Shown here piece by piece: positions 1 through 64,000 of a DNA stretch of 64,000 nucleotides (the stretch's first letter is position 1; each line of letters begins with the position of its first letter). Origin of the DNA: Telopea speciosissima (Eukaryota; Streptophyta; Magnoliopsida; Proteales; Proteaceae); NCBI RefSeq assembly GCF_018873765.1, contig NC_057924.1, forward strand, positions 9,362,001 through 9,426,000. Direction: 5' to 3'. Position numbers and translations under genes: made by a program. Under the pieces are notes generated by a model. It did no database searches and was not told where the DNA came from. It was given only the letters and a program-made list of their open reading frames with translations.

Positions 1-103
1 GTGGGGTCTGGGGAGGGCCATAATGTATGCAGCCTTAACCCTGCTTTTGCAGAGAGGCTGTTTCCAGACTCGCCCCGTGACCACTTAGTCACAATGGAGA
101 AGA
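1..103 (-). mobile_element. Au-like SINE, truncated by the window start
   Basis: Read on the minus strand it has the tRNA-related head (B box complementary to 'ccagactcg' near base 66) followed by the characteristic Au SINE body around 'gcagccttaaccctgc'. The right duplicate copy at 32717-32854 shows the full element with its terminal T-run. Confidence 0.75.
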
Positions 104-1763
104 AGAAGAGAAGATGAAAATTAATACCATTGGAAGAGCAAATGAAAAGAAGTAATTAGTTTGTTTTTGAGTAATTATGGGAACGTGGTTCTTTCCCGCA
201 TCCTTTGGGACATATGCTATTTGGTACCCTACTCACCCAAACTCATTTAATCTGTGTGGCATTAGCAGTGTACTTGAAATTGTGGGTGTTTTAAATATTG
301 AAAAGAGATAGATAGCTCTGAAAGCCCAAAGATGGCAATAACTCATGTAAGTATTGCATGCTGAATTTCAAGTAATGGGCATCTGAATGCCATCCTCACT
401 ACTGTCGATATGAAGGTATATATCTGGCTTCGTAGGGTGGGAAAGTAGTGATTTACTTGTTTGTTTTGCCTTGCCAAATGGTTTCTCCGAAACAAATGAA
501 GTTTTAGCTATTTTAGGAGTAACCAGCATTTCTTTGAGATGTTTACTTGCAGTTGTTGTTTCACTACTAAGGGAGTATTAGATGAATAACCTTAAAAGAT
601 CTTGTTGGTTGTTTAATCTTACCTGTCTGACCTCTAAAGTGAAATTAATTGCAACCATCTTCGCTCTTAAGGTATGAGCTACACTATTAGGGACGGTAAA
701 GAAAGCCAATTCATGTTTCCTGGGTCTTGTAGAGTTGTAGAGACCTCAGGCCTGCTACTGAGAATGAATCTTAAAGGAAGAAGAAGAAGCCCTAAAATTC
801 TTATATCTGAATGCTCGCTTGCTCAAGCTTCCCAGATGCCGATTTTACTGGAATTGCATCATATTAGGAAATCATTGGAATATACATTTCACACCTTGAA
901 ATCTTGGATAAAAGTCTTCCCATTATATAGACTCATTTCTGAGCTTATTTTGCTCTGTTTAACCTTCATCTGAACTCCTTTTGCACTGCTATTTAGCATG
1001 TAACTTCATATCTGTGTTATATTTTCTGTCTGTCTCCAAGGCTAGCACAATGTGGTTTTTTGGCAGTTCTACAATCCACTTTGTCATCCCAGTCTGATGT
1101 TAGACTACCCATTGCCAATGAAATGAGTCTTCTTTTAACTTACAACTAAGTCTTGTAAAGAACTTACTTTAATCATCGCTGTTCACATATGCTGATACTT
1201 TTATTGGTTTCATCCGCAAAATACAATGAACTGACAAAGAACAAAATCTGCTAGGGGACTAGGAGCAGCAGCGATGTGGTGCTGCATGCATGGCTGGATC
1301 TGGGGATTATAGTGGGTCCCATTGTGAACTGATAGAACTTACTGTTGTCATTGCTGTTCAAATTGCATGAAATATGCTGATACTTTATTGGTTTCATCCG
1401 CAAATAATATTGAACTGACAAAGAACAAAATCTTCTAGGATGTCTTTGGTATCAATCCTTGAAAACCATTCTTGCTTTTCCTCAAAAAGAGATTTTAGAA
1501 TGGTTTCTGAGTTGGAAAGAAATGGTTTGGCTACATGAGAAAAAGAGAAGTAATACCCTTTCCTCCAACCCTGCCAAAAAGATAAAAAAAGAAAAAGAAA
1601 AAAGAAGAAGAAATATTCCTATCTAACTTATTCTAATATATCCATGATAGAAATCCTATTCTGATGGTGTTGATAACCATGCTAAAGAAACAAGGCCAAA
1701 GACAAAGATACTAATGTTGGAGTGACTGACTCAGACACTACACGCAGGATGCAGTCGCTGCCT

Positions 1764-1794
<31 letters not shown>

Positions 1795-2154
1795 TTGGAG
1801 AGTGAAGGGGAAAGAAGGGACAGAGAGATTTGTTGAGACAAATAGGGCATGGGAAGCCGTGAATGGCCTGTATACAGTGGAATACCTGTGCATACTGTCA
1901 TTATTTTCCAACTTTCTTCACTACTTGCATGGACATCTCACTGAGAATTGCACCAATCGTTCGAACATTATGGTTAAGTATTTTTCCTGATGCTTAAAAC
2001 ATCTGTATTGTGACTTACTGCGAAATTGGCTAGCAGAGATGTCTCTCCCATGTCATGCTGTTGTAATCTAATTGCTTCAATTTATCTATATGTTTATTTT
2101 GTTATGTTGGTTGGTTATCTTGCACTTAACACTGATATTCTTCTTGTTTTGCAG
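104..2154 (+). other. Intron 3 sequence of the left PLAC8 gene, no other gene seen
   Basis: This is the counterpart of the right gene's intron 3. It holds a local direct repeat of about 170-180 bp (segments near 1168-1252 and 1346-1438 share 'ggtttcatccgcaaa' and 'gaactgacaaagaac'), and a GA dinucleotide run near 1765-1790. The short open frames here match no protein family. Confidence 0.6.
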
Positions 2155-3277
2155 GGTAGCGACAGTTGTTTGGATGACTCTGTCAACCATCTGATCTGCC
2201 CCTGTTGCACATTATGCCAGGTTTTTATCTGTCTTATACATCTCTCGTATTTTTTTGTTTTTGGTAAGGATCTGTCTCATACATCTCAACTTAAATACTA
2301 ATGGTGGATCTGTCTTGTACATCTCAACTTAAATAATAATGGAAATTGGGGATCATACAGGATGGAATTGTCTTTTTTGTTTGATAGGTAGGCCCCAAGG
2401 AGAGTTGAACTTATGAGTTATGACCTCTTTATTGTGAGGTGTTGGTCCTTGCCAACTGAGCTATACCCCTTGGGGTAAAAATAAAACTCTTTTTCATGGA
2501 CGGCAGGATTTGAACCTGTGCGGGCAGAGCCCACATGATTTCTAGTCATGCCCGATAACCACTCCGGTACGTCCACTTATACAGGATGGAATGACAAAGA
2601 GTACAACTTATGACCACTTTATTGTGAGGTGTTGGGACTTGCCAACTGAGCTACCCCTGGGTAAAAATAAAATTCTTTTCATGGATGGTAGGATTCGAAC
2701 CTGCGCGGGCAGAGCCCACATGATTTCTAGTCATATGCCCGATAACCACTCCGGCACGTCCACTTGTACAGGATGGAACGACAAAGAGTTGAACGTATTA
2801 CCTCTTTTATTGTGAGGTGTTGGTCATTGCCAACTGAGCTACCCCTTGGTGTAAAAATAAAATTATTTTTCGTGGACGGCAGGATTCGAACCTGCCCTGC
2901 CTGTGTTATATTCCCTTATAACCACTCCGGCACATCCACTTATACAGGCTGGAATTGTCATTTTCAATATTGAATGGAAATGATGGAGCTTTCCTTTAGA
3001 TAGAAAATAATCTGACATCCGTTTTTATTTTTTCTGGGAACAGGAGTCCAGAACATTGGAGATCAACAACGTTCAAGATGGCATCTGGCGAGGCCGAGGT
3101 GACACTATATGCATTGGCAGCTATGGCGAAGGGAGCAAAGGCTTCTTTGAGCTGCGGCAGCCTCCTCTAATCCCAACCAAATCCCCCGACCCCTGCAGCA
3201 TGCAGAAAGCGACAAATGGTAGCGATCACTCGTGGATACCTGATTCCGGCCATTCCGACCCACTGGTTTCTCAATAG
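2155..3277 (+). CDS. PLAC8-family protein, left duplicate, 3' exons only (exons 4 and 5)
   Basis: Coding parts are 2155-2220 and 3044-3277, each after a CAG acceptor; exon 4 ends in a GT donor. Exon 4 (22 codons) encodes the PLAC8 cysteine block ending CPCCTLCQ. Exon 5 continues ESRTLEINNVQDG and a GRGDTICIGSYGEGSKGFFE segment, as in the complete copy at 30617-36751. Exons 1-3 are not in the window and by homology should lie left of base 1. The stop is a TAG at 3275-3277, two codons earlier in the alignment than the TAA of the right copy, so the tail ends LVSQ instead of LVSESQE. No frame break is visible, so the gene could be functional if its 5' part is intact. Members are small membrane proteins with two hydrophobic segments; the exact role of this subfamily is not established. 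Intron 4 (2221-3043) carries antisense tRNA-Ser copies. Confidence 0.85.
2495..2576 (-). tRNA. tRNA-Ser(AGA)-like copy, slightly degenerate
   Basis: On the minus strand it folds as tRNA-Ser with anticodon loop CTAGAAA between CATGA and TCATG and a long variable arm. The end of the acceptor stem is a G:U pair and the T loop reads TTCAAAT, with one mismatch in the T stem. Probably a weak gene or a pseudogene. Confidence 0.6.
2680..2763 (-). pseudogene. tRNA-Ser(AGA)-like pseudogene
   Basis: Same tRNA-Ser sequence with a 2-nt insertion just before the anticodon stem (reading GGGCATATGACTAG on the minus strand) and mismatches at the acceptor end (CATCCATG). The T arm is otherwise intact. Confidence 0.7.
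2872..2939 (-). pseudogene. tRNA-Ser-like pseudogene lacking the anticodon arm
   Basis: Acceptor, D-arm and T-arm parts match the neighbouring tRNA-Ser copies, but the anticodon and variable arms are replaced by unrelated short sequence and the total length is only about 68 nt. Confidence 0.75.
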
Positions 3278-4356
3278 CAAGAGTAACTGTGTACTATATC
3301 TCTCATATAGTGCCCCATTTCCATCGCAAGGGTGGAATGGAAGTGGTAGCTTTTTAGTGTGTATATTGTTACTTTATGGCCTTGTGGGTTGGTTGTAATG
3401 CCCCATCTGGGCCAGAATTTGTTACAGAACTTGAGAATTGTTGCCCTGAATGGCCTGATGGTCTTCCATCATTTAGTTAGGTGGAGTGAAATTATGCAAA
3501 CGTGAAGGGTGAAGTGACCCTTTTAACCTGTGTATATGCTACTACTTCAGTGTATGGTTTCATGATTCAGGGGATGGAAATGTTAACACTGAATTATTTT
3601 TCTCTTTTCTTTTTCAAAGAAAATTTCATTCCTTCTCATTTATTAATTTTGACAGTCAAGATTTTTTAATGTTATATGGGGAGGGTATTAATTGAATTAG
3701 GCTCTGAAATTGGACATGTGGTTAATTCGCGTCATGTAATATCTACTTCAAGGGTTTATCAACTCCTTCCAGTGTGGGATCTAGGGAGGGTCATAATGTA
3801 TGTAATCTTAATGGCGCTTTCGGGAGAGGCTGTTTCTTGAGATTCGAACCCGTAACTATTTGATCCGTTGCACCAAGGTACACCCTCATGTACGATCTAC
3901 TTAATAATTAAAATTGTCACAATTAAAATTGCCACGTCATCATTCCATGTCGCCCAATAAGGATGAGCAAGATGTGTAATACTACCTAAGAGGAAGTGAA
4001 TTTAATGGGAGAGATGGATTAGTGACTGGGGTGGACAATTGGACATAGGTGTGGTTGGGTGGGCTGGGAGAGCAACCTGTGGCCCTAAGCCTTTCTGAGG
4101 TCCAAGAAGGCAAAGCCCAAGTCCAACCCAACTTGACTCTGATTTCGATTGACCAGCCCAAAGGCAAGGGTGGGTTGAAAATTTGAAGCCCACAGTGGGG
4201 CTTAGCTTGTGGTCTTCATATCATTTTAAGAGATTATTTTCCCATTAATGGTTTTAACATATGTTATCAAAACAGTACTTGAACAACAGTGCCCTCATAT
4301 GATTTGCTTTAATTTAATCCGGTTTGACCCTTGTTGCCCTTTACATACTTGTTTGT
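3278..4356. other. 3' flank of left PLAC8 copy with an old SINE
   Basis: This holds the 3' UTR and downstream flank. The only element I recognise is an old Au-like SINE at about 3758-3890. The short open frames at 3982-4193 are not conserved in the right copy and match no family. Confidence 0.5.
3758..3890 (-). mobile_element. Old Au-like SINE
   Basis: On the minus strand the order is tRNA-like B box (complement of 'gattcgaaccc'), the sequence matching 'gagaggctgtttc', 'gggagggtcataatgta' and the 'ccagtg' end. It is more diverged than the SINE at base 1. The mate is at 37311-37445. Confidence 0.65.
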
Positions 4357-4600
4357 CTTTTTTTTTTTTTTTTTTTGGTAAGAGAAATTTTATAAAGGAT
4401 AACATGAGAAACTCATGGCTGAGATAAACAAAGATCTTGGAACCATAGATCGGAAATAGGCCACACCATCGTACACGTCATCGATAGGACCCTCCGTACC
4501 AGGGAGTTAGCCAAGTTGTTAATCTCCCTTGGAACATAAGTGATATATCCGTGGTTAAAATCCGTACTAATTTAAAACTTTGTGAATGTAACGTAGCTTG
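4357..4600 (-). mobile_element. LINE 3' end: RNase H tail plus poly(A)
   Basis: On the minus strand a frame reads ITYVPREINNLANSL followed by VRRVLSMTCTMVW, typical of the C-terminal RNase H (RVT_3) domain of plant LINE ORF2. It then ends in the common plant LINE tail KISLTKKKK, encoded just before the T run at about 4358-4378, which is the poly(A) of the inserted copy. A stop lies just upstream of the conserved part, so it is a dead 5'-truncated copy. The right duplicate has the same remnant (about 37935-38140), so the insertion predates the duplication. Confidence 0.75.
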
Positions 4601-5093
4601 GGCGGCCGCCTACACTATCAAACTATGGATCGCCACTGTCAAACCAACATTCAAGATCATTGACCGAGTGTCGGGAGATGTTGTCGAGGAAAGGTTCATA
4701 AATCCGACGTGGGGTAGATTTGTGGACTGTGGTAGATTCGTCGACTACCCGCCTTATGTTAGCGAGTGGACGGAAGCAAGTAGGAGAAGATACCTGAGAC
4801 CTGCTTTTGAGGATGATCCCCTTGTATCTATGTGTGAAGACTGCAAAGAAGAGAGGGGACTATTCCCAGCATTGTCTCCGGATGCGTGAGGTGAATTACT
4901 ATTCACATATTTTATATTTTAATATGAATAGTTACCTAAAACCTTTGGGCCTTTCTCCTTTAAAACCCGACCATGGGCCTAAGTGGGTCAAAAGGCCCAA
5001 TGATTTAGAATAGGACCTTAGGCTAATGCTCAGCCAAACAAGCCCCAACTAATTGGACCTAAGAACCTAAGACACAACCAAACATGCCCTAAT

Positions 5094-6719
5094 GGCCATA
5101 CGGAGAAAATAAGGCTTAGACCACTATTCACTCCACATTTTAGAATCCCCAAATCGATTTGTGAAAAAGAGAAAGAAAGGAAGGAGGGAACCACCTTAGC
5201 TCACCTTGCCTTGGTGAGTGCATCTTCCTTATTTTGATCCCTTCCCCTCCATCTATTTTCTTGGATTTGAATGTAGATGATGTCCTACCATTAATGGTGC
5301 CCCACCTACCTACATGGGAGAACCATTAGGGATGTAAATGGATAACCGAAATCCGAATCCGAATTCGCATCCGTATTCGTTTAGGGGCATCCGTATTCGT
5401 TTAGAGATATCCGGAAAATAATCCGAATACTCCGATTAAAATCCGTCCGAAAAAAAATCCGAATACTTAATAATAAAAAATTAAGTAAATAATGATTTCA
5501 AGGGTTTTTGAAGATTAAATAAGTTCTAGAATATGATGAAAAGAGAATCATGATCTAAGAGATATGGATTGAGAGTGGCCATACGGAGAAAATAAGGCTT
5601 AGACCACTATTCACTCCACATTTTAGAATCCCCAAATCGATTTGTGAAAAAGAGAAAGAAAGGAAGGAGGGAACCACCTTAGCTCACCTTGCCTTGGTGA
5701 GTGCATCTTCCTTATTTTGATCCCTTCCCCTCCATCTATTTTCTTGGATTTGAATGTAGATGATGTCCTACCATTAATGGTGCCCCACCTACCTACATGG
5801 GAGAACCATTAGGGATGTAAATGGATAACCGAAATCCGAATCCGAATTCGCATCCGTATTCGTTTAGGGGCATCCGTATTCGTTTAGAGATATCCGGAAA
5901 ATAATCCGAATACTCGATTAAAATCCGTCCGAAAAAAATCCGAATACTTAATAATAAAAATTAAGTAAATAATGATTTCAAGGGTTTTGAAGATTAAATA
6001 AGTTCTAGAATATGATGAAAAGAGAATCATGATCTAAGAGATATGGATTGAGAGTGGCCATACGGAGAAAATAAGGCTTAGACCACTATTCACTCCACAT
6101 TTTAGAATCCCCAAATCGATTTGTGAAAAAGAGAAAGAAAGGAAGGAGGGAACCACCTTAGCTCACCTTGCCTTGGTGAGTGCATCTTCCTTATTTTGAT
6201 CCCTTCCCCTCCATCTATTTTCTTGGATTTGAATGTAGATGATGTCCTACCATTAATGGTGCCCCACCTACCTACATGGGAGAACCATTAGGGATGTAAA
6301 TGGATAACGAAATCCGAATCCGAATTCGCATCCGTATTCGTTTAGGGGCATCCGTATTCGTTTAGAGATATCGGAAAATAATCCGAATACTCCGATTAAA
6401 ATCCGTCGAAAAAATCCGAATACTTAATAATAAAAAATTAAGTAAATAATGATTTCAAGGGTTTTTGAAGATTAAATAAGTTCTAGAATATGATGAAAAG
6501 AGAATCATGATCTAAGAGATATGGATTGAGAGTGGCCATACGGAGAAAATAAGGCTTAGACCACTATTCACTCCACATTTTAGAATCCCCAAATCGATTT
6601 GTGAAAAAGAGAAAGAAAGGAAGGAGGGAACCACCTTAGCTCACCTTGCCTTGGTGAGTGCATCTTCCTTATTTTGATCCCTTCCCCTCCATCTATTTTC
6701 TTGGATTTGAATGTAGATG
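5094..6719 (+). repeat. Tandem array of about 480-bp units, 3.4 copies
   Basis: The marker 'ggccatacggagaaaata' recurs at 5094, 5577, 6056 and 6534, giving periods of 483, 479 and 478 bp; the last copy stops at about 6719. Units differ by a few single-base indels. Each full unit contains a roughly 245-bp insert that begins 'agggatgtaaatggata' and is rich in 'ccgaatccg'. The right duplicate (38735-38965) has one unit without that insert, so the insertion and amplification happened in the left copy after the duplication. Confidence 0.92.
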
Positions 6720-7554
6720 GAAACCATTATGAGAAGGTATTAATGTTGTAAGGGGTGAAACCATTAATGGAAGTATTAATGTTTCTTTGGAAGGTTAAAT
6801 GAACCTATGATGTCCTTATTTTCATTTTCATTTAAGGATCAAGACCATTATTGCACCTACGCTAAGAATATGTAAACTTAGGGTTTTTTCTTGAGATTTA
6901 CCGGAATTCTTCCTAGGCTATGTACTAAGCCACCTATGGGTTTTGGATATCAATGGATGGAATATAGAGAATAAAGTTTGGAAAAAGGTTTGTGTTAGGT
7001 TGGGTGGCTCTTACGCCAGCACGAGGCCAATAGGAATGTGCACGTGAGCATCTAAGGGGAGGGGTGGGGTGGTCATTTCACTGTCTCACTAATCGGGCAG
7101 TATTCTTTTATCTATAAATTTTTTTAGCAAATTGATTAATTATGTAAAGACGAAGTTTTTCTTAATCTAGGGTGAAGGAGGTATTCCTAAAACTTTTGCC
7201 ATTAGATTACATCTGAGTTATCTATATTTTTTTTGGTAAAAAATAACTTGCCATTCAAGTAAGTGTTAGCTTAACTAAGAAGGTTTCCTTTAAAAAAGCC
7301 AAGTTAGTAGTTACTACTTAGTACTCATGGGTACTTCAAGTGATAGTTAGTACTTTTGTGTGCTAACTAAGCTGACATGCGTCAAAACAAAATTAAAAAG
7401 GCGTGGATGAATCCCTACATGTTAGATATACATTAAATGAGCCGCATAAAGAACACTCTTCTTTTAATATACCCTTAACAACCAGGCACAAGGTTCCTAT
7501 ACAGGCAGTCTTGGGAAAGGTTTCATAGGTGTTTACACAGTTTTGCCAGGAAAA
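6720..7554. other. No gene seen
   Basis: Duplicate homology ends at about 6942. Beyond that the sequence is AT-rich without recognisable coding or mobile signatures. Confidence 0.5.
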
Positions 7555-7720
7555 TTATCACCTCCAGTTTGCTGACCGGCCCAGTTCCCCAGTTCCTCTA
7601 ATAGGGGGATGGTGGACCCCACCCGGGCAGGGTGTTTGGGCATGGGTAGAGAGGTCATTTCAGCCCCCCTTTGTTAGAGGAACTGGGGAACTGGGCCGGT
7701 CAGCAAACTGGAGGTGATAA
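7555..7720. mobile_element. MITE-like element with perfect 47-bp terminal inverted repeats
   Basis: Bases 7555-7601 are exactly the reverse complement of 7674-7720, beginning 'ttatcacctccagtttgctg' and ending 'ttagaggaactgg' on the inner right side. A 72-bp GC-rich spacer separates the arms. I could not identify a clear target duplication, so the superfamily is open. Confidence 0.8.
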
Positions 7721-7748
7721 AGATCCGTTTTGCCATGCCATGAGAATC

Positions 7749-8583
7749 GTTATCCTCTGCACTGTCCTCTCACATGGATACAAAATGCCGATTTAGGTTC
7801 CGTTTGGTAACACTTCCGTTTTGGGAGAATGTCTTTTTTACAGAAGTGTTCTTGTTCGATTCTTTGCTATGAGAATACTCTCGTGGAAGAGAAACAGAGT
7901 TTGGTAAAACTGTTCCAGAAATACTCCATGAACAGAAAAAGAACAGAAACAATGTTTGGCAAACATTTTACAAAATCTCTTCACCAAAAAAAACATTTTA
8001 CAAAATCACTTCTTTTGTACAAAAAAAATTATATAAATGCCATTATATTCATTATTAATCCATAATAATTATGATTATATTATTTGGGCTGCTCGAAACT
8101 GTAAAACCACCAACCAACCATCGGTGCAATGTGTTTGAAAGTTGAAACAATGGATTGGGAGCAGTGAAGGAATCATCTTAAAAAAAAGAGTACAACCCCA
8201 CCATTCATTAATTAATGTCGTTCTTCACAAGTAGAGGACCCTACCACCAATATAGCTACCATGAATATTGATGATGATGATGATGGAGTTGGCCCATGTA
8301 CAGTATGGAAGCAGGAAAAGGCCCCAAATATATTTATTAGACAACCACACACAGGTTTTAGGGGGAATCTGATCATGTGTGGATGAAAAGACAAAAAAGA
8401 GATAATAAACAGAAAGTCTAATAGTTCACCTTGTAAGACAGTCCTCCGGATATAACTCACCTTGTCAGTGAATTGGTACGACCATGAAAGAAGGATGTTT
8501 GTTTTCCATGGGAAAATGGATATATATGATGGGTCCCATGAAGGATGTTTTCAGTTTTCACACACACACACACACACACATGG

Positions 8584-8615
<32 letters not shown>

Positions 8616-9155
8616 ACGGGATCGTACCTTGTGAATGAATCGATGGAGTTGCAGGGAGAGGGAGACGAGCTCAGCCGTAGAGTTGCAGAGGGTTTCAGTC
8701 ATGAGAGAAGCAGTTGCAGGGAGAGAGAGATGAGCTCAGCCGTGGAGTTGCAGAGGGTTTCAGTCGTGAGAGAAGGTTATAGCGTGAGAGAGAAGGGTTT
8801 TGTGGGTTTTGCGTTTTGCGTGAGAGAAGAGTTTTATCGGAAACACAACTCTATTTTTTCCCTTTTTAATCTTAAAGTTGAGTTGAAGAATCGAAGAAGC
8901 TTCTAATTGGTATTTCTCAATTCCTGATCTTTTCATGTTTTTTGAACCGGTTCAGTCCATGAGAACACAAGATTGGAGCATGTGTGCCAAACGTATTTCT
9001 ACTCTATATGCACTCCCATAGAACAAAAGAACACTAGAAGCACTATCTAGGAGTGTTACCAAACAAAACCTTAACCACCCTGTCCAAACACACTACCCGA
9101 GGGGTGGTTAAATCATCATTTCGTGTCCATGTGAGGGGACAACAGAGGATAAAAA
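7749..9155. mobile_element. Palindromic MITE split by a Tourist-like insertion
   Basis: The left arm 7749-7795 ('ttatcctctg...gattta') matches the reverse complement of about 9107-9155. Between 9071 and 9110 the remaining centre is itself palindromic ('ttaaccaccc' ... 'gggtggttaa'). Removing 7796-9070 and one TTA restores a MITE of about 130 bp. Confidence 0.7.
7796..9070. mobile_element. PIF/Harbinger (Tourist-like) non-autonomous element, TTA target site
   Basis: Ends are 'ggttccgtttggtaacact' and the reverse complement of 'agtgttaccaaacaaaacc', flanked by TTA on both sides (7793-7795, 9071-9073). GG plus TGTTTGG-type ends and a 3-bp TTA duplication are the hallmarks of Tourist/PIF-Harbinger. 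No transposase frame is present. Inside are an AC/AG dinucleotide tract (8560-8614) and a 65-bp tandem repeat ('gttgcagggagag' at 8648 and 8713). Confidence 0.75.
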
Positions 9156-9608
9156 TTCCACAAAATAAATGAGTTTCAAATTTTGTGAACAAGTAAACCC
9201 AATATCCTTTCTTTACATGTTAAGTTATAATCCGACAACATTTGGTATGCATACTTGGAATGCTATTAAAGTCGATTTTGTATTCTCAGTTGATAAAAAG
9301 TTGTTTTTAGAGCAAATTACATGCACCCCTGGTGTTTAAAATAATAATAGAATACCCCCCTAGTTTCATCTTTTACGTATCAATCCCTGATGACTCCAGT
9401 GTTAGTAAACTGTCAGTTTTGAAAATAAAAAGATTGTTTTACCTTTTATACTTCAGTGACTTAATTTAAGGTCAGTTTTACACTTATTTACCTTCTTCTC
9501 CAAAACGAAAAATCCCTAAATTGATTTAGGGTTTGCCTACGGAGGTTAGTCCCGCCACCCACCAGCGGACATCCCCTGGCCCAGCCACCCTCCAACGAAG
9601 AATTCATA

Positions 9609-9966
9609 TACTGGTTGTTTCTTCTGTAAACGTAAGTACGGTATTAGTGGGCTTGAAATTAGGAGAAATGGTCAAACCAGTGGAGTTGAAATAGTGGAAA
9701 TACCTTCAGCCATGGCCGCCTGAGCGACTGAACTCAATTATTACATGCTTTCCATCAATTTCCATGCTATTCATTCTGAAAGATCCTTACTGGTTGTTTC
9801 TTCTGTAAACGTAATTACGGTATTAGTGGGCTTGAAATTAGGAGAAATGGTCAAACCAGTGGAGTTGAAATAGTGGAAATACCTTCAGCCATGGCCGCCT
9901 GAGTGACTGAACTCAATTATTACATGCTTTCCATCAATTTCCATGCTATTCATTTCTGAAAGAGCC
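9609..9966. repeat. Direct duplication, period 179 bp
   Basis: 'ctggttgtttcttctgtaaacgtaa' (given in parts) starts at 9611 and again at 9790, and the copies run through the 3' part of the captured gene fragment with only a few differences. The end of the coding remnant is therefore present twice. Confidence 0.9.
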
Positions 9967-10540
9967 TTAGCAGCATCTCTGATATCAAAGAACTGCACGA
10001 ACCCCTGGTGCCTCTTCAATGGCGTTTCTCTCAGTTCCTTCACAGGCCCTGAATTAGAGAACTTGGTCGAATAACAATCGATTGGAAAATAAGGGGGAAA
10101 AAAACCCAGTACAGTGGGAGAGGAAAGGCTATAATGCATGAATGAGAAGGACTATTCAGTTCTTCTGCTCAAGCTTCAGATAATTTCAGAGTCCACCATG
10201 AGAAATAAAGAAACAAGTAAAAAAAATCTGAAACTTAGTTTACACTAAACAAATCCTTTTAGAAATAAGGACAAAGAGGAAGAAATTAATATAAAAAAAA
10301 AGAGATACCCCAAACAAATTTATTTGGAGCTTCTTGAGAGCGATGTAATGTTGCCTAAACCTGCTCTGTTGATGCATGTGTTGCTCTTGTATCTCCACCA
10401 ACACTGCTTGCGCATGCCTCAAATCTCTACGGACCATCGTTTCACTCACGTCCGTTGGAACCAAACTCAGAAGCAAAGCTCTAGTGCCGTCGGTGAAGGC
10501 AGGGGCAGCGTTGACGGTGGTGGTGGTGGTGGTGGAGTTC
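9885..10540 (-). pseudogene. TERMINAL EAR1/MEI2-like RNA-binding protein fragment
   Basis: Two coding blocks on the minus strand resemble the RNA-recognition region of plant MEI2-like TERMINAL EAR1 proteins. The first, near 10540-10330, reads TRALLLSLVPTDVSETMVRR, then DLRHAQAVLVEIQEQ and QQSRFRQHY. The second, 10060-9885, reads GPVKELRETPLKRHQGFVQF, then FDIRDAAKALSEMN and DGKHVIIEFS, ending at a stop. In intact relatives a stretch of roughly 25-30 residues sits between MVRRDL and DLRHAQ; here it is missing, as if deleted between the two DL codon pairs. The N- and C-terminal parts of the protein, including the large C-terminal RRM, are absent, and the fragment lies inside an inverted-repeat element. 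It is a captured, non-functional piece; whether it is transcribed is unknown. Confidence 0.75.
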
Positions 10541-10623
10541 TAAGATATAGTTATGTTCTATAAGGGTAAAAATGTCCATGACAAAAATAGAAGGGTAATA
10601 TAGCCATTTTCAAATGTTTAACT

Positions 10624-11538
10624 AAGAGTGTCAATTTGGGACCGGAACCGAGAACCGTCCCAATACCGTTCCGTTAAAACCCGGTACGGTACTGGTATCT
10701 GATTTTGGTACCGAATGATAAATGGGACGGGACGATTATGGGACGGGATTCCCAACGGTACCAGTATCGAAATACCAATTAGGTACTGGATGGTACCGAC
10801 ACTACTAGTACCGTTTAAAAAAGAAGAGTATATAATATCATTTTTAAAAAAAAAAAAAAAAGATATAAGAATTATCACTCATTAGGGTTTCACTAATTGC
10901 CTTTTGAATACGAAGAGGAACAACAGTTCAACAGCCGTAGCTTGAAGTCTTTCCTCACAGAACCTGCTACAGTGCTACTCCCTCCTCCCTCCTCCCTCGA
11001 CCAACTACATCTACTAGGTTCTTCCTTTTTGCACTTGATACTTCGTACCATACTACCATGTGACATGTGTGATAAATAGAGTTTTGTTTGGAAAAATCAA
11101 AGAGGAAACACAATGGGATTCTTCCCTTTTGTAGGACTTCTCTAGATTTAAAAAAAATGAGAAGCTTATTACATGTGATCTTAGGGAGTTTGAAGAAGTA
11201 AAACTATGATTTTCTAATTTTTTTTTGGTATGAACTATGATTTCATAATTTAAGTTGCTTTATAAAAAGCAGTAGACAACTTAGATTTCATAATAGTGAA
11301 AAAATTCCACAACACTAATAAATCCGCCTTGTTAGAAACAATTAAACTTCTTTTCCCTTTTTCTACCGTGCCTAAAACCATTTAAGAACCGGTATCATCC
11401 CGTCCAACTAGTAATCGGGACTGGGATCTAGGTTTGGTCCCGTTAACTAAATGGGACGGTACTGGGATTGGCACTTTGGTTACCGGTATCGGTACCATCC
11501 TGTCCCAAATACCAGGAACCGTCCCAATTGACACCCTT
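10624..11538. mobile_element. MULE-like non-autonomous element with 10-bp target duplication
   Basis: Ends 'aagagtgtcaattt' and the reverse complement 'aagggtgtcaattg' are followed inward by about 150-200 bp of degenerate inverted repeat full of ggtaccg/cggtacc motifs. The exact 10-bp duplication ATGTTTAACT flanks it (10614-10623 and 11539-11548). The 915-bp element has a non-repetitive centre (about 10860-11390) with no convincing gene. It is nested inside the Pack-MULE-like element. Confidence 0.8.
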
Positions 11539-11720
11539 ATGTTTAACTACAATTAACGGTAAGGGTTTATTTGTAAGCCTCCCAATCATCCAAGGGGCTG
11601 CACATAAAAGGTGAAACTAGAGGGGGTGTTTTGTTATTGTTTCAAACACCAAGGGTACATGTAATTTGCTCTCATTTTTATCATTCGAAAATGCAAAATC
11701 GACCTAGAATGCATACCAAA

Positions 11721-12653
11721 CACAACCAAAGTTGGTCATCTGACAATACCAAACATTGAACAAATCGGAAAAGGGTGATGGGACTGAAAGGATTTTTAGG
11801 TGTCGAGAATGGGGATTAGATCGATCATGACTGATACCGATATTTGACCCGATATCATACCATTGGTATTCGAATAGATGAGGAGAAAAATGGTATTAAA
11901 AAAACCCATATCAATATTTTGAGGGGTAAAATGGTCCAATTTGGAAGAGGGGGAAATGGTTAAAAAACTCATATCAATGTTTTGAAGGGCAAAATGATCC
12001 AATCTACTTCAATACAATCGATTTGTGTCGGTATATGATTGAGTTTGAGATTTTTTTTTTTTTGGGGAGAATGTTCTTTGTGCCGCACAGGCTGCGCCTA
12101 GGCACATGGGCAGCCTGTGCAGGGGGGCAGGGTGGTCATTGCGCCCATCTCCATGTGCCTGGGTGAAGCCTATGCTGCGGCACAAAGAACCGCACCCTTT
12201 TTTTTTTGGGGGGGGGGGAGAAAGTTCTGTGTGGGGATGAGGAGTGTGTGTGACAGAGGGAGATGAAATGATCGCCTTACCTCATGAAAGTTGCTCGTTG
12301 ATACCACTGCATGTGCTCCCATTGGCCTTTTTGCATGCATTTGGGCTACGCTTCTCCATAGAGAACTCGTCTTTTTAGAAAGAGATTTGATATTGATGGA
12401 CAAATCATCTCTATATGGCAACATAAAAAAAAATGAGAAGTAGTTTTGTGTATGAGAGTGTGGTGTGTACCAGCAATCCCATGTGTCTATCTTTTCTCCT
12501 CAAAACAATGAGGCAAAGATGTCTTTTCATATGGGAAGAAGAGAGATAGACTCATGGGAGTGACGCGGTAGGCCACACTCTCTTATAGAATTCTTTTTCC
12601 ATGCAAGGAGAAATCTCTCAAGGGTTAAGAAAAGTAAGGGATGTTGTTCCGAA
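11721..12653. other. Intergenic; one MITE, no gene seen
   Basis: This contains the inverted-repeat element at 12073-12190 and poly-T/poly-G runs (12050-12063, 12198-12220). Other sequence is unremarkable. Confidence 0.5.
12073..12190. mobile_element. Small inverted-repeat element (MITE-like)
   Basis: The 15-bp end 'gttctttgtgccgca' at 12073 is exactly repeated in reverse complement at 12176-12190. Weaker inner pairing involves 'aggcacatgg' and 'ccatgtgcct'. No clear target duplication was found. Confidence 0.65.
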
Positions 12654-14329
12654 TAAAGTTAATAAATCCACATATTATACTCATAAAATATGCGGATCCT
12701 AACGTTTAATTGAATAGTTAGATAAATACGTGAATATGAAAGGGTGATGTATTATACACATGTAAAATGCAGATTATAGGCGTATAATATGTTTAGTTAA
12801 AAAATAAAAAATAAAAATAAAAAACTAAAATCTAAAACCGAATTAACCAAACCCGAGCCCATCCAAACCCTCGTCCCTCTCTTCGAGAAGTGAAAGCCCT
12901 GGTTATCACTTCTTTTGCCGGCGGCGATTCGGTGACTGTGGTTCTTCAGGCCGGCGATTGCAGCAGCTTAAGGTATTTTCCTGGTTGTAACTTCTTCTCC
13001 ATCTCTTCTTCCTCCCCTGATTTTTGAATTGGAAAACCCTTTCCCCTCCCCTTCCTGATTTTTGAATGGAGATATCCTTTCCTCTCCCCTGATTCGACTG
13101 TGGTACCAAAAAAAAATGAGTTTGAGTTTTTAAAATCTACTGTGGAACTTCTAGCTAGTGGTTTGAACTTTGAAGATACCCTCCTCTTTGTCGTCATTCT
13201 GTTGATAGTAAGAATAATCTTATATTCTGATAGTCTACTAAGTATCTCAGTTTTAGAAATTCTCTGGTATTCTAGTGGGAGAATTCAGTCATTGGCCTTA
13301 TTTAATGGGTCTATATAAATAACATTAGATCCAGAAGGAAAACACGAGCTGTACTAATGAATTAGACCAAAAAAAAAACAAAAAAACAAAAAAAACAAAA
13401 ACAAAAAAAAACTTATCGATCTTTAGGGTTGTCCAACACCAATTTCTACAAGCTGATTGATTTATTGATTTCAATCACAATGACTGTAGTCATTTCCATT
13501 ATTGGTTATTACCACAAGATAGTCAGTGCAATGTAATTATTATCTAATTTTGAATTCCAGTCTGGCCATTTCAATTTCCTGCAAGTAGCCCATCTGGGGC
13601 ATCATAAATTATATGTCTTCTACAGGCAATGGGGATCTCATACATGTAGTGCAGTTGCAAAGTGGATCCTAATTACAATTGACAGCAAATATGCCTATAT
13701 CCCTATTTGCTGTCAATTGTGAATTGTAGTATAGATGTTAATATCCCTAGTGGATGTTAACACTTAACAGGGATGTTAACACTTAACAACCTATCCAAGT
13801 TTCAAACCTATTGTTAAACTTGTTACAACGTAATGATAATGGAAATTCAATTTAGAAACTATATATCATATAAATGGGTTAATATATAAACCAGAGTTTG
13901 GTTATTCTTTCATTTCAGCTATTATTATTGGACTTTAAGATGGATATGATCAATATTCATTAAGATTGTAATGTGGTAGTCTATCTAATTCCTTTCAATC
14001 ATCCCTTTTGATTGGTCATTCTAAGTTCTACAATGAAGAATGAACCCAATCTAGGCTTGGTAAATGGTAACCAATCAAACTATATATTTAGGCACATTAG
14101 TAAATGCTATTATTGTGTTTATTAGGTGTACATGCCTATTGCATTGTGAATATATGCCCGTAATTTTGCTCCCAGATTTTTACAGAGCAACCGTATTAAA
14201 CACATACCGTCATTGCCGTATGCGTTTTATTGAGCCGGATTTTTGAAAAGTATTATTACCATACATCCCGTTTGATTTCCGTACGTATCCGTTCCCGTAT
14301 TATTGTCGTTCCCGAACTTACTAACTATG
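12654..14329 (+). mobile_element. hAT-like non-autonomous element A, 8-bp target duplication
   Basis: It is flanked by the perfect 8-bp repeat GTTCCGAA (12646-12653 and 14330-14337). The right end '...acttactaactatg' is the inverted form of the CATAGTTAGTA end of element B (23265-24540); the left end is eroded ('taaagttaata'). The interior is homologous to B in inverted orientation: the 'tatacacatgtaaaa' region, a GC-rich block at 12840-13110, and a segment at 14064-14329. No hAT transposase is visible. Eight-bp duplications and this end type fit the hAT superfamily. Confidence 0.8.
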
Positions 14330-14337
14330 GTTCCGAA

Positions 14338-15151
14338 TGGACTAGATCCGAATACCAAAACCCGGGTTTGAGAAAATCTAATAACGCGTTTGGTTGCATG
14401 CATCTTTGGATGTTAAATCCTCATAATCACGATTCTGTATTTTTAAAACCGTTTGGTTGGTTATTTCTGCTGATGCACACAAATCCTTAGATTCAACATT
14501 TTACACCAAAAGGCTGAATCTCAAGATTTTACTTCATGAGGTAAAATCCAGAGATTCTTGAGGCTGATTCTTGAGATTCACATATTATCGGGAGCCCAAG
14601 AGACCAAGTCGAAACTCAGCGAAGCTCCATCTTCAACCTCTGCAATATCGTCGGTGCTCCAAGAATCGCTCACCGGATCTGCCTCTCTCCTTGAACGTCA
14701 CTCTTGCCCGGCGCTCCTCTGCAATATCACTGGAAGAATCTCTCTCTCACAACTCCTGGAAGAAGATCTTGGCTGGAGGATCTAGGGTTTGGAAATCAGG
14801 TATTCAGATCTCTCTCTCTCTCTCCCTCTCCCCCTGTGCACGTGTCTTGACGTCTTTCTTTCTGGCATTCTCTGCCCCCCACCTTTTTTTGGAGTGATTC
14901 TTGGAACTTTGCTCCCCCCTCTCTCTCTGTACCCTCTGGTCTCTGACGAGAGTTCTAGATGTTGTTTTATGCCGTTTTTTAGGCTTTATATCACGAGGTT
15001 ATTTGCTCTGTTTTTATGCGGTTTGAAGGTCATGCTCTGCAATGACCTATTGTGTTTAGTTCCTTTTATTTTCCAGTTTTAAGTTAGTTCTTTTTTGGTA
15101 CATGTCATTCACCTATTCGTTAGAGACGAATGTTTTCAAGCCGAGGAGAGC
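14338..15151. other. Repeat-derived sequence, no confident gene
   Basis: This holds a CT-rich tract (14805-14840) and overlapping short frames at 14558-15082 that match no family. The tail around 15100-15150 reads like the C-terminal end and polypurine tract (ccgaggagag) of a + strand LTR retrotransposon. Confidence 0.45.
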
Positions 15152-15640
15152 TGATGCAGATTTGAAGACCTAACACAAGAGAAACAAGAGAGGCCAAGCT
15201 TAGGCACATGGCCTATTGTGTTTAGTTCCTTTTATTTTCCAGTTTGAAGTTAGTTCTTTATGTTTTGTTATGCTTTAAGTTGTTTTCGGCTAGATGAACA
15301 ATGGTCCAATTTAAGTCATGGTTCAATTTTTTGGTTCAATTTAAGTTAAGTTTCTTTTGTTTGCTTTTAAGTTGGGTCCACTTCACTTTTAAAGTCAACA
15401 TAGGCTAGTAGACTTCAAAAGGGATAGTGTTATGTACTGTTGGAGTCGACTAAGGTGCCTCCTTCTATAGACTCGGTTTTCATTTTAAAAAACTGCTGCT
15501 GATGCTGCTGTTCTTCTCTTTCTTGTGTGAAGAAGCTCCTTTTGATTGGTCAAGGATCCTACAAGTTTGCCATTATACTTTTAATTTGAGTTAGTTATTA
15601 TTTTTGTGAGCTTATAACAATCTTAAAGCAGGGTTTTGTG
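15152..15640 (+). mobile_element. LTR fragment of a + strand retrotransposon
   Basis: It starts 'tgatgcagatttgaagacc' directly after a purine-rich tract, like the TGATGCAG ends of the LTRs at 16073 and 20972 on the other strand. A 50-bp segment ('cctattgtgtttagttcc') at 15043 is repeated at 15209. The right boundary is uncertain. Confidence 0.45.
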
Positions 15641-16073
15641 ACCCCGAATTACTTTAAGAATTCACTCTTCCACTAAGAAATTCATCTTGGCACTGCCAAG
15701 CACACCATAAATGCACAAGATAGAGAAAACTTGAAGTTTCATTGCTAAATAACTCAAGCTCATATTACTGAACATATATAGACTCGTAAAAGCCGACTCC
15801 AAACACGCCTACCGTGTGAGCCTATTCTAACTAAATCTCCAACTTATACTTACTAATAATGTAAATCCTTGTATTTCTAACTCGCACCCTTATTTTGCCC
15901 ATTAAAGTGACATTTTACAATGAAAACCCATTGGACCAAAGGCCTAACATATAGAATCCAACTTCCCAATCCAATGCTTATTTCCATTTCCTGAACCATT
16001 TCCCCCCTTGTTGAATTAAAAATTCTTGTGTTTTTGAAGTGATGTAGAATCAGAACCACATGATCAAGCATCA
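15641..16073 (-). mobile_element. Older LTR retrotransposon, 3' LTR
   Basis: On the minus strand it begins TGATGC at 16073 right after a purine tract (AATGGGAAAAT). It aligns loosely with 20973-21694: 'gcaagatagagaaaac', 'ttcattgctaa', 'attaaagtg', 'aaaggcc'. Lower boundary approximate. Confidence 0.55.
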
Positions 16074-17282
16074 ATTTTCCCATTTATGTTTGATGGAGGC
16101 AATATACGGTCCACAGATAGTAGGTAGGCAAATAACAATTCTTGGACCATTCTCGTCGAGAAAGTGATGAGGTATCATGAACTCAATAATCTCTTCGAAA
16201 ATAGGAACATCATCTTGAGTGTTCATGCCTTATTGCCTTTGGTTATCATTCTTTAAGTCGTTCTCGGTCATGACTTCATCTTTCATGTAATGGAATCGAA
16301 ATCAACTTTAATAACTTCTTCATTTATTGGATCAGCAACCTGACAACCTCTTTATTATCAATAAGAATTTCTGATTGTTGATTTTTTTTCCCATTGCCTC
16401 ATTTCTATCTTCATTATGTGCTCTGACTTTTCATGGCTTTCTTCAACTTTATCTTCAACTTTGGGCTCTAGCTCTTGAGAGAAAGGAACATATACTGCCT
16501 TGAAAAGGATTTGGTTTTCAATTTGAATCATTGTTTCCTGTACAATCTGTCTCTCCTCTACCTGTCCACGCTCTGCATCAATTTGTGTGAGCGAATTCTA
16601 TCTTCCTTTATTAGATCTTTTGAAGGAGTTGAATCTACTAACATCTGAACATTCTCTTTGATGATTTTCTTCTTTTGTCCTTGTGATTGTGTAATGTTGA
16701 GCTGAAGCGATGAGATTTCTATTGTTAGACATGCAAGTTGCAACTTTCTCCAACTTGAGAACTGAACTTTATAGGTGGCTGCTTTAAATTCTCTTCAGCC
16801 CTGAAGGCCTCTTGGTAATAATCTTCTCAAAGGGAGAACTTTCTATGGATAATTATCTAGGCCTCTTTAACTCAGCTTCATCTTTTCCCAAGTCCTAGGC
16901 TCATTTCTTCCAACTCTAGGCCTCGTTTCATGGATTCCCCACCATTCTTTAGCTTGGCCAGTTGATCGCATGCAAACCGACAAAGTTTCCTCTCTTCTAT
17001 CAAGTCATACCAATCAAAATATTCCTCTAGAGAAGCTAGCCAATCGAAGAACAACTGTGGGTCCATCTATATAGTAAAGTTAGCAACTTTTGGCTTCACC
17101 TTCTTTGAATTATTATGAGTCCTCCTATAGTAAGTGTTGTTTTTAGATGTAATCTCTTTGCTGTTTTAGAGCATTAACTGGTTAATAGTGACTTGAAGGT
17201 CTCCAGTGTTGCCATGGTTTTCATAGGCTCCATTGCCACCATTAGTATCTTTGTTGCTCGTCATAGTTCTGATACTAAATAA
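16074..17282 (-). mobile_element. Older LTR retrotransposon, internal region with gag remnant
   Basis: A degenerate primer-binding site TAGTATCAGAAC sits at 17277-17266, close to the tRNA-Met-type TGGTATCAGAGC. An ATG at 17264 opens a frame (MTSNKDTNGGNG...) broken by stops. At 17066-16878 a piece reads MDPQLFFDWLASLEEYFDWY, which resembles the start of a Ty3/gypsy-type gag domain. No protease, reverse transcriptase or integrase is present before the 3' LTR, so the copy is internally deleted or from a non-autonomous family. Confidence 0.65.
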
Positions 17283-17545
17283 TGTATTTACCAGTCCCAA
17301 GCTTGATACTAGAGACTAATTTGTAAGACCGAATCTCCAGAAAATAGAGCACAAGCAAAAATTAATAGAGAGCTAATTGCACAGAACGGAACTAGAACCA
17401 GAAATTCCAGAATAGAAGCTTTATAGAGAAAATTAATAAGTAACAGAGTGATAATCGGATGGACCTAATAGCCTGGTCTAGTGGACCATTAGGGAGGTCT
17501 ACTTGCTGAAAATTTTTGTTGATATTCAATGAACAGACCAAATTA

Positions 17546-18723
17546 TGTAGCCCTAGATAGGTAGGAGACCTACTAGGAGCCAAACAACAGGATCAAATAA
17601 CAAAAGGGGCTGCTGGTTCGAATGGACAGCACTAGGATTTAGGTCAATTCCTAGGGTTTGGGTTGGATATTGGGAAAGGGGTTTATAGGGTATTAATGGG
17701 CAGGTCTAGGGGGTCAATATGGTATAAAAATAATAGGATTTGGGAAGGTTTTAAAATTCTGCAGTTCTGGACAGAATTGTGTTGCAGGTTTTGGGTTTTA
17801 ATGGAGTGAAGGAATGGAGGGGATAAAGTGGAGACTAAGGGCTAGGGCTAAGGTCGAATGTGGGGATTGATGTGGGGAATATAAGTTGGAAGTAGGGTTC
17901 GAAAGTGATGGCTAAAACTGGAGTTATGGGGGAGTCCTAGTGGAGGTAGGAGTGCAGGTTTAATGGAGAATTAGGGTTTGATGGATGGTGGGGGACTGTG
18001 GATTAGGTCTAAGGGAAGATGAAGGATGATAGAAGAAGGTTTAAAATAAGAAAATAGGTTCAAACTCACTGTATTGCAGGAACAATGGCAGCAGCTTGAT
18101 GATTTGAAAGAGCCTCCCGATCTTCACAATGCAAGGAGTCGCAGGAGTCCACCTACCCTTCACCACCTTGAGATCCACAAGGATATACACTCACAAAGAG
18201 CAGCAGCAATGGCAGCAAGCATAAAGCTAATTTTTATTAATCAAATTCGTATGTAATGCTGGCCTCCCTTACAAACTTATATAGAAGACTCAAAAATAGA
18301 CTTAGACACTAAAAAGGAATGGCCTAACCCTATCCCTAACCTATTAGGTAATTTAAACTGACTAGGAAACTAGAATACTAAAGGAAATAGACTCAAAACA
18401 TGGCTAGACTTATAGAGTCCTAATCCAGCCCAACTTACATCACATGACTACTGAAGTTGTCACATGACCACTTAACCAAGTCACATGATCACTTAAATCG
18501 AACCAATTGGATGCAACCAATTTGAACCGGTTCAATTAAAAAACATAAAAATAAACTAAGTATTGGGCTAATCCCGTATGCAACCTATATACCCATATTT
18601 TAGGCCCATAAAAGTGGCCTATTACATTAGAAACTCATAGGATCAAAGGCCCAACATGTATGTAACTCAACCCTAGACTTATTTCCAATGAAACAAGCCC
18701 TATTTGGTGATGAATCTGCATCA
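17546..18723 (-). repeat. 3' LTR of the young element
   Basis: Starts TGATGCAG at 18723 on the minus strand and ends TACA at 17546. It differs from the other LTR by scattered substitutions only. The ORF reads about 30 codons into it. Confidence 0.9.
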
Positions 18724-19777
18724 ACTCTCCCCAACTTGAAAAAATTTGTCCTCGAATTTTGTAGTGATGAAGGGGAATCAACATGTGATCAGCAGCTTTG
18801 ACCATCCCCAAACTGAATTCCGGTGAAGCAGGGACATTAGGGATAAAATCTCCAAGGCGTGGAGCTTTCTGTTCGAAGAACCATGGTGGCATAACAAACT
18901 CTATGTGTTCGTTTTCTAAATTAGCAGCAACTGTGAATGTCCTGTCCATAGAGTCTTCAGTGTTAGCAACCTTCGCATCTAATACTTGAGACACAAGCTC
19001 CACCTCTTCAAAAACAGCATCTTCAATGCCAATAATTTCTTGTGGAGTGCTCTCAACCACCTCTTCATCTTCTGCTGTGTCAGCTTTTTCTACTTTGCTC
19101 TTTGCAGTGTAGACCTCTTTAGTAGTTTCTTCTACCATTGTGTTTTGGACCTCCACATCAATTTGATGGCTGAGCTTCTCAACCATAATCTTAACTACTG
19201 GTACAGCTTGGTCTACTTGAATTTCTTTAGCTATAGGTTCTTGAATCTCTTCAACACAAACCGCCTTAGTAGAAGCTTCTGTTGGTACATCTGCCATTGG
19301 TGAAGCTTTAAGCACAATCGCTGCCACTTGCGTTGGAGTTGATACATTTGGCATTCCCTGTGGCTGTACAATCGATGTGGTCACCTTTGGTTGTAACCCT
19401 TCTAGAGCAAAACAATGGTATAGACGGTGTCGATCAGGTAGGACACAAGAGTTGTTTTCAGGTTCAATCCAACCTTGTCGCGTGTCCAACCAATCACCAC
19501 CTACTGCAATAAAGCTCTTTAGATGTGGTACCGGCTGACACCAAGCACCATTATAGTATGAAGAACACCCAAATTCAACAAAGACTTTACCTGTAGGCAT
19601 GATGCAAATCTCTCTTGATTGGGACAACATATCCACCACGGATTGTGAAATAATGTTGTTACGTCGCCTCTCATCAACAACTAATATGGTTGTGCTCCCA
19701 TTGGGTAGACGAACTCGGGTCTTGAAAACGAAGGGAGGTGGATCTTTCGAGGCTTGGTTGGAGCTTCCCTCCGCCAT
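18635..19777 (-). CDS. 380-aa protein of a short LTR retrotransposon, function unknown
   Basis: The ATG at 19777 lies one base past the primer-binding site, so it is the first possible start of the element's transcript. The stop is inside the 3' LTR. No gag zinc knuckle, reverse transcriptase, RNase H or integrase motif is visible. Residues about 19-58 (FKTRVRLPNGSTTILVVDER, then RRNNIISQSVVDMLSQ) are spaced like a retropepsin-type segment in which VLIDSGATHNFIS is typical, but the catalytic D-S/T-G is replaced by D-E-R; this is inference from pattern only. Residues 60-130 are rich in aromatic and Cys residues (FGCSSYYNGAWCQPVPH, GGDWLDTRQGW). Residues 150-290 are acidic and low in hydrophobic clusters, probably disordered. 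The last part (from about residue 340) is encoded by the polypurine region and LTR. The frame is intact over 1143 bp in an element with nearly identical LTRs, which suggests recent mobility or selection. Confidence 0.8.
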   Translation of the reverse strand: MAEGSSNQASKDPPPFVFKTRVRLPNGSTTILVVDERRRNNIISQSVVDMLSQSREICIMPTGKVFVEFGCSSYYNGAWCQPVPHLKSFIAVGGDWLDTRQGWIEPENNSCVLPDRHRLYHCFALEGLQPKVTTSIVQPQGMPNVSTPTQVAAIVLKASPMADVPTEASTKAVCVEEIQEPIAKEIQVDQAVPVVKIMVEKLSHQIDVEVQNTMVEETTKEVYTAKSKVEKADTAEDEEVVESTPQEIIGIEDAVFEEVELVSQVLDAKVANTEDSMDRTFTVAANLENEHIEFVMPPWFFEQKAPRLGDFIPNVPASPEFSLGMVKAADHMLIPLHHYKIRGQIFSSWGELMQIHHQIGLVSLEISLGLSYIHVGPLIL

Positions 19778-19778
19778 A

Positions 19779-19790
19779 GCTCTGATACCA
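19779..19790 (-). other. Primer-binding site (tRNA-Met type)
   Basis: Minus-strand sequence TGGTATCAGAGC, five bases after the LTR end, the standard plant LTR-retrotransposon primer site for initiator methionine tRNA. Confidence 0.9.
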
Positions 19791-19795
19791 AATTA

Positions 19796-20972
19796 TGTAG
19801 TCCTAGATAGGTAGGAGACCTACTAAGAGCCAAACAACAGGATCAAATAACAAAAGGGGCTGCTGGTTCGAATGGACAACACTAGGATTTAGGTCAATTC
19901 CTAGGGTTTGGGTTGGATATTGGGAAAGGGGTTTATAGGGTATTAATGGGCAGGTCTAGGGGGTCAATATGGTATAAAAATAATAGGATTTGGGAAGGTT
20001 TTAAAATTCTGCAGTTCTGGACAGAATTGTGTTGCAGGTTTTGGGTTTTAATGGAGTGAAGGAATGGAGGGGATAAAGTGGAGACTAAGGGCTAGGGTTA
20101 AGGTCGAATGTGGGGATTGGTGTGGGGAATATAAGCTGGAAGTAGGGTTCGAAAGTGATGGCTAAAACTGGAGTTACGGGGGAGTCCTAGTGGAGGTAGG
20201 AGTGCAGGTTTAATGGAGAATTAGGGTTTGATGGATGGAGGGGACTGTGGATTAGGTCTAAGGGAAGATGAAGGATGATAGAAGAAGGTTTAAAATAAGA
20301 AAACAGGTTCAAAGTCACTGTATTGCAAGAACAATGGCAGCAGCTTGATGATTTGAAAGAGCCTCCCGATCTTCACAATGCAAGGAGTCGCAGGAGTCCA
20401 CCTACCCTTCACCACCTTGAGATCCACAAGGATATACACTCACAAAGAGCAGCAGCAATGGCAGCAAGCATAAAGCTAATTTTTATTAATCAAATTCGTA
20501 TGTAATGCTGGCCTCCCTCACAAACTTGTATAGAAGACTCAAAAATAGACTTAGACATTAAAAAGGAATGACCTAACCCTATCCCTAACCTATTAGGTAA
20601 TTTAAACTAACTAAGAAACTAGAATACTAAAGGAAATAGACTCAAAACATGGTTAGACTTATAGAGTCCTAATCCAGCCCAACTTACATCACATGACCAC
20701 TTAAGTTGTCACATGTCCACTTAACCAAGTCACATGATCACTTAAATTGAACCAATTGGATGCAACCAATTTGAACCAGTTCAATTAAAAAACATAAAAA
20801 TAAACTAAGTATTGGGCTAATCCCGTATGCAACCTATATACCCATATTTTAGGCCCATAAAAGTGGCCTATTACATTAGAAACCCATGGGATCAAGGACC
20901 CAACATGTATGTAACCCAATCCTCGACTTATTCCCACTGAAACAAACCCTATTTGGTGATGAATCTGCATCA
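19796..20972 (-). repeat. 5' LTR of the young element
   Basis: Minus-strand 5' LTR, TGATGCAG at 20972 to TACA at 19796. It is near identical to 17546-18723. Confidence 0.9.
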
Positions 20973-21694
20973 TCAGGGCTCAACTAAAGAAACTTGTGGG
21001 TTAACCTTTTGGGATTGGTGTGCGGTTTGTGTGATTACACTTTCATAAAAAATAAAAAATAAAAACTAAAGAAACTTGTGTAACTAGGATTCTAGTGACT
21101 AGTCCAGCGACTAGAAAAATTAGAATTTGAAGACAATAATTGAATTTTATCAACTGAATTGCAGAGAACAACTAACATAAAAATTAGATATTGAATTTTA
21201 GGCTAATTAGAAAACAAGGAATCAAAAATACCAATGTAAAGCTAGCTGAAAACTAGAAGCCAGAACAGAATAATTGAAGAAGATGTGATTAAAAATCCAC
21301 CTTAGCACTGCTGAAAATCCATCCAAGCTAATCCACAATGTAGAGAAAACCAAAGCTTCATTGCTAATATAAGTCATTTATATTTTATATATATATATAC
21401 TCAAAATCTGACTCTTTTCATGACTAGAAATAGCCTAAACCAACTAGTAATCAAAATTGCTACATAATTGAACAATAATAGACTTAAAACTACTCTTACT
21501 CTAACTAGGACTCCAACTTAAACTAATTAATAAAGTAAATTCCATATTCCTAACTCCTAACCTTATTTTAAGCTTATTAAAGTGGCCCATTACACTAAAA
21601 CTCATTGCATCAAAGGCCCAACATGTATAGAACTCAATGGAAGGCTTATTCCCACTAAAGTAAGCCCACTTCTGTGATTTTCCTGCATCACATG

Positions 21695-22065
21695 TTGTCT
21701 TACCAAACTTGGTGTTTATATAATCAATGATACAAATATGTGGGTAGAGTTACCCCTTCTTTTAAGTAGTGTTTTCTCTTGGTTGGATATAAGCCTGCTC
21801 CTAAACCAAAGCCACAAAGAGTGAGTGAGTGAGCATCTGTGTGCGCACTGAGAAAGAGAGAGAGAGAAGCTGATGGTTTTAACATGTATATAGTTTTTAT
21901 CTGTAAAAGAAGATTCCTGGTTTATTGTTTCATCTGCTTTTGGTATTCAAGAATTGACTCTGTTTCTTGTGTTCAGCTGGTATGCTGAGTAGATGCTGGA
22001 AGGGTGAGACTCATGAATTTTGATCTTAAATTTTGATACAGGCACCATTTGAGATTTGCTGAAGA
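21695..22065 (+). promoter_or_regulatory. Upstream region and 5' leader of the plastid-protein gene
   Basis: This contains a short GA run (21852-21869) and several GT/AG-like positions that could mark a leader intron, e.g. 'cagctggtatgctgag' at 21975. No certain TATA box. Confidence 0.35.
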
Positions 22066-25000
22066 ATGAGCTCTTTAGGACTTGCTGCCTGTGGGCCCCA
22101 TAAGCAAGTCATAAATATTTCTTCTTCATGCTGCCTACCTGCTTCACGGCCATGCTTCTCACCAATCTATGCTATTCGAACTACTCGGAGTTGCCCAAGA
22201 CTTGCTTTTAATGCATCCAGCTATCGGAGATCTATGCCAGTTTGCTTGTTTGGTGGCAAAGAAAATCCAGGGAAAGACAATGAGGTGAGGTGCTTTTCTG
22301 AAATTCTCTCTGTTTGTTAGGGTTGTCCTCCAAGATGAGGAAAAAATCGTTTTGGTGGGAAATATGTCATTTTGGCTGCCTCCAACTTGTGCTTAAACTT
22401 AAATGGCCCACATGCAAGCCAACTACTTAATATCAGTTAGTATCCCATATTGAATCCAACACTGCCAACCAGGCCTGATTCTGGCAGATACCTGCCAATA
22501 GTTGAGGGAACCTCCATGGTAGTATTCTTTATCAGCTGGATCAGTGCTGGGCCCGCCTGTTCCAATCCTGATACTTGAATCCATGATTGAATTAACCTTA
22601 CCTTCCCAAATACAGACAATTTCGTTGACCCGTTTTCTTTTACTCTTTATGAAAGAAAGGAAGAGATTGAGGGGTTAGTTTCATCCAACAAAGTCAGATT
22701 TTCATTGTTATTGCCCTAGAATATCAGGAAACTAACTGGTTCACATTAATGATGAAAAAAAAAGGGAAACTTAACTTATACATGTTCATGGGGAAAAAAA
22801 TGTTGGGACTTGCTAACTGTTAATAATTTGACATCTCAGAATGAGGAAGATTTTTTTTTCCTTTATATTAAATGGTGAATGTATCTTCCATTTCTAGGAT
22901 GTTTTGGGCCTTTCACTTCCTGAAGGCAATATTTCTGCGCCTGTGTTTCAAAATTAAAGCAAGTGATCACACTAATGATTTAAGTTCAAAGTAATCCTAG
23001 TATAGGAATTGTAATATTCTGTTGAGAGGATATCTTGGGTATTTTTCAGGAAATTTAGATAAAACAGTGCTTTTTTACTTCTATGTTCTTCTGTGGTGAA
23101 GATGCAATAGGGTTTGATCAACCTGAAGGTTGATGACCTTAACTATCTGATGTATTAACTATTACAATTACTTCTGTGATTGTTTGGTTTAATCTTTTAC
23201 TGCCTTGAGAATGAGAGATTGTGAATATTCCCACATTTCTTCGCTGCATTGAATGTGTCCTATCCATAGTTAGTAAGTTTGGGAACGGCAATAATACGGG
23301 AACGGATACGTACGGCAGTCAAATGGACTGTACGGCAATAATGCTTTTCAAAAAATCCGGTGCAATAAAACGGTACAGCAATAATACGGTACGTGTTTAA
23401 TATGATTGCTCTGTAAAAATCTGGGAGCAAAAATACGGGCATATATTCACTATGCAACAGGCATATACACCTAATAAACACAATAATAACATTTACTGAT
23501 GTGCCTAAATATGTAGTTTGATTCATCATCATTGAGAAATTTACTCCAATAGGTTCATAAAGACTTCCACCGAATCATGCTATATTAGACTCTTTGCCTC
23601 AAACTTCAAAAATAGATAAATCCTTTTGGAATTTGATTCTCTGTTTTTGGAAATGACAGCCCAAAACAGGATCTTAGGTAACTAGAATAGATAACTGAAA
23701 AGAACTTTCTTCTCAATGGTGTATGTGTGTGTTTCAATGGGAAGAAAAATCTTCGCTTTGGGCTGTCATTCTCCTCAATATAAGAATAGCTCGGCTTGAC
23801 TGTAACAAATGTTTAGTACGTTTGAGCTTTAGATTATAATTCTTCTGAATCAACATATATACCCATTAAAGAGGAAAGAAAATGACTAAAATTTTAAGGT
23901 AACAAATGGCTGAGAAACATTAATGAATGTGCCTAAGGGGATGACTGCTTACTAAAGAACGTAAAGGATTGGGAGGTGACTTGAGATTTGAGAGTGGTCT
24001 TTTGGCCTGTGAAGATCAAGAAACCCAGACAATGAACAAGTTTCTGCAATGCAAAGAGTAGACGATCATGATGAAACCCAGTAACATGGGGGGAACAAGA
24101 AATGGAGGTTAGAAGTCATTGAGAGTGAGAAAGTATTTACCGCTGCAATAGCCAGCGGAAGAAGCACAGTTGCCGGAAGAAGAAGAGGAAGAAGAGACGG
24201 AGAAGCACAGTCGCCGCTCAGCCACTGGGGGTTTGGTGACCAAACAGTTTGGCCTTTCTTTTCCCCGAGATGTGAGGGACGAGGGTTTGGTAAGTGGTAA
24301 CTTTGGTTTGGTAATCTAATGGTTAGATTGGATTTTAAGTTTTTTTTATTTTTTTTATAACTAATCGTATTATTCACATATAATACGTGTTTTATACGTG
24401 TATAATATTTTGACCCTTATAATCTGCGTATTTATCCGACTCTGAAGTATTATATGCAATACGGCACTTTTTCCAATTAAACATTCGGATACACGTATAG
24501 TATGCATATTATACGCGTATATAGTTATATACTAACTATGGTCCTATCTACTTGTCTATAATATGTTGAAGCTGTAAACTAACGAGTAACCATGAAGATA
24601 GATAGGGCCTCTTAGTACATGTCTCTGGGACCTTGAAGTTTTCTCCTTTCTGTTGTTGTGGAGTTTTCAGATTGCACATTAATCATGATAGTTATTGCAG
24701 CTGTACAATAAGAAGTTATCATGATTACAGATAGCCCTTCCGATACAGTTCTCTAGGTCCTTAAAATTGTCCTCCTTCCTTAATAGTTACATATCTCTGT
24801 CTGTTGCCATATAGTTTGGATAGTGTGCAACATTTCAAAGTTGTCCAAACCATCCAGCTAAAACATCAGATAGTTGAGAATCTTTTACTGCCTTGATTGA
24901 TCAGCTTGACTTTAAAGCAGAAGAGATTTTTGTGGTGGTTCCATTGACTATGCTGTTGCATACATGGGACTGGTCAGTTTGTATGATAGAAGATGGTATT

Positions 25001-26150
25001 AACTTTTAAGAGTTCCCATCTTTCCCCAAGTGAAATTGTCATTTTGAGTCTTGATGGGAAAGTTATGCATTAATATGAATACATCGTTGTACTTTAAAAA
25101 TGGCCAATTGGCCACATAATAAATGGTCTCTTCTCAAAGTTGTTTTTTGTGGTGGATGATTCGTTCCATCGACTAAAGATTGTTTAATGTTTCAGGGTTC
25201 TCCATGGAAAGCACTTGAGAAAGCTTGGGGTGGTTTAACAAAGAGACAGTCAATGGAAGATGTATTGAAGGAGCAGATCCGTAAAAGAGAATTTGCTGAT
25301 GAGGGAGGTGGTGCAGGAATTCCTCCAGGAGGTGGCAATGATGGTTTTGGTGGTTCAGAGGATGAAAACTCTGATGGTGTCTTGGATGAATTTATTCAAG
25401 TAACTTTGGCTACCATTGGTCTCATCTTTCTGGTAATATCCCAACTACCATGTCAGTCTTCTTCTTTTGCTATTTGTTAGTTTACAAGCACCTTTTATCT
25501 GTCAAATTGGTATGTGATGTCATTACATATTTAGATTCATCTATTTGTTGCTCAGCATAGTAAGAAGAAGGGCATGGTGGGTGGTGAAACAGAACAATTT
25601 ATGGCTTTCATATTTGCATTTGTATATTCTGATGCATACTTTTTGCTTACATGTATCATCTTTCATTTCAAAATTTTGAAGTTTGCTTGAACAATCACTT
25701 AATATTATCAACATAATGTGAAAGATCTTATGCTTATGTTTTTATGGATGAATTTTGATGTTGGAGGTGTTATTGATCTCAGTTACAAATTATGTCTCAC
25801 CTATACCTGTCCTGCGTGTTTTGTAGTACATTTACATCATTGATGGGGAGGAATTGATTCGGCTGGTAGGTGACTTCATCAAGTATGGCTTTTCAGGGAA
25901 GCAAAGTAATCGTTTGAAGCAAACCATGTACATGTGGAGAAGATTTTATGAGAAGTTGACAAAGAAGGATGAGGAGGTAGATAGGTATTGGTTGGAACGT
26001 GAAATCCTCAATACACCAACATACTGGTATGACCCCGGAGAGTTTAAGAACTACCTCAGGTCTCGTCTTGCATCATTATCATCGTCATCGTCATCGTCAT
26101 CGTCATCATCATCATCATCATCATCATCCTCCTCATCTTATTATCAATAG
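22066..26150 (+). CDS. Probable plastid-targeted single-span membrane protein, three exons
   Basis: Exons 22066-22284, 25196-25432 and 25827-26150 join in frame across GT-AG introns to 259 codons. Residues 1 to about 55 are rich in Ser, Ala, Arg and poor in acidic residues, as in a chloroplast transit peptide. Then follow FGGKENPGKDNEGSPWKALE, a charged stretch, a Gly-rich loop (110-126) and one hydrophobic span at about 139-157 (LATIGLIFLYIYIIDGEEL). After it come a basic, aromatic region with RYWLEREILNTPTYWYDP (205-222) and a C-terminal run of 20 serines (237-256) ending YYQ. I recognise this as a conserved plant family but cannot give it a proven function. The 2.9-kb first intron contains the hAT-like element 23265-24540. 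The ATG is the first in a good context after an in-frame stop-containing leader. Confidence 0.85.
23265..24540 (-). mobile_element. hAT-like non-autonomous element B, 8-bp target duplication
   Basis: Ends CATAGTTAGTA and TACTAACTATG are exact inverted repeats, flanked by the perfect 8-bp repeat GTCCTATC (23257-23264 and 24541-24548). The element lies in intron 1 of the plastid-protein gene, in opposite orientation to element A (12654-14329), with which it shares its end regions and a central GC-rich block. No transposase. Confidence 0.88.
26077..26140 (+). repeat. Coding TCA/TCG/TCC trinucleotide microsatellite
   Basis: About 20 consecutive serine codons, mostly TCA and TCG alternating, at the 3' end of the plastid-protein gene. 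Slippage here would change tail length without breaking the frame. Confidence 0.95.
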
Positions 26151-28544
26151 ACCCTAGATTTTGTTTATTACTTGCTTTTTTCCTGTCAACCATTTCATTT
26201 AAACCAGGAATTATTCTGGCAGAAATCTGAGTGCATAGCTTCTAGAATACCTAGTAAATTTTGTAATAGAGGGTCCATGTTCCTACTTTGCGAAGATGAA
26301 CTTGGTCTACTGGTAATGAATTGCTAAATTTTGTATTTTGGATATTCTTGTAAGGCTTAGATGGTCTTGTTAGTTTCTTGTTGACAATCAAACCTGCAAG
26401 ACTTACGAAGCACCCGCCAATTGATGGTGTCCTCTTGATTGCATGCGCTTTTGATAAATTTTTGGATTTTTATTTCTTGATTATATATGATGGAAATGGA
26501 CCCTCTTTTCACTCTCAAACCCATTGAACCTACCCTGCAAAATGGAATGCCCTATAGAGCTACTCTTTCTTCCATATAAGCCATGGGACTAATCCATTCT
26601 CTCAAAACATAGATGCTTTAACCCATACAGGTGACTTTTACCACATCCCAAATACCTTGAGCTCAATAAAGTTGATTCATTCTCTCTTACGCTTGGCTAT
26701 AATTTGCAAGTTTTCTTTTTTGGAGCAATTCTAATGTATACAGGAGAGAGTAGCTGAAGAATGTCAAATGTTTCATACCTGTGTTTCAAAACGGGTCCCA
26801 AGTATCACAATTGCCAAGCACATGGATGGGAACACCCTAAATTCCTGGAATTCCATCTGCATCCCTAAAACCATAGAAGGGTTGTGTATCCAATCTAGTG
26901 AAAACCAAAACAAGCCACTGCTCTTAAAAGTTAGGTGGGAGGATATCAACCCAACTACCCAAATTCAAAGCTTTCTTAGAGCTACATGTCGATCATCCTC
27001 TTGGTTTGGAAAGAGCTTCTGTAAAACCAGGATTATTTTCTTGAAATCCATGACATGTAGAAGGATTGGCAGTGGTACTAGTTAGTCTACACATGTATGG
27101 GAGGACAGATGAATGGCCAACTGTACATAGTGTACCAAGTAAAGTTTTAACTCTTCCCCGGCCACTTCCTCCCAGTGGAGCACGAAATCGTCGATTGTTA
27201 TGGTAAATTGTAAGTTGGGCAAGTGGTGGTTGCTGGTTTACGATCATCTATTTTGAAAACTTGTAGCCATCAATCCTCATTGACTACAACAATGCTAATG
27301 TAGATTGTTTACCATTATTTCTGATTCAAACTTGTGATATTTTCCAAATCAATGGTGATGGCGTCAAAAATATATTAGAGGCGTTCCAACAAAAATATTC
27401 TGTAGTCTGCACAGACCATAAGGAAGGGTGTCTCTTGAAGCTTAAAAATCTCAGACATGGAAATTGTTCCATACGTTTTTACGTTTCATACATCTTCTTT
27501 TTGACAAATGGCTTCAGAATCTTCACTTGAATACTATATAGGTTCAGCAAATACCAGACGGACCAGAGAAATGAGAAGAAATACATGAAGTCACTTGGTT
27601 TCTGTTACATTAATGAAAACCCATTATCAGATTGAAACTGAGAAAATGAATGTAAGTAGCTCCATGTAACTAACTAAAGTCATTTGGTTCCTGTTAAAAT
27701 TCATGTGGGAATGAATGCTTCAAATATAACTACACAATCACCTAGGGATTGGGATGAACATTCTATTCGATTTGAGTTACCACTATATATGTTGGCAGAA
27801 CAGAAACTAATTTAAAGTGAATAATTAAAATGTGCGGAGAAATAGTTACCTGTTGGAACACATTAATTATATACTGCTCATCATCTATTCAGTATGTCTA
27901 ATGTTGTTGGATCATGATGTCATTGAATATCTCTATAATCAATATATTTGAAAGCAAGTAGTCTACATTAAAGTATTTGGACAAATTCCACTTCTTTAGG
28001 GCTCCCAGCAGGCAGCAGGTAATTAAAAAGAAGAAGAGTCACAAACCAGTGTAAGAAGTAACAAGTAAAGTATACCCCCTAGCTCCATATGTCCCTGCAA
28101 AATCCAAAGCCCCTTGAAATATATATCTCCGGGTCAAGCAATGACAAGATTAATAATGCTGGAAGCAAAGTCGATCAATAGGTACAGAAGAGGCCCCCCC
28201 CTTATTGCTCTGACCATTGGGCAATTTTAATAGACTCTGGTTGTGGTGAATCTTGAATGAATGTTCTCTATTCAAGTGAAAAGGAATATCTTCCAGGCCA
28301 AAGAAATGATTAGGGCGCGCTCCACAACTAAACATATGGAACAACCATATATGGTCTGACGCCATTATTGATATAAAAGACGGGCAACCAATACTGTGCT
28401 TGTTGTTCAAGTGAAAGATATATACTACTTTGGGGAAGGTTTTCGATGCGATGGGCTCATGCTCATGTGAGAAGGGGGACAGGACCGTGCACGGTGCACA
28501 AAACCTTTTGCCTACTATTTTTATAGGGTTATTATTTTGTACGT
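26151..28544. other. Intergenic; no gene recognised
   Basis: The first 200-300 bases are the likely 3' UTR of the upstream gene. Open frames at 26768-27247 and 28150-28614 match no family and show no splice context. Confidence 0.5.
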
Positions 28545-28554
28545 ACAAATAGGT

Positions 28555-28828
28555 AGGGGTGTAAATGAATAGTCGAAATTTGTTTTCGTATCCATGTTCG
28601 TATCCGTTTAGCACTATCCGAATCCGTTCGAAAGCTAAACGGATGCGGATACGGATAGGCTATAGCTATCCGAAAAGCTATATTTATATGTAAACGGATA
28701 AAATATTCGATTCGTATCCGTGTCCGTATCCGTTTAGCACTATCCGAATCCGTCCGATAGCTAATCGGATGTGGATGTGGATGCAGATATAGCATTATCT
28801 GAGCCGAATCCGATCCGTTCACAGCCCT
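28555..28828. mobile_element. MULE-like MITE, 10-bp target duplication
   Basis: It is flanked by the exact 10-bp repeat ACAAATAGGT (28545-28554 and 28829-28838). Ends 'aggggtgtaaatg' and the reverse complement 'agggctgtgaacg' are imperfect inverted repeats; the interior is rich in 'atccgtttagcactatccga'-type motifs on both strands. The start resembles the insert in the 5094-6719 array ('agggatgtaaatgg'). Confidence 0.8.
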
Positions 28829-28879
28829 ACAAATAGGTACCAGTTTGTACTGCATAAGAGAGTATCATTCTATATAAAT

Positions 28880-29514
28880 ATTAGGGTAAAATACACGTAC
28901 CCCCTGTAATGCACCCAATATTCGTCGTACCCCCTAAGCTTCTGATAAGTCCACGTATCACCCCTCAATATTCCACGTATCACCCATGCTTTACCCCCCT
29001 AATGCCTGAAAAGTCCAAACCGTTAAGTTTAGCCATTAAGTGCTAAAAACTTGATCATTTTACTCTTTTTTTTATTTTTATAAATTTAAAAAGACCTAAT
29101 TGCCCTGACATATTTGTTCATAATATGAAAAGATGTTTTTGCCCTAACCTAATTTCAAAAGACCCTTTTACCCCCACTATTTGTTCTTAAGAATCTAACC
29201 CAATCTAATTACCAAAATGCCCTTGCTAGGGCATAATTTCCAAAATGCCCTCATCTTCCCCTAAATCCATCTTCCATTTCTAAAACTTCTCTCAAAAGTT
29301 TATTTTACCTTTTAATTGACCCAAAACCCTTTTTGTGTCTTCTTCTCTTCGGCTTGCAGGTCATCAATGGCATTGGCGGTAACCAGAGCTTGGTAGCCAA
29401 ACTCCATGGCTGCTACCAATGAGGAAGAAGTTTGAACACTCTCCTCTCGGACGGTAATTAGATCTTGGAAGCAAAATCTCCGGCACTAATCCATCCATGT
29501 GTTCCCAAAATTGT
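28880..29514. other. Low-information repeat-like stretch
   Basis: It has a 'gtaccccct'/'gtatcaccc' pattern like the ends of MULE-type elements (compare 9313-9380). No matching inverted end was located. Confidence 0.4.
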
Positions 29515-29835
29515 AATCCAATTCTACTTGAGGGGCGTAAGCACTAATTATATTGACAACCTCTTTCTCCAACACAAGCTTGATGGACATAATCTTATCT
29601 CCGAATTTTAACATCCACTACATCATTCTTTAAAATTTATCCACTATTATGCTCACTCCATTTCTATTACTTTTATCCCCTGTATACCAAAGTTTAAATT
29701 CATCCAACTCCTTAGTTTTTTTTTACCCTTCCATCTAGTCTCTTGAATATACAGGTTATGTTAATCATTCTTCTCTTAATAACGTCTATCAAATCTAGAC
29801 TCTTTCATACCTGTTAAAGATCCAATGTTTTAAGA
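29515..29835 (-). mobile_element. LINE endonuclease-domain remnant
   Basis: On the minus strand the frames give LYIQETRWKGK (about 29755-29720), then a NGVSI/VDK-like region and KNDVVDVKI, matching the apurinic-type endonuclease of plant LINE ORF2 proteins (family pattern QETKW, GVGIIVD). Several stops and frameshifts make it a dead fragment. Confidence 0.7.
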
Positions 29836-30114
29836 TTAACCTAATCCTACGATGAATCCAGTTTTTTTCCCTTTTATTTTGATCAATTTATTTTTTTAAT
29901 TCTTTTAACAATACAAGATATTGAGAGACATGTCATGTGGACCATGGACCTCTTATAAGGATTATTCAACATAATTTAGACTTGTCCCCAACTAAATTGC
30001 ATGGATCTTTTTTTCTTCGCACCACTTCTCTTAGGGTCATCTTAAGTTTGCCGTTAATTCTTTTAAATAAACCGATAATGTGGCGTCACGGGCACCGTTA
30101 AATACTGTGAGGAG

Positions 30115-30120
30115 CACGTG
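30115..30120. promoter_or_regulatory. G-box in the PLAC8 promoter
   Basis: Palindromic CACGTG about 500 bp upstream of the PLAC8 start codon, the usual plant bZIP/bHLH binding core. Function not demonstrated. A TATA-like 'tataaa' is at 30446-30451 after a CT-rich tract. Confidence 0.4.
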
Positions 30121-30616
30121 ATCTCCATTAAGGATCTTTTATTCCATTATTGCGCGCCAATCTCATTCCCACCCACTCTCTGAGGCTCTCAGGACAGCAG
30201 AATCACCACTGTCCGTCTCTATCCCTCTCTTCCTTCCTTGAAGAAAGGATTTTTTTTTTTAAAATGTCTTAAAAAAGGATTAGTTTTTCAAAACAAGTTT
30301 ACTGTTAATGTAATTAAATATTGGATGGATTAGACCGTACCGTAGAAAGAGGAGTAATGGATATTTCAGAAAACCAGAAAAGGTTTAAAGCATGGAGAAT
30401 GGCCATCGTTTCGTGACGGAATGTTTTTCTTTCTCTCTCTCGAGATATAAACCTAAATCCTAATCCCAACAGGAAAGCACAGGTAGAGAAGAAGTTAAAG
30501 CTTCGTTCCAAGTTCCAACCTCCTTTTCTTTGTTGTTAAGGGTAAGAGCAAAACAAGGGAGGAGAGATTAAAATTTGGGTGATTGAGTTTCTCTTCTTCA
30601 GAAGCTCAGACCATCG

Positions 30617-33600
30617 ATGATGGCGGATTCCGAGGAAAAGCCCATTAATGGAGTCGAAGAGAAAGGAGAGGATACATTCATGGAAGGAGTTACTGTGTTG
30701 GATTTTGATATGCTTTGTGCAACTGTGGCATTGCAGACGCAAGAGTTTTCGAAGGAGAAATGGGACAAATTGGAGGAAAACATCCATGGAAACGGTATGG
30801 AGATTGGTGGAGTCCAAAGGATGTGGGAAGGTGAAGTCCTTGATTGCTTCGTAGACCGTCGAATCGCCATCGAAACGGCTTGGTTAGCTTTTCCTTTTCT
30901 CTCTGTCCTCTTCTTTTTGTTTTTCTTCCTCGTTTTCTATTTTCTCTCGCACATATGTTTTTTAGCAATTCGTGCTCGGCTCGTCTTGTTTTTGTGTTTT
31001 CTATCTTCGTCGCTCTCCCACCTCCTCGTCTTCTCTCTTCTGTGGATTATTTTGGGAGAAGGGGAGAAGAGAGCTGTTCTGTTTTTGAAGGCCATTTTGA
31101 TTATGGGGGCTAGGATTTCAGTGATAGGGTTTATTTCCCCTAGTAATTGAAATTGAGGTAATTTTTCCTCTCGTATCCATTCCCTTTTCAAGGAATAAAC
31201 TTGTGAAGGAGGAACCTTGTGATTTTGGAAGTCAGGAAGTGGCTTTCGTTCTCGCGCTTTATGCCGCATATATGGCAACAAAGATCTAATTTTTCCAAGC
31301 CAGAATTGCCCTCTCTAAGGCACCTATCTTTGACACAACAGTGTTGACGACTTCTCTGTCTACCCAGGAACGAGGATTTCGGTGAACAAATGAATACCAT
31401 GTTGTGACACATTTACGTAGAACTTTGCACTGTTAATCTTCTTATGTTGTTATAATTGTTTTCCACAGTTGATGGTATATTTTGATCTTGCAGCTGCCCA
31501 TGCTACAGATTCGGGAAGAACATGGGAAGAGCTGGTTTTGGTTGTGGTTTTATTCATGTAAATATATTCTCTTTGAACCCATATGATTGTTTCTTTTCCT
31601 TATTCTTTTTCCAATTTTGTAATTTCAGGAAGTTAAAGTATTTGGACCTAATTCCGTATTATTAGAGCCATGTGTATGCATAGGATCAATCTTCTAGGAA
31701 ATGGAGTGCAAGAATTTGACATATGTTGTATCCTATCCATTTTCTGTATCACTATCTGAAAGTGGGGCCCTGACTCCCACCTAGACATGATATATGGGTC
31801 TGTGAATTGTCAAACTGGTTCCAGTTTATTTCAAGTCAGTCAACCTAGGTCAACTAATATCCAACTGACTAATTTTTTAATTTTCTCAGCCACATACTGC
31901 CCTCACTTTATTCAGTCTGAATCATCTTATCTTTCAGAGTGTTTCTCGTGGTCCATATGGCTATTGTTCTTAACATACAAATCCAAGTTATTGTTGCAGT
32001 GGGTCAACTCTTTTTCTTTGGGGTCTGGTTAGTATCGGTGCTATAAAAATTGTCATTACAAGCACCATAAAATATATAATTTGAAATTGCACTAATCGGA
32101 GAAACTAAAATCTTTTACCAGAAATACTAGTACATGTTGTTCTTGAACAAATAGTGAATTAGTTTTGCCTTTGGCAGGGAGCTGTTTATTTTGTTCTTGC
32201 CGTCACTGCTCTTCTCAACTTGATTGCCTTTGCTGTCACCATGCGGCGCTGCTTTCTGTATTTGGTACTTGCTTTCATAATTTTGGCTGGAACATATTTG
32301 GGTTTCTTCCGTACACAGATCAGGAAACAGTTCCACATCAGGGTAAGCATTGGTATCCATAAATACATCCTTTTTTATATATTTATTTTAGTTTACAATC
32401 TATATGACACAACTTAGTGCTGATTGAGCTGAGGAGTTTTTCTATTTGTGCTTCATTGGTTTCTTTTCCAATATTATTCCATATGCCATGGATTCAGTTA
32501 TAGTAATTTCTCAGATGGTTTTCCAATTGTTTAATTGAAAATGTGCATGCATAACTCTGGATTGATTATAGCTCATAACTTCAGTTGATGATCCTCACAG
32601 ATGTTGAAGCCAGGAATTATCTCACATCTGCTGGGGGCTTGAAAAGTATACTAACACTCTTGATAACGTATCATTGGAAGCTTTTCACACACACACACCC
32701 AAAAAAATTAATAAATAAAAAAAAAGGTGTACCCAGTGCACGAGGCTCCCGCCACTGCGGGGTTTGTGGAGGGCCATAATGTATGCAGCCTTACCCTTGC
32801 TTTTGCAGAGAGGCTGTTTCCAGACTCGAACCCGTGATCACTTGGTCACAATGGAGAAGAAGAAGAGCAAATGAAAATTAATACCATTGGAAGAGCAAAT
32901 GAAAAGAAATAATTAGTTTGTTTTTGAGTAATTATGGGAACGTGGTTCTTTCCCACATCCTTTGGGACATCTAATATTTGGTACCCTTTTTATCTTTTTA
33001 CTTTACACTGGACTTCAATTTAAATATTCCTAGAGATTTTTTTCATCCACTAAAGTTGCAATTTGATTTTCTTTTCCCTGCTACCCAGAGGAACACGATC
33101 CCAAGCCAACTGGTGATAACCACGAAATACCTCCCAGATTACTTCTTAAAGCACCCATGGTTTCAACATTACCCTAACCCATCTCAATGCTCTCTTCCAA
33201 CTTCCACCCACCTCTTTCATTTTTTTTTTTGGGGGTGGGGGGGGGGGGGTTGATCTATTGTTTGTATACCTTAGATAGGCTGTATTCATCAAACAAAAAA
33301 TGACGATTATATATACGCTGCTGCTGCTCCATAATTTCAGCTCTATTCTTGGTGTCAATGTCTTTATATTCCAACACCAAGCCCCTTGGCCCTTAAATGA
33401 CTGCAGGTTGACAGTTATGATACTTTGATACTTCCAACTGCTTAGCATACATGATATAAAACAATGCAGTAGAACTTGGTTTTGCATGAATGTTAAAACT
33501 TCCAGTCTGGTGTTATATATTTTTATTATCAATATAAGAACTGCCATTGTTTCTTCAACTAGTATTATATACATGCTGAAATGACTCTGACTGAAAGTTT

Positions 33601-36600
33601 TCCAAACGTTGGTTCTGTTGAAAGGGAAGACTAGATTAGTGCCATGTGCATTGGGTGAGCAGCCAAACTCATTTAATGTGTGTGGCATTAGCAGTGTACT
33701 TCTTGAAATTGTGGGTGTTTTAAATATTGAAAAGAGATAGGTAGCTCTGAAAGCCCAAAGATGGCAATAACTCATATAAGTATTGCATGCTGAATTTCAA
33801 GTAATGGGTATCTGAATGCCATCCTCACTACTGTCGATATGAGTGTATATATCTGGCTTCGTAGGGTGTGAAAGTAGCGATTTATTTGTTTGTTTTGCCT
33901 TGCCAAATGGTTTCTCCGAAACAAATGAAGTTTTAGCTTGGGAGTGACCAGCATTTCTTTGAGATGTTTACTTGCAGTTGTTGTTTCACTACTAAGGGAG
34001 TATTAGATGAATAACCTTAAAAGATCTTGTGGGTTGTTTAATCTTACCTGTCTGACCTCTAAAGCTCATTTAATTGCAACCATCTTCGCTCTTAAGGTAT
34101 GAGCTACACTATTAGGGACGGTAAAGAAAAAAGCCAATTAATGTTTCCTGGGTCTCGCAGAGTTGTAGAGACCTCAGGCCTGCTAAGAATTAATCTTAAA
34201 GGAAGAAGATGAAGCTCTAAGATTCTTATATCTGAATGCTCGCTTGCTCAAGCTTCCTAGATGCCGATTTTACTGGAATTGCATCATATTAGGAAATCAT
34301 TGGAATATACATTTCACAGCTTGAAATCTTGGATAAAAGTCTTCCCACCATTTCTGAGCTTATTTTGCTCTGTTTAATCTACATCTTAGCACCTTTTCCA
34401 TTGCTATTTAGCATGTAACTTCATATCTGTGTTATATTTTCTGTCCATCTCCAAGGCTAGCACAATGTGGTTTTTGGCAGTTCTACAATCCATTTTGTCA
34501 TCCGAGTCTGATGTTAGACTACTCATTGCCAATGAAATGAGTCTTCTTTTAACCTACAACTAGGTCATGTAAAGAACTTGCTCTAATCATCGCTGTTCAC
34601 ATATGCTGATACTATTGGTTTCATCCGCAAATAACAATGAACTGACAAAGAACAAAATCTGCTAGGGGACTGGGAGCAGCAGCGATGTGGTGCTGCATGC
34701 ATGGCTGGATCTGGGGATTATAGTGGGTCCCATTGTGAACTGATAGAACTTACTGTAGTCATTGCTGTTCAAATTGCATGAAATATGCTGATACTTTATT
34801 GGTTTCATCCGCAAATAATATTGAACTGACAAAGAACAAAATCTTCTAGGATGTCTTTGGTATCAATTCTTGAAAACCATTCTTGCTTTTCCTCAAAAAG
34901 AGATTTTAGAATGGTTTCTGAGTTGGAAAGAAATGGTTTGGCTACATGAGAAAAAGAGAAGTAATACCCTTTCCCTCAACCGTGCCAAAAAGATAAAAAA
35001 GAAGAAGAAATATTCCTATCTAACATATTCTAACATATCCATGATAGAAATCCTAATCTGATGGTGTTGAGAACCATGCTAAAGATGGTTGCTTGACTCG
35101 ACTAAAATGTTCCTAAGACCAAAAGAAACTCAAACACTACATGTGGCGATAAAGATGGTTCAGCCAGGAGAGAAAGTGACTCAAACAAGGCCAAAGACAA
35201 AGATACTCATGTGGGGAGTGACTGACTCAGACACTACACGCAGGATGCAGTCGCTGCCTGAGAGAGAGAGAGAAGGGGGAAGAAGGGACAGAGAGATTTG
35301 TAGAGACAAATAGGGCATGGGAAGCCGTGAATTGCCTGTATACGGTGGGATACCTGTGCATACTGTCATTATTTTCTAAATTTCTTCACTACTTGCATGG
35401 ACATCTCACTGAGAATTGCACCAATAGTTCGAACATTATGGTTAAGTATTTTTCCTGATGCTTAAAACATCTGTATTGTGACTTACTAAGAAATTGGCTA
35501 GCAGAGATGTCTCTCCCATGTCATGCTGTTGTAATCTAATTGCTTCAATTTATCTATATATTTATTTTGTTATGTCGGTTGGTTATCTCGCACTTAACAC
35601 TGATATTCTTCTTGTTTTGCAGGGTAGCGACAGTTGTTTGGATGACTGTGTCAACCATCTGATCTGCCCCTGTTGCACATTATGCCAGGTTTTTATCTGT
35701 CTCATACATCTCTTTTTTTTGTTTAGTAAGGATCTGTCTCATACATCTCAACTTAAATAAAAATGGAGGATCTGTCTTATACATCTCAACTTAAGTAATA
35801 ATGGGAATTGGGGATCCTGCAGGATGGAATTGTCTTTTTTGTTTGATTGGTAGGCCCTAAGGAGAGTTGAACTTATGACCTCTTTATGGTGAGGTGTTGG
35901 TCCTTGCCAGCTAAGCTACCTCTTGGGGTAAAAATAAAATTCTTTTTCGTGGACAGCAGGGTTTGAACTTGCACAGCCTACATGATTTCTACTCATGCCT
36001 GATAACCACTCTGGAACGTCCACTCATACAGAATGGAATGACAGAGTACAACTTATTACCTCTTTATTGTGAGGTGTTTGGACTTACCAACTGAGGTACC
36101 CCTGGAGTAAAAATAAAATTCTTTTTCGTGGACGGCAGGATTCGAACCTGCGCAGGCAGAGCCCACATGATTTCTAGTCATGCCCGATAACCACTCCGGC
36201 ACGTCCACTTATACAGGATGGAATGACAAAGAGTTGAACTTATTACCTCTTTATTGTGAGGTGTTGGTCCTTGCCATCTGAGTTACCCCTTGTAAAAATA
36301 AAATTCTTTATCGTGGATGGCAGGATTCAAACCTGTGCGGGCAGAGCCCACATGATTTCTAGTCATGCCCGATAACCACTCTGGCACGTCCACTTATACA
36401 GGCTGGAATTGTCATTGTCAATTTTGAATAGAAATGATGGAGCTTTCCTTTAGATAGAAAATAATCTGACATTCCTTTTTTTTTTTTTTTTTTTTTTTCT
36501 GGGAACAGGAGTCCAGAACATTAGAGATCAACAACGTTCAAGATGGCATCTGGCGAGGCCGAGGTGACACTATATGCATTGGCAGCTATGGCGAAGGGAG

Positions 36601-36751
36601 CAAAGGCTTCTTTGAGCTGCGGCAGCCTCCTCTAATCCCAACCAAATCCCCCGACCTCTGCAGCATGCAGAAAGCGACAAATGGTAGGGATCACTCGTGG
36701 ATACCTGATGCCAGCCATTCCGAGCCACTGGTTTCTGAATCGCAAGAGTAA
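30617..36751 (+). CDS. PLAC8-family membrane protein, complete right copy, five exons
   Basis: Exons 30617-30882, 31494-31557, 32178-32342, 35623-35688 and 36509-36751 join in frame (804 nt, 267 aa) with GT-AG introns. Residues 1-75 are acidic and contain LDFDMLCATVALQTQ and VQRMWEGEVLDCF. Residues 88-92 form A-CCPC and lead into YRFGKNMGRAGFG. Two hydrophobic spans follow at about 112-131 and 135-154. FFRTQIRKQFHIRG and the cysteine block CPCCTLCQ (180-187) lead to ESRTLEINNVQDG and a Gly-rich GRGDTICIGSYGEG segment. This is the PLAC8 (DUF614) architecture of a plant subfamily with Arabidopsis members such as At1g63830; a membrane role is inferred and the molecular function is unknown. A second in-frame ATG at 30620 could also start. 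Introns 3 (3.28 kb) and 4 hold SINE and tRNA-like repeats. Confidence 0.92.
32343..35622 (+). other. Intron 3 of the right PLAC8 gene
   Basis: The duplicated segment becomes visible from about 32757 in this intron. Bases about 32990-33657 have no counterpart in the left copy. A 209-codon open frame on the minus strand (33146-33775) crosses a proline/lysine low-complexity start, has no family match and is not kept in the left copy. A GT-rich/G-run stretch is at 33230-33250. Confidence 0.6.
32717..32854 (-). mobile_element. Au-like SINE, full length
   Basis: On the minus strand: 'ccattgtgaccaagtgatca', B box GGGTTCGAGTC, the body around GCAGGG/CAAGGGTAAGGCTGC, then the end CACTGGGTACACC followed by a T run (A run at about 32718-32725 on +). 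The left copy is truncated by the window start. Confidence 0.8.
35949..36023 (-). pseudogene. tRNA-Ser-like pseudogene
   Basis: Variable-arm region shortened and several stem mismatches. The anticodon loop region reads AGTAGAAATC rather than CTAGAAATC on the minus strand. Confidence 0.7.
36127..36208 (-). tRNA. tRNA-Ser(AGA), structurally intact
   Basis: 82 nt. The acceptor stem GTGGACG/CGTCCAC is fully paired, the anticodon stem CATGA/TCATG encloses loop CTAGAAA (anticodon AGA), the variable arm is long, and the T arm is GCAGG-TTCGAAT-CCTGC. It differs from the gene at 43451 only in the variable arm (GCTCTGCCTGC against GCTTTGCCCGC). It lies antisense in PLAC8 intron 4; whether RNA polymerase III uses it is unknown. 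Confidence 0.8.
36312..36393 (-). tRNA. tRNA-Ser(AGA)-like copy with acceptor and D-arm changes
   Basis: Anticodon arm intact. The acceptor 3' strand reads CATCCAC against GTGGACG (one mismatch), the T loop reads TTTGAAT and the D stem has one change. Possibly a decaying gene. Confidence 0.55.
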
Positions 36752-37934
36752 CTATGTGCTATATCTCTCATACAGTGCCCCATTTCCATTGCAAGGGTGG
36801 AATGGAAGTAATAGGTTTTTAGTGTGTATACTGTTACTTTATGGCCTTCGCCACAAATTCTGGCTGGAAGGCAAAACTTTGTTGTCGATCTAATAGACTG
36901 GAGAAAATTTTAGCTGCTCCATGCTGCTTGGGTTGGTTGTAATGCCCAATCTGGGCCAGAATTTGTTACAGAACTTGAGAATTGTTGCCCTGACTGGCCT
37001 GATGATCGATCTTCCATCATTTAGTTAGGTGGAGTGAAATTATACAAACGTGAAGGGTGAAGTGACCCTTTTAACCTGTGTATATGCTACTACCCCAGTG
37101 TATGGTTTCATGATTCAGGGGATGGAACTGTTAACACGATATTATTTATCTCTCTTTTCTTTTTCAAAGAAAATGTCATTCCTTCTCATTTATTAATTTT
37201 GACAGTCAAGATTTCTTATAGTGTTATATGGGGAGGGTATTAAATGAATTAGGCTCTGAAATTGGACATGTGGTTAATCCATGTCATGTACTATCTACTT
37301 CAAGGGTTTATCCAGTGTACTAGGCTCCTTCCACTGCGGGATCTAGGGAGGGTCATTATGTATGCAGTCCTAATACTGTTTAGGAGAGGCTGATTCTTGA
37401 GATTCGAACCTGTAACTACTTGATCCGTTGCACCAAGGTACACCCTTATATACGATCTAATTAATAATTAAAATTGCCACATAATCATTCCATGTCGCCA
37501 ATAAGGATGAGCAAGATGTGTGACACTACCTAAGAGGAAATGAATTTAATGGAAGAGATGGATTAGTGATTGGGGTGGACAATTGGATATAGGTGTGGTT
37601 GGATGGGCTGGGAGAGCAACCTGTGGCCCTAAGCCTTTCTGAGGTCCAAGAAACAAAGCCCAGGTCCAACCCAACTTGACTCTGATTTCGCTTGACCAGC
37701 CCCAAGGCAAGGGAGAGTTTAAAATTTGAAGCCCACAGTGGGGCTTAGCTTGTGGTCTTCATATCATTTTGAGAGATTATTTTCCCATTAATGGTTTTAA
37801 CATATGTTATCAAAACAATACTTGAACTTTACCAAAAAAAATCAAAACAGTACTTGAACAACAGTGCCCTCATATGATTTGCTTTAATTTAATCCGGTTC
37901 GACCCTTGTTGCCCTTTACATACTTGTCTTTTTA
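36752..37934. other. 3' flank of right PLAC8 gene
   Basis: Likely 3' UTR to about 37060, then intergenic sequence with the Au-like SINE at 37311-37445. A local repeat of 'caaaacagtacttgaac' is at about 37808-37860. Confidence 0.5.
37311..37445 (-). mobile_element. Old Au-like SINE (mate of 3758-3890)
   Basis: Same landmarks as the left copy, slightly better preserved, including 'ccagtgtac' at the 3' end and the tRNA-like B box complement 'gattcgaacc'. Confidence 0.7.
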
Positions 37935-38140
37935 TTTTTATTTTTTTGGTAAGAGAAATTTTATTAAGGATAACATGAGAAACTCATGACTGAGATAAAC
38001 AAAGATCTTGGAACCATAGATCGGAAATAGGCCACACCATCGTACACGTCACCGATAGGGCCCTCCTTGCCAGGGAGTTAGCCAAGCTGTTAATCTCCTT
38101 TGGAACATAAGTATTATATCTGTGCTTAAAACCCGTACTA
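37935..38140 (-). mobile_element. LINE RNase H tail (mate of 4357-4600)
   Basis: Same minus-strand coding remnant and poly(A)-derived T run as in the left copy. The + strand 72-codon frame over the adjacent segment (38122-38340) ends at a TAG where the left copy has TGG. Confidence 0.7.
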
Positions 38141-39147
38141 ATTTAAAACTTTGTGAATGTAGTGTAGCTTGGACGGCCGCCTACACTATCGAACTATGGA
38201 TCGCCACTGTCAAACCAACATTCAAGATCATTGACCGAGCGTCGGGAGACGTTGTCGAGGAAAGGTTCATAAATTGGATGTGGGGTAGATTTATGGACTG
38301 TGGTAGATTCGTCGATTACCCACCTTATGTTAGCGAGTAGACGGAAGCAAGTAGGAGAAGATACCCGAGACCCGCTTTTGAGGATGATCCCGTTGTATGT
38401 ATGTGTGAAGACTGCGTAGAAGAGAGGGGACTATTCCCGGCACTGTCTCTGGATGCGTGAGGTGAATTACTATTCACATATCTTATATTTTAATATGAAT
38501 AGTGAATGTATGAGTAAATACGATTACCTTAGTTATGAGGCATAGCCATCCCACTTACATTAAATTGAAACCTAAAACCTTTGGGCCTTTCTCCTTTAAA
38601 ACCCAGAATCTAGACCATCGGCCTAAGTGGGTCAAAAGGCCCAATGACTTAGAATAGGACCTTAGGCTAAGGCTCAGCCAAACAAGCCCCAACTAATTGG
38701 ACCTAAGAACCTAGGACACAACCAAACATGCCCTAGTGGCCATATGGAGCAAATAAGGCTAAGACCACTATTCACTCCACATTTTAGAATCCCCAAATCG
38801 ATTTGAGAAGAGAGAAAGAAGGGAAGAAGGAGGGAACCACCTTAGCTCACCTTGCCTTGGTGAGTTCATCTTCCTTATTTTGATCCCTTCCCCTCCATCT
38901 ATTTTCTTGGATTTGAATGTAGATGATGTCCTACCATTAATGGTGTCCCACCAACCTACATGGGAGAACCATTAATGGAAGGTTTTAATGTTCTTTTGAA
39001 AGGTTAAATGAACCTATGATGTCCTTGTTTTCATTCTCATTTAAGGATCAAGACCATTATTGCACCTAGACTAAGAATAAGTAAACTTAGGGTTTTTTCT
39101 TTAGAATTGTTGGGATTCTTCCTTGGCTATGTACTAACCCACCTATG

Positions 39148-41273
39148 TGGACTTTAATAGAGTCCATCTACCTCTGGGAACATCCCCACATACTCACCCT
39201 CTCATATCTTGCTTGAGAATCCATGAAAACGTTAGGGTTTGTAAACCCAAAAGGGCGTCGTGCCTTAACCCTTGTATGGAGGTGGTCCTCATGGCTAGGA
39301 AACCCCATAAGACCTTGGGGTATGCCTCCTTTGAACCAAAACCCTGGCTTCAAAACAAATCTCGGAATGGTGAAGACAACAGGAGTGGCAGAAGGATAGG
39401 CAGGAAGCCTCCTGGGTTGTTCCTGCCGGTGGGGACCTACTGTTCCTGTCGATGGGCACTACCAAGGGACTGACAGGAAACCTCCTGGGTTGTTCCTGCC
39501 GGTGGGGACCTATTGTTCCTACCGATGGCTACTGCCAAAGGACCGGGAGGAGGACAGGAAGAAAGCCCCAAGGCTTGTTCCTGCCCGTGGGATTTATTGT
39601 TCCTACCGGTCACCTGTTTTGGGAGGCTTGAACCCTTTTTGGGTCCTCTTTCTCTTGGGGGCTTAAATGACAACTAATCCTAGGTAGGTATGCGTGTCTA
39701 GTGCACTCGATTACTCACGGGCATGTGCCGGCACCTAGAGATTCGGATTGTGAATCGGATAATCGGACAACTACCCAAGGTGAGGAAATCAGACACTTGA
39801 TCTTGTTTTGGAATGTTTTACACAATTGCTACGTGAATTGCCCTACATGCATGTACTTGATTTATTGATATGAAGCTATTAGGGATGATGATTATATTGT
39901 TAATGATATTATGTAAAACTGTTCATGTTGAATGTAGATGCTTAGGTTGTATATTTATTTTTTATCTTCAATGATGATGAGATTATGAACGAGAACATGG
40001 TTGTGTGTTGAGAATGTGATTGAACGATGAGACTGATAGGTGTGTTGAGAATGAGAATGTAAATGTGATTGAATGATGAGACATGCATGTGTGTTGAGAA
40101 TAGGTATGGTTATGAGTTGGAATATGGAAATGACTAATGGTTGTGAGATGAGTGAGATTGATAGGACCCAAGCATCGTAAGTGTGCGCCGGACTTGGGAT
40201 CGGTAATTAAACTAATTGTATGTGTACGTGTAAGCTAGAGAGTGTGAAAGGATAGCGACGCCGATATAGGAACTATGGACTCGACCTCTGGCCTATGTGT
40301 GTACATCGCCTATTATGCATTTAGATGTTGCTGGCTAGGATGACACTACACTCAATGCTACGACCCTTGCCAATAGTGGTTTATGTGTTGGATAATCCTC
40401 CATGGGAAAACCAGCGATCCCTATATAAGTACTGAAAACGGCGATTCCGATGTAGGACCGAAACCGTGGCAGTGGGATTAACTGTGAGGGTTCACTGGGT
40501 AAACAAGCAATTTCGATATAGGACCGAGACCGGCAGACTCCCTATGCAACTCAGGTTTGATATCGCCGGATAGGCCATCCATGTGTGAGAGGTGGAGGGC
40601 CGGGGATGCTACCTACGGTGTTGCAGCAGCACTAGACCAGACTTATAATGTGATGTTAGGTGAAAAAGTTATTAATGCATCATAGTATTTGTCATTCATA
40701 CATGTTGTGCTTGCTTGTATGGTTTGATTTGCTCATTGGAGCTCATTCCTCGAGGATACCTCTTTTTAGATGGTGATGCAAGTACGATGGAACTGGGTGG
40801 CTCAGATTATGTGGTACCTGAGGATGGTAGTGGAGACTGGTGGACTCCTAAGGTAGAGGAGCATGGGTCAGATTGCTACTGCGAAGCGTGTTACCAGGGA
40901 GAGTAGCGATGTTGGACCGAGTGGCCTTATTTTGGAACTGATATTATTCTTTTTGATTCCTGTCATGAATGATGTATTATTTGGATATTATGTAATACAT
41001 AAGTCCTGATGGGAATGAATGACAACTTACGATAACTTGGTGTGATAGAATGGAACCTTCGATAAACTGCCACAGTTAATGTATCTATTATATAACATAG
41101 CTTCCACTACTTCGAGTATTGTTAGTATATATTTCAACTTATCCTCTTGATCTATCATGTGTGGTGTGGTTGAGTTAGCTTAAATATTGCATTAGTGATC
41201 CTGGTGAGAATGTGTAGCGTAGATGTATGCTCCAGTCACGTGTCCCTGTGGTACAGGAATTGAGGCGTGACAA
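39148..41273 (+). mobile_element. Probable LTR-type retroelement remnant
   Basis: The segment starts where duplicate homology ends. It is not coding, is full of short internal repeats, and ends 'gaggcgtgaca', like the LTR ends of plant Ty3/gypsy Del/Tekay elements. The 63-codon acidic frame at 40715-40906 has no family. I cannot see a matching start or target duplication, so a solo LTR is only one possibility. Confidence 0.4.
39401..39640 (+). repeat. Tandem repeat of 74-81 bp units, three copies
   Basis: Units start 'caggaagcctcctgg' (39401), 'caggaaacctcctgg' (39474) and 'caggaagaaagcccc' (39555). Each contains 'gttcctgccggtgggg' or a close form and 'ttgttcctaccg'. Confidence 0.85.
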
Positions 41274-42865
41274 TAAGTGACAATACAACTAGCAAAATAG
41301 TTTGACAGATGCATGATATCCTCCAAAATAGATTTCAGATATGGAATATCTAAAATCTATAGTGTTTGAAACATTCACACACCATCCTAGGGTTTTTGTG
41401 AACCCTATAGGGTTTTAGTATGTTCTCCAAAAACCCCTCCCAATACCCCCCGCATGCATCTGAACCTGTTGCGGTAAATGGATTTACATTGGTAATTAAA
41501 TCAATAAAATATGTTAAGATCATAAAGGGTAAATTGATATAAATTCATCATATCGACTATATATATTATATTTTTTATATGGTCTTGCCATGGTATCCTA
41601 CAACATTTTTTTTGCAGGTAAATGGTTACTATCTATCATATACTAACAACTGTGAACCGTGGACCCTATTTTTAGGTATTTATAGAGTTATAGTCCGTAT
41701 TGGTTGTCTGAAACCTTGGGTTTACATGTTTGGTTGTTCTTCCCATTGTTAGTAAAAATGCGTTTAAAATTTCGTTCTTGTTTTGTAACGTTTTAAACAT
41801 ATTTTGTTGTATGTCTTTCAAATAAATGGAAAAAAGAAAAAACACATATTTTTGTCTTCCACATTTTACACATGTGTTAAATGTGTTCGTGTTCATTAAA
41901 AAAAAACGTCACGTTTATCCTACGTAGGGATCAACAAAAATTGCTTCATTAAGAAGTGAGGTTCCCAATTCAAAATGTACTTCATGCTAATGTCAGTTCC
42001 TGAGACTTCTAAGTGAGGTTCCCAAATCAAAACGGTTACTACAATTGTAATAGCAGTATATTAATAAAATTTTCATTTAATAAGTAAGATAACAAGGGGG
42101 GGGGGGGGGGAACCCCCTAAAGAAGCAGATCACGTGTATAGAATATAAACCGATAAAGGAGCATAAGACTCGTACTTTCATTTCATACGTGTTCTAATTA
42201 AATTATAATTATATCGAATCAGTTGCTTATGCTGAAACAATTCCCTATGCAAAAACTACAATCCCTTTCATTCCATATTTATCCCTTATTATTATTTTTC
42301 TTGAAACTTATAATGATTGTGGAATATATATGCATTAATGTTGGATGTTATAGTTGTTTTAAATATTAGATGCATGAATTCACGTAATAAATAATCTCTC
42401 AATTTATATCAGTATACTACCATTTTTTTGGTCCCGTTGTTTTAAAAACTACGCATTTAAAATTCATACCGACTCTTTTTTTATTGTACTGCTCGACGTT
42501 TTGCTCCGTTTAAAACCCGTACCATAAGTCTCCGTTTTTTGCTAACCATGATCCTTCCACCTAACAATTCGAGCTTTTGGGTTGAAATCAAACATGGTAA
42601 TAGAGATCATAGTTCTTGTTCTTCCCCCATGCTTCTTTCTACGTGTTTGGTCTAGTCTTGTATAACATAAGTATTGGGATTGGCTGAGATTTATTGGGGT
42701 TCCACGCCGAAGGCAGAAATAATGATCCCACATTGGATGTGAATAGCCACATATAGAGATTTATAACTACTTAGGGATCACCTCCTTAATTTCTAGCTTT
42801 TAAGGATAAGTTCTACCAAGTCATGGACTTATTGAATCCTATATTGTGTTTTGGCCTTGTATACA
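41274..42865. other. AT-rich intergenic stretch, no gene seen
   Basis: Contains a G run at 42097-42109 and scattered AT-rich sequence. No recognisable gene or complete element. Confidence 0.5.
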
Positions 42866-42873
42866 CCCACAAC

Positions 42874-43353
42874 CATGGTTCGTAATCTTGGATCAGATTG
42901 GTATCGATCGAGGCCGATCCTGAGATTAGACCAGTATAGCAAGGTTCGACTAGATCGTTCCCTGGATCAACCAACTCGGTTGGATCGGCCAATCCGACTA
43001 AATATTTTTTAATTTTTTTAAATGTTTTTAAGTTTTTTTCTTTTATTTTTTATATTAACTTGACCGATACTGACCGAACCAACCGATCTAATCCAGATAA
43101 TATCGGTCGATCCAATCTCGAGATCACAACACCCACCAACTCTTGTCGATACATAACCCGATCCATAAAAAACGATTTTGGGGGGGTTTTTTACCGATCC
43201 AATCCCGAGATCACAACACCCATCAACTCTGGCCAATACATGACCCGATCCATAAAAAAACGATTTTGGGGGTTTTTTTACCGATTCGATCCCGATCCAG
43301 AAATGTTTTGGTCATAACCGATACTGAGTCCGATACCTGGATTTTGAACCTTG
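42874..43353. mobile_element. hAT-like MITE, 8-bp target duplication
   Basis: It is flanked by the perfect repeat CCCACAAC (42866-42873 and 43354-43361). Ends CATGGTTCGTAATC and the reverse complement CAAGGTTCAAAATCC are inverted repeats. The interior is rich in 'ccgatcc' motifs and holds a 75-80 bp direct repeat ('cccgagatcacaacaccc' region at about 43118 and 43202). Confidence 0.8.
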
Positions 43354-43450
43354 CCCACAACTACATGCATAGCACCTTAATAAGAGAATTGTGCGTTCGA
43401 TTTCTGAGATTAATTGACTTTTACAAAAACAATGATGAATACAATATGAA

Positions 43451-43532
43451 GTGGACGTGCCGGAGTGGTTATCGGGCATGACTAGAAATCATGTGGGCTT
43501 TGCCCGCGCAGGTTCGAATCCTGCCGTCCACG
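43451..43532 (+). tRNA. tRNA-Ser(AGA)
   Basis: 82 nt with acceptor GTGGACG/CGTCCAC, anticodon stem CATGA/TCATG, loop CTAGAAA (anticodon AGA), a 14-nt variable region TGGGCTTTGCCCGC and T arm GCAGG-TTCGAAT-CCTGC, followed by discriminator G. It reads serine UCU (and UCC/UCA by inosine). The A box and B box are intact. There is no strong T run directly behind it. This is the best tRNA gene in the window. Confidence 0.9.
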
Positions 43533-43639
43533 GATTTAATTTTGAATGCTATTCCCATATTTTTGGGTGTTGTGATGATTGGAAAGGAAATAGGAATTTT
43601 AGCTGACAAAAGGTTTTCTTCTGTTTTTTTGGTAAAAAA

Positions 43640-43862
43640 AAGTGCAGTAGTAGTCTCTTGAAGGGGACATGAGACTCCGCCTCAGGAAGCGAGGTCTCGT
43701 GATCAAACCTTTGCTGCTGCATAATTTCTTAAGGCCTCCCGCTTGAGGCTCACTAGGGCCCAGAAGCTCTTGATTTGTGCATGGTGCGGGGGTCATGTAT
43801 GAGCCCAGGGGGGGATTTAGTCGGCCTAAGGCCGGATACCCCTCCTGTCTCCAAAAAAAAAA
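43640..43862 (+). mobile_element. tRNA-derived SINE-like element with poly(A)
   Basis: A head with a B-box-like 'gtgatcaaacc' is followed by a GC-rich body (about 43760-43850) and a terminal A run at 43852-43863. It interrupts the local tRNA-Ser duplication between the two copies. Confidence 0.5.
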
Positions 43863-43925
43863 AATTTGTTGTTTTTATCGTTCAAAAATTCAAAATCGAC
43901 CTAGAATTCATTTTAAGAATATGAA

Positions 43926-44015
43926 GTGGATTTGCCGGAGTGGTTATTGGGCATGACTGCATGACTAGAAATCATATGGGCTTTTCCCACTTAGGTTCGA
44001 ATCCTGCCCTCTATG
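43926..44015 (+). pseudogene. tRNA-Ser pseudogene with 8-nt duplication
   Basis: Copy of the 43451 gene including 5' flank ('atgaagtgga'). The motif GCATGACT before the anticodon stem is doubled, and acceptor and variable arms carry mismatches, so it cannot fold normally. Confidence 0.8.
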
Positions 44016-44116
44016 AATTTAAATTTAAATGCTTTACCAATTTTTTAAGTTCTTATTTTTTATTTATATTTGCAAAGTAGCTGAGAAAAAGTGTAGCAGT
44101 AGTCTCTTAGGTTGCG

Positions 44117-44197
44117 TTTGGTATGCATTCTAGGTCGATATTCTATTTACAAATGATAAAAAATAGTTATTTTTATCTTCCAAGAATGCATATCAAA
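44117..44197. mobile_element. Small MITE with TTTGGTATGCAT ends
   Basis: Palindromic: 'tttggtatgcattct' at the left, 'agaatgcatatcaaa' at the right, centre 'gataaaaaatagttattttt'. Same family as 9241-11720 (split) and 56650-56722. Confidence 0.65.
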
Positions 44198-44402
44198 TAT
44201 AGACTAAATATGCTGCGGTTTAGTCATTAATTTACTCATTAATCTGAATCTTAAATCTATACTTAATTCTGTACATGGCTTTTGTACATTATGCCTTGCA
44301 TCTACTCCCAACTGTAGGAGTAGTGTACATCTCCGATATATGGTGGCTATGATCATATCGGTTCCCCTGTTCATCATTTAGTTATTAGGATGACCATGAG
44401 AG

Positions 44403-44598
44403 CATGGTTTGAGGTATTGGGGGTCTCAAATCGGTTGTATCGGCTGATCATATCAGTATTGGCAACCATCGATACAAATTTTAGCCGATCTCATATTTGA
44501 AGCAAAACAAGGGCAAAATTGTCCACTCCCAATTGATACATGCCGATTTAGATCAGTATCGGATCAGTCTAGACCGATACCATGAACTTAGACCATGC
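44403..44598. mobile_element. Degenerate hAT-like MITE candidate
   Basis: Ends CATGGTTTGAGG and reverse-complement CATGGTCTAAG are partly inverted; flanking octamers agree only partly. Interior like 42874-43353. Confidence 0.35.
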
Positions 44599-45146
44599 AT
44601 AGAAGAGGACTGCTGAGACAAAACTTGGAGGGGCCCAACCCCACATTCACCCATTTGACCCCACATGCCACGCCCTCCTCCCCTCTACTTTCTCATAGCC
44701 AGTTTTCTCCAGTGAATGGAGAGGATATATCCTTAGCTGGATGGCCCTTGCCGTTGTTACTAATCCATTACAATTGTTATAAATTGGCCGGTAAAGTTGG
44801 ATCTCTTCCACTTATAAACAATAGTGAAAGTAGCAATATGATTTTCATGCACAGCCGCATATAGTAGGGAGGGGTTACAATGTGTCAAATAGAAAAGGGG
44901 GCATTTGGGTCATTTTGACCCTTTATTGTGAGAAGAATGTATGAAAATTTTATCCGAAGCACGATCAAGTTTCTTTTCATCCACAATAAAGAAAGAACCT
45001 CTAAAGTCATAACATTTAAACGTTGGATTGGACTCGAAAAGGATACCTGACCGATACAAGTTTGGTGAACGGTATGAAAAAGAAGGACAAAAGGTATAAT
45101 TATCAAAATACACTCAAATATCAGTATCTTTGTGGGCAAAAACACC

Positions 45147-45191
<45 letters not shown>

Positions 45192-47263
45192 ACTAATACT
45201 ATACCTATTCCAACTGTATCCGATCTGATACCTGACACCGATCCAGCAGATACCCGATACCTAAAACCATTCACTCAAGGAAGAGGAACCCCTTTGGTAT
45301 CTAAACTCTAATTTCAAAAGAAAAAGGTAAGAATTGAAAAGTGAAAAGAGATCAAAAAGGCTGCTTCTCTTCCCTTCTAGCAAAGGCTGGTGTTAACTGA
45401 GCATCCAATCAAAGTGCACAGTTCAAAAAGCTATCACTGACCATGTCTCGCTTTTCAGCTACTACTACTACCAGTACTTCAGTTTAAACTACTAGTAACC
45501 CTAACCCTAGCTATTTCCTTTCCATTTTTGGTCCTTCCTCCTCCTTTCACAGGTTACAGCCCTTACTATTCTGAGCTAGAAAACACACAAAGAGAAAGAG
45601 AGAAGAGAGAGAGAGAGACTATTTGTTTAACTCTTTCCTCTATCTTTTCCTCTTGGGTAGAGATACTGTGATTCCAGCATCACATGAAAGAACATATAAT
45701 TGACATAGAAATGGAATGAATGATGAGATCCATCAGTAAATTGATTCCAATCCAACTTCAAAAGAGAGGTATGCTTATGACCCTTTTTGAAGAGTTTTCT
45801 CACATAGCCAGTGAGGTCCTTCACTTCCTTAAAAGAGTAATGGCAGAGATACCTCCCTTGTGTTCCAGGCCATTAAAGATAGAACTAACTCAAGATAAGT
45901 AACTTGAAGCCTCCATCCACTTTGGTGTTTCTTTTTCTTCTTTTAAATCAATCAAAAGTGATGCTTTTGATTTTCAGCTCTGCCATAAATAGTAAAAAAG
46001 TCATCTTTGCCCAGCTTTCAATACTTGAATTTCTTGCTAGCTTTAAATCTGTTTTAATGGTTAATCCATTAAATTGATATTTGTGTTACGAGGGGTGGTT
46101 CATAAAGTTTCAAATCTCTACCACTTCATAGTACTTGGCTGCTAGCTAGTATTTCTCTAGATTGATTACCTATAGATTGATCCATTTGGCCATTAGGGAA
46201 AATAGAGGGAAGGGAAGTGAAAATTTTCAAACATAAAATAATAGTTTTGTATTAATTAATCAATACTTAACTTGATTTTATAAGTTATTTAAAATTTTTA
46301 AGGATAAAAGATCGTTGCTTCGTTGTGTAGCTTTGCACCAGTGTGAAGACAAATGAGAATGCACACAGAGGCATCATCAACATGTATGGGTTTTTTTATT
46401 TCACAGGGGTCAAAAAAATAAATTTTCACTTGGCTTCCCTTGCAACCAAACGAAGCCTTCCTGTTCTACCACATTTTCCCCTTAAATCTTTGTATCTAAA
46501 TTAATTGATTTGTAGCCAAACTATTCATCTAAAGAGAATTTTCTCATATGCTGACTTTTTGTCATAAAGAAAGATGGCATTGCATGTGAGAAACTAAAGG
46601 CTCTGTAAGGCAACATTCTAAAAGCTTGTTTCTGGTGTTTCTGTGGTTTTTTGGAACAAAAATAGAACAAATCTTGTATGTGTCACCCGGTTTATTTTTC
46701 AATTTTTTTTAAACGAGTCAGATGTAAAAAACAATTTTGTGGGTGTTTTGATAAACATAAAAAAATTGTGCAAAACAAAAAACAGAAACAGAAAATTGGG
46801 ACAAAAACACGCATGAAACCACCACCTTCACCGCACCACCACCACCTCTAATGCAACTTCAACCACCACCTCAATGCCGCCACTGCCATCACCACCACCA
46901 CCACCACCATCACCACCTCCTCCACTTCCTAAACTGAGGCAATATGCAAGATATTTATGTTGTATGACTGTTTTTTAGCGGAAAAGCTCTTCATTCCCAC
47001 AATGTAGGTTCCTTTTCCATGCCCTGTCTCATTCTGACCATGTGGGATTCATACCAACACTACTTCTCTTCCCTAACCATGTGGGCCTTCTTGTTGACGA
47101 AACTATATACTTTTCAAGTCATGATTGGTGTGGCTTGGAAGATTCCTCCCATTCTAACTGTATGGGGAAACATCTCCCTTGTTTTTATATTGATTTATGC
47201 TTGGACTATCAGTTAATTGGATTATGATTTGGTTCCAACATCCAATCCAAAAGAGAAAAAAAA
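44599..47263. other. Intergenic; microsatellites, no gene recognised
   Basis: TA/TG dinucleotide tract 45148-45191, GA run about 45595-45620, CCA-rich tract 46810-46925. Open frames at 45627-45902 and 47019-47227 match nothing. Confidence 0.5.
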
Positions 47264-47692
47264 TGTTGATTTTGTGAATGGTTTTGTCAATTGATTGGAT
47301 TATGATCGATCTGGTGGTCCTGATGCAAATTCAATACGGTTATTGAAACTCAAATTCCATGTCACTCAACATGTTGAACTGAGTGTTATTGGTGAAGTTT
47401 GATTTTGGTACGATCCTGATCGGTTTGGCAATTTTTGGGTTTGGGGGTATTTCTGTACTTTCTAGATTAGGGCTTTTCTATATAATATTTTTATCTCTGG
47501 GAGGGCTATATCTGAGGGTTTGTAACATTTCAAAGATAGTGAAATCTGTTCTGTTGTTCGGTCATAGACGTAGCTTCTCATCTTGGGGGTGAACCACGTA
47601 AATCCTTTGTGTTGTACGTTGTGTGTCTTCTCTAATTTTCGTTTTCTTCTGCAAATCGTCACTTCTAGACGTTGTTTTGTTAACACTAAGAA
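47264..47692 (+). mobile_element. Ty1/copia-type LTR remnant
   Basis: A TATA-like 'tatataata' (47478) is followed by the common plant copia LTR 3' pattern: 'gacgtagc', then 'gaaccacgtaaatcctttgtg' (47591-47612) and a T/C-rich end. Only one LTR-like piece is seen. Boundaries approximate. Confidence 0.45.
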
Positions 47693-48444
47693 ACCACCAT
47701 AATCTTTTTATCCACTCAAATCTCTTAAATAATAGATGTTGAATCTATGAATCGTTAATGGAACATTCCTAAGGAAATGATATAGGTTTTCATATCTATG
47801 ATTTGTGGTATTTCTCAGGTTCCTTCAAAGTAGGACTGTGGATTGACTAGATTATCATCTGGTCTCAATACAAATAAAATACAGTAAAGAAAATCCGAAT
47901 CTACACACCATTACCAAAGATATCTAAATATGTTTCCCACTTATTAAGAGAATTCCACAGATGATCGTTAAGAGAGAAGTTTGATTGAAAGTCCATGGAA
48001 TGAAGCACATAAATTGTGCTAATTAATTAAAAGGAAACGTAATTCCATGGCAGACTCTATAGGACTGCTCAAGAATCCAAAAAGACCATACAAATTGAAA
48101 GAAGCTTAAGATTAAGATCCAAAGTTCTGCAACCATCAAATTTACTTATCAAAATGGGACCCACATATGAAATTTCATTTGGGACTCAGATTTGTAGCAG
48201 ACTAATGGTGTAAAGCAATTTAATACGATTTAGAACTGAATACAGATTTGGTCTCTGAATCTAAACTCTGGTTTTAATATTTCACAAGAAAACCCAATCC
48301 AAAAGCCAGAGCTTGGCTTTGGTTCAGTTGCTAGCTAGTTACAGAGATACAAGGGAGGCAGATGAGGATTCAGGACAGGAGGAGAGAGGAATTAAAAAGA
48401 TGAAAAAGGAAGAAATGGAAAGGTTTTAAAGTTGCTTTCTGGTT
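47693..48444. other. 3' flank of the SPL/NZZ-like gene
   Basis: Intergenic and likely 3' UTR of the minus-strand gene. Nothing else recognised. Confidence 0.45.
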
Positions 48445-49854
48445 CTACAAGGAAAGTTTGAGGGACAAATCAAGCGAATTAGTAGTATCAGTCGTAGCAG
48501 AAGCTTCACCCGCTGCAGCAACTCCAGTATTGAAGAAGTCAGTATAATAGTAAGAGCAACCACCAGATCCATTGTTGCAGTAGCTGCTGCTGCTGCTGCT
48601 ACTGTGGTTGACACTATTTGGGTCAACTTTCTTTGGGAAAAACTGGTACTCCAATACGCTGCTTCCTCCCACAGCCTTTCCCCGAGGATGAATCTCTGAG
48701 GCTTCTTCTTCTTGCTGTCACCAGCATCAGTGTATCATCCATCACATATAAGATTTGTTAATATTAATTCAAGGCAAACGGAAAGGACTGAATTAATTAC
48801 ATTGAAATGGAAAGAAAGAGAATAATAATAGTGACAAGAAGAAGAAGAAACCTCATGAACGCCGGGTGCTGAAAAAGTGGCCGGATTCACATTCACGCCG
48901 ATATCTTGTTGCTGCTCACCATTGATGGACCTGTTGGTTCTCAGATTCCAACCGAGATAATCGCGTTTGTCTCCGATAGACAGCATTGTGTCAGGATATT
49001 TTCTTGGCCCTACGTTATAGTTAGACCCTAGATTTCCGCCATGGATGTGCTTCTTCTGCAACAAATTAATATTTAATAAAAACGAAAAAGCATTTTTAAA
49101 AGATTTAAAAGGTTTTTTACAATTGGGGAAGCATGGAAACCCTAGCTACTGAGAAGCAGCACCGCACCTTACAGATGTCACACTGATCAGACAAGCAATG
49201 CATCGTTTGGTTTTGGGTTTGGGTTGAAGAGAGCTCTTTACTAGTCTCGTACAGATGTAGATTCCCGCTCTGAAACCTCGGTTCCTTAGCGGCTACCCTC
49301 AGCCGATCCATCTGACAATGATCGGGAAACATAGATCGGGCGCCAACGGGAGTTCCGGGAGTCGCTGAGAAAGCGCCATTGGAGAACCTGGACGGATGAA
49401 GAAGGGAAGGCTGCGAGTTAGAATGGCTATCATGACTAGTGAATCCTCCAAAGTTGACAGGAGTACTGAACCTTGAGTATGGAACAGAAACCCCATTCTG
49501 ATGATCGGCGAAAGGTAATGGGAATTGATATTGATGGTGGAGGAACTGATGATCATGGATGTTGCGAGGTGCTCGTTGAGCATTGTCGAACTCGGTGATC
49601 TTCTTCCAGCGCTCCTGAAGCCTCAACCGTTCTAGCTGCGCCACTCCCAGTCCTCTTTGAGGCGGTTTCTTCGGCACAGAACCGCTTGATTTCCCGCTCT
49701 TCCGTACTCTTTGTTTCACAATCTCATGCCCCCTCTCCTGCTGCTCATTTGGAAACTTACTTTCACGATCTCCAACACTAAATCCTCCTGCTCCAGCTGC
49801 TCCACTCATCTCCATACAACCATTCCATGGCAGAAATGAATTCGCCATTGACAC
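48445..49854 (-). CDS. SPL/NZZ-like: SPOROCYTELESS/NOZZLE-like (SPEAR family) transcriptional repressor
   Basis: Exons 49854-49168, 49055-48852 and 48714-48445 join in frame (386 aa) with GT-AG introns. Residues 46-60 are basic (KQRVRKSGKSS). Residues 61-86, PKKPPQRGLGVAQLERLRLQ and ERWKKI, are the SPL motif. A cysteine pair CDIC at 225-228 is followed across intron 1 by KKKHIHGGN. In exon 3 VLEYQFFPKK (317-326) precedes the C-terminal EAR motif LDLSLKLSL (378-386), expected to recruit TOPLESS-type corepressors. Low-complexity Ser (about 335-341) and Ala (48521-48545 region) runs occur between. Arabidopsis SPL/NZZ is a nuclear adaptor-like repressor needed for sporocyte formation; other SPEAR proteins bind TCP factors. 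Adjacency to a TRM5 gene favours SPL/NZZ over other SPEARs. It is longer than the Arabidopsis protein (314 aa from memory). Confidence 0.9.
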
Positions 49855-49980
49855 AGAGAGAGAGAGAGAGAGAGAGAAGTAGGGGGTTTTAGATGAGAGA
49901 GAAGAGAGGATAGCTAAAAGCCAAGAGAAATGCTAAAAGCTTCATGAAGGCATTTGGTTGTGCCATCTATATAGACACGC
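49855..49980 (-). promoter_or_regulatory. Promoter and leader of the SPL/NZZ-like gene
   Basis: A TATA box candidate CTATATAG at 49974-49967 lies about 113 bp upstream of the ATG. The leader carries a GA/CT dinucleotide run directly upstream of the start (49855-49877), common in plant leaders. Confidence 0.5.
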
Positions 49981-50152
49981 CTACATTCTTTAACACCTCA
50001 GCACAGAGAGAGAGAGAGCGAGAGGAAATGAAGACAAAAGGAAATTTTTTATTAAATAAATATACCAAATAATTAATTATTTTCCAAAAATATTTCTCTA
50101 GTAAAGGAAAGGGAAGTGAATTTTTAAATCTCAAAAACATTAATGGTAATAA

Positions 50153-50438
50153 TTATTCAACATGATTTGTATAAATTATTGAGATTTCTTATCATATTTA
50201 CTAACTACTTGTTTAGATGTAATTTTTATTTTATTTTTCATGATTTTTTTTTTTTTTGGGTAAGATACTTTTCAGGAATTCAGATACAATATAAAGTGAG
50301 TTATTATTATCAAATATGAATATGATTTGGAATTTGTAACATATTCATGTGAGGCCATGATTACAAAAGTTTCTTTCTAAAGTTTGAAATTTTCCATTCC
50401 ATTTCCTTTACCGAAGGGAATGAACATATACTTTCTCT
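50153..50438 (+). repeat. Dispersed AT-rich repeat, copy 1 (mate 53355-53623)
   Basis: The two segments share, in order, 'ttattcaacatgat', 'gtaatttttattttactttt'-like sequence, 'atattcatgtgaggc', 'atgattacaaaagtttctt' and 'gggaatga.catatactttc'. Type of element unknown. Confidence 0.75.
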
Positions 50439-53354
50439 CGTCTCCACTATAATCTATACGGTGACTCAATAAGCGACCTTACAAATTACAATACGGTGAG
50501 TTAGGTCTACTGTGGATGTTGAAATGTTGGAAGTTGTATAGTTGTAGTTTCACATCGGGAGTTCTCTCCAACTAATGCATCCAATATATTTTAGAGTCTA
50601 AGTCCCCTAATACATTAGAGTCCAGGTCCCTTTATTATCCATTTTTAATTGTTTGTCCATGTAGAAAGTTATGTATATCGAAGCTATACGTGAAGGGAAG
50701 TGTTACAATATTAAGAATGTATAACTCAGGGGCTCACGTACATTTTTGGTCAGGCCATTGTGGGTCTCAAAAATTATTTAATGCCTAATATAATAGGTAT
50801 ATGTAGGACAAAAAATAAGAATTAATATGAATTTCTACATGTAGATGATGATGTGGCAATCCAGCCTAGGAGGGGATCACACCATTAATGGATCAAAATT
50901 GTAAAACTCAGGCTTGAGGGCCGAGGCATCCCCTGGTTCGTGCGCCAGTGCTAACCTTTTAAATCTAAGATTTGGCCATTAATGTGAGGATCCCCTATGG
51001 TATAGGCCCAGTAATAAATGTCTGTATATATAAGGCAACTTAGAAAAGCTGACTCCATGGGTTTCCTTCTTATTAGTGGTGTGAGTGGTGCTATGGATGT
51101 ATAAAAGGCTAAACAACAACTACTGCCTTGACACTTGAAAGCCTTCCTATTTCTCTCTTCTTCTTTTGGAAAATGATTCATTCATTTTCTAAAAGGAAAA
51201 AAGATCTCTACCCGGTGGTGTTTTCTATGTCCTCTCACGGGGTACTATGAAAAGACACTTTTACCCCTCTAGATAAATACCTAGGTGTGCTCATCCATTG
51301 GCCTAGACACTTGTATAGAGATTATGGGACCAAGTCGAGATCTCTTGCTTTAAAAAATTAATAATAATATTAGAAAATGATTTATACACTAGTGGGCCAG
51401 TGTGGTGTGATGGAATATCGTACTCGTAACACTTTATTAACCATCGGCCGGGACAAAAGGCATCTCAGTCATTCATTTCTGTTGTAATTACATAACTCTC
51501 ATCCACCACCGCCATTGCAATAGTACCCTCTCCTTCTCTCTCCTATTTTTCTTCATCTTCGACTCCCCCCACTCCCCCGTTCTTTCCCCTCCAGATCTCC
51601 CACTCCCTCGCCTTCTCTGGCTCCCCATCTCCCTTTCCCGGGGAGGGAGGTGGGGGTGGGGGAGTTGCAAGTGAGGGGGAGGGGAGACAAAGAGGGATAA
51701 CTGAAAGGGGGGGGAAGAGGATGGTGCAGGTCCAGGTGAGGGGAAGAGGAGGGGAGAAGTCAGGAGGAGGGGAAGCAGATGGAGAATGGTGCAAGGCTAA
51801 GGGAGGAGGAGTCGAGAGGGGAAGCCATAGTCGGTGCCTAGTATAAGTGGGAGTTGGGATGCGATAGTTGCAAGGGATCACAACACCAACGGAACACAGA
51901 GGTGCAGTAGAGTGCTAGCGACAACAAATGATAGACATTTAAATTGCCTCACCCGACGATAAATAAAATACCCGAGTGTCAGATTTCATTATTTTTCACT
52001 ACCGTGTCTATGATCCTACCCACAGTGGTATCGTAGGGAACCCTCTCCCTCTATATTATATTAAAAAACAAAAAAAAAATTTTGGAACAAATGACATAAA
52101 AGAGTGCACCAAAGAGATGCAACACAATAGTTTTGTACATAAAATGGCAGTCAAAACATTTTGAATGATGAGGAGAGAGAGAGAGAGAAAAGGGTGCTAA
52201 TGTACGGTCCTCCTCACCTGAAGCCTCACAGAACTTTTCCCATTAGAAAAAATAGGGTAAAAAAAGAGGGAGCACTGAGGTGTTTAAGGTTTTGTAGGCA
52301 GAAGAAGACAATGATGCCGGGAGCAAAGAGTTGAAGGTGGAAGCTAATAAGAGTAACAAAATCCGATTCGCGTGACCAAACCGCCAACGCCGTGGATTTT
52401 GATGGGCCCCCCTAAAAATAACAAGATTTTTTGAACCCATCTTTTCATTTTGGAAGGGATGGAAGTATGCAGTACCAGTGTACCCACGAGGGTCGGGTGG
52501 GCCATGAAGACAACGCTGCGATCTCCAGAGGGACTCACAGAGACGACGTGAGAATTATTAGAAATAAGAAAGGGTTTTTAACAAATGCCCTCCCTGAAAA
52601 TGCCCATTTGTCCAAATGCTCTTTATAATTTTTCTAATTGCAAACTTCCTCCTACTTTCAAAACACTATAACATTTTAGTTCAGTCCGTTAACTTGGGAC
52701 GTTAGATGTTAGTTTCAGGAATCTAATGATCAAAATGTCCTTCTGATGAAAACCCATCAAAATTAAAGAATAAAATGATCAATTTGCCCTCATCTTCCCC
52801 AAATGGTTTAGGGTTTGAAACTGAAACAATTCATTTTTGAGAAATATTAACAAACCGAGCTCTCAATCTTCAAATGCATCAAAGAAACAAAGACTCAAAA
52901 GAGAATCTCAGGCTTTTCAGCATGTATACAAGTAGGGAAAAGGAATGCCACTTGGTCGTTCAGCACAGCCTGAACCTGTGCCCAAACACAGCGTCGCACG
53001 AAATGACCGGTGCACCCTCTGGAAAGGCAAAAATGACCAGGGGTGCACCAGTCATTTGGCACACAATCGTGTATGGGTGCAGGCACACCATGTGTTGTGT
53101 GACCGATTAACGTACATAGGTAAAGGTATTGGTATCGAACTATATCGGTTTCCGTGACATCAATATGGATATGTCTGTATCAGCATGGATCCACGTTTGC
53201 CCTTGGTTTTCCTAAAAAAAATTAGGTTTTTATACTATTTAATCCCTGATATGTATAGGTTTTTTTATTGGGATTGGTGGTTAGCAATATCAATATTGAT
53301 TGGCCCATATAAGACAAGTTTGCCCCTAATTTTTTTTTTTTTTTGTTTTTGGTT
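50439..53354. other. Intergenic, no gene recognised
   Basis: A stretch at 50528-50740 ('gttggaagttgtatag', 'cacatcggga') looks like the start of a copia-type LTR but no partner was found. Pyrimidine- to purine-rich switch at 51530-51830. Imperfect inverted repeat 'gcacgaaatgaccggtgcacc' (52994) and its complement near 53042-53062. Open frames at 51543-51881 are low-complexity proline/serine. Confidence 0.45.
51641..51663 (+). other. Potential G-quadruplex tract
   Basis: Five G runs of three or more separated by one or two bases (GGGGAGGGAGGTGGGGGTGG..), exactly where a long CT-rich stretch turns into a GA/G-rich one. Confidence 0.6.
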
Positions 53355-53623
53355 ATTATTCAACATGATTGTATAAAATTACTTAAATTTCTTAACATAT
53401 TTAATAACTATGTTTTTTTTTTTAAACGTAATTTTTATTTTACTTTTCAAATCCAATGAATTTTGACACAAAGTAAAAGGAACTTTTATAATCAAATATA
53501 TAAATGATTTGAAATTAATATATTCATGTGAGGCAATGATTACAAAAGTTTCTTTTGAAAGATTGAAAATTTTCATTCTTCATTCATTCCCTTTACAAAA
53601 GGGAATGAGCATATACTTTCTCT
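53355..53623 (+). repeat. Dispersed AT-rich repeat, copy 2 (mate 50153-50438)
   Basis: See the first copy. Same orientation, moderately diverged. Confidence 0.75.
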
Positions 53624-54179
53624 TTTTGTGATTGTTTTACTCCTAGCTTGTCTGTACTACTTTACATTAAAACCGTATCAATATGGTATCAAGATTGGTG
53701 GTTTTCAATACTAATACGGATTGCCCATATAGAGCGATTTGATACCAATACCTCAAATCAATGTATTAGTTGACCCCGTAGTACCTTAACTAGCTTTCAA
53801 ATTTGAACTCAATTGAGTTCTCCATGTAATGTATAAGTTTTGAAAATTCATTATATTTGAAGGAAAAAAAATTGTCAATACTCGAAAGAGATCTTACCCC
53901 CAAAAATAATAATAATAATAAATACACGAAATAGATAAATGATTGGGTTTCTCAATGAACGTTGACATCTAGCAAATCTTAACTATGTTCTTTATAGGGA
54001 ATTGAATTTGCATATTAAGTGGTTAAGTGTATTATGTAAATGGTTGGATGAACACACAAGAAACTTTACTGATACGGGTAAATCCTAACTCCCACTGAGT
54101 GCCTTCCATGCGATATATGTCTCACTCTCAAGTATCTCATGCTAGAATTCTTGTCCGTTAATCACGCTGTGATCACACG

Positions 54180-55205
54180 ATGAAAGATGGCAAATTCAGT
54201 ACTAAACTAGCTGCTAATTCTCTAATCTCCTCCTCTGTTTTCCCTAATTTTTGTTTTTCCTCTTGGTGGAATTTCTTTTGGAAACTTAAGTTTCATCCAA
54301 AATTTAAAATTTTCTTCTGGTGTGTGATACATGCAGGACTCCTGGTCAAGGCATCCATTTCCAAGTGGCTCCAGGTTGATCCCACTTGTGCCTTTTGTGA
54401 AAATTATATTGAATCCTACTGACATCTATTCCTTTCATGCGATTGGGTCAAACATATTTGGGTGGCAGGACCTCTGGGATTGCATGCTGAATTTCTAGCC
54501 AATGATTCCCTGAGAGAGTTTTGTTTTAATTTTTTCTCTTCTCGTCAGTTAGATAAGGCCTTGACTGTTTGGTTTTTTGAGGTTTTTATAATTACTTGCT
54601 ATTTTATATGGGCTGCTAGAATCAAGGTTGCGTTTGGCTCTGAGAAACCAAATGCCCCGTGGGTTCTACACAAGGTTTCTCGTTGGATAACGGATTTAAG
54701 TTTATGTCCCCCTCCTTGTTCTCCCAATATTGTATTTAAGGAGCCTGAGGCTCTATGCACAATGGTTTATTGGAATCCAATACCTTCGCTTAAATATCCT
54801 ATTTTAATGTGTGCATGAATCCAGATCCCAGGAGTAAGACTGACAGGTTGGTCGTATATTTTTTTGATAGATGGAAGGGTTTTGTTATTAGCTGCAGGGT
54901 ATATTACCTCTTCTACGGTTTTGAAACTAGAATTGTAAAATATCAAAACTGGTCTAGATCATGCAACCCGCTTGGGGTTGAAGATTAAGGAAATATGGTG
55001 TTTTAACCAAATGATCGTTGATGTTCTTCCATCTCCAACTAACAATCCGTGGCCTTGGTATTCTATTAAGGACTTAATACATATAAGTAACAAATCCCGT
55101 GATGTCTCTTTCACTATGTTCAAAGACTATTTCTGTTTAGCAGTTGCGCTAAATCTTGCTTCCTATGCGCTAGCTAAACACTATGTATTTTTCTCAACTA
55201 TTTAA
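54180..55205 (+). mobile_element. LINE ORF2 C-terminal remnant: zf-RVT and RNase H parts
   Basis: 54264-54475 reads WWNFFWKLKFHPKFKIFFW, CAFCENYIESY-stop-HLFLSCDW, the zinc-binding zf-RVT domain after the LINE reverse transcriptase, with one TGA at 54420. The frame then resumes to about 54818 (AARIKVAFGSEKPNAPW, the linker to RNase H). 54972-55205 encodes a further RNase H-like tail (NPWPWYSIKDLI ... ASYALAKH). Several frame breaks and no upstream reverse transcriptase; a dead 5'-truncated copy. Confidence 0.75.
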
Positions 55206-56649
55206 GTTATTCTTACTGTTTCCATCAAAAAATAAAAAATTTATCTCATGTAATTTGCCAAAGTCTCCACATTTCATATCATACAAGGATCATTTTTCAC
55301 TCAAAGATCCCCAATATAGTCTTGCTTCCTTGGAGGACTCTTGGAGATGATTTCCTACCATGATAGTTCTCCAGTTCCTCTCTTAGTGCACATCCCAATG
55401 CACCTAGCAACTCAACAAACGTTGGATACCTCTTACACATTGGACTCCCTAGAGAGGAGGAGTTGAATCCCCCCCCCCCCCCCAATTCGACTTTCTTATA
55501 GAAAAAAATGGATTAAACTTCTCTCTATAGAGCCCAATGTTTGGGGAATACCTAAAGAGTATCCAACCGTTGGATTATGTTGCACACATCCCAAATATAA
55601 ATACACGGTATCGATCATGGATTCTTGTTTTACCAAAAAAAAAAAATAATTCATAGATTGATGGGCAATCATATAAAGAAGAAAATATAGATATAGAAGT
55701 AAGTGGTCACCCACGTGGCATGCATCCGACGTGGTAGTGTTGGAATCTGGAACGTACGATAAAGTTATTGAGAGAGAGAGAGAGAGAGAGGGAGCGAGTT
55801 TCGTTGGGCAGAGTTATTTTGGAGGTGGTGGTGTGAAGGCCAAGGTGGTAAACTGAATAAAAAGACTGCAGCAGCAGCAGCAGCAGGAGCAGGAGCAGGA
55901 GCAGAGAGGGTGGCGATGGTTTCGGGGTACGGATGGTGGCGGCTGAAGAAGAAAAGGACGGGATAGGGGGAAGAAGTGGAGAGGCATAGGAATGGGGGTG
56001 TGATAAGATCTGACACGTGGAGAGGGTTATATACATTATGTGCTGGTTATGGGCAGACAAGTATGGATTCTTAATTTCTGACACTCAGATATCGCCCTGC
56101 TCGGAATGATTGGTCCCCCAGAGAGGCAGACGAGTCCTTATCTCTCTCTCTCTCTTTCGGATTCCACACCCATTGGCCCAATACTGCGGGGATGGATGGA
56201 TGGATGGATGGATGGATGGATGCACCGACTCACTGGAGGGTCATACTTGGTTGGCTGTTACTCTCAACTGTCACTGTACGACGACACTTACACAAACACA
56301 AGGGTATTATTGGTTAGAAGGTTTTTCAGACGTTGGGTTTTGTCGCAAGTGTTTTATTGTGTTAAGACAGCGACGGTGAACTGAATCCCCCCTCTTCTCT
56401 TTCTCTTCTTGGCTTTTCCCCACTTAGGCGCCCGCCTGGTACGTGTGAGTGTGTGACCATCCCCCTCTACTGGGGGTGAAATTACTCAGTTCCCCCCCAA
56501 ATTACCTATCTTTTGGGACCAAAAATATTGAAAATGGCCTTCATGGGGTGAACATGATGAAAACACATTTATGAATTCTAACAAAAATTGAATTACTTAT
56601 CTTACTCCAACTCCAACTTTTTTCTTTTTTGGTTTCTTCTTTGGCTGTC
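55206..56649. other. Intergenic; microsatellites, no gene recognised
   Basis: Poly-C at 55470-55483, GA run 55768-55790, CAG/GAG trinucleotide tract 55867-55903 and GGAT tetranucleotide tract 56192-56221. Open frames over these (55707-56084) are low-complexity leucine/serine and not credible genes. Confidence 0.5.
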
Positions 56650-56722
56650 TTTGGTATGCATTTTTGGAGCATTCTCAGACAATAAAAACAACTATTTTTA
56701 TCATCCTAGAATGCATACCAAA
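56650..56722. mobile_element. Small MITE with TTTGGTATGCAT ends
   Basis: 'tttggtatgcatttt' at the left, 'agaatgcataccaaa' at the right, AT-rich centre with 'actatttttatc'. Lies just left of the LINE linker at 56740. Confidence 0.65.
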
Positions 56723-56739
56723 TACAACCATCGTCAATT

Positions 56740-57192
56740 TGTCAATTCCTGTAATAACTCAAGCTTCTTGAATTGGATGATACGGTTACTACTATTTTCA
56801 GCATATTATGACACATATGGAACAATTATAGTCACTTTCAATAGGAATGCCCTAACTAGTAGAAATATTATTTATAGAGCATGGAGGTTTGCATCTGAGT
56901 TCATTTCAAAGGCCTAATCAAGATCAATGTTAATGGGGCGAGTTTAGGTAACCCTAGTGCGAGTGGTTTTGGTGGAGTCGGACAGTATTGGATCGAGAGA
57001 TTCCTTTTTGGCTACTCAGCTGGCTGTGGTAATACCTACGCTTGTGTTGCCGAGGCTTTAGCGATCAAAGAGGCTCTCCAAACAGCCCAAGGGATGGACA
57101 CTAGATCTTTGACCAATGAAAGCGACAATGTTATGGTCATCAATATCTTGAATGGCAAGGCACAAAGGATTCCCTGGCATTATATATGATCA
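56740..57192 (+). mobile_element. LINE RNase H (RVT_3) remnant
   Basis: The linker frame to 56917 (FNRNALTSRNIIYRAWRFAS) ends at a stop. Immediately after, 56918-57192 reads IKINVNGASLGNPSASGFGG, AEALAIKEALQTAQ and ESDNVMVINILNG, the RNase H domain of plant LINEs. The first catalytic position, usually NVDGA, is Asn here. The stop and the substitution indicate an inactive copy. Confidence 0.75.
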
Positions 57193-60184
57193 TAAAGAAA
57201 TTTTAAAAAAAAAATGGAGTTGAGAATCAGATTGGATTGGTCGATTCTATACCCAATCTGCTGCACCGATCAGCCGAACCGATTCCCTCCGATCCGCTTC
57301 CAATTCCTCAAACCAGTTATGTTATGAGGTAAAGACTTCTCTGAAAAGGAATCTGCACACCATTAAATTATGATAATGTCATATGGGAGGAATGGAGGAT
57401 TTCCAATAAGAAACAAAGTGTATTAGGGTAACTGTTGCCTCTGCCTTGATGCACCTTGTGTTAAAGCCTAACTATTTTTGGGTTTTGGTCACGATTCACA
57501 ACACTTTTTGTATGTGTGTGTGTATGAGAGAGAGAGAGAGAGAGAGAGAGATTTAGGTGAATCTGAAGTGAGATATGGCAAAATCTGTTATAAAAATGGA
57601 GAAAGAAAACAAAAGAGAAGGTAAAGTTAGCTAGTAGTGTGGTCCTCTTTTCCATTTATAGTAACCAGAGAAAGATAATGCAAAAGACTGCATCGTTAAT
57701 TTAGTTACTTAAAACAGAAATGAAAAAGCGCTTATGATTGTAGATTTGTACATTGTAGTTTCTCTAGCTTGCAAGGGCTGGGACTCACTGGAGTCACTGG
57801 AAGTGGAGTGGACGAGAGGTAAGAGGCCTCCCTGCGCGTACATCAAATGGTTAAGATTGAAGTCCCATGATTTTGTGGGCCCAATAGGATCTCCAACTTC
57901 TATGTGGGGGGCCCATATATGTTATTTTTATGATTAGATTAATTATGTATTAATTGGAGGATCTGTCCCGGACAAGGAGCTGCTCTATGTGCCAGTCCTG
58001 TCGGATTCTGGGGAAAGTAGTAGTAGTAAGTAGTAGTACGGTACACAACCCTGGCCCCACCCCCTCCTTGCTGGCTGGGAGTGAAACTGAGACTTACAGT
58101 TACTGTACCCCCCATCACTTGGAAAGTTTGCCAGAGTTCCACTGGAACCGGTACTGGTCACTCAGTGGTGAACAATGTAGTAGTGGTTACACATAGATGT
58201 TTCGAACTAACCTTGATACCTCCTTTTAACTTGCCTTTTAAATGTCACAAAGAAGGTTACAAACAGATTTTGTCACCATACATTTTTGTCCTCGTATAAG
58301 TTGTTGTGTCAAGTACTTAAAAAGGCTAAAGATGTAAATTTACAAACCTTCCTTATCCGCTATACTTCCTCCAGCTGCGATGTCCTTAGCGCCTTGGCTT
58401 CTACAAATGTAGATGTCGACAACGATAATGATGATGATACTGATGGTTGAGGCGGTGATGGTGTTGGTTGTGATGGCAAGAATTGGAGAGGTTTTGATGA
58501 AGGTCTTGGACTTTGTAAGCTTTGATCATTGTTGATTAAGGTCACCATAACTTATTAACAGGTTTGTTCTTGGCTTCCAAGAACCTTAGCAGTGTAGAGA
58601 GCATGATGATGTCGAGTGCTTCCCTGGGTTTGATTCATCTCCCATTTTCATAACACCAACGTGAATCAAACCCAAGCACTTGACACCATCTTGTTTCTGT
58701 ACACTTGCTCAGAGCTTGGATTGCGAATTTGTTGCCTAATGTCAATGGGGAACGATTGGGGAACCGAAGATGAGTACAGAAATACGAATGAGACCTTATC
58801 GAAGGGTATCGGTATGAATTCCGACTAACGTGAAGAGGCATGTATGGTGAGAGAGGTGAATGGAACATACAGGTCTGTTGTACCAAACACGAAGTGAAAT
58901 GAATGTTACACCTCTTCCGCTGCTTCCATTGACAAAGTAATTGCACGTTATGTAATAGTAGTTGCAGAGAGGGATCAAGATTGAAGATGGTTATCCTCTT
59001 CAGTTCATTGCAAGCATAAACATGGGCTAATGAGCGTGGCCTGCAATCTGAAATGAAATCTCAAGGATTACGTGATCAAGGAAAGCATGGAACTGGAGGC
59101 ATGATCCCACATTGTCATGCCAATCAGATAGATTGTTGAGACACGTAGAGTACGGCTTGGTTGTTGGAGAACACAAATGATCTTAAACTGAAGGTATGGG
59201 ATTCCTTGTTTTCCAATTGGAGAGAGAGTCAGAGACCCTTTTTTTAAAATCGAAGTGGGATGTATCCATCTGGTAGAAACACATAAGGTGGAGAACAAAT
59301 TGATTGACGACATGTGGCTGCAGGCCGCTGCAGGGTTGGTGGTAATAGTAGTCAGCAGGGGCAATGGGAGGGAAGGGCTTGGCAGATATGGGTTGCAGAG
59401 TGGAAGAGGGGGTGAGGAGGTTGGAGGTGGGTGGGAAGTTTGGGGAAATACAGATGGCTTGGAGACTGCAGAGGGCAGGACATCAGAGGTGGGGTTGGGT
59501 CGGGCCAAGGTCAGAGGAATTGGGTTCTAGAAATACAGGAGGGGGAGCCGACAAGGTCAGGGATGGGAGAGGGAGAACCTGAACGGTGAAGGGGGAAGGG
59601 GTGCCGAAGCTGGATCCTGAGACAGAGAGAGGAGGGCAGAGGACGTGGGAGAAGGAGAGGAGAGTGAAATTACGGGGGAAAAAAATTCAATTTACGGAGA
59701 ATGAAAATATAAAGGAGGGTGAAAAAGGAAAGAAAAGAATGGTTACCATACAGTGTTGTAACCACCTTGGTTACCAACTGATTAACCCTTTTAGTTTAAT
59801 GAAAGTGACCATATACAATACTGAGAATAAAATAGACACGTCTCATCTGAGTCGACTTACCTATATCAATTACTTGATCCGACTTTGATTTGGGCAACTC
59901 AATCACTCTCGGATGCAATCAAGGCTGGCTGAATAAATTGATTAATTTTAAGACATTAGATAAAGAGACTGTCCGAATGAAACCTCCATAGGTGTATTTA
60001 GAACATAAAAACCTTCGATTGCCCCCCTTGCTTGTCTTGTTCCCAAAAGTTCTTTAACTCGGAGGTAATTTGATAACCTTTTTTTACAGCAGGACAAGAC
60101 CACGCTTGTCTGTCTCCACCACACACTGCTAGTGCAGGTAACTCAGCAACCACCCTCAATATCAATCTGAGTTTATTGAACAAT
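57193..60184. other. Intergenic and 3' UTR of TRM5; no gene recognised
   Basis: GT/GA dinucleotide tract at 57511-57551, CA/GA-rich regions, open frames at 57939-59888 without family match. The 200-300 bases below 60185 are probably the TRM5 3' UTR. Confidence 0.45.
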
Positions 60185-63100
60185 TCATAATCGCTTCGCA
60201 AATGCAACACTCTGGGGAAGAGAAAACGACGCACAAAGCATCCATTTTCCAGGTGCAACAAGGCGAACCCTATGCATTTCTACCATAACTGCTACCTGCG
60301 AAAGTGCAGTACTTATCCGCTGCAATCACAAAAGCAAAGCACAACTACACAATCAGAACTAAATGAAACTGCAGCTATATGATCATTGTAAACGGAAGTT
60401 CGATATTAGACACCTCATGGAAGTCAAACTCAGGATCTTGAGCTTTGGAGAATCCATAAACATGAATAATGGGCAAGGTTGTTTCTTTCTCCTCGGGTCT
60501 CCCTCTAAATATGCCCCTGAATGCATCTATAAACAAGAAAGAAATGTCAATAGGGAGGGAACAAGGAATTCATTCATGCTACTTGACCCAGCAGATCCCA
60601 TGTAATATATTGTTTTGTGGCAGGAGAGGTAAGAGTATGCTAATTTGTACTCTCTTAGAAATTAACTGCAAAAATGGACCACTACAGAATTAAAAGAATT
60701 GTGCTGTGGCTCCCACGACAAAAGTGAGGCCAACACAATGTTCTTAACCCTACGAACATAAAATGACCACCCATCTGCCATCAACAAAACCAGATGACCC
60801 CAATACAGCCAATAAGTGAAGACCTTCTAAGTTATATCACTTTAATAAAGCCTAAATCAGCGCAGCCAAAGTTGAACCGGCAACAGACCCAAGTGGATAA
60901 GGTCAACCACAGGACAAGTCCATAAAAGATCACATTCAACTGGCTCACCAAACACAGGTTAAAGGCCTGGATGAATTGTTGGACTGGACTAAAAAAGCTT
61001 AAGAAACTCGTTTTGAATGATCACTATTCCATCAGGTACACCGAATACAAGTCAAATTAGATTGAACGGTTCCAGACCTTATCTGGTTCAATGTCCAGGC
61101 TGCTTCAGATAATAATGGCTAACATCCATTTTGACAAACTAACAGACGCAACCATTCAAATCAATGCCCACATGTACGCGTTCAGCTTTTAGTAAAAAAC
61201 AGCCTGAATTATAAATCATAACCAACTACACAAAAAGTATGAAACAGACCTAACAGTAGTATGCTATATGACATAGATAAAAAAGCAGAAACATGCAATA
61301 ACTAAATTATCATATTCAAGATTTTGGTCATCTGAGTGCACAAGTACAGCATACTAGAGGAATTAAATAGGAATGATTGCTGTTTTCAAAAGAATAAGGA
61401 ATCTCCACCTGGGCATCTGAAAGATGGCCATGTGTTCTTCAGATCATTAGGTTCCAAAGTAACAAATTTCAGTCCCATAACTGATGCAAAGCATAGTTAT
61501 CAAGGCGTCGCCTAGGCGTGTGGCGTCCAGGTTCCTTGGTCGCCTTGGGTGCCTAGGCAGGTGCCTTGCAGCCATGGCAGTGTCGCCTTGATTTTTGACC
61601 CTCTAAAACGCCATGGTCGCCTTCCCGCCTTGATACCTATGATGCAAAGTGGCCAGAAAACCCACAAATTTGAGGTTCGTTTATTTAAGAAGGATTAAGA
61701 ACATCCAAGAATTACTATTCATAGATTATAAACAGAATGCAAGTTAGGCTATGGGGCTGAAATTGAGAAAGGTCGTAGTACATGAGGCTTAACTTGATGC
61801 CCCCCCCCCCTCCACATGACAAAATAATTTGTGACATGGATCCGCCATGTCTGGATCCACAGGATTTTTTTTTGGGGGGGTAGGGGGGGACATCATTGCC
61901 AACTTGAAAGGCCACGGTACCAAAAAAGAAAAACATTGGCTTCCAAACATTAGCTGGATGGGAGATGCTGTGAATTTTAAATGCGTGCAATAATTTCCAA
62001 GGCAGTCTACCATCCCAACATGTGCATTAACAACTTCTATAGTTCCATATTAGAAATCTAAATTTAGGGGAAAAAATGACATCATCTAAATTTGATGCTA
62101 AAATGAACGTAGCCACAGTAACAAAGTCATCCTTTTACCGTGGGGAACTTCCCTCGAAATTTCAACCTGCTGCAGTTATGCTGTGTGATGCAATTCTGGG
62201 TTCAAAAACCCTGCTTTGGGATTGCTATGGGCCCACCCAGACAATCAACAGTTCAAAAGGTAAGGGTAATGGCAATTTGGTAAATAAGCATCAACACTGT
62301 TTAACCGCCTACCCTTTTCTACCTTGAGGCTGAAGAACATATTTATCTACCAAACAAAAACGGTTTAGTCGGAAATTTCAATGGGGGATTCCTAACTCAC
62401 TAGGCTATGAAATCAACCTAACAAGTGAACAAATCCAAAGTCCACCAGCTCAGGCCTGATTCTGAGTTCCAAGTCGTAACTCTCGATTCAGCTAAGATTT
62501 CCAGCAAGGGACTTGCATGTAGGATCGCCCAAGGGTGATGAATAATCTCCCAAAGTTAAAGAGAGAGAAAAAGGGGGGTTAAGGAGATCGATCATCAAAG
62601 GCCTAGTATGATGGGCTGAGGGTAATGCTAGAACAGGGTGCTAGGTACAAGGGTTAGGAAACTCAGAGAGGAAAGGAAATAAGAATGGGAGAAATAAGTA
62701 AGAAAGGGAGGAGGAAGAAGGGAATTGCCTCTGGGAAGAGAGGAAGCGTGTACCTGAGTAGAAGAAAACTGATTCGAGGGAGAAGAGAGGAAAGGAGGAC
62801 GAAGACCACATGACCTGCAATCACACAACACAGGTGACAGTAACAAAACCCAATTTCTTTTCATTCAACCTAATCCCCATCATTGGGTACATACATATGT
62901 ATAAGAAGAAATCCACTCCTAGAAAATAGAAATTAACTCTACTTAGGAAACTACCTTAAACAAGGAAACTGGATACAATAAGGACTTTCCTATGCATCTA
63001 ACTTCTACCAAAATAAAATAGAAAATTACAATATAAAATCCCAAACTATTAAATGAATCCCTAAATATCCTACTGAACCAAAACCATAGTTGGTCCCAGT

Positions 63101-64000
63101 TCATCTCAGTCTGGGCTACCAAACAGATTTGTATTGGTCCAAGGACGCACTCCCGCATCACTATGTCTGGATCCTCACAGTCCAAGCAGCAGTTTGTCTC
63201 CATCAAGGGATTACCTGCTTTATCTCCCAATGCAAATACCATGATCCATAAGAATTAAGAGCTCCACAAATATTTGTTAGTTACAACTCTAAGAAGTTCA
63301 AGAATTGCTTCATTATATTAGAATCCCAAAACAAGAAGTCACCAACTAAAAGTCAAATCTATTCTAAATCATGAAGGACCCAATGACCCATATTAAACCC
63401 CAGCCTCAATAGAGGAGGTTGTGTACAAGGTGATTAAGTTAGGGTTAGGAGGCATGAGGAGAACCATATACTGAAATCCCAAGTTATGACAATTTTTACA
63501 TGTTGTAAGTGATATCTATCATTAGATCTTCCACAAGTTAGTTCATCCAAATTTAGATAAATTCAAAGACTACTTTGCCGCAAGAAGTATAACAGTAACC
63601 ATAGCCATACAAAGAGGGAAGCTACTATTATGATGAAGTTCCTTGACACCAAAAGTGTAACTGAAAAAAATTAACCAAGAAACATCTATCCAAAAATAGA
63701 AAATGAAACAAACAAGGAGTTTCTTTGAAAGATATGAATTATGAAACAAACAATGAGTAAGAGAAATGGCCATTTAAACAGATGATGAAATAAGATAATG
63801 ATAGAAATAATAATAATTCTCAAATTTGAAGAGAGCTCCACAGAATATGTTCCCACTTCAGAGTAAGCAATTCATCAAACTGTACTGGTAAGTTGTCAAG
63901 GTACAATAGGTCCAAGATACACAAACCTAGATACTCTGTTGCATCATTTGGCAAATTCATAACCACTTGGGTGATGGACTCTGCCTTTTCACTCGCAAAC
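60185..64000 (-). CDS. TRM5: tRNA (guanine(37)-N1)-methyltransferase, C-terminal exons, runs off the window
   Basis: Coding segments 64000-63927, 60526-60414 and 60319-60185 join in frame across GT-AG introns. The first encodes FASEKAESITQVVMNLPND then ATEYL, with the NLPND motif of Trm5/Met-10+ enzymes. The next encodes (D)AFRGIFRGRPEEKETTLP, then IIHVYGFSKAQDPEFDFHE. The last encodes RISTALSQVAVMVEMHRVRL and VAPGKWMLCASFSLP, ending SVAFAKRL and a TGA at 60187-60185. Trm5 methylates N1 of G37 next to the anticodon using S-adenosylmethionine, guarding against frameshifting, in the nucleus/cytosol and in organelles. The N-terminal half and the SAM-binding core lie beyond 64000. The 3.4-kb intron (60527-63926) contains a hAT MITE and LTR-like sequence. 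RISTALSQ replaces the expected RIRIALAE-type stretch, a mild change. Neighbour of the SPL/NZZ-like gene. Confidence 0.92.
60527..63926 (-). other. Large TRM5 intron with repeats
   Basis: It holds the MITE at 61492-61641, poly-C/poly-G stretches (61800-61810, 61863-61888) and an LTR-like segment at about 62830-63260 on the minus strand (runs of 'aggaaagtcc', 'ttttggtag' and poly-A-signal-like sequence). No separate gene was recognised. Confidence 0.55.
61492..61641. mobile_element. hAT-like MITE, 8-bp target duplication
   Basis: Ends CATAGTTATCAAGGCG and the reverse complement CATAGGTATCAAGGCG, flanked by perfect ATGCAAAG (61484-61491 and 61642-61649). 150 bp, interior of repeated gccttg/aaggcg motifs. 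This 'catagttatcaaggcg' MITE type is widespread in plants. Confidence 0.88.

What the first reader, a model, noticed from the sequence alone, without database searches (positions are those of the whole stretch)
18635..19777. Intact ORF of unknown family in a short, recent LTR retrotransposon
The element has everything a plant LTR element needs in cis (LTRs, tRNA-Met primer site, polypurine tract) but encodes only one 380-aa protein that is not recognisable gag or pol. The start codon lies one base after the primer site. The region at residues about 19-58 is laid out like a retropepsin segment (hydrophobic strand, V-V-D-x-x, then N-x-I-I-S-x-x-V-V-D-x-L) but with D-E-R in place of the catalytic D-S/T-G. 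An intact 1.1-kb frame next to almost identical LTRs suggests it matters for mobility, perhaps as a packaging or gag-substitute protein. This is the best candidate for an undescribed system here.
Basis: partly seen in the sequence, partly recalled or inferred. Interest (0 to 1): 0.72.

Follow-up and report, generated by a model that had tools for sequence, protein, structure and literature searches.

The report
Gag-less retrotransposon with one orphan protein
This is a short, fairly young plant-type LTR retrotransposon that carries one intact reading frame of unknown family where the usual gag and pol genes would be, a kind of element already described in wheat, with no evidence yet that the protein does anything new.

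Summary
On the minus strand lies a 3.4-kb LTR element: LTRs 20972-19796 and 18723-17546 (97.2% identical, not "almost identical"), tRNA-Met-type primer site, purine tract and one 380-aa ORF. The ORF is not chance (0 of 1000 shuffles) and has no credible Pfam, NCBIfam, PHROG or PDB match. Its last ~29 residues lie in the 3' LTR. The retropepsin layout is motif-level only: the catalytic D-S/T-G is absent, and no profile or fold search supports it.

New: (1) the element sits inside the 5' LTR of an older related element whose 3' internal region is homologous to the ORF's C-terminal part; (2) the ~720-nt R-U5 leader has one ATG where 9.7 are expected (0 of 1000 shuffles).

Best reading: a non-autonomous, probably Ty3/gypsy-type element mobilised in trans, with an orphan ORF in the gag position. 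Wheat RLG_Sabrina NA variants, in which GAG-Pro is replaced by unrelated short proteins (PMC9744471), are the same kind. The host genome could not be searched, so copy number and dN/dS are untested; a gag-substitute role is possible but unsupported.

The parts
19796..20972 (-). 5' LTR (1177 nt), TGATGCAG...CTACA; TATA-like TATACAA at LTR position 440, AATAAA at 485
19779..19790 (-). primer-binding site TGGTATCAGAGC (complement of the tRNA-Met 3' end, recalled), after a 5-nt spacer TAATT (19795-19791)
19796..20502 (-). R-U5 leader (start inferred ~30 nt after the TATA box), ATG-depleted: 1 observed, 9.7 expected over the 725 nt that also take in the primer site
18635..19777 (-). 380-aa orphan ORF, start codon one base after the primer site
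   Evidence: no credible family
19466..19723 (-). ORF residues ~19-104, retropepsin-like layout (hydrophobic-D-E-R...N-I-I-S, then AVGGDWL), catalytic D-S/T-G absent
   Evidence: pattern chosen post hoc; no profile or fold support
18908..19330 (-). ORF residues 150-290, acidic Glu/Val-rich stretch (D+E 23%, V 16%, pI 4.2)
18731..18925 (-). ORF residues 285-349, homologous to the 3' internal region of the neighbouring older element
   Evidence: tblastn E 1.6e-4, low-complexity filter and composition correction off; 0 of 300 shuffles for each of two segments
18724..18735 (-). polypurine tract GTTGGGGAGAGT next to the 3' LTR
17546..18723 (-). 3' LTR (1178 nt); its first 89 nt encode the last ~29 residues and the stop of the ORF; TATA box TATATAA
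20973..21690 (-). start of the 5' LTR of an older related element (TGATGCAGGAAAATCAC...), interrupted by the young element; 172 nt at its start are 71-73% identical to the young LTRs
17266..17536 (-). rest of the older 5' LTR and its decayed primer site TAGTATCAGAAC, again one base before an ATG (17264)
15999..17264 (-). decayed internal region of the older element: gag-like start (by eye only, not confirmed by Pfam), no RT, protease or CCHC motif, 3' part homologous to the ORF C-terminus (16193-16116 and 16065-15934, the latter running into the LTR)
   Evidence: Pfam negative
15678..15998 (-). 3' LTR remnant of the older element (start by eye)
   Evidence: old 5' part against old 3' part, 72-74% identity in two pieces

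Best explanation
The feature is a non-autonomous (trans-mobilised) LTR retrotransposon, probably of Ty3/gypsy type. Shown: two LTRs, primer site, purine tract, a 1.07-kb internal region without zinc knuckle, active-protease or reverse-transcriptase motif, almost filled by one intact orphan ORF that starts where gag normally starts. Inferred: the full-length RNA is made from the LTR promoter; ribosomes scan an ATG-cleared leader of about 720 nt and start at the AUG one base after the primer site; the RNA is packaged, reverse-transcribed and integrated by proteins of an autonomous relative elsewhere in the genome. The 380-aa product is most likely a non-enzymatic, acidic accessory or passenger protein, built from an N-terminal part of unknown origin (possibly a dead retropepsin relic) and a 3' internal segment shared with an older relative. 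It is probably translated, but not shown to be needed for mobility.
For: Anatomy. No CCHC, [YF]xDD or hydrophobic-D-S/T-G in any frame of 15000-22000. ORF beyond chance with coding-like composition. Leader: ATG is the most depleted of 64 trinucleotides (1 against 9.7, z -3.4, 400 shuffles); 0 of 1000 shuffles as low, in both LTRs, while U3 (13 against 9.1) and the antisense strand (17 against 14.4) are not depleted; the 12 of 2532 overlapping 725-nt stretches of the window with at most one ATG all overlap the two LTRs. Homology of the C-terminal part with the older neighbour, which also keeps an ATG one base after its primer site. Precedents: a gag-only and an ORF-less copia element moved in Arabidopsis ddm1 (PMC8704663, passages); gag-pol-poor gypsy families are abundant in wheat (PMC9744471, sections 12 and 17).
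Against: No second copy was seen, so that the ORF defines a mobile family is assumed. No integrase motif was searched; its absence is inferred from the short internal region and the ORF's lack of a Pfam match. The ATG-poor leader is a property of the LTR and may have been selected for gag translation in an autonomous relative; the older element's leader is not significantly depleted (4 against 7.3, 106 of 1000 shuffles as low), though it is decayed. There is no visible target-site duplication and the 3' junction is odd, so this copy may be a recombination product and its LTR divergence not a clean age; LTR differences are uneven (10 of 34 in the first 90 of 1178 columns, binomial P 1.6e-4, boundary chosen post hoc). 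The 5' LTR TATA box is changed (TATACAA against TATATAA). A DNA-level alignment of the ORF's 3' part with the older element shows no third-position excess (59/122, 50/120, 56/121 mismatches), against long-term protein constraint there. In the LTR-encoded tail 8 of 9 codons that differ between the LTRs are nonsynonymous, one of them the stop codon. The gypsy assignment (purine-tract context, gag-like start of the old element) rests on recall.
Confidence: 0.65

Rival explanations
1. The ORF is a 5' additional ORF of an autonomous gypsy family, and this copy is an internally deleted member that lost gag-pol but kept the 5' ORF and the 3' end.
For: In sunflower Tekay group 2, 500 of 523 elements carry a 5' additional ORF; such ORFs are composition-biased and showed no amino-acid similarity to those of grasses (PMC11728184, section 2.5 read). 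Position and composition here fit.
Against: The reading frame is continuous from the primer site to the 3' LTR, with no visible deletion scar; the old neighbour starts with a different text in the same place (N-terminal part not similar: 51, 80 and 197 of 300 shuffles at or above the observed score in the three frames).
Confidence: 0.15
2. The protein is a gag substitute: a self-assembling or RNA-binding protein that packages the element's own RNA.
For: It sits in the gag position behind an ATG-poor leader. In wheat, RLG_Sabrina_NA5 and NA6 carry ORFs with 3D similarity to capsid-forming viral proteins in place of GAG-Pro (PMC9744471).
Against: No capsid family match and no CCHC knuckle; net charge -21.5, pI 4.9; single-sequence models are unusable (mean pLDDT 31.5 and 39.1), and Foldseek of the N-terminal model gives no match with E <= 0.001.
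Confidence: 0.12
3. The N-terminal ~130 residues are a catalytically dead retropepsin relic left by deletion of gag and of reverse transcriptase-integrase from a gag-pol parent (compatible with the best explanation).
For: Order and spacing of LVVDERRRNNIIS and AVGGDWL fit a retropepsin (family layout recalled). [quoted passage not shown]
Against: D-S/T-G absent; no Pfam, NCBIfam, PHROG or PDB-sequence match to a protease at E up to 10; no retropepsin among the 50 listed of 76 Foldseek matches of a low-confidence model.
Confidence: 0.3
4. The N-terminal part of the ORF is a captured fragment of a host gene.
For: Capture by plant LTR elements is common (672 rice and 1343 sorghum genes; PMC3726574 abstract).
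Against: No credible Pfam family; the C-terminal part is homologous to an older LTR element. No host proteome was available to test the N-terminal part.
Confidence: 0.12

Closest known systems
RLG_Sabrina non-autonomous variants NA2-NA9 of wheat (PMC9744471, sections 12 and 17 read, other passages seen)
   Same: Gypsy LTR elements lacking reverse transcriptase and integrase, in which the GAG-Pro region is replaced by unrelated segments coding for short proteins, four of them without homology to other wheat proteins; NA9 keeps a partial proteinase
   Different: The shorter Sabrina elements are 6.6-7.6 kb, each variant in several hundred copies; this one is 3.4 kb and seen once; no sequence comparison was possible
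TR-GAG elements (PMC8704663, passages read)
   Same: Short LTR element with a single ORF, presumed to move in trans
   Different: Their single ORF is a GAG; here no gag is recognisable
5' additional ORFs of Tekay gypsy elements (PMC11728184, section 2.5 read)
   Same: Orphan, composition-biased ORF near the 5' end of the internal region
   Different: Those elements also encode gag-pol; nuclear localisation, reported for them, was not tested here
Sense additional ORFs between pol and 3' LTR, including env-like ones (PMC7264820, parts 1 and 2 of 3 read)
   Same: Orphan ORF adjoining the 3' LTR in sense orientation
   Different: Those lie downstream of pol; here there is no pol

Membership tests
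Non-autonomous LTR retrotransposon | Two LTRs, primer site and purine tract in order | tested here: met
Non-autonomous LTR retrotransposon | No reverse transcriptase, zinc-knuckle gag or active protease | tested here: met
   No [YF]xDD, CCHC or hydrophobic-D-S/T-G motif in any frame of 15000-22000; no credible Pfam match of the ORF
Non-autonomous LTR retrotransposon | No integrase | tested here: inconclusive
   No integrase motif scan was run; the ORF filling the 1072-nt internal region has no Pfam match
Non-autonomous LTR retrotransposon | Target-site duplication | tested here: not met
   No matching flanks by inspection; the 3' LTR is followed by TAATTTGGT as on the primer-site side. A recombinant or aberrantly integrated copy can lack it
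Non-autonomous LTR retrotransposon | Multiple copies sharing the structure | not testable with these tools
   The genome search unanswered 14 times; viral contigs and genome contigs, which are viral and prokaryotic, gave no relative
Ty3/gypsy superfamily | PR-RT-RH-INT gene order in the element or a close relative | not testable with these tools
   Neither this nor the older element shows an RT or protease motif; the gypsy assignment rests on recalled features of primer site, purine-tract context and gag-like start of the old element
Retropepsin (clan AA) | Catalytic D-[ST]-G | tested here: not met
   D-E-R instead; PS00141-like pattern (recalled) absent
Retropepsin (clan AA) | Profile or fold match | tested here: not met
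   the fold search used a model of pLDDT 39 and is weak evidence
Ty3/gypsy Gag | Capsid domain or CCHC knuckle | tested here: not met
   Pfam none; no CCHC
TR-GAG | Single ORF encoding GAG | tested here: not met
   as above
RLG_Sabrina-NA-like (GAG-Pro replaced by unrelated ORF) | Same LTR family also has members with GAG-Pro | tested here: inconclusive
   The older neighbour has a related LTR start (71-73% over 172 nt) and a gag-like start by eye, which Pfam did not confirm

The most novel reading that the evidence does not exclude
A plant LTR element replaced its whole gag-pol with one protein made of a catalytically dead retropepsin fold fused to an acidic tail, translated through a selectively ATG-cleared leader, which serves in place of Gag (for instance by binding a helper's Gag or the RNA) and so lets a 3.4-kb element compete for a helper's particles.
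Probability: 0.08. Interest if true: 0.6.

Novelty: new member of a known kind. Interest (0 to 1): 0.3.

Why it matters
Non-autonomous LTR elements that keep an intact, unrelated ORF in the gag position raise the question whether such ORFs are cargo, translation decoys or working parts of trans-mobilisation. This copy adds one concrete handle: the leader appears to be kept free of AUGs up to the ORF start. If the same holds across copies whose ORF differs, selection for translation of whatever follows the primer site could be tested directly from sequence.

Tried and rejected
Relatives by protein: whole ORF, N-terminal 130 aa and C-terminal 65 aa in viral contigs and the first two in genome contigs: no pattern match; in the others 16, 9, 47 and 30 stretches matched a pattern and none was confirmed by tblastn. 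The old gag-like piece in viral contigs (19 stretches, none confirmed) and in PDB sequences (none). A primer-site-plus-ATG DNA pattern in viral contigs: 0. Weak hits, all below curated cut-offs or at chance level and not used: Flagellin_C 0.25 and 0.11, CRC_subunit 0.047 and 0.044, tRNA-Thr_ED 2.7, Nse4_C 0.029 for a piece of the old element, ribonuclease E 0.057 on the acidic stretch, PDZD8 0.24, Vegetative insecticidal protein 1.6, AcuB 1.5 and 1.6.

Structure prediction without an alignment gave mean pLDDT 31.5 and 39.1; the Foldseek list has no match with E <= 0.001 and is not used as evidence of fold. Selection on the region shared with the old element: 37 codons chosen by amino-acid similarity give dN 0.44 and dS 1.87, but that choice is biased towards conserved residues, and the DNA-based alignment shows no third-position excess, so no constraint is claimed. 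Similarity of the ORF's residues 131-288, which hold the acidic stretch, to the old element was not significant (33, 124 and 135 of 300 shuffles at or above the observed score in the three frames). Rfam: none at gathering thresholds in 15000-24000.

Intact ORF as proof of function: rejected, because a neutral ORF escapes substitution stops with probability 0.58 at this LTR divergence.

Full report
What is there. On the minus strand the window holds a complete LTR element: 5' LTR 20972-19796, spacer TAATT, primer site TGGTATCAGAGC (19790-19779), one base, then the ATG of a 380-aa ORF (19777-18635), a purine tract (18735-18724) and the 3' LTR 18723-17546. The LTRs differ by 33 substitutions and one gap column over 1177 compared sites (97.2% identity, K2P 0.0287). 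The internal region is only 1072 nt. The ORF passes through the purine tract and ends 89 nt inside the 3' LTR.

It is not chance. In 1000 dinucleotide shuffles of the region the longest open stretch in six frames averaged 95 codons and never exceeded 210, against 385 observed; G is 36% at codon position 1 and 14% at position 2. But intactness alone says little about function after insertion: with the LTR divergence as the neutral clock, 0.58 of simulated ORFs escape a stop by substitution, and about 0.5 indels are expected.

It is not recognisable gag or pol. Pfam, NCBIfam, PHROGs and PDB sequences give nothing credible at E up to 10. In all six frames of 15000-22000 there is no CCHC knuckle, no [YF]xDD and no hydrophobic-D-S/T-G; integrase motifs were not scanned. 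The retropepsin-like layout is real as a pattern: LVVDERRRNNIIS and, about 58 residues on from its aspartate, AVGGDWL. None of 20000 shuffles of the ORF has both, and 11 of 20000 have a stricter form of the first, but the patterns were written after seeing the ORF, and the catalytic triplet is missing. Models without an alignment are unusable, and the fold search of the N-terminal one gives no significant match.

Neighbourhood. The element lies inside an older, related element on the same strand. The older 5' LTR starts at 21690 (172 nt, 71-73% identical to the starts of the young LTRs), is interrupted at 20973/17545, and is followed by a decayed primer site and an ATG one base later (17264). 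Its internal region starts with a gag-like text by eye, which Pfam did not confirm, shows no RT or protease motif, and ends in a stretch homologous to the ORF's C-terminal part: two segments, each 0 of 300 shuffles (tblastn E 1.6e-4 with filters off). The N-terminal part (51, 80, 197 of 300 in the three frames) and residues 131-288 (33, 124, 135 of 300) have no significant similarity there. So the 3' end of the ORF is shared with the 3' internal region of an older LTR element, while the N-terminal part is of unknown origin.

Translation. A TATA-like box lies at LTR position 440 (TATATAA in the 3' LTR, TATACAA in the 5' LTR) and AATAAA at 485. From there to the ORF start, about 720 nt, there is one ATG (a 20-codon upstream ORF) where dinucleotide shuffles give 9.7; 0 of 1000 are as low, whereas U3 and the antisense strand are not depleted. 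ATG is the most depleted of the 64 trinucleotides, and the only 725-nt stretches of the window with at most one ATG (12 of 2532 overlapping windows) overlap the two LTRs. This supports scanning to the AUG at the primer site. It may have been selected for gag translation in a relative rather than for this ORF. The decayed older element's leader is not significantly depleted (4 against 7.3, 106 of 1000 shuffles as low).

Oddities. No target-site duplication is visible, and the 3' LTR is followed by TAATTTGGT, the same nine bases that follow the 5' LTR and reach into its primer site. An incompletely processed cDNA end or recombination with another copy would explain both (inference). LTR differences are uneven: 10 of 34 differing columns fall in the first 90 of 1178 (binomial P 1.6e-4, boundary chosen post hoc). 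In that stretch 8 of 9 changed codons are nonsynonymous, the stop codon included, so the LTR-encoded tail is not under visible protein constraint.

How it most likely works. A trans-mobilised non-autonomous element: its RNA carries the signals, an autonomous relative provides Gag, reverse transcriptase and integrase, and the orphan protein is translated from the gag position. All steps of mobility are inferred. Whether the protein helps is open. A structural RNA-packaging role would be expected to show basic or zinc-binding RNA contacts; no CCHC knuckle is present and the protein is acidic (pI 4.9, net charge -21.5). I therefore put a gag-substitute role at about 0.12 and an accessory or passenger role higher.

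Comparison with the known. Wheat RLG_Sabrina includes at least seven variants, each in several hundred copies, in which GAG-Pro is replaced by unrelated segments encoding short proteins, four of them without homology to other wheat proteins, two resembling capsid-forming viral proteins, and NA9 with a partial proteinase (PMC9744471, sections 12 and 17). A TR-GAG copia element with a single ORF transposed in Arabidopsis ddm1 (PMC8704663, passages). Orphan 5' ORFs occur in Tekay elements (PMC11728184, section 2.5). The finding is a further member of this kind. In word searches of an open-access library I saw only the top-ranked titles and the starts of abstracts; none described this ORF, which does not exclude that it is in print.

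Limits.

Noticed in passing
window 1-5328 and 32759-39147: A large duplication in the same orientation, in pieces of about 87-94% identity; both copies hold tRNA-Ser(AGA) predictions (2495-2576, 2680-2763; 36127-36208, 36312-36393).
   Followed up: no
window 5093-6719: Tandem repeat with a unit of about 480 bp, 99-100% identical between copies.
   Followed up: no
window 14073-14330 and 23264-23523: Inverted repeat of about 260 bp at 89% identity flanking the nested retroelement region.
   Followed up: no
window 15125-15162, + strand: A purine tract plus LTR-start text (GGAGAGCTGATGCAGATT) on the opposite strand, apparently the end of a third gypsy-like element; 84% match over 38 nt to the young element.
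   Followed up: partly
window 17537-17545: TAATTTGGT after the 3' LTR repeats the bases after the 5' LTR; no target-site duplication, suggesting aberrant end processing or recombination.
   Followed up: partly
window 17546-20972: LTR differences are clustered in U3 (22 of 34 in the first 470 columns), above all in the first 90 columns (10 of 34).
   Followed up: partly
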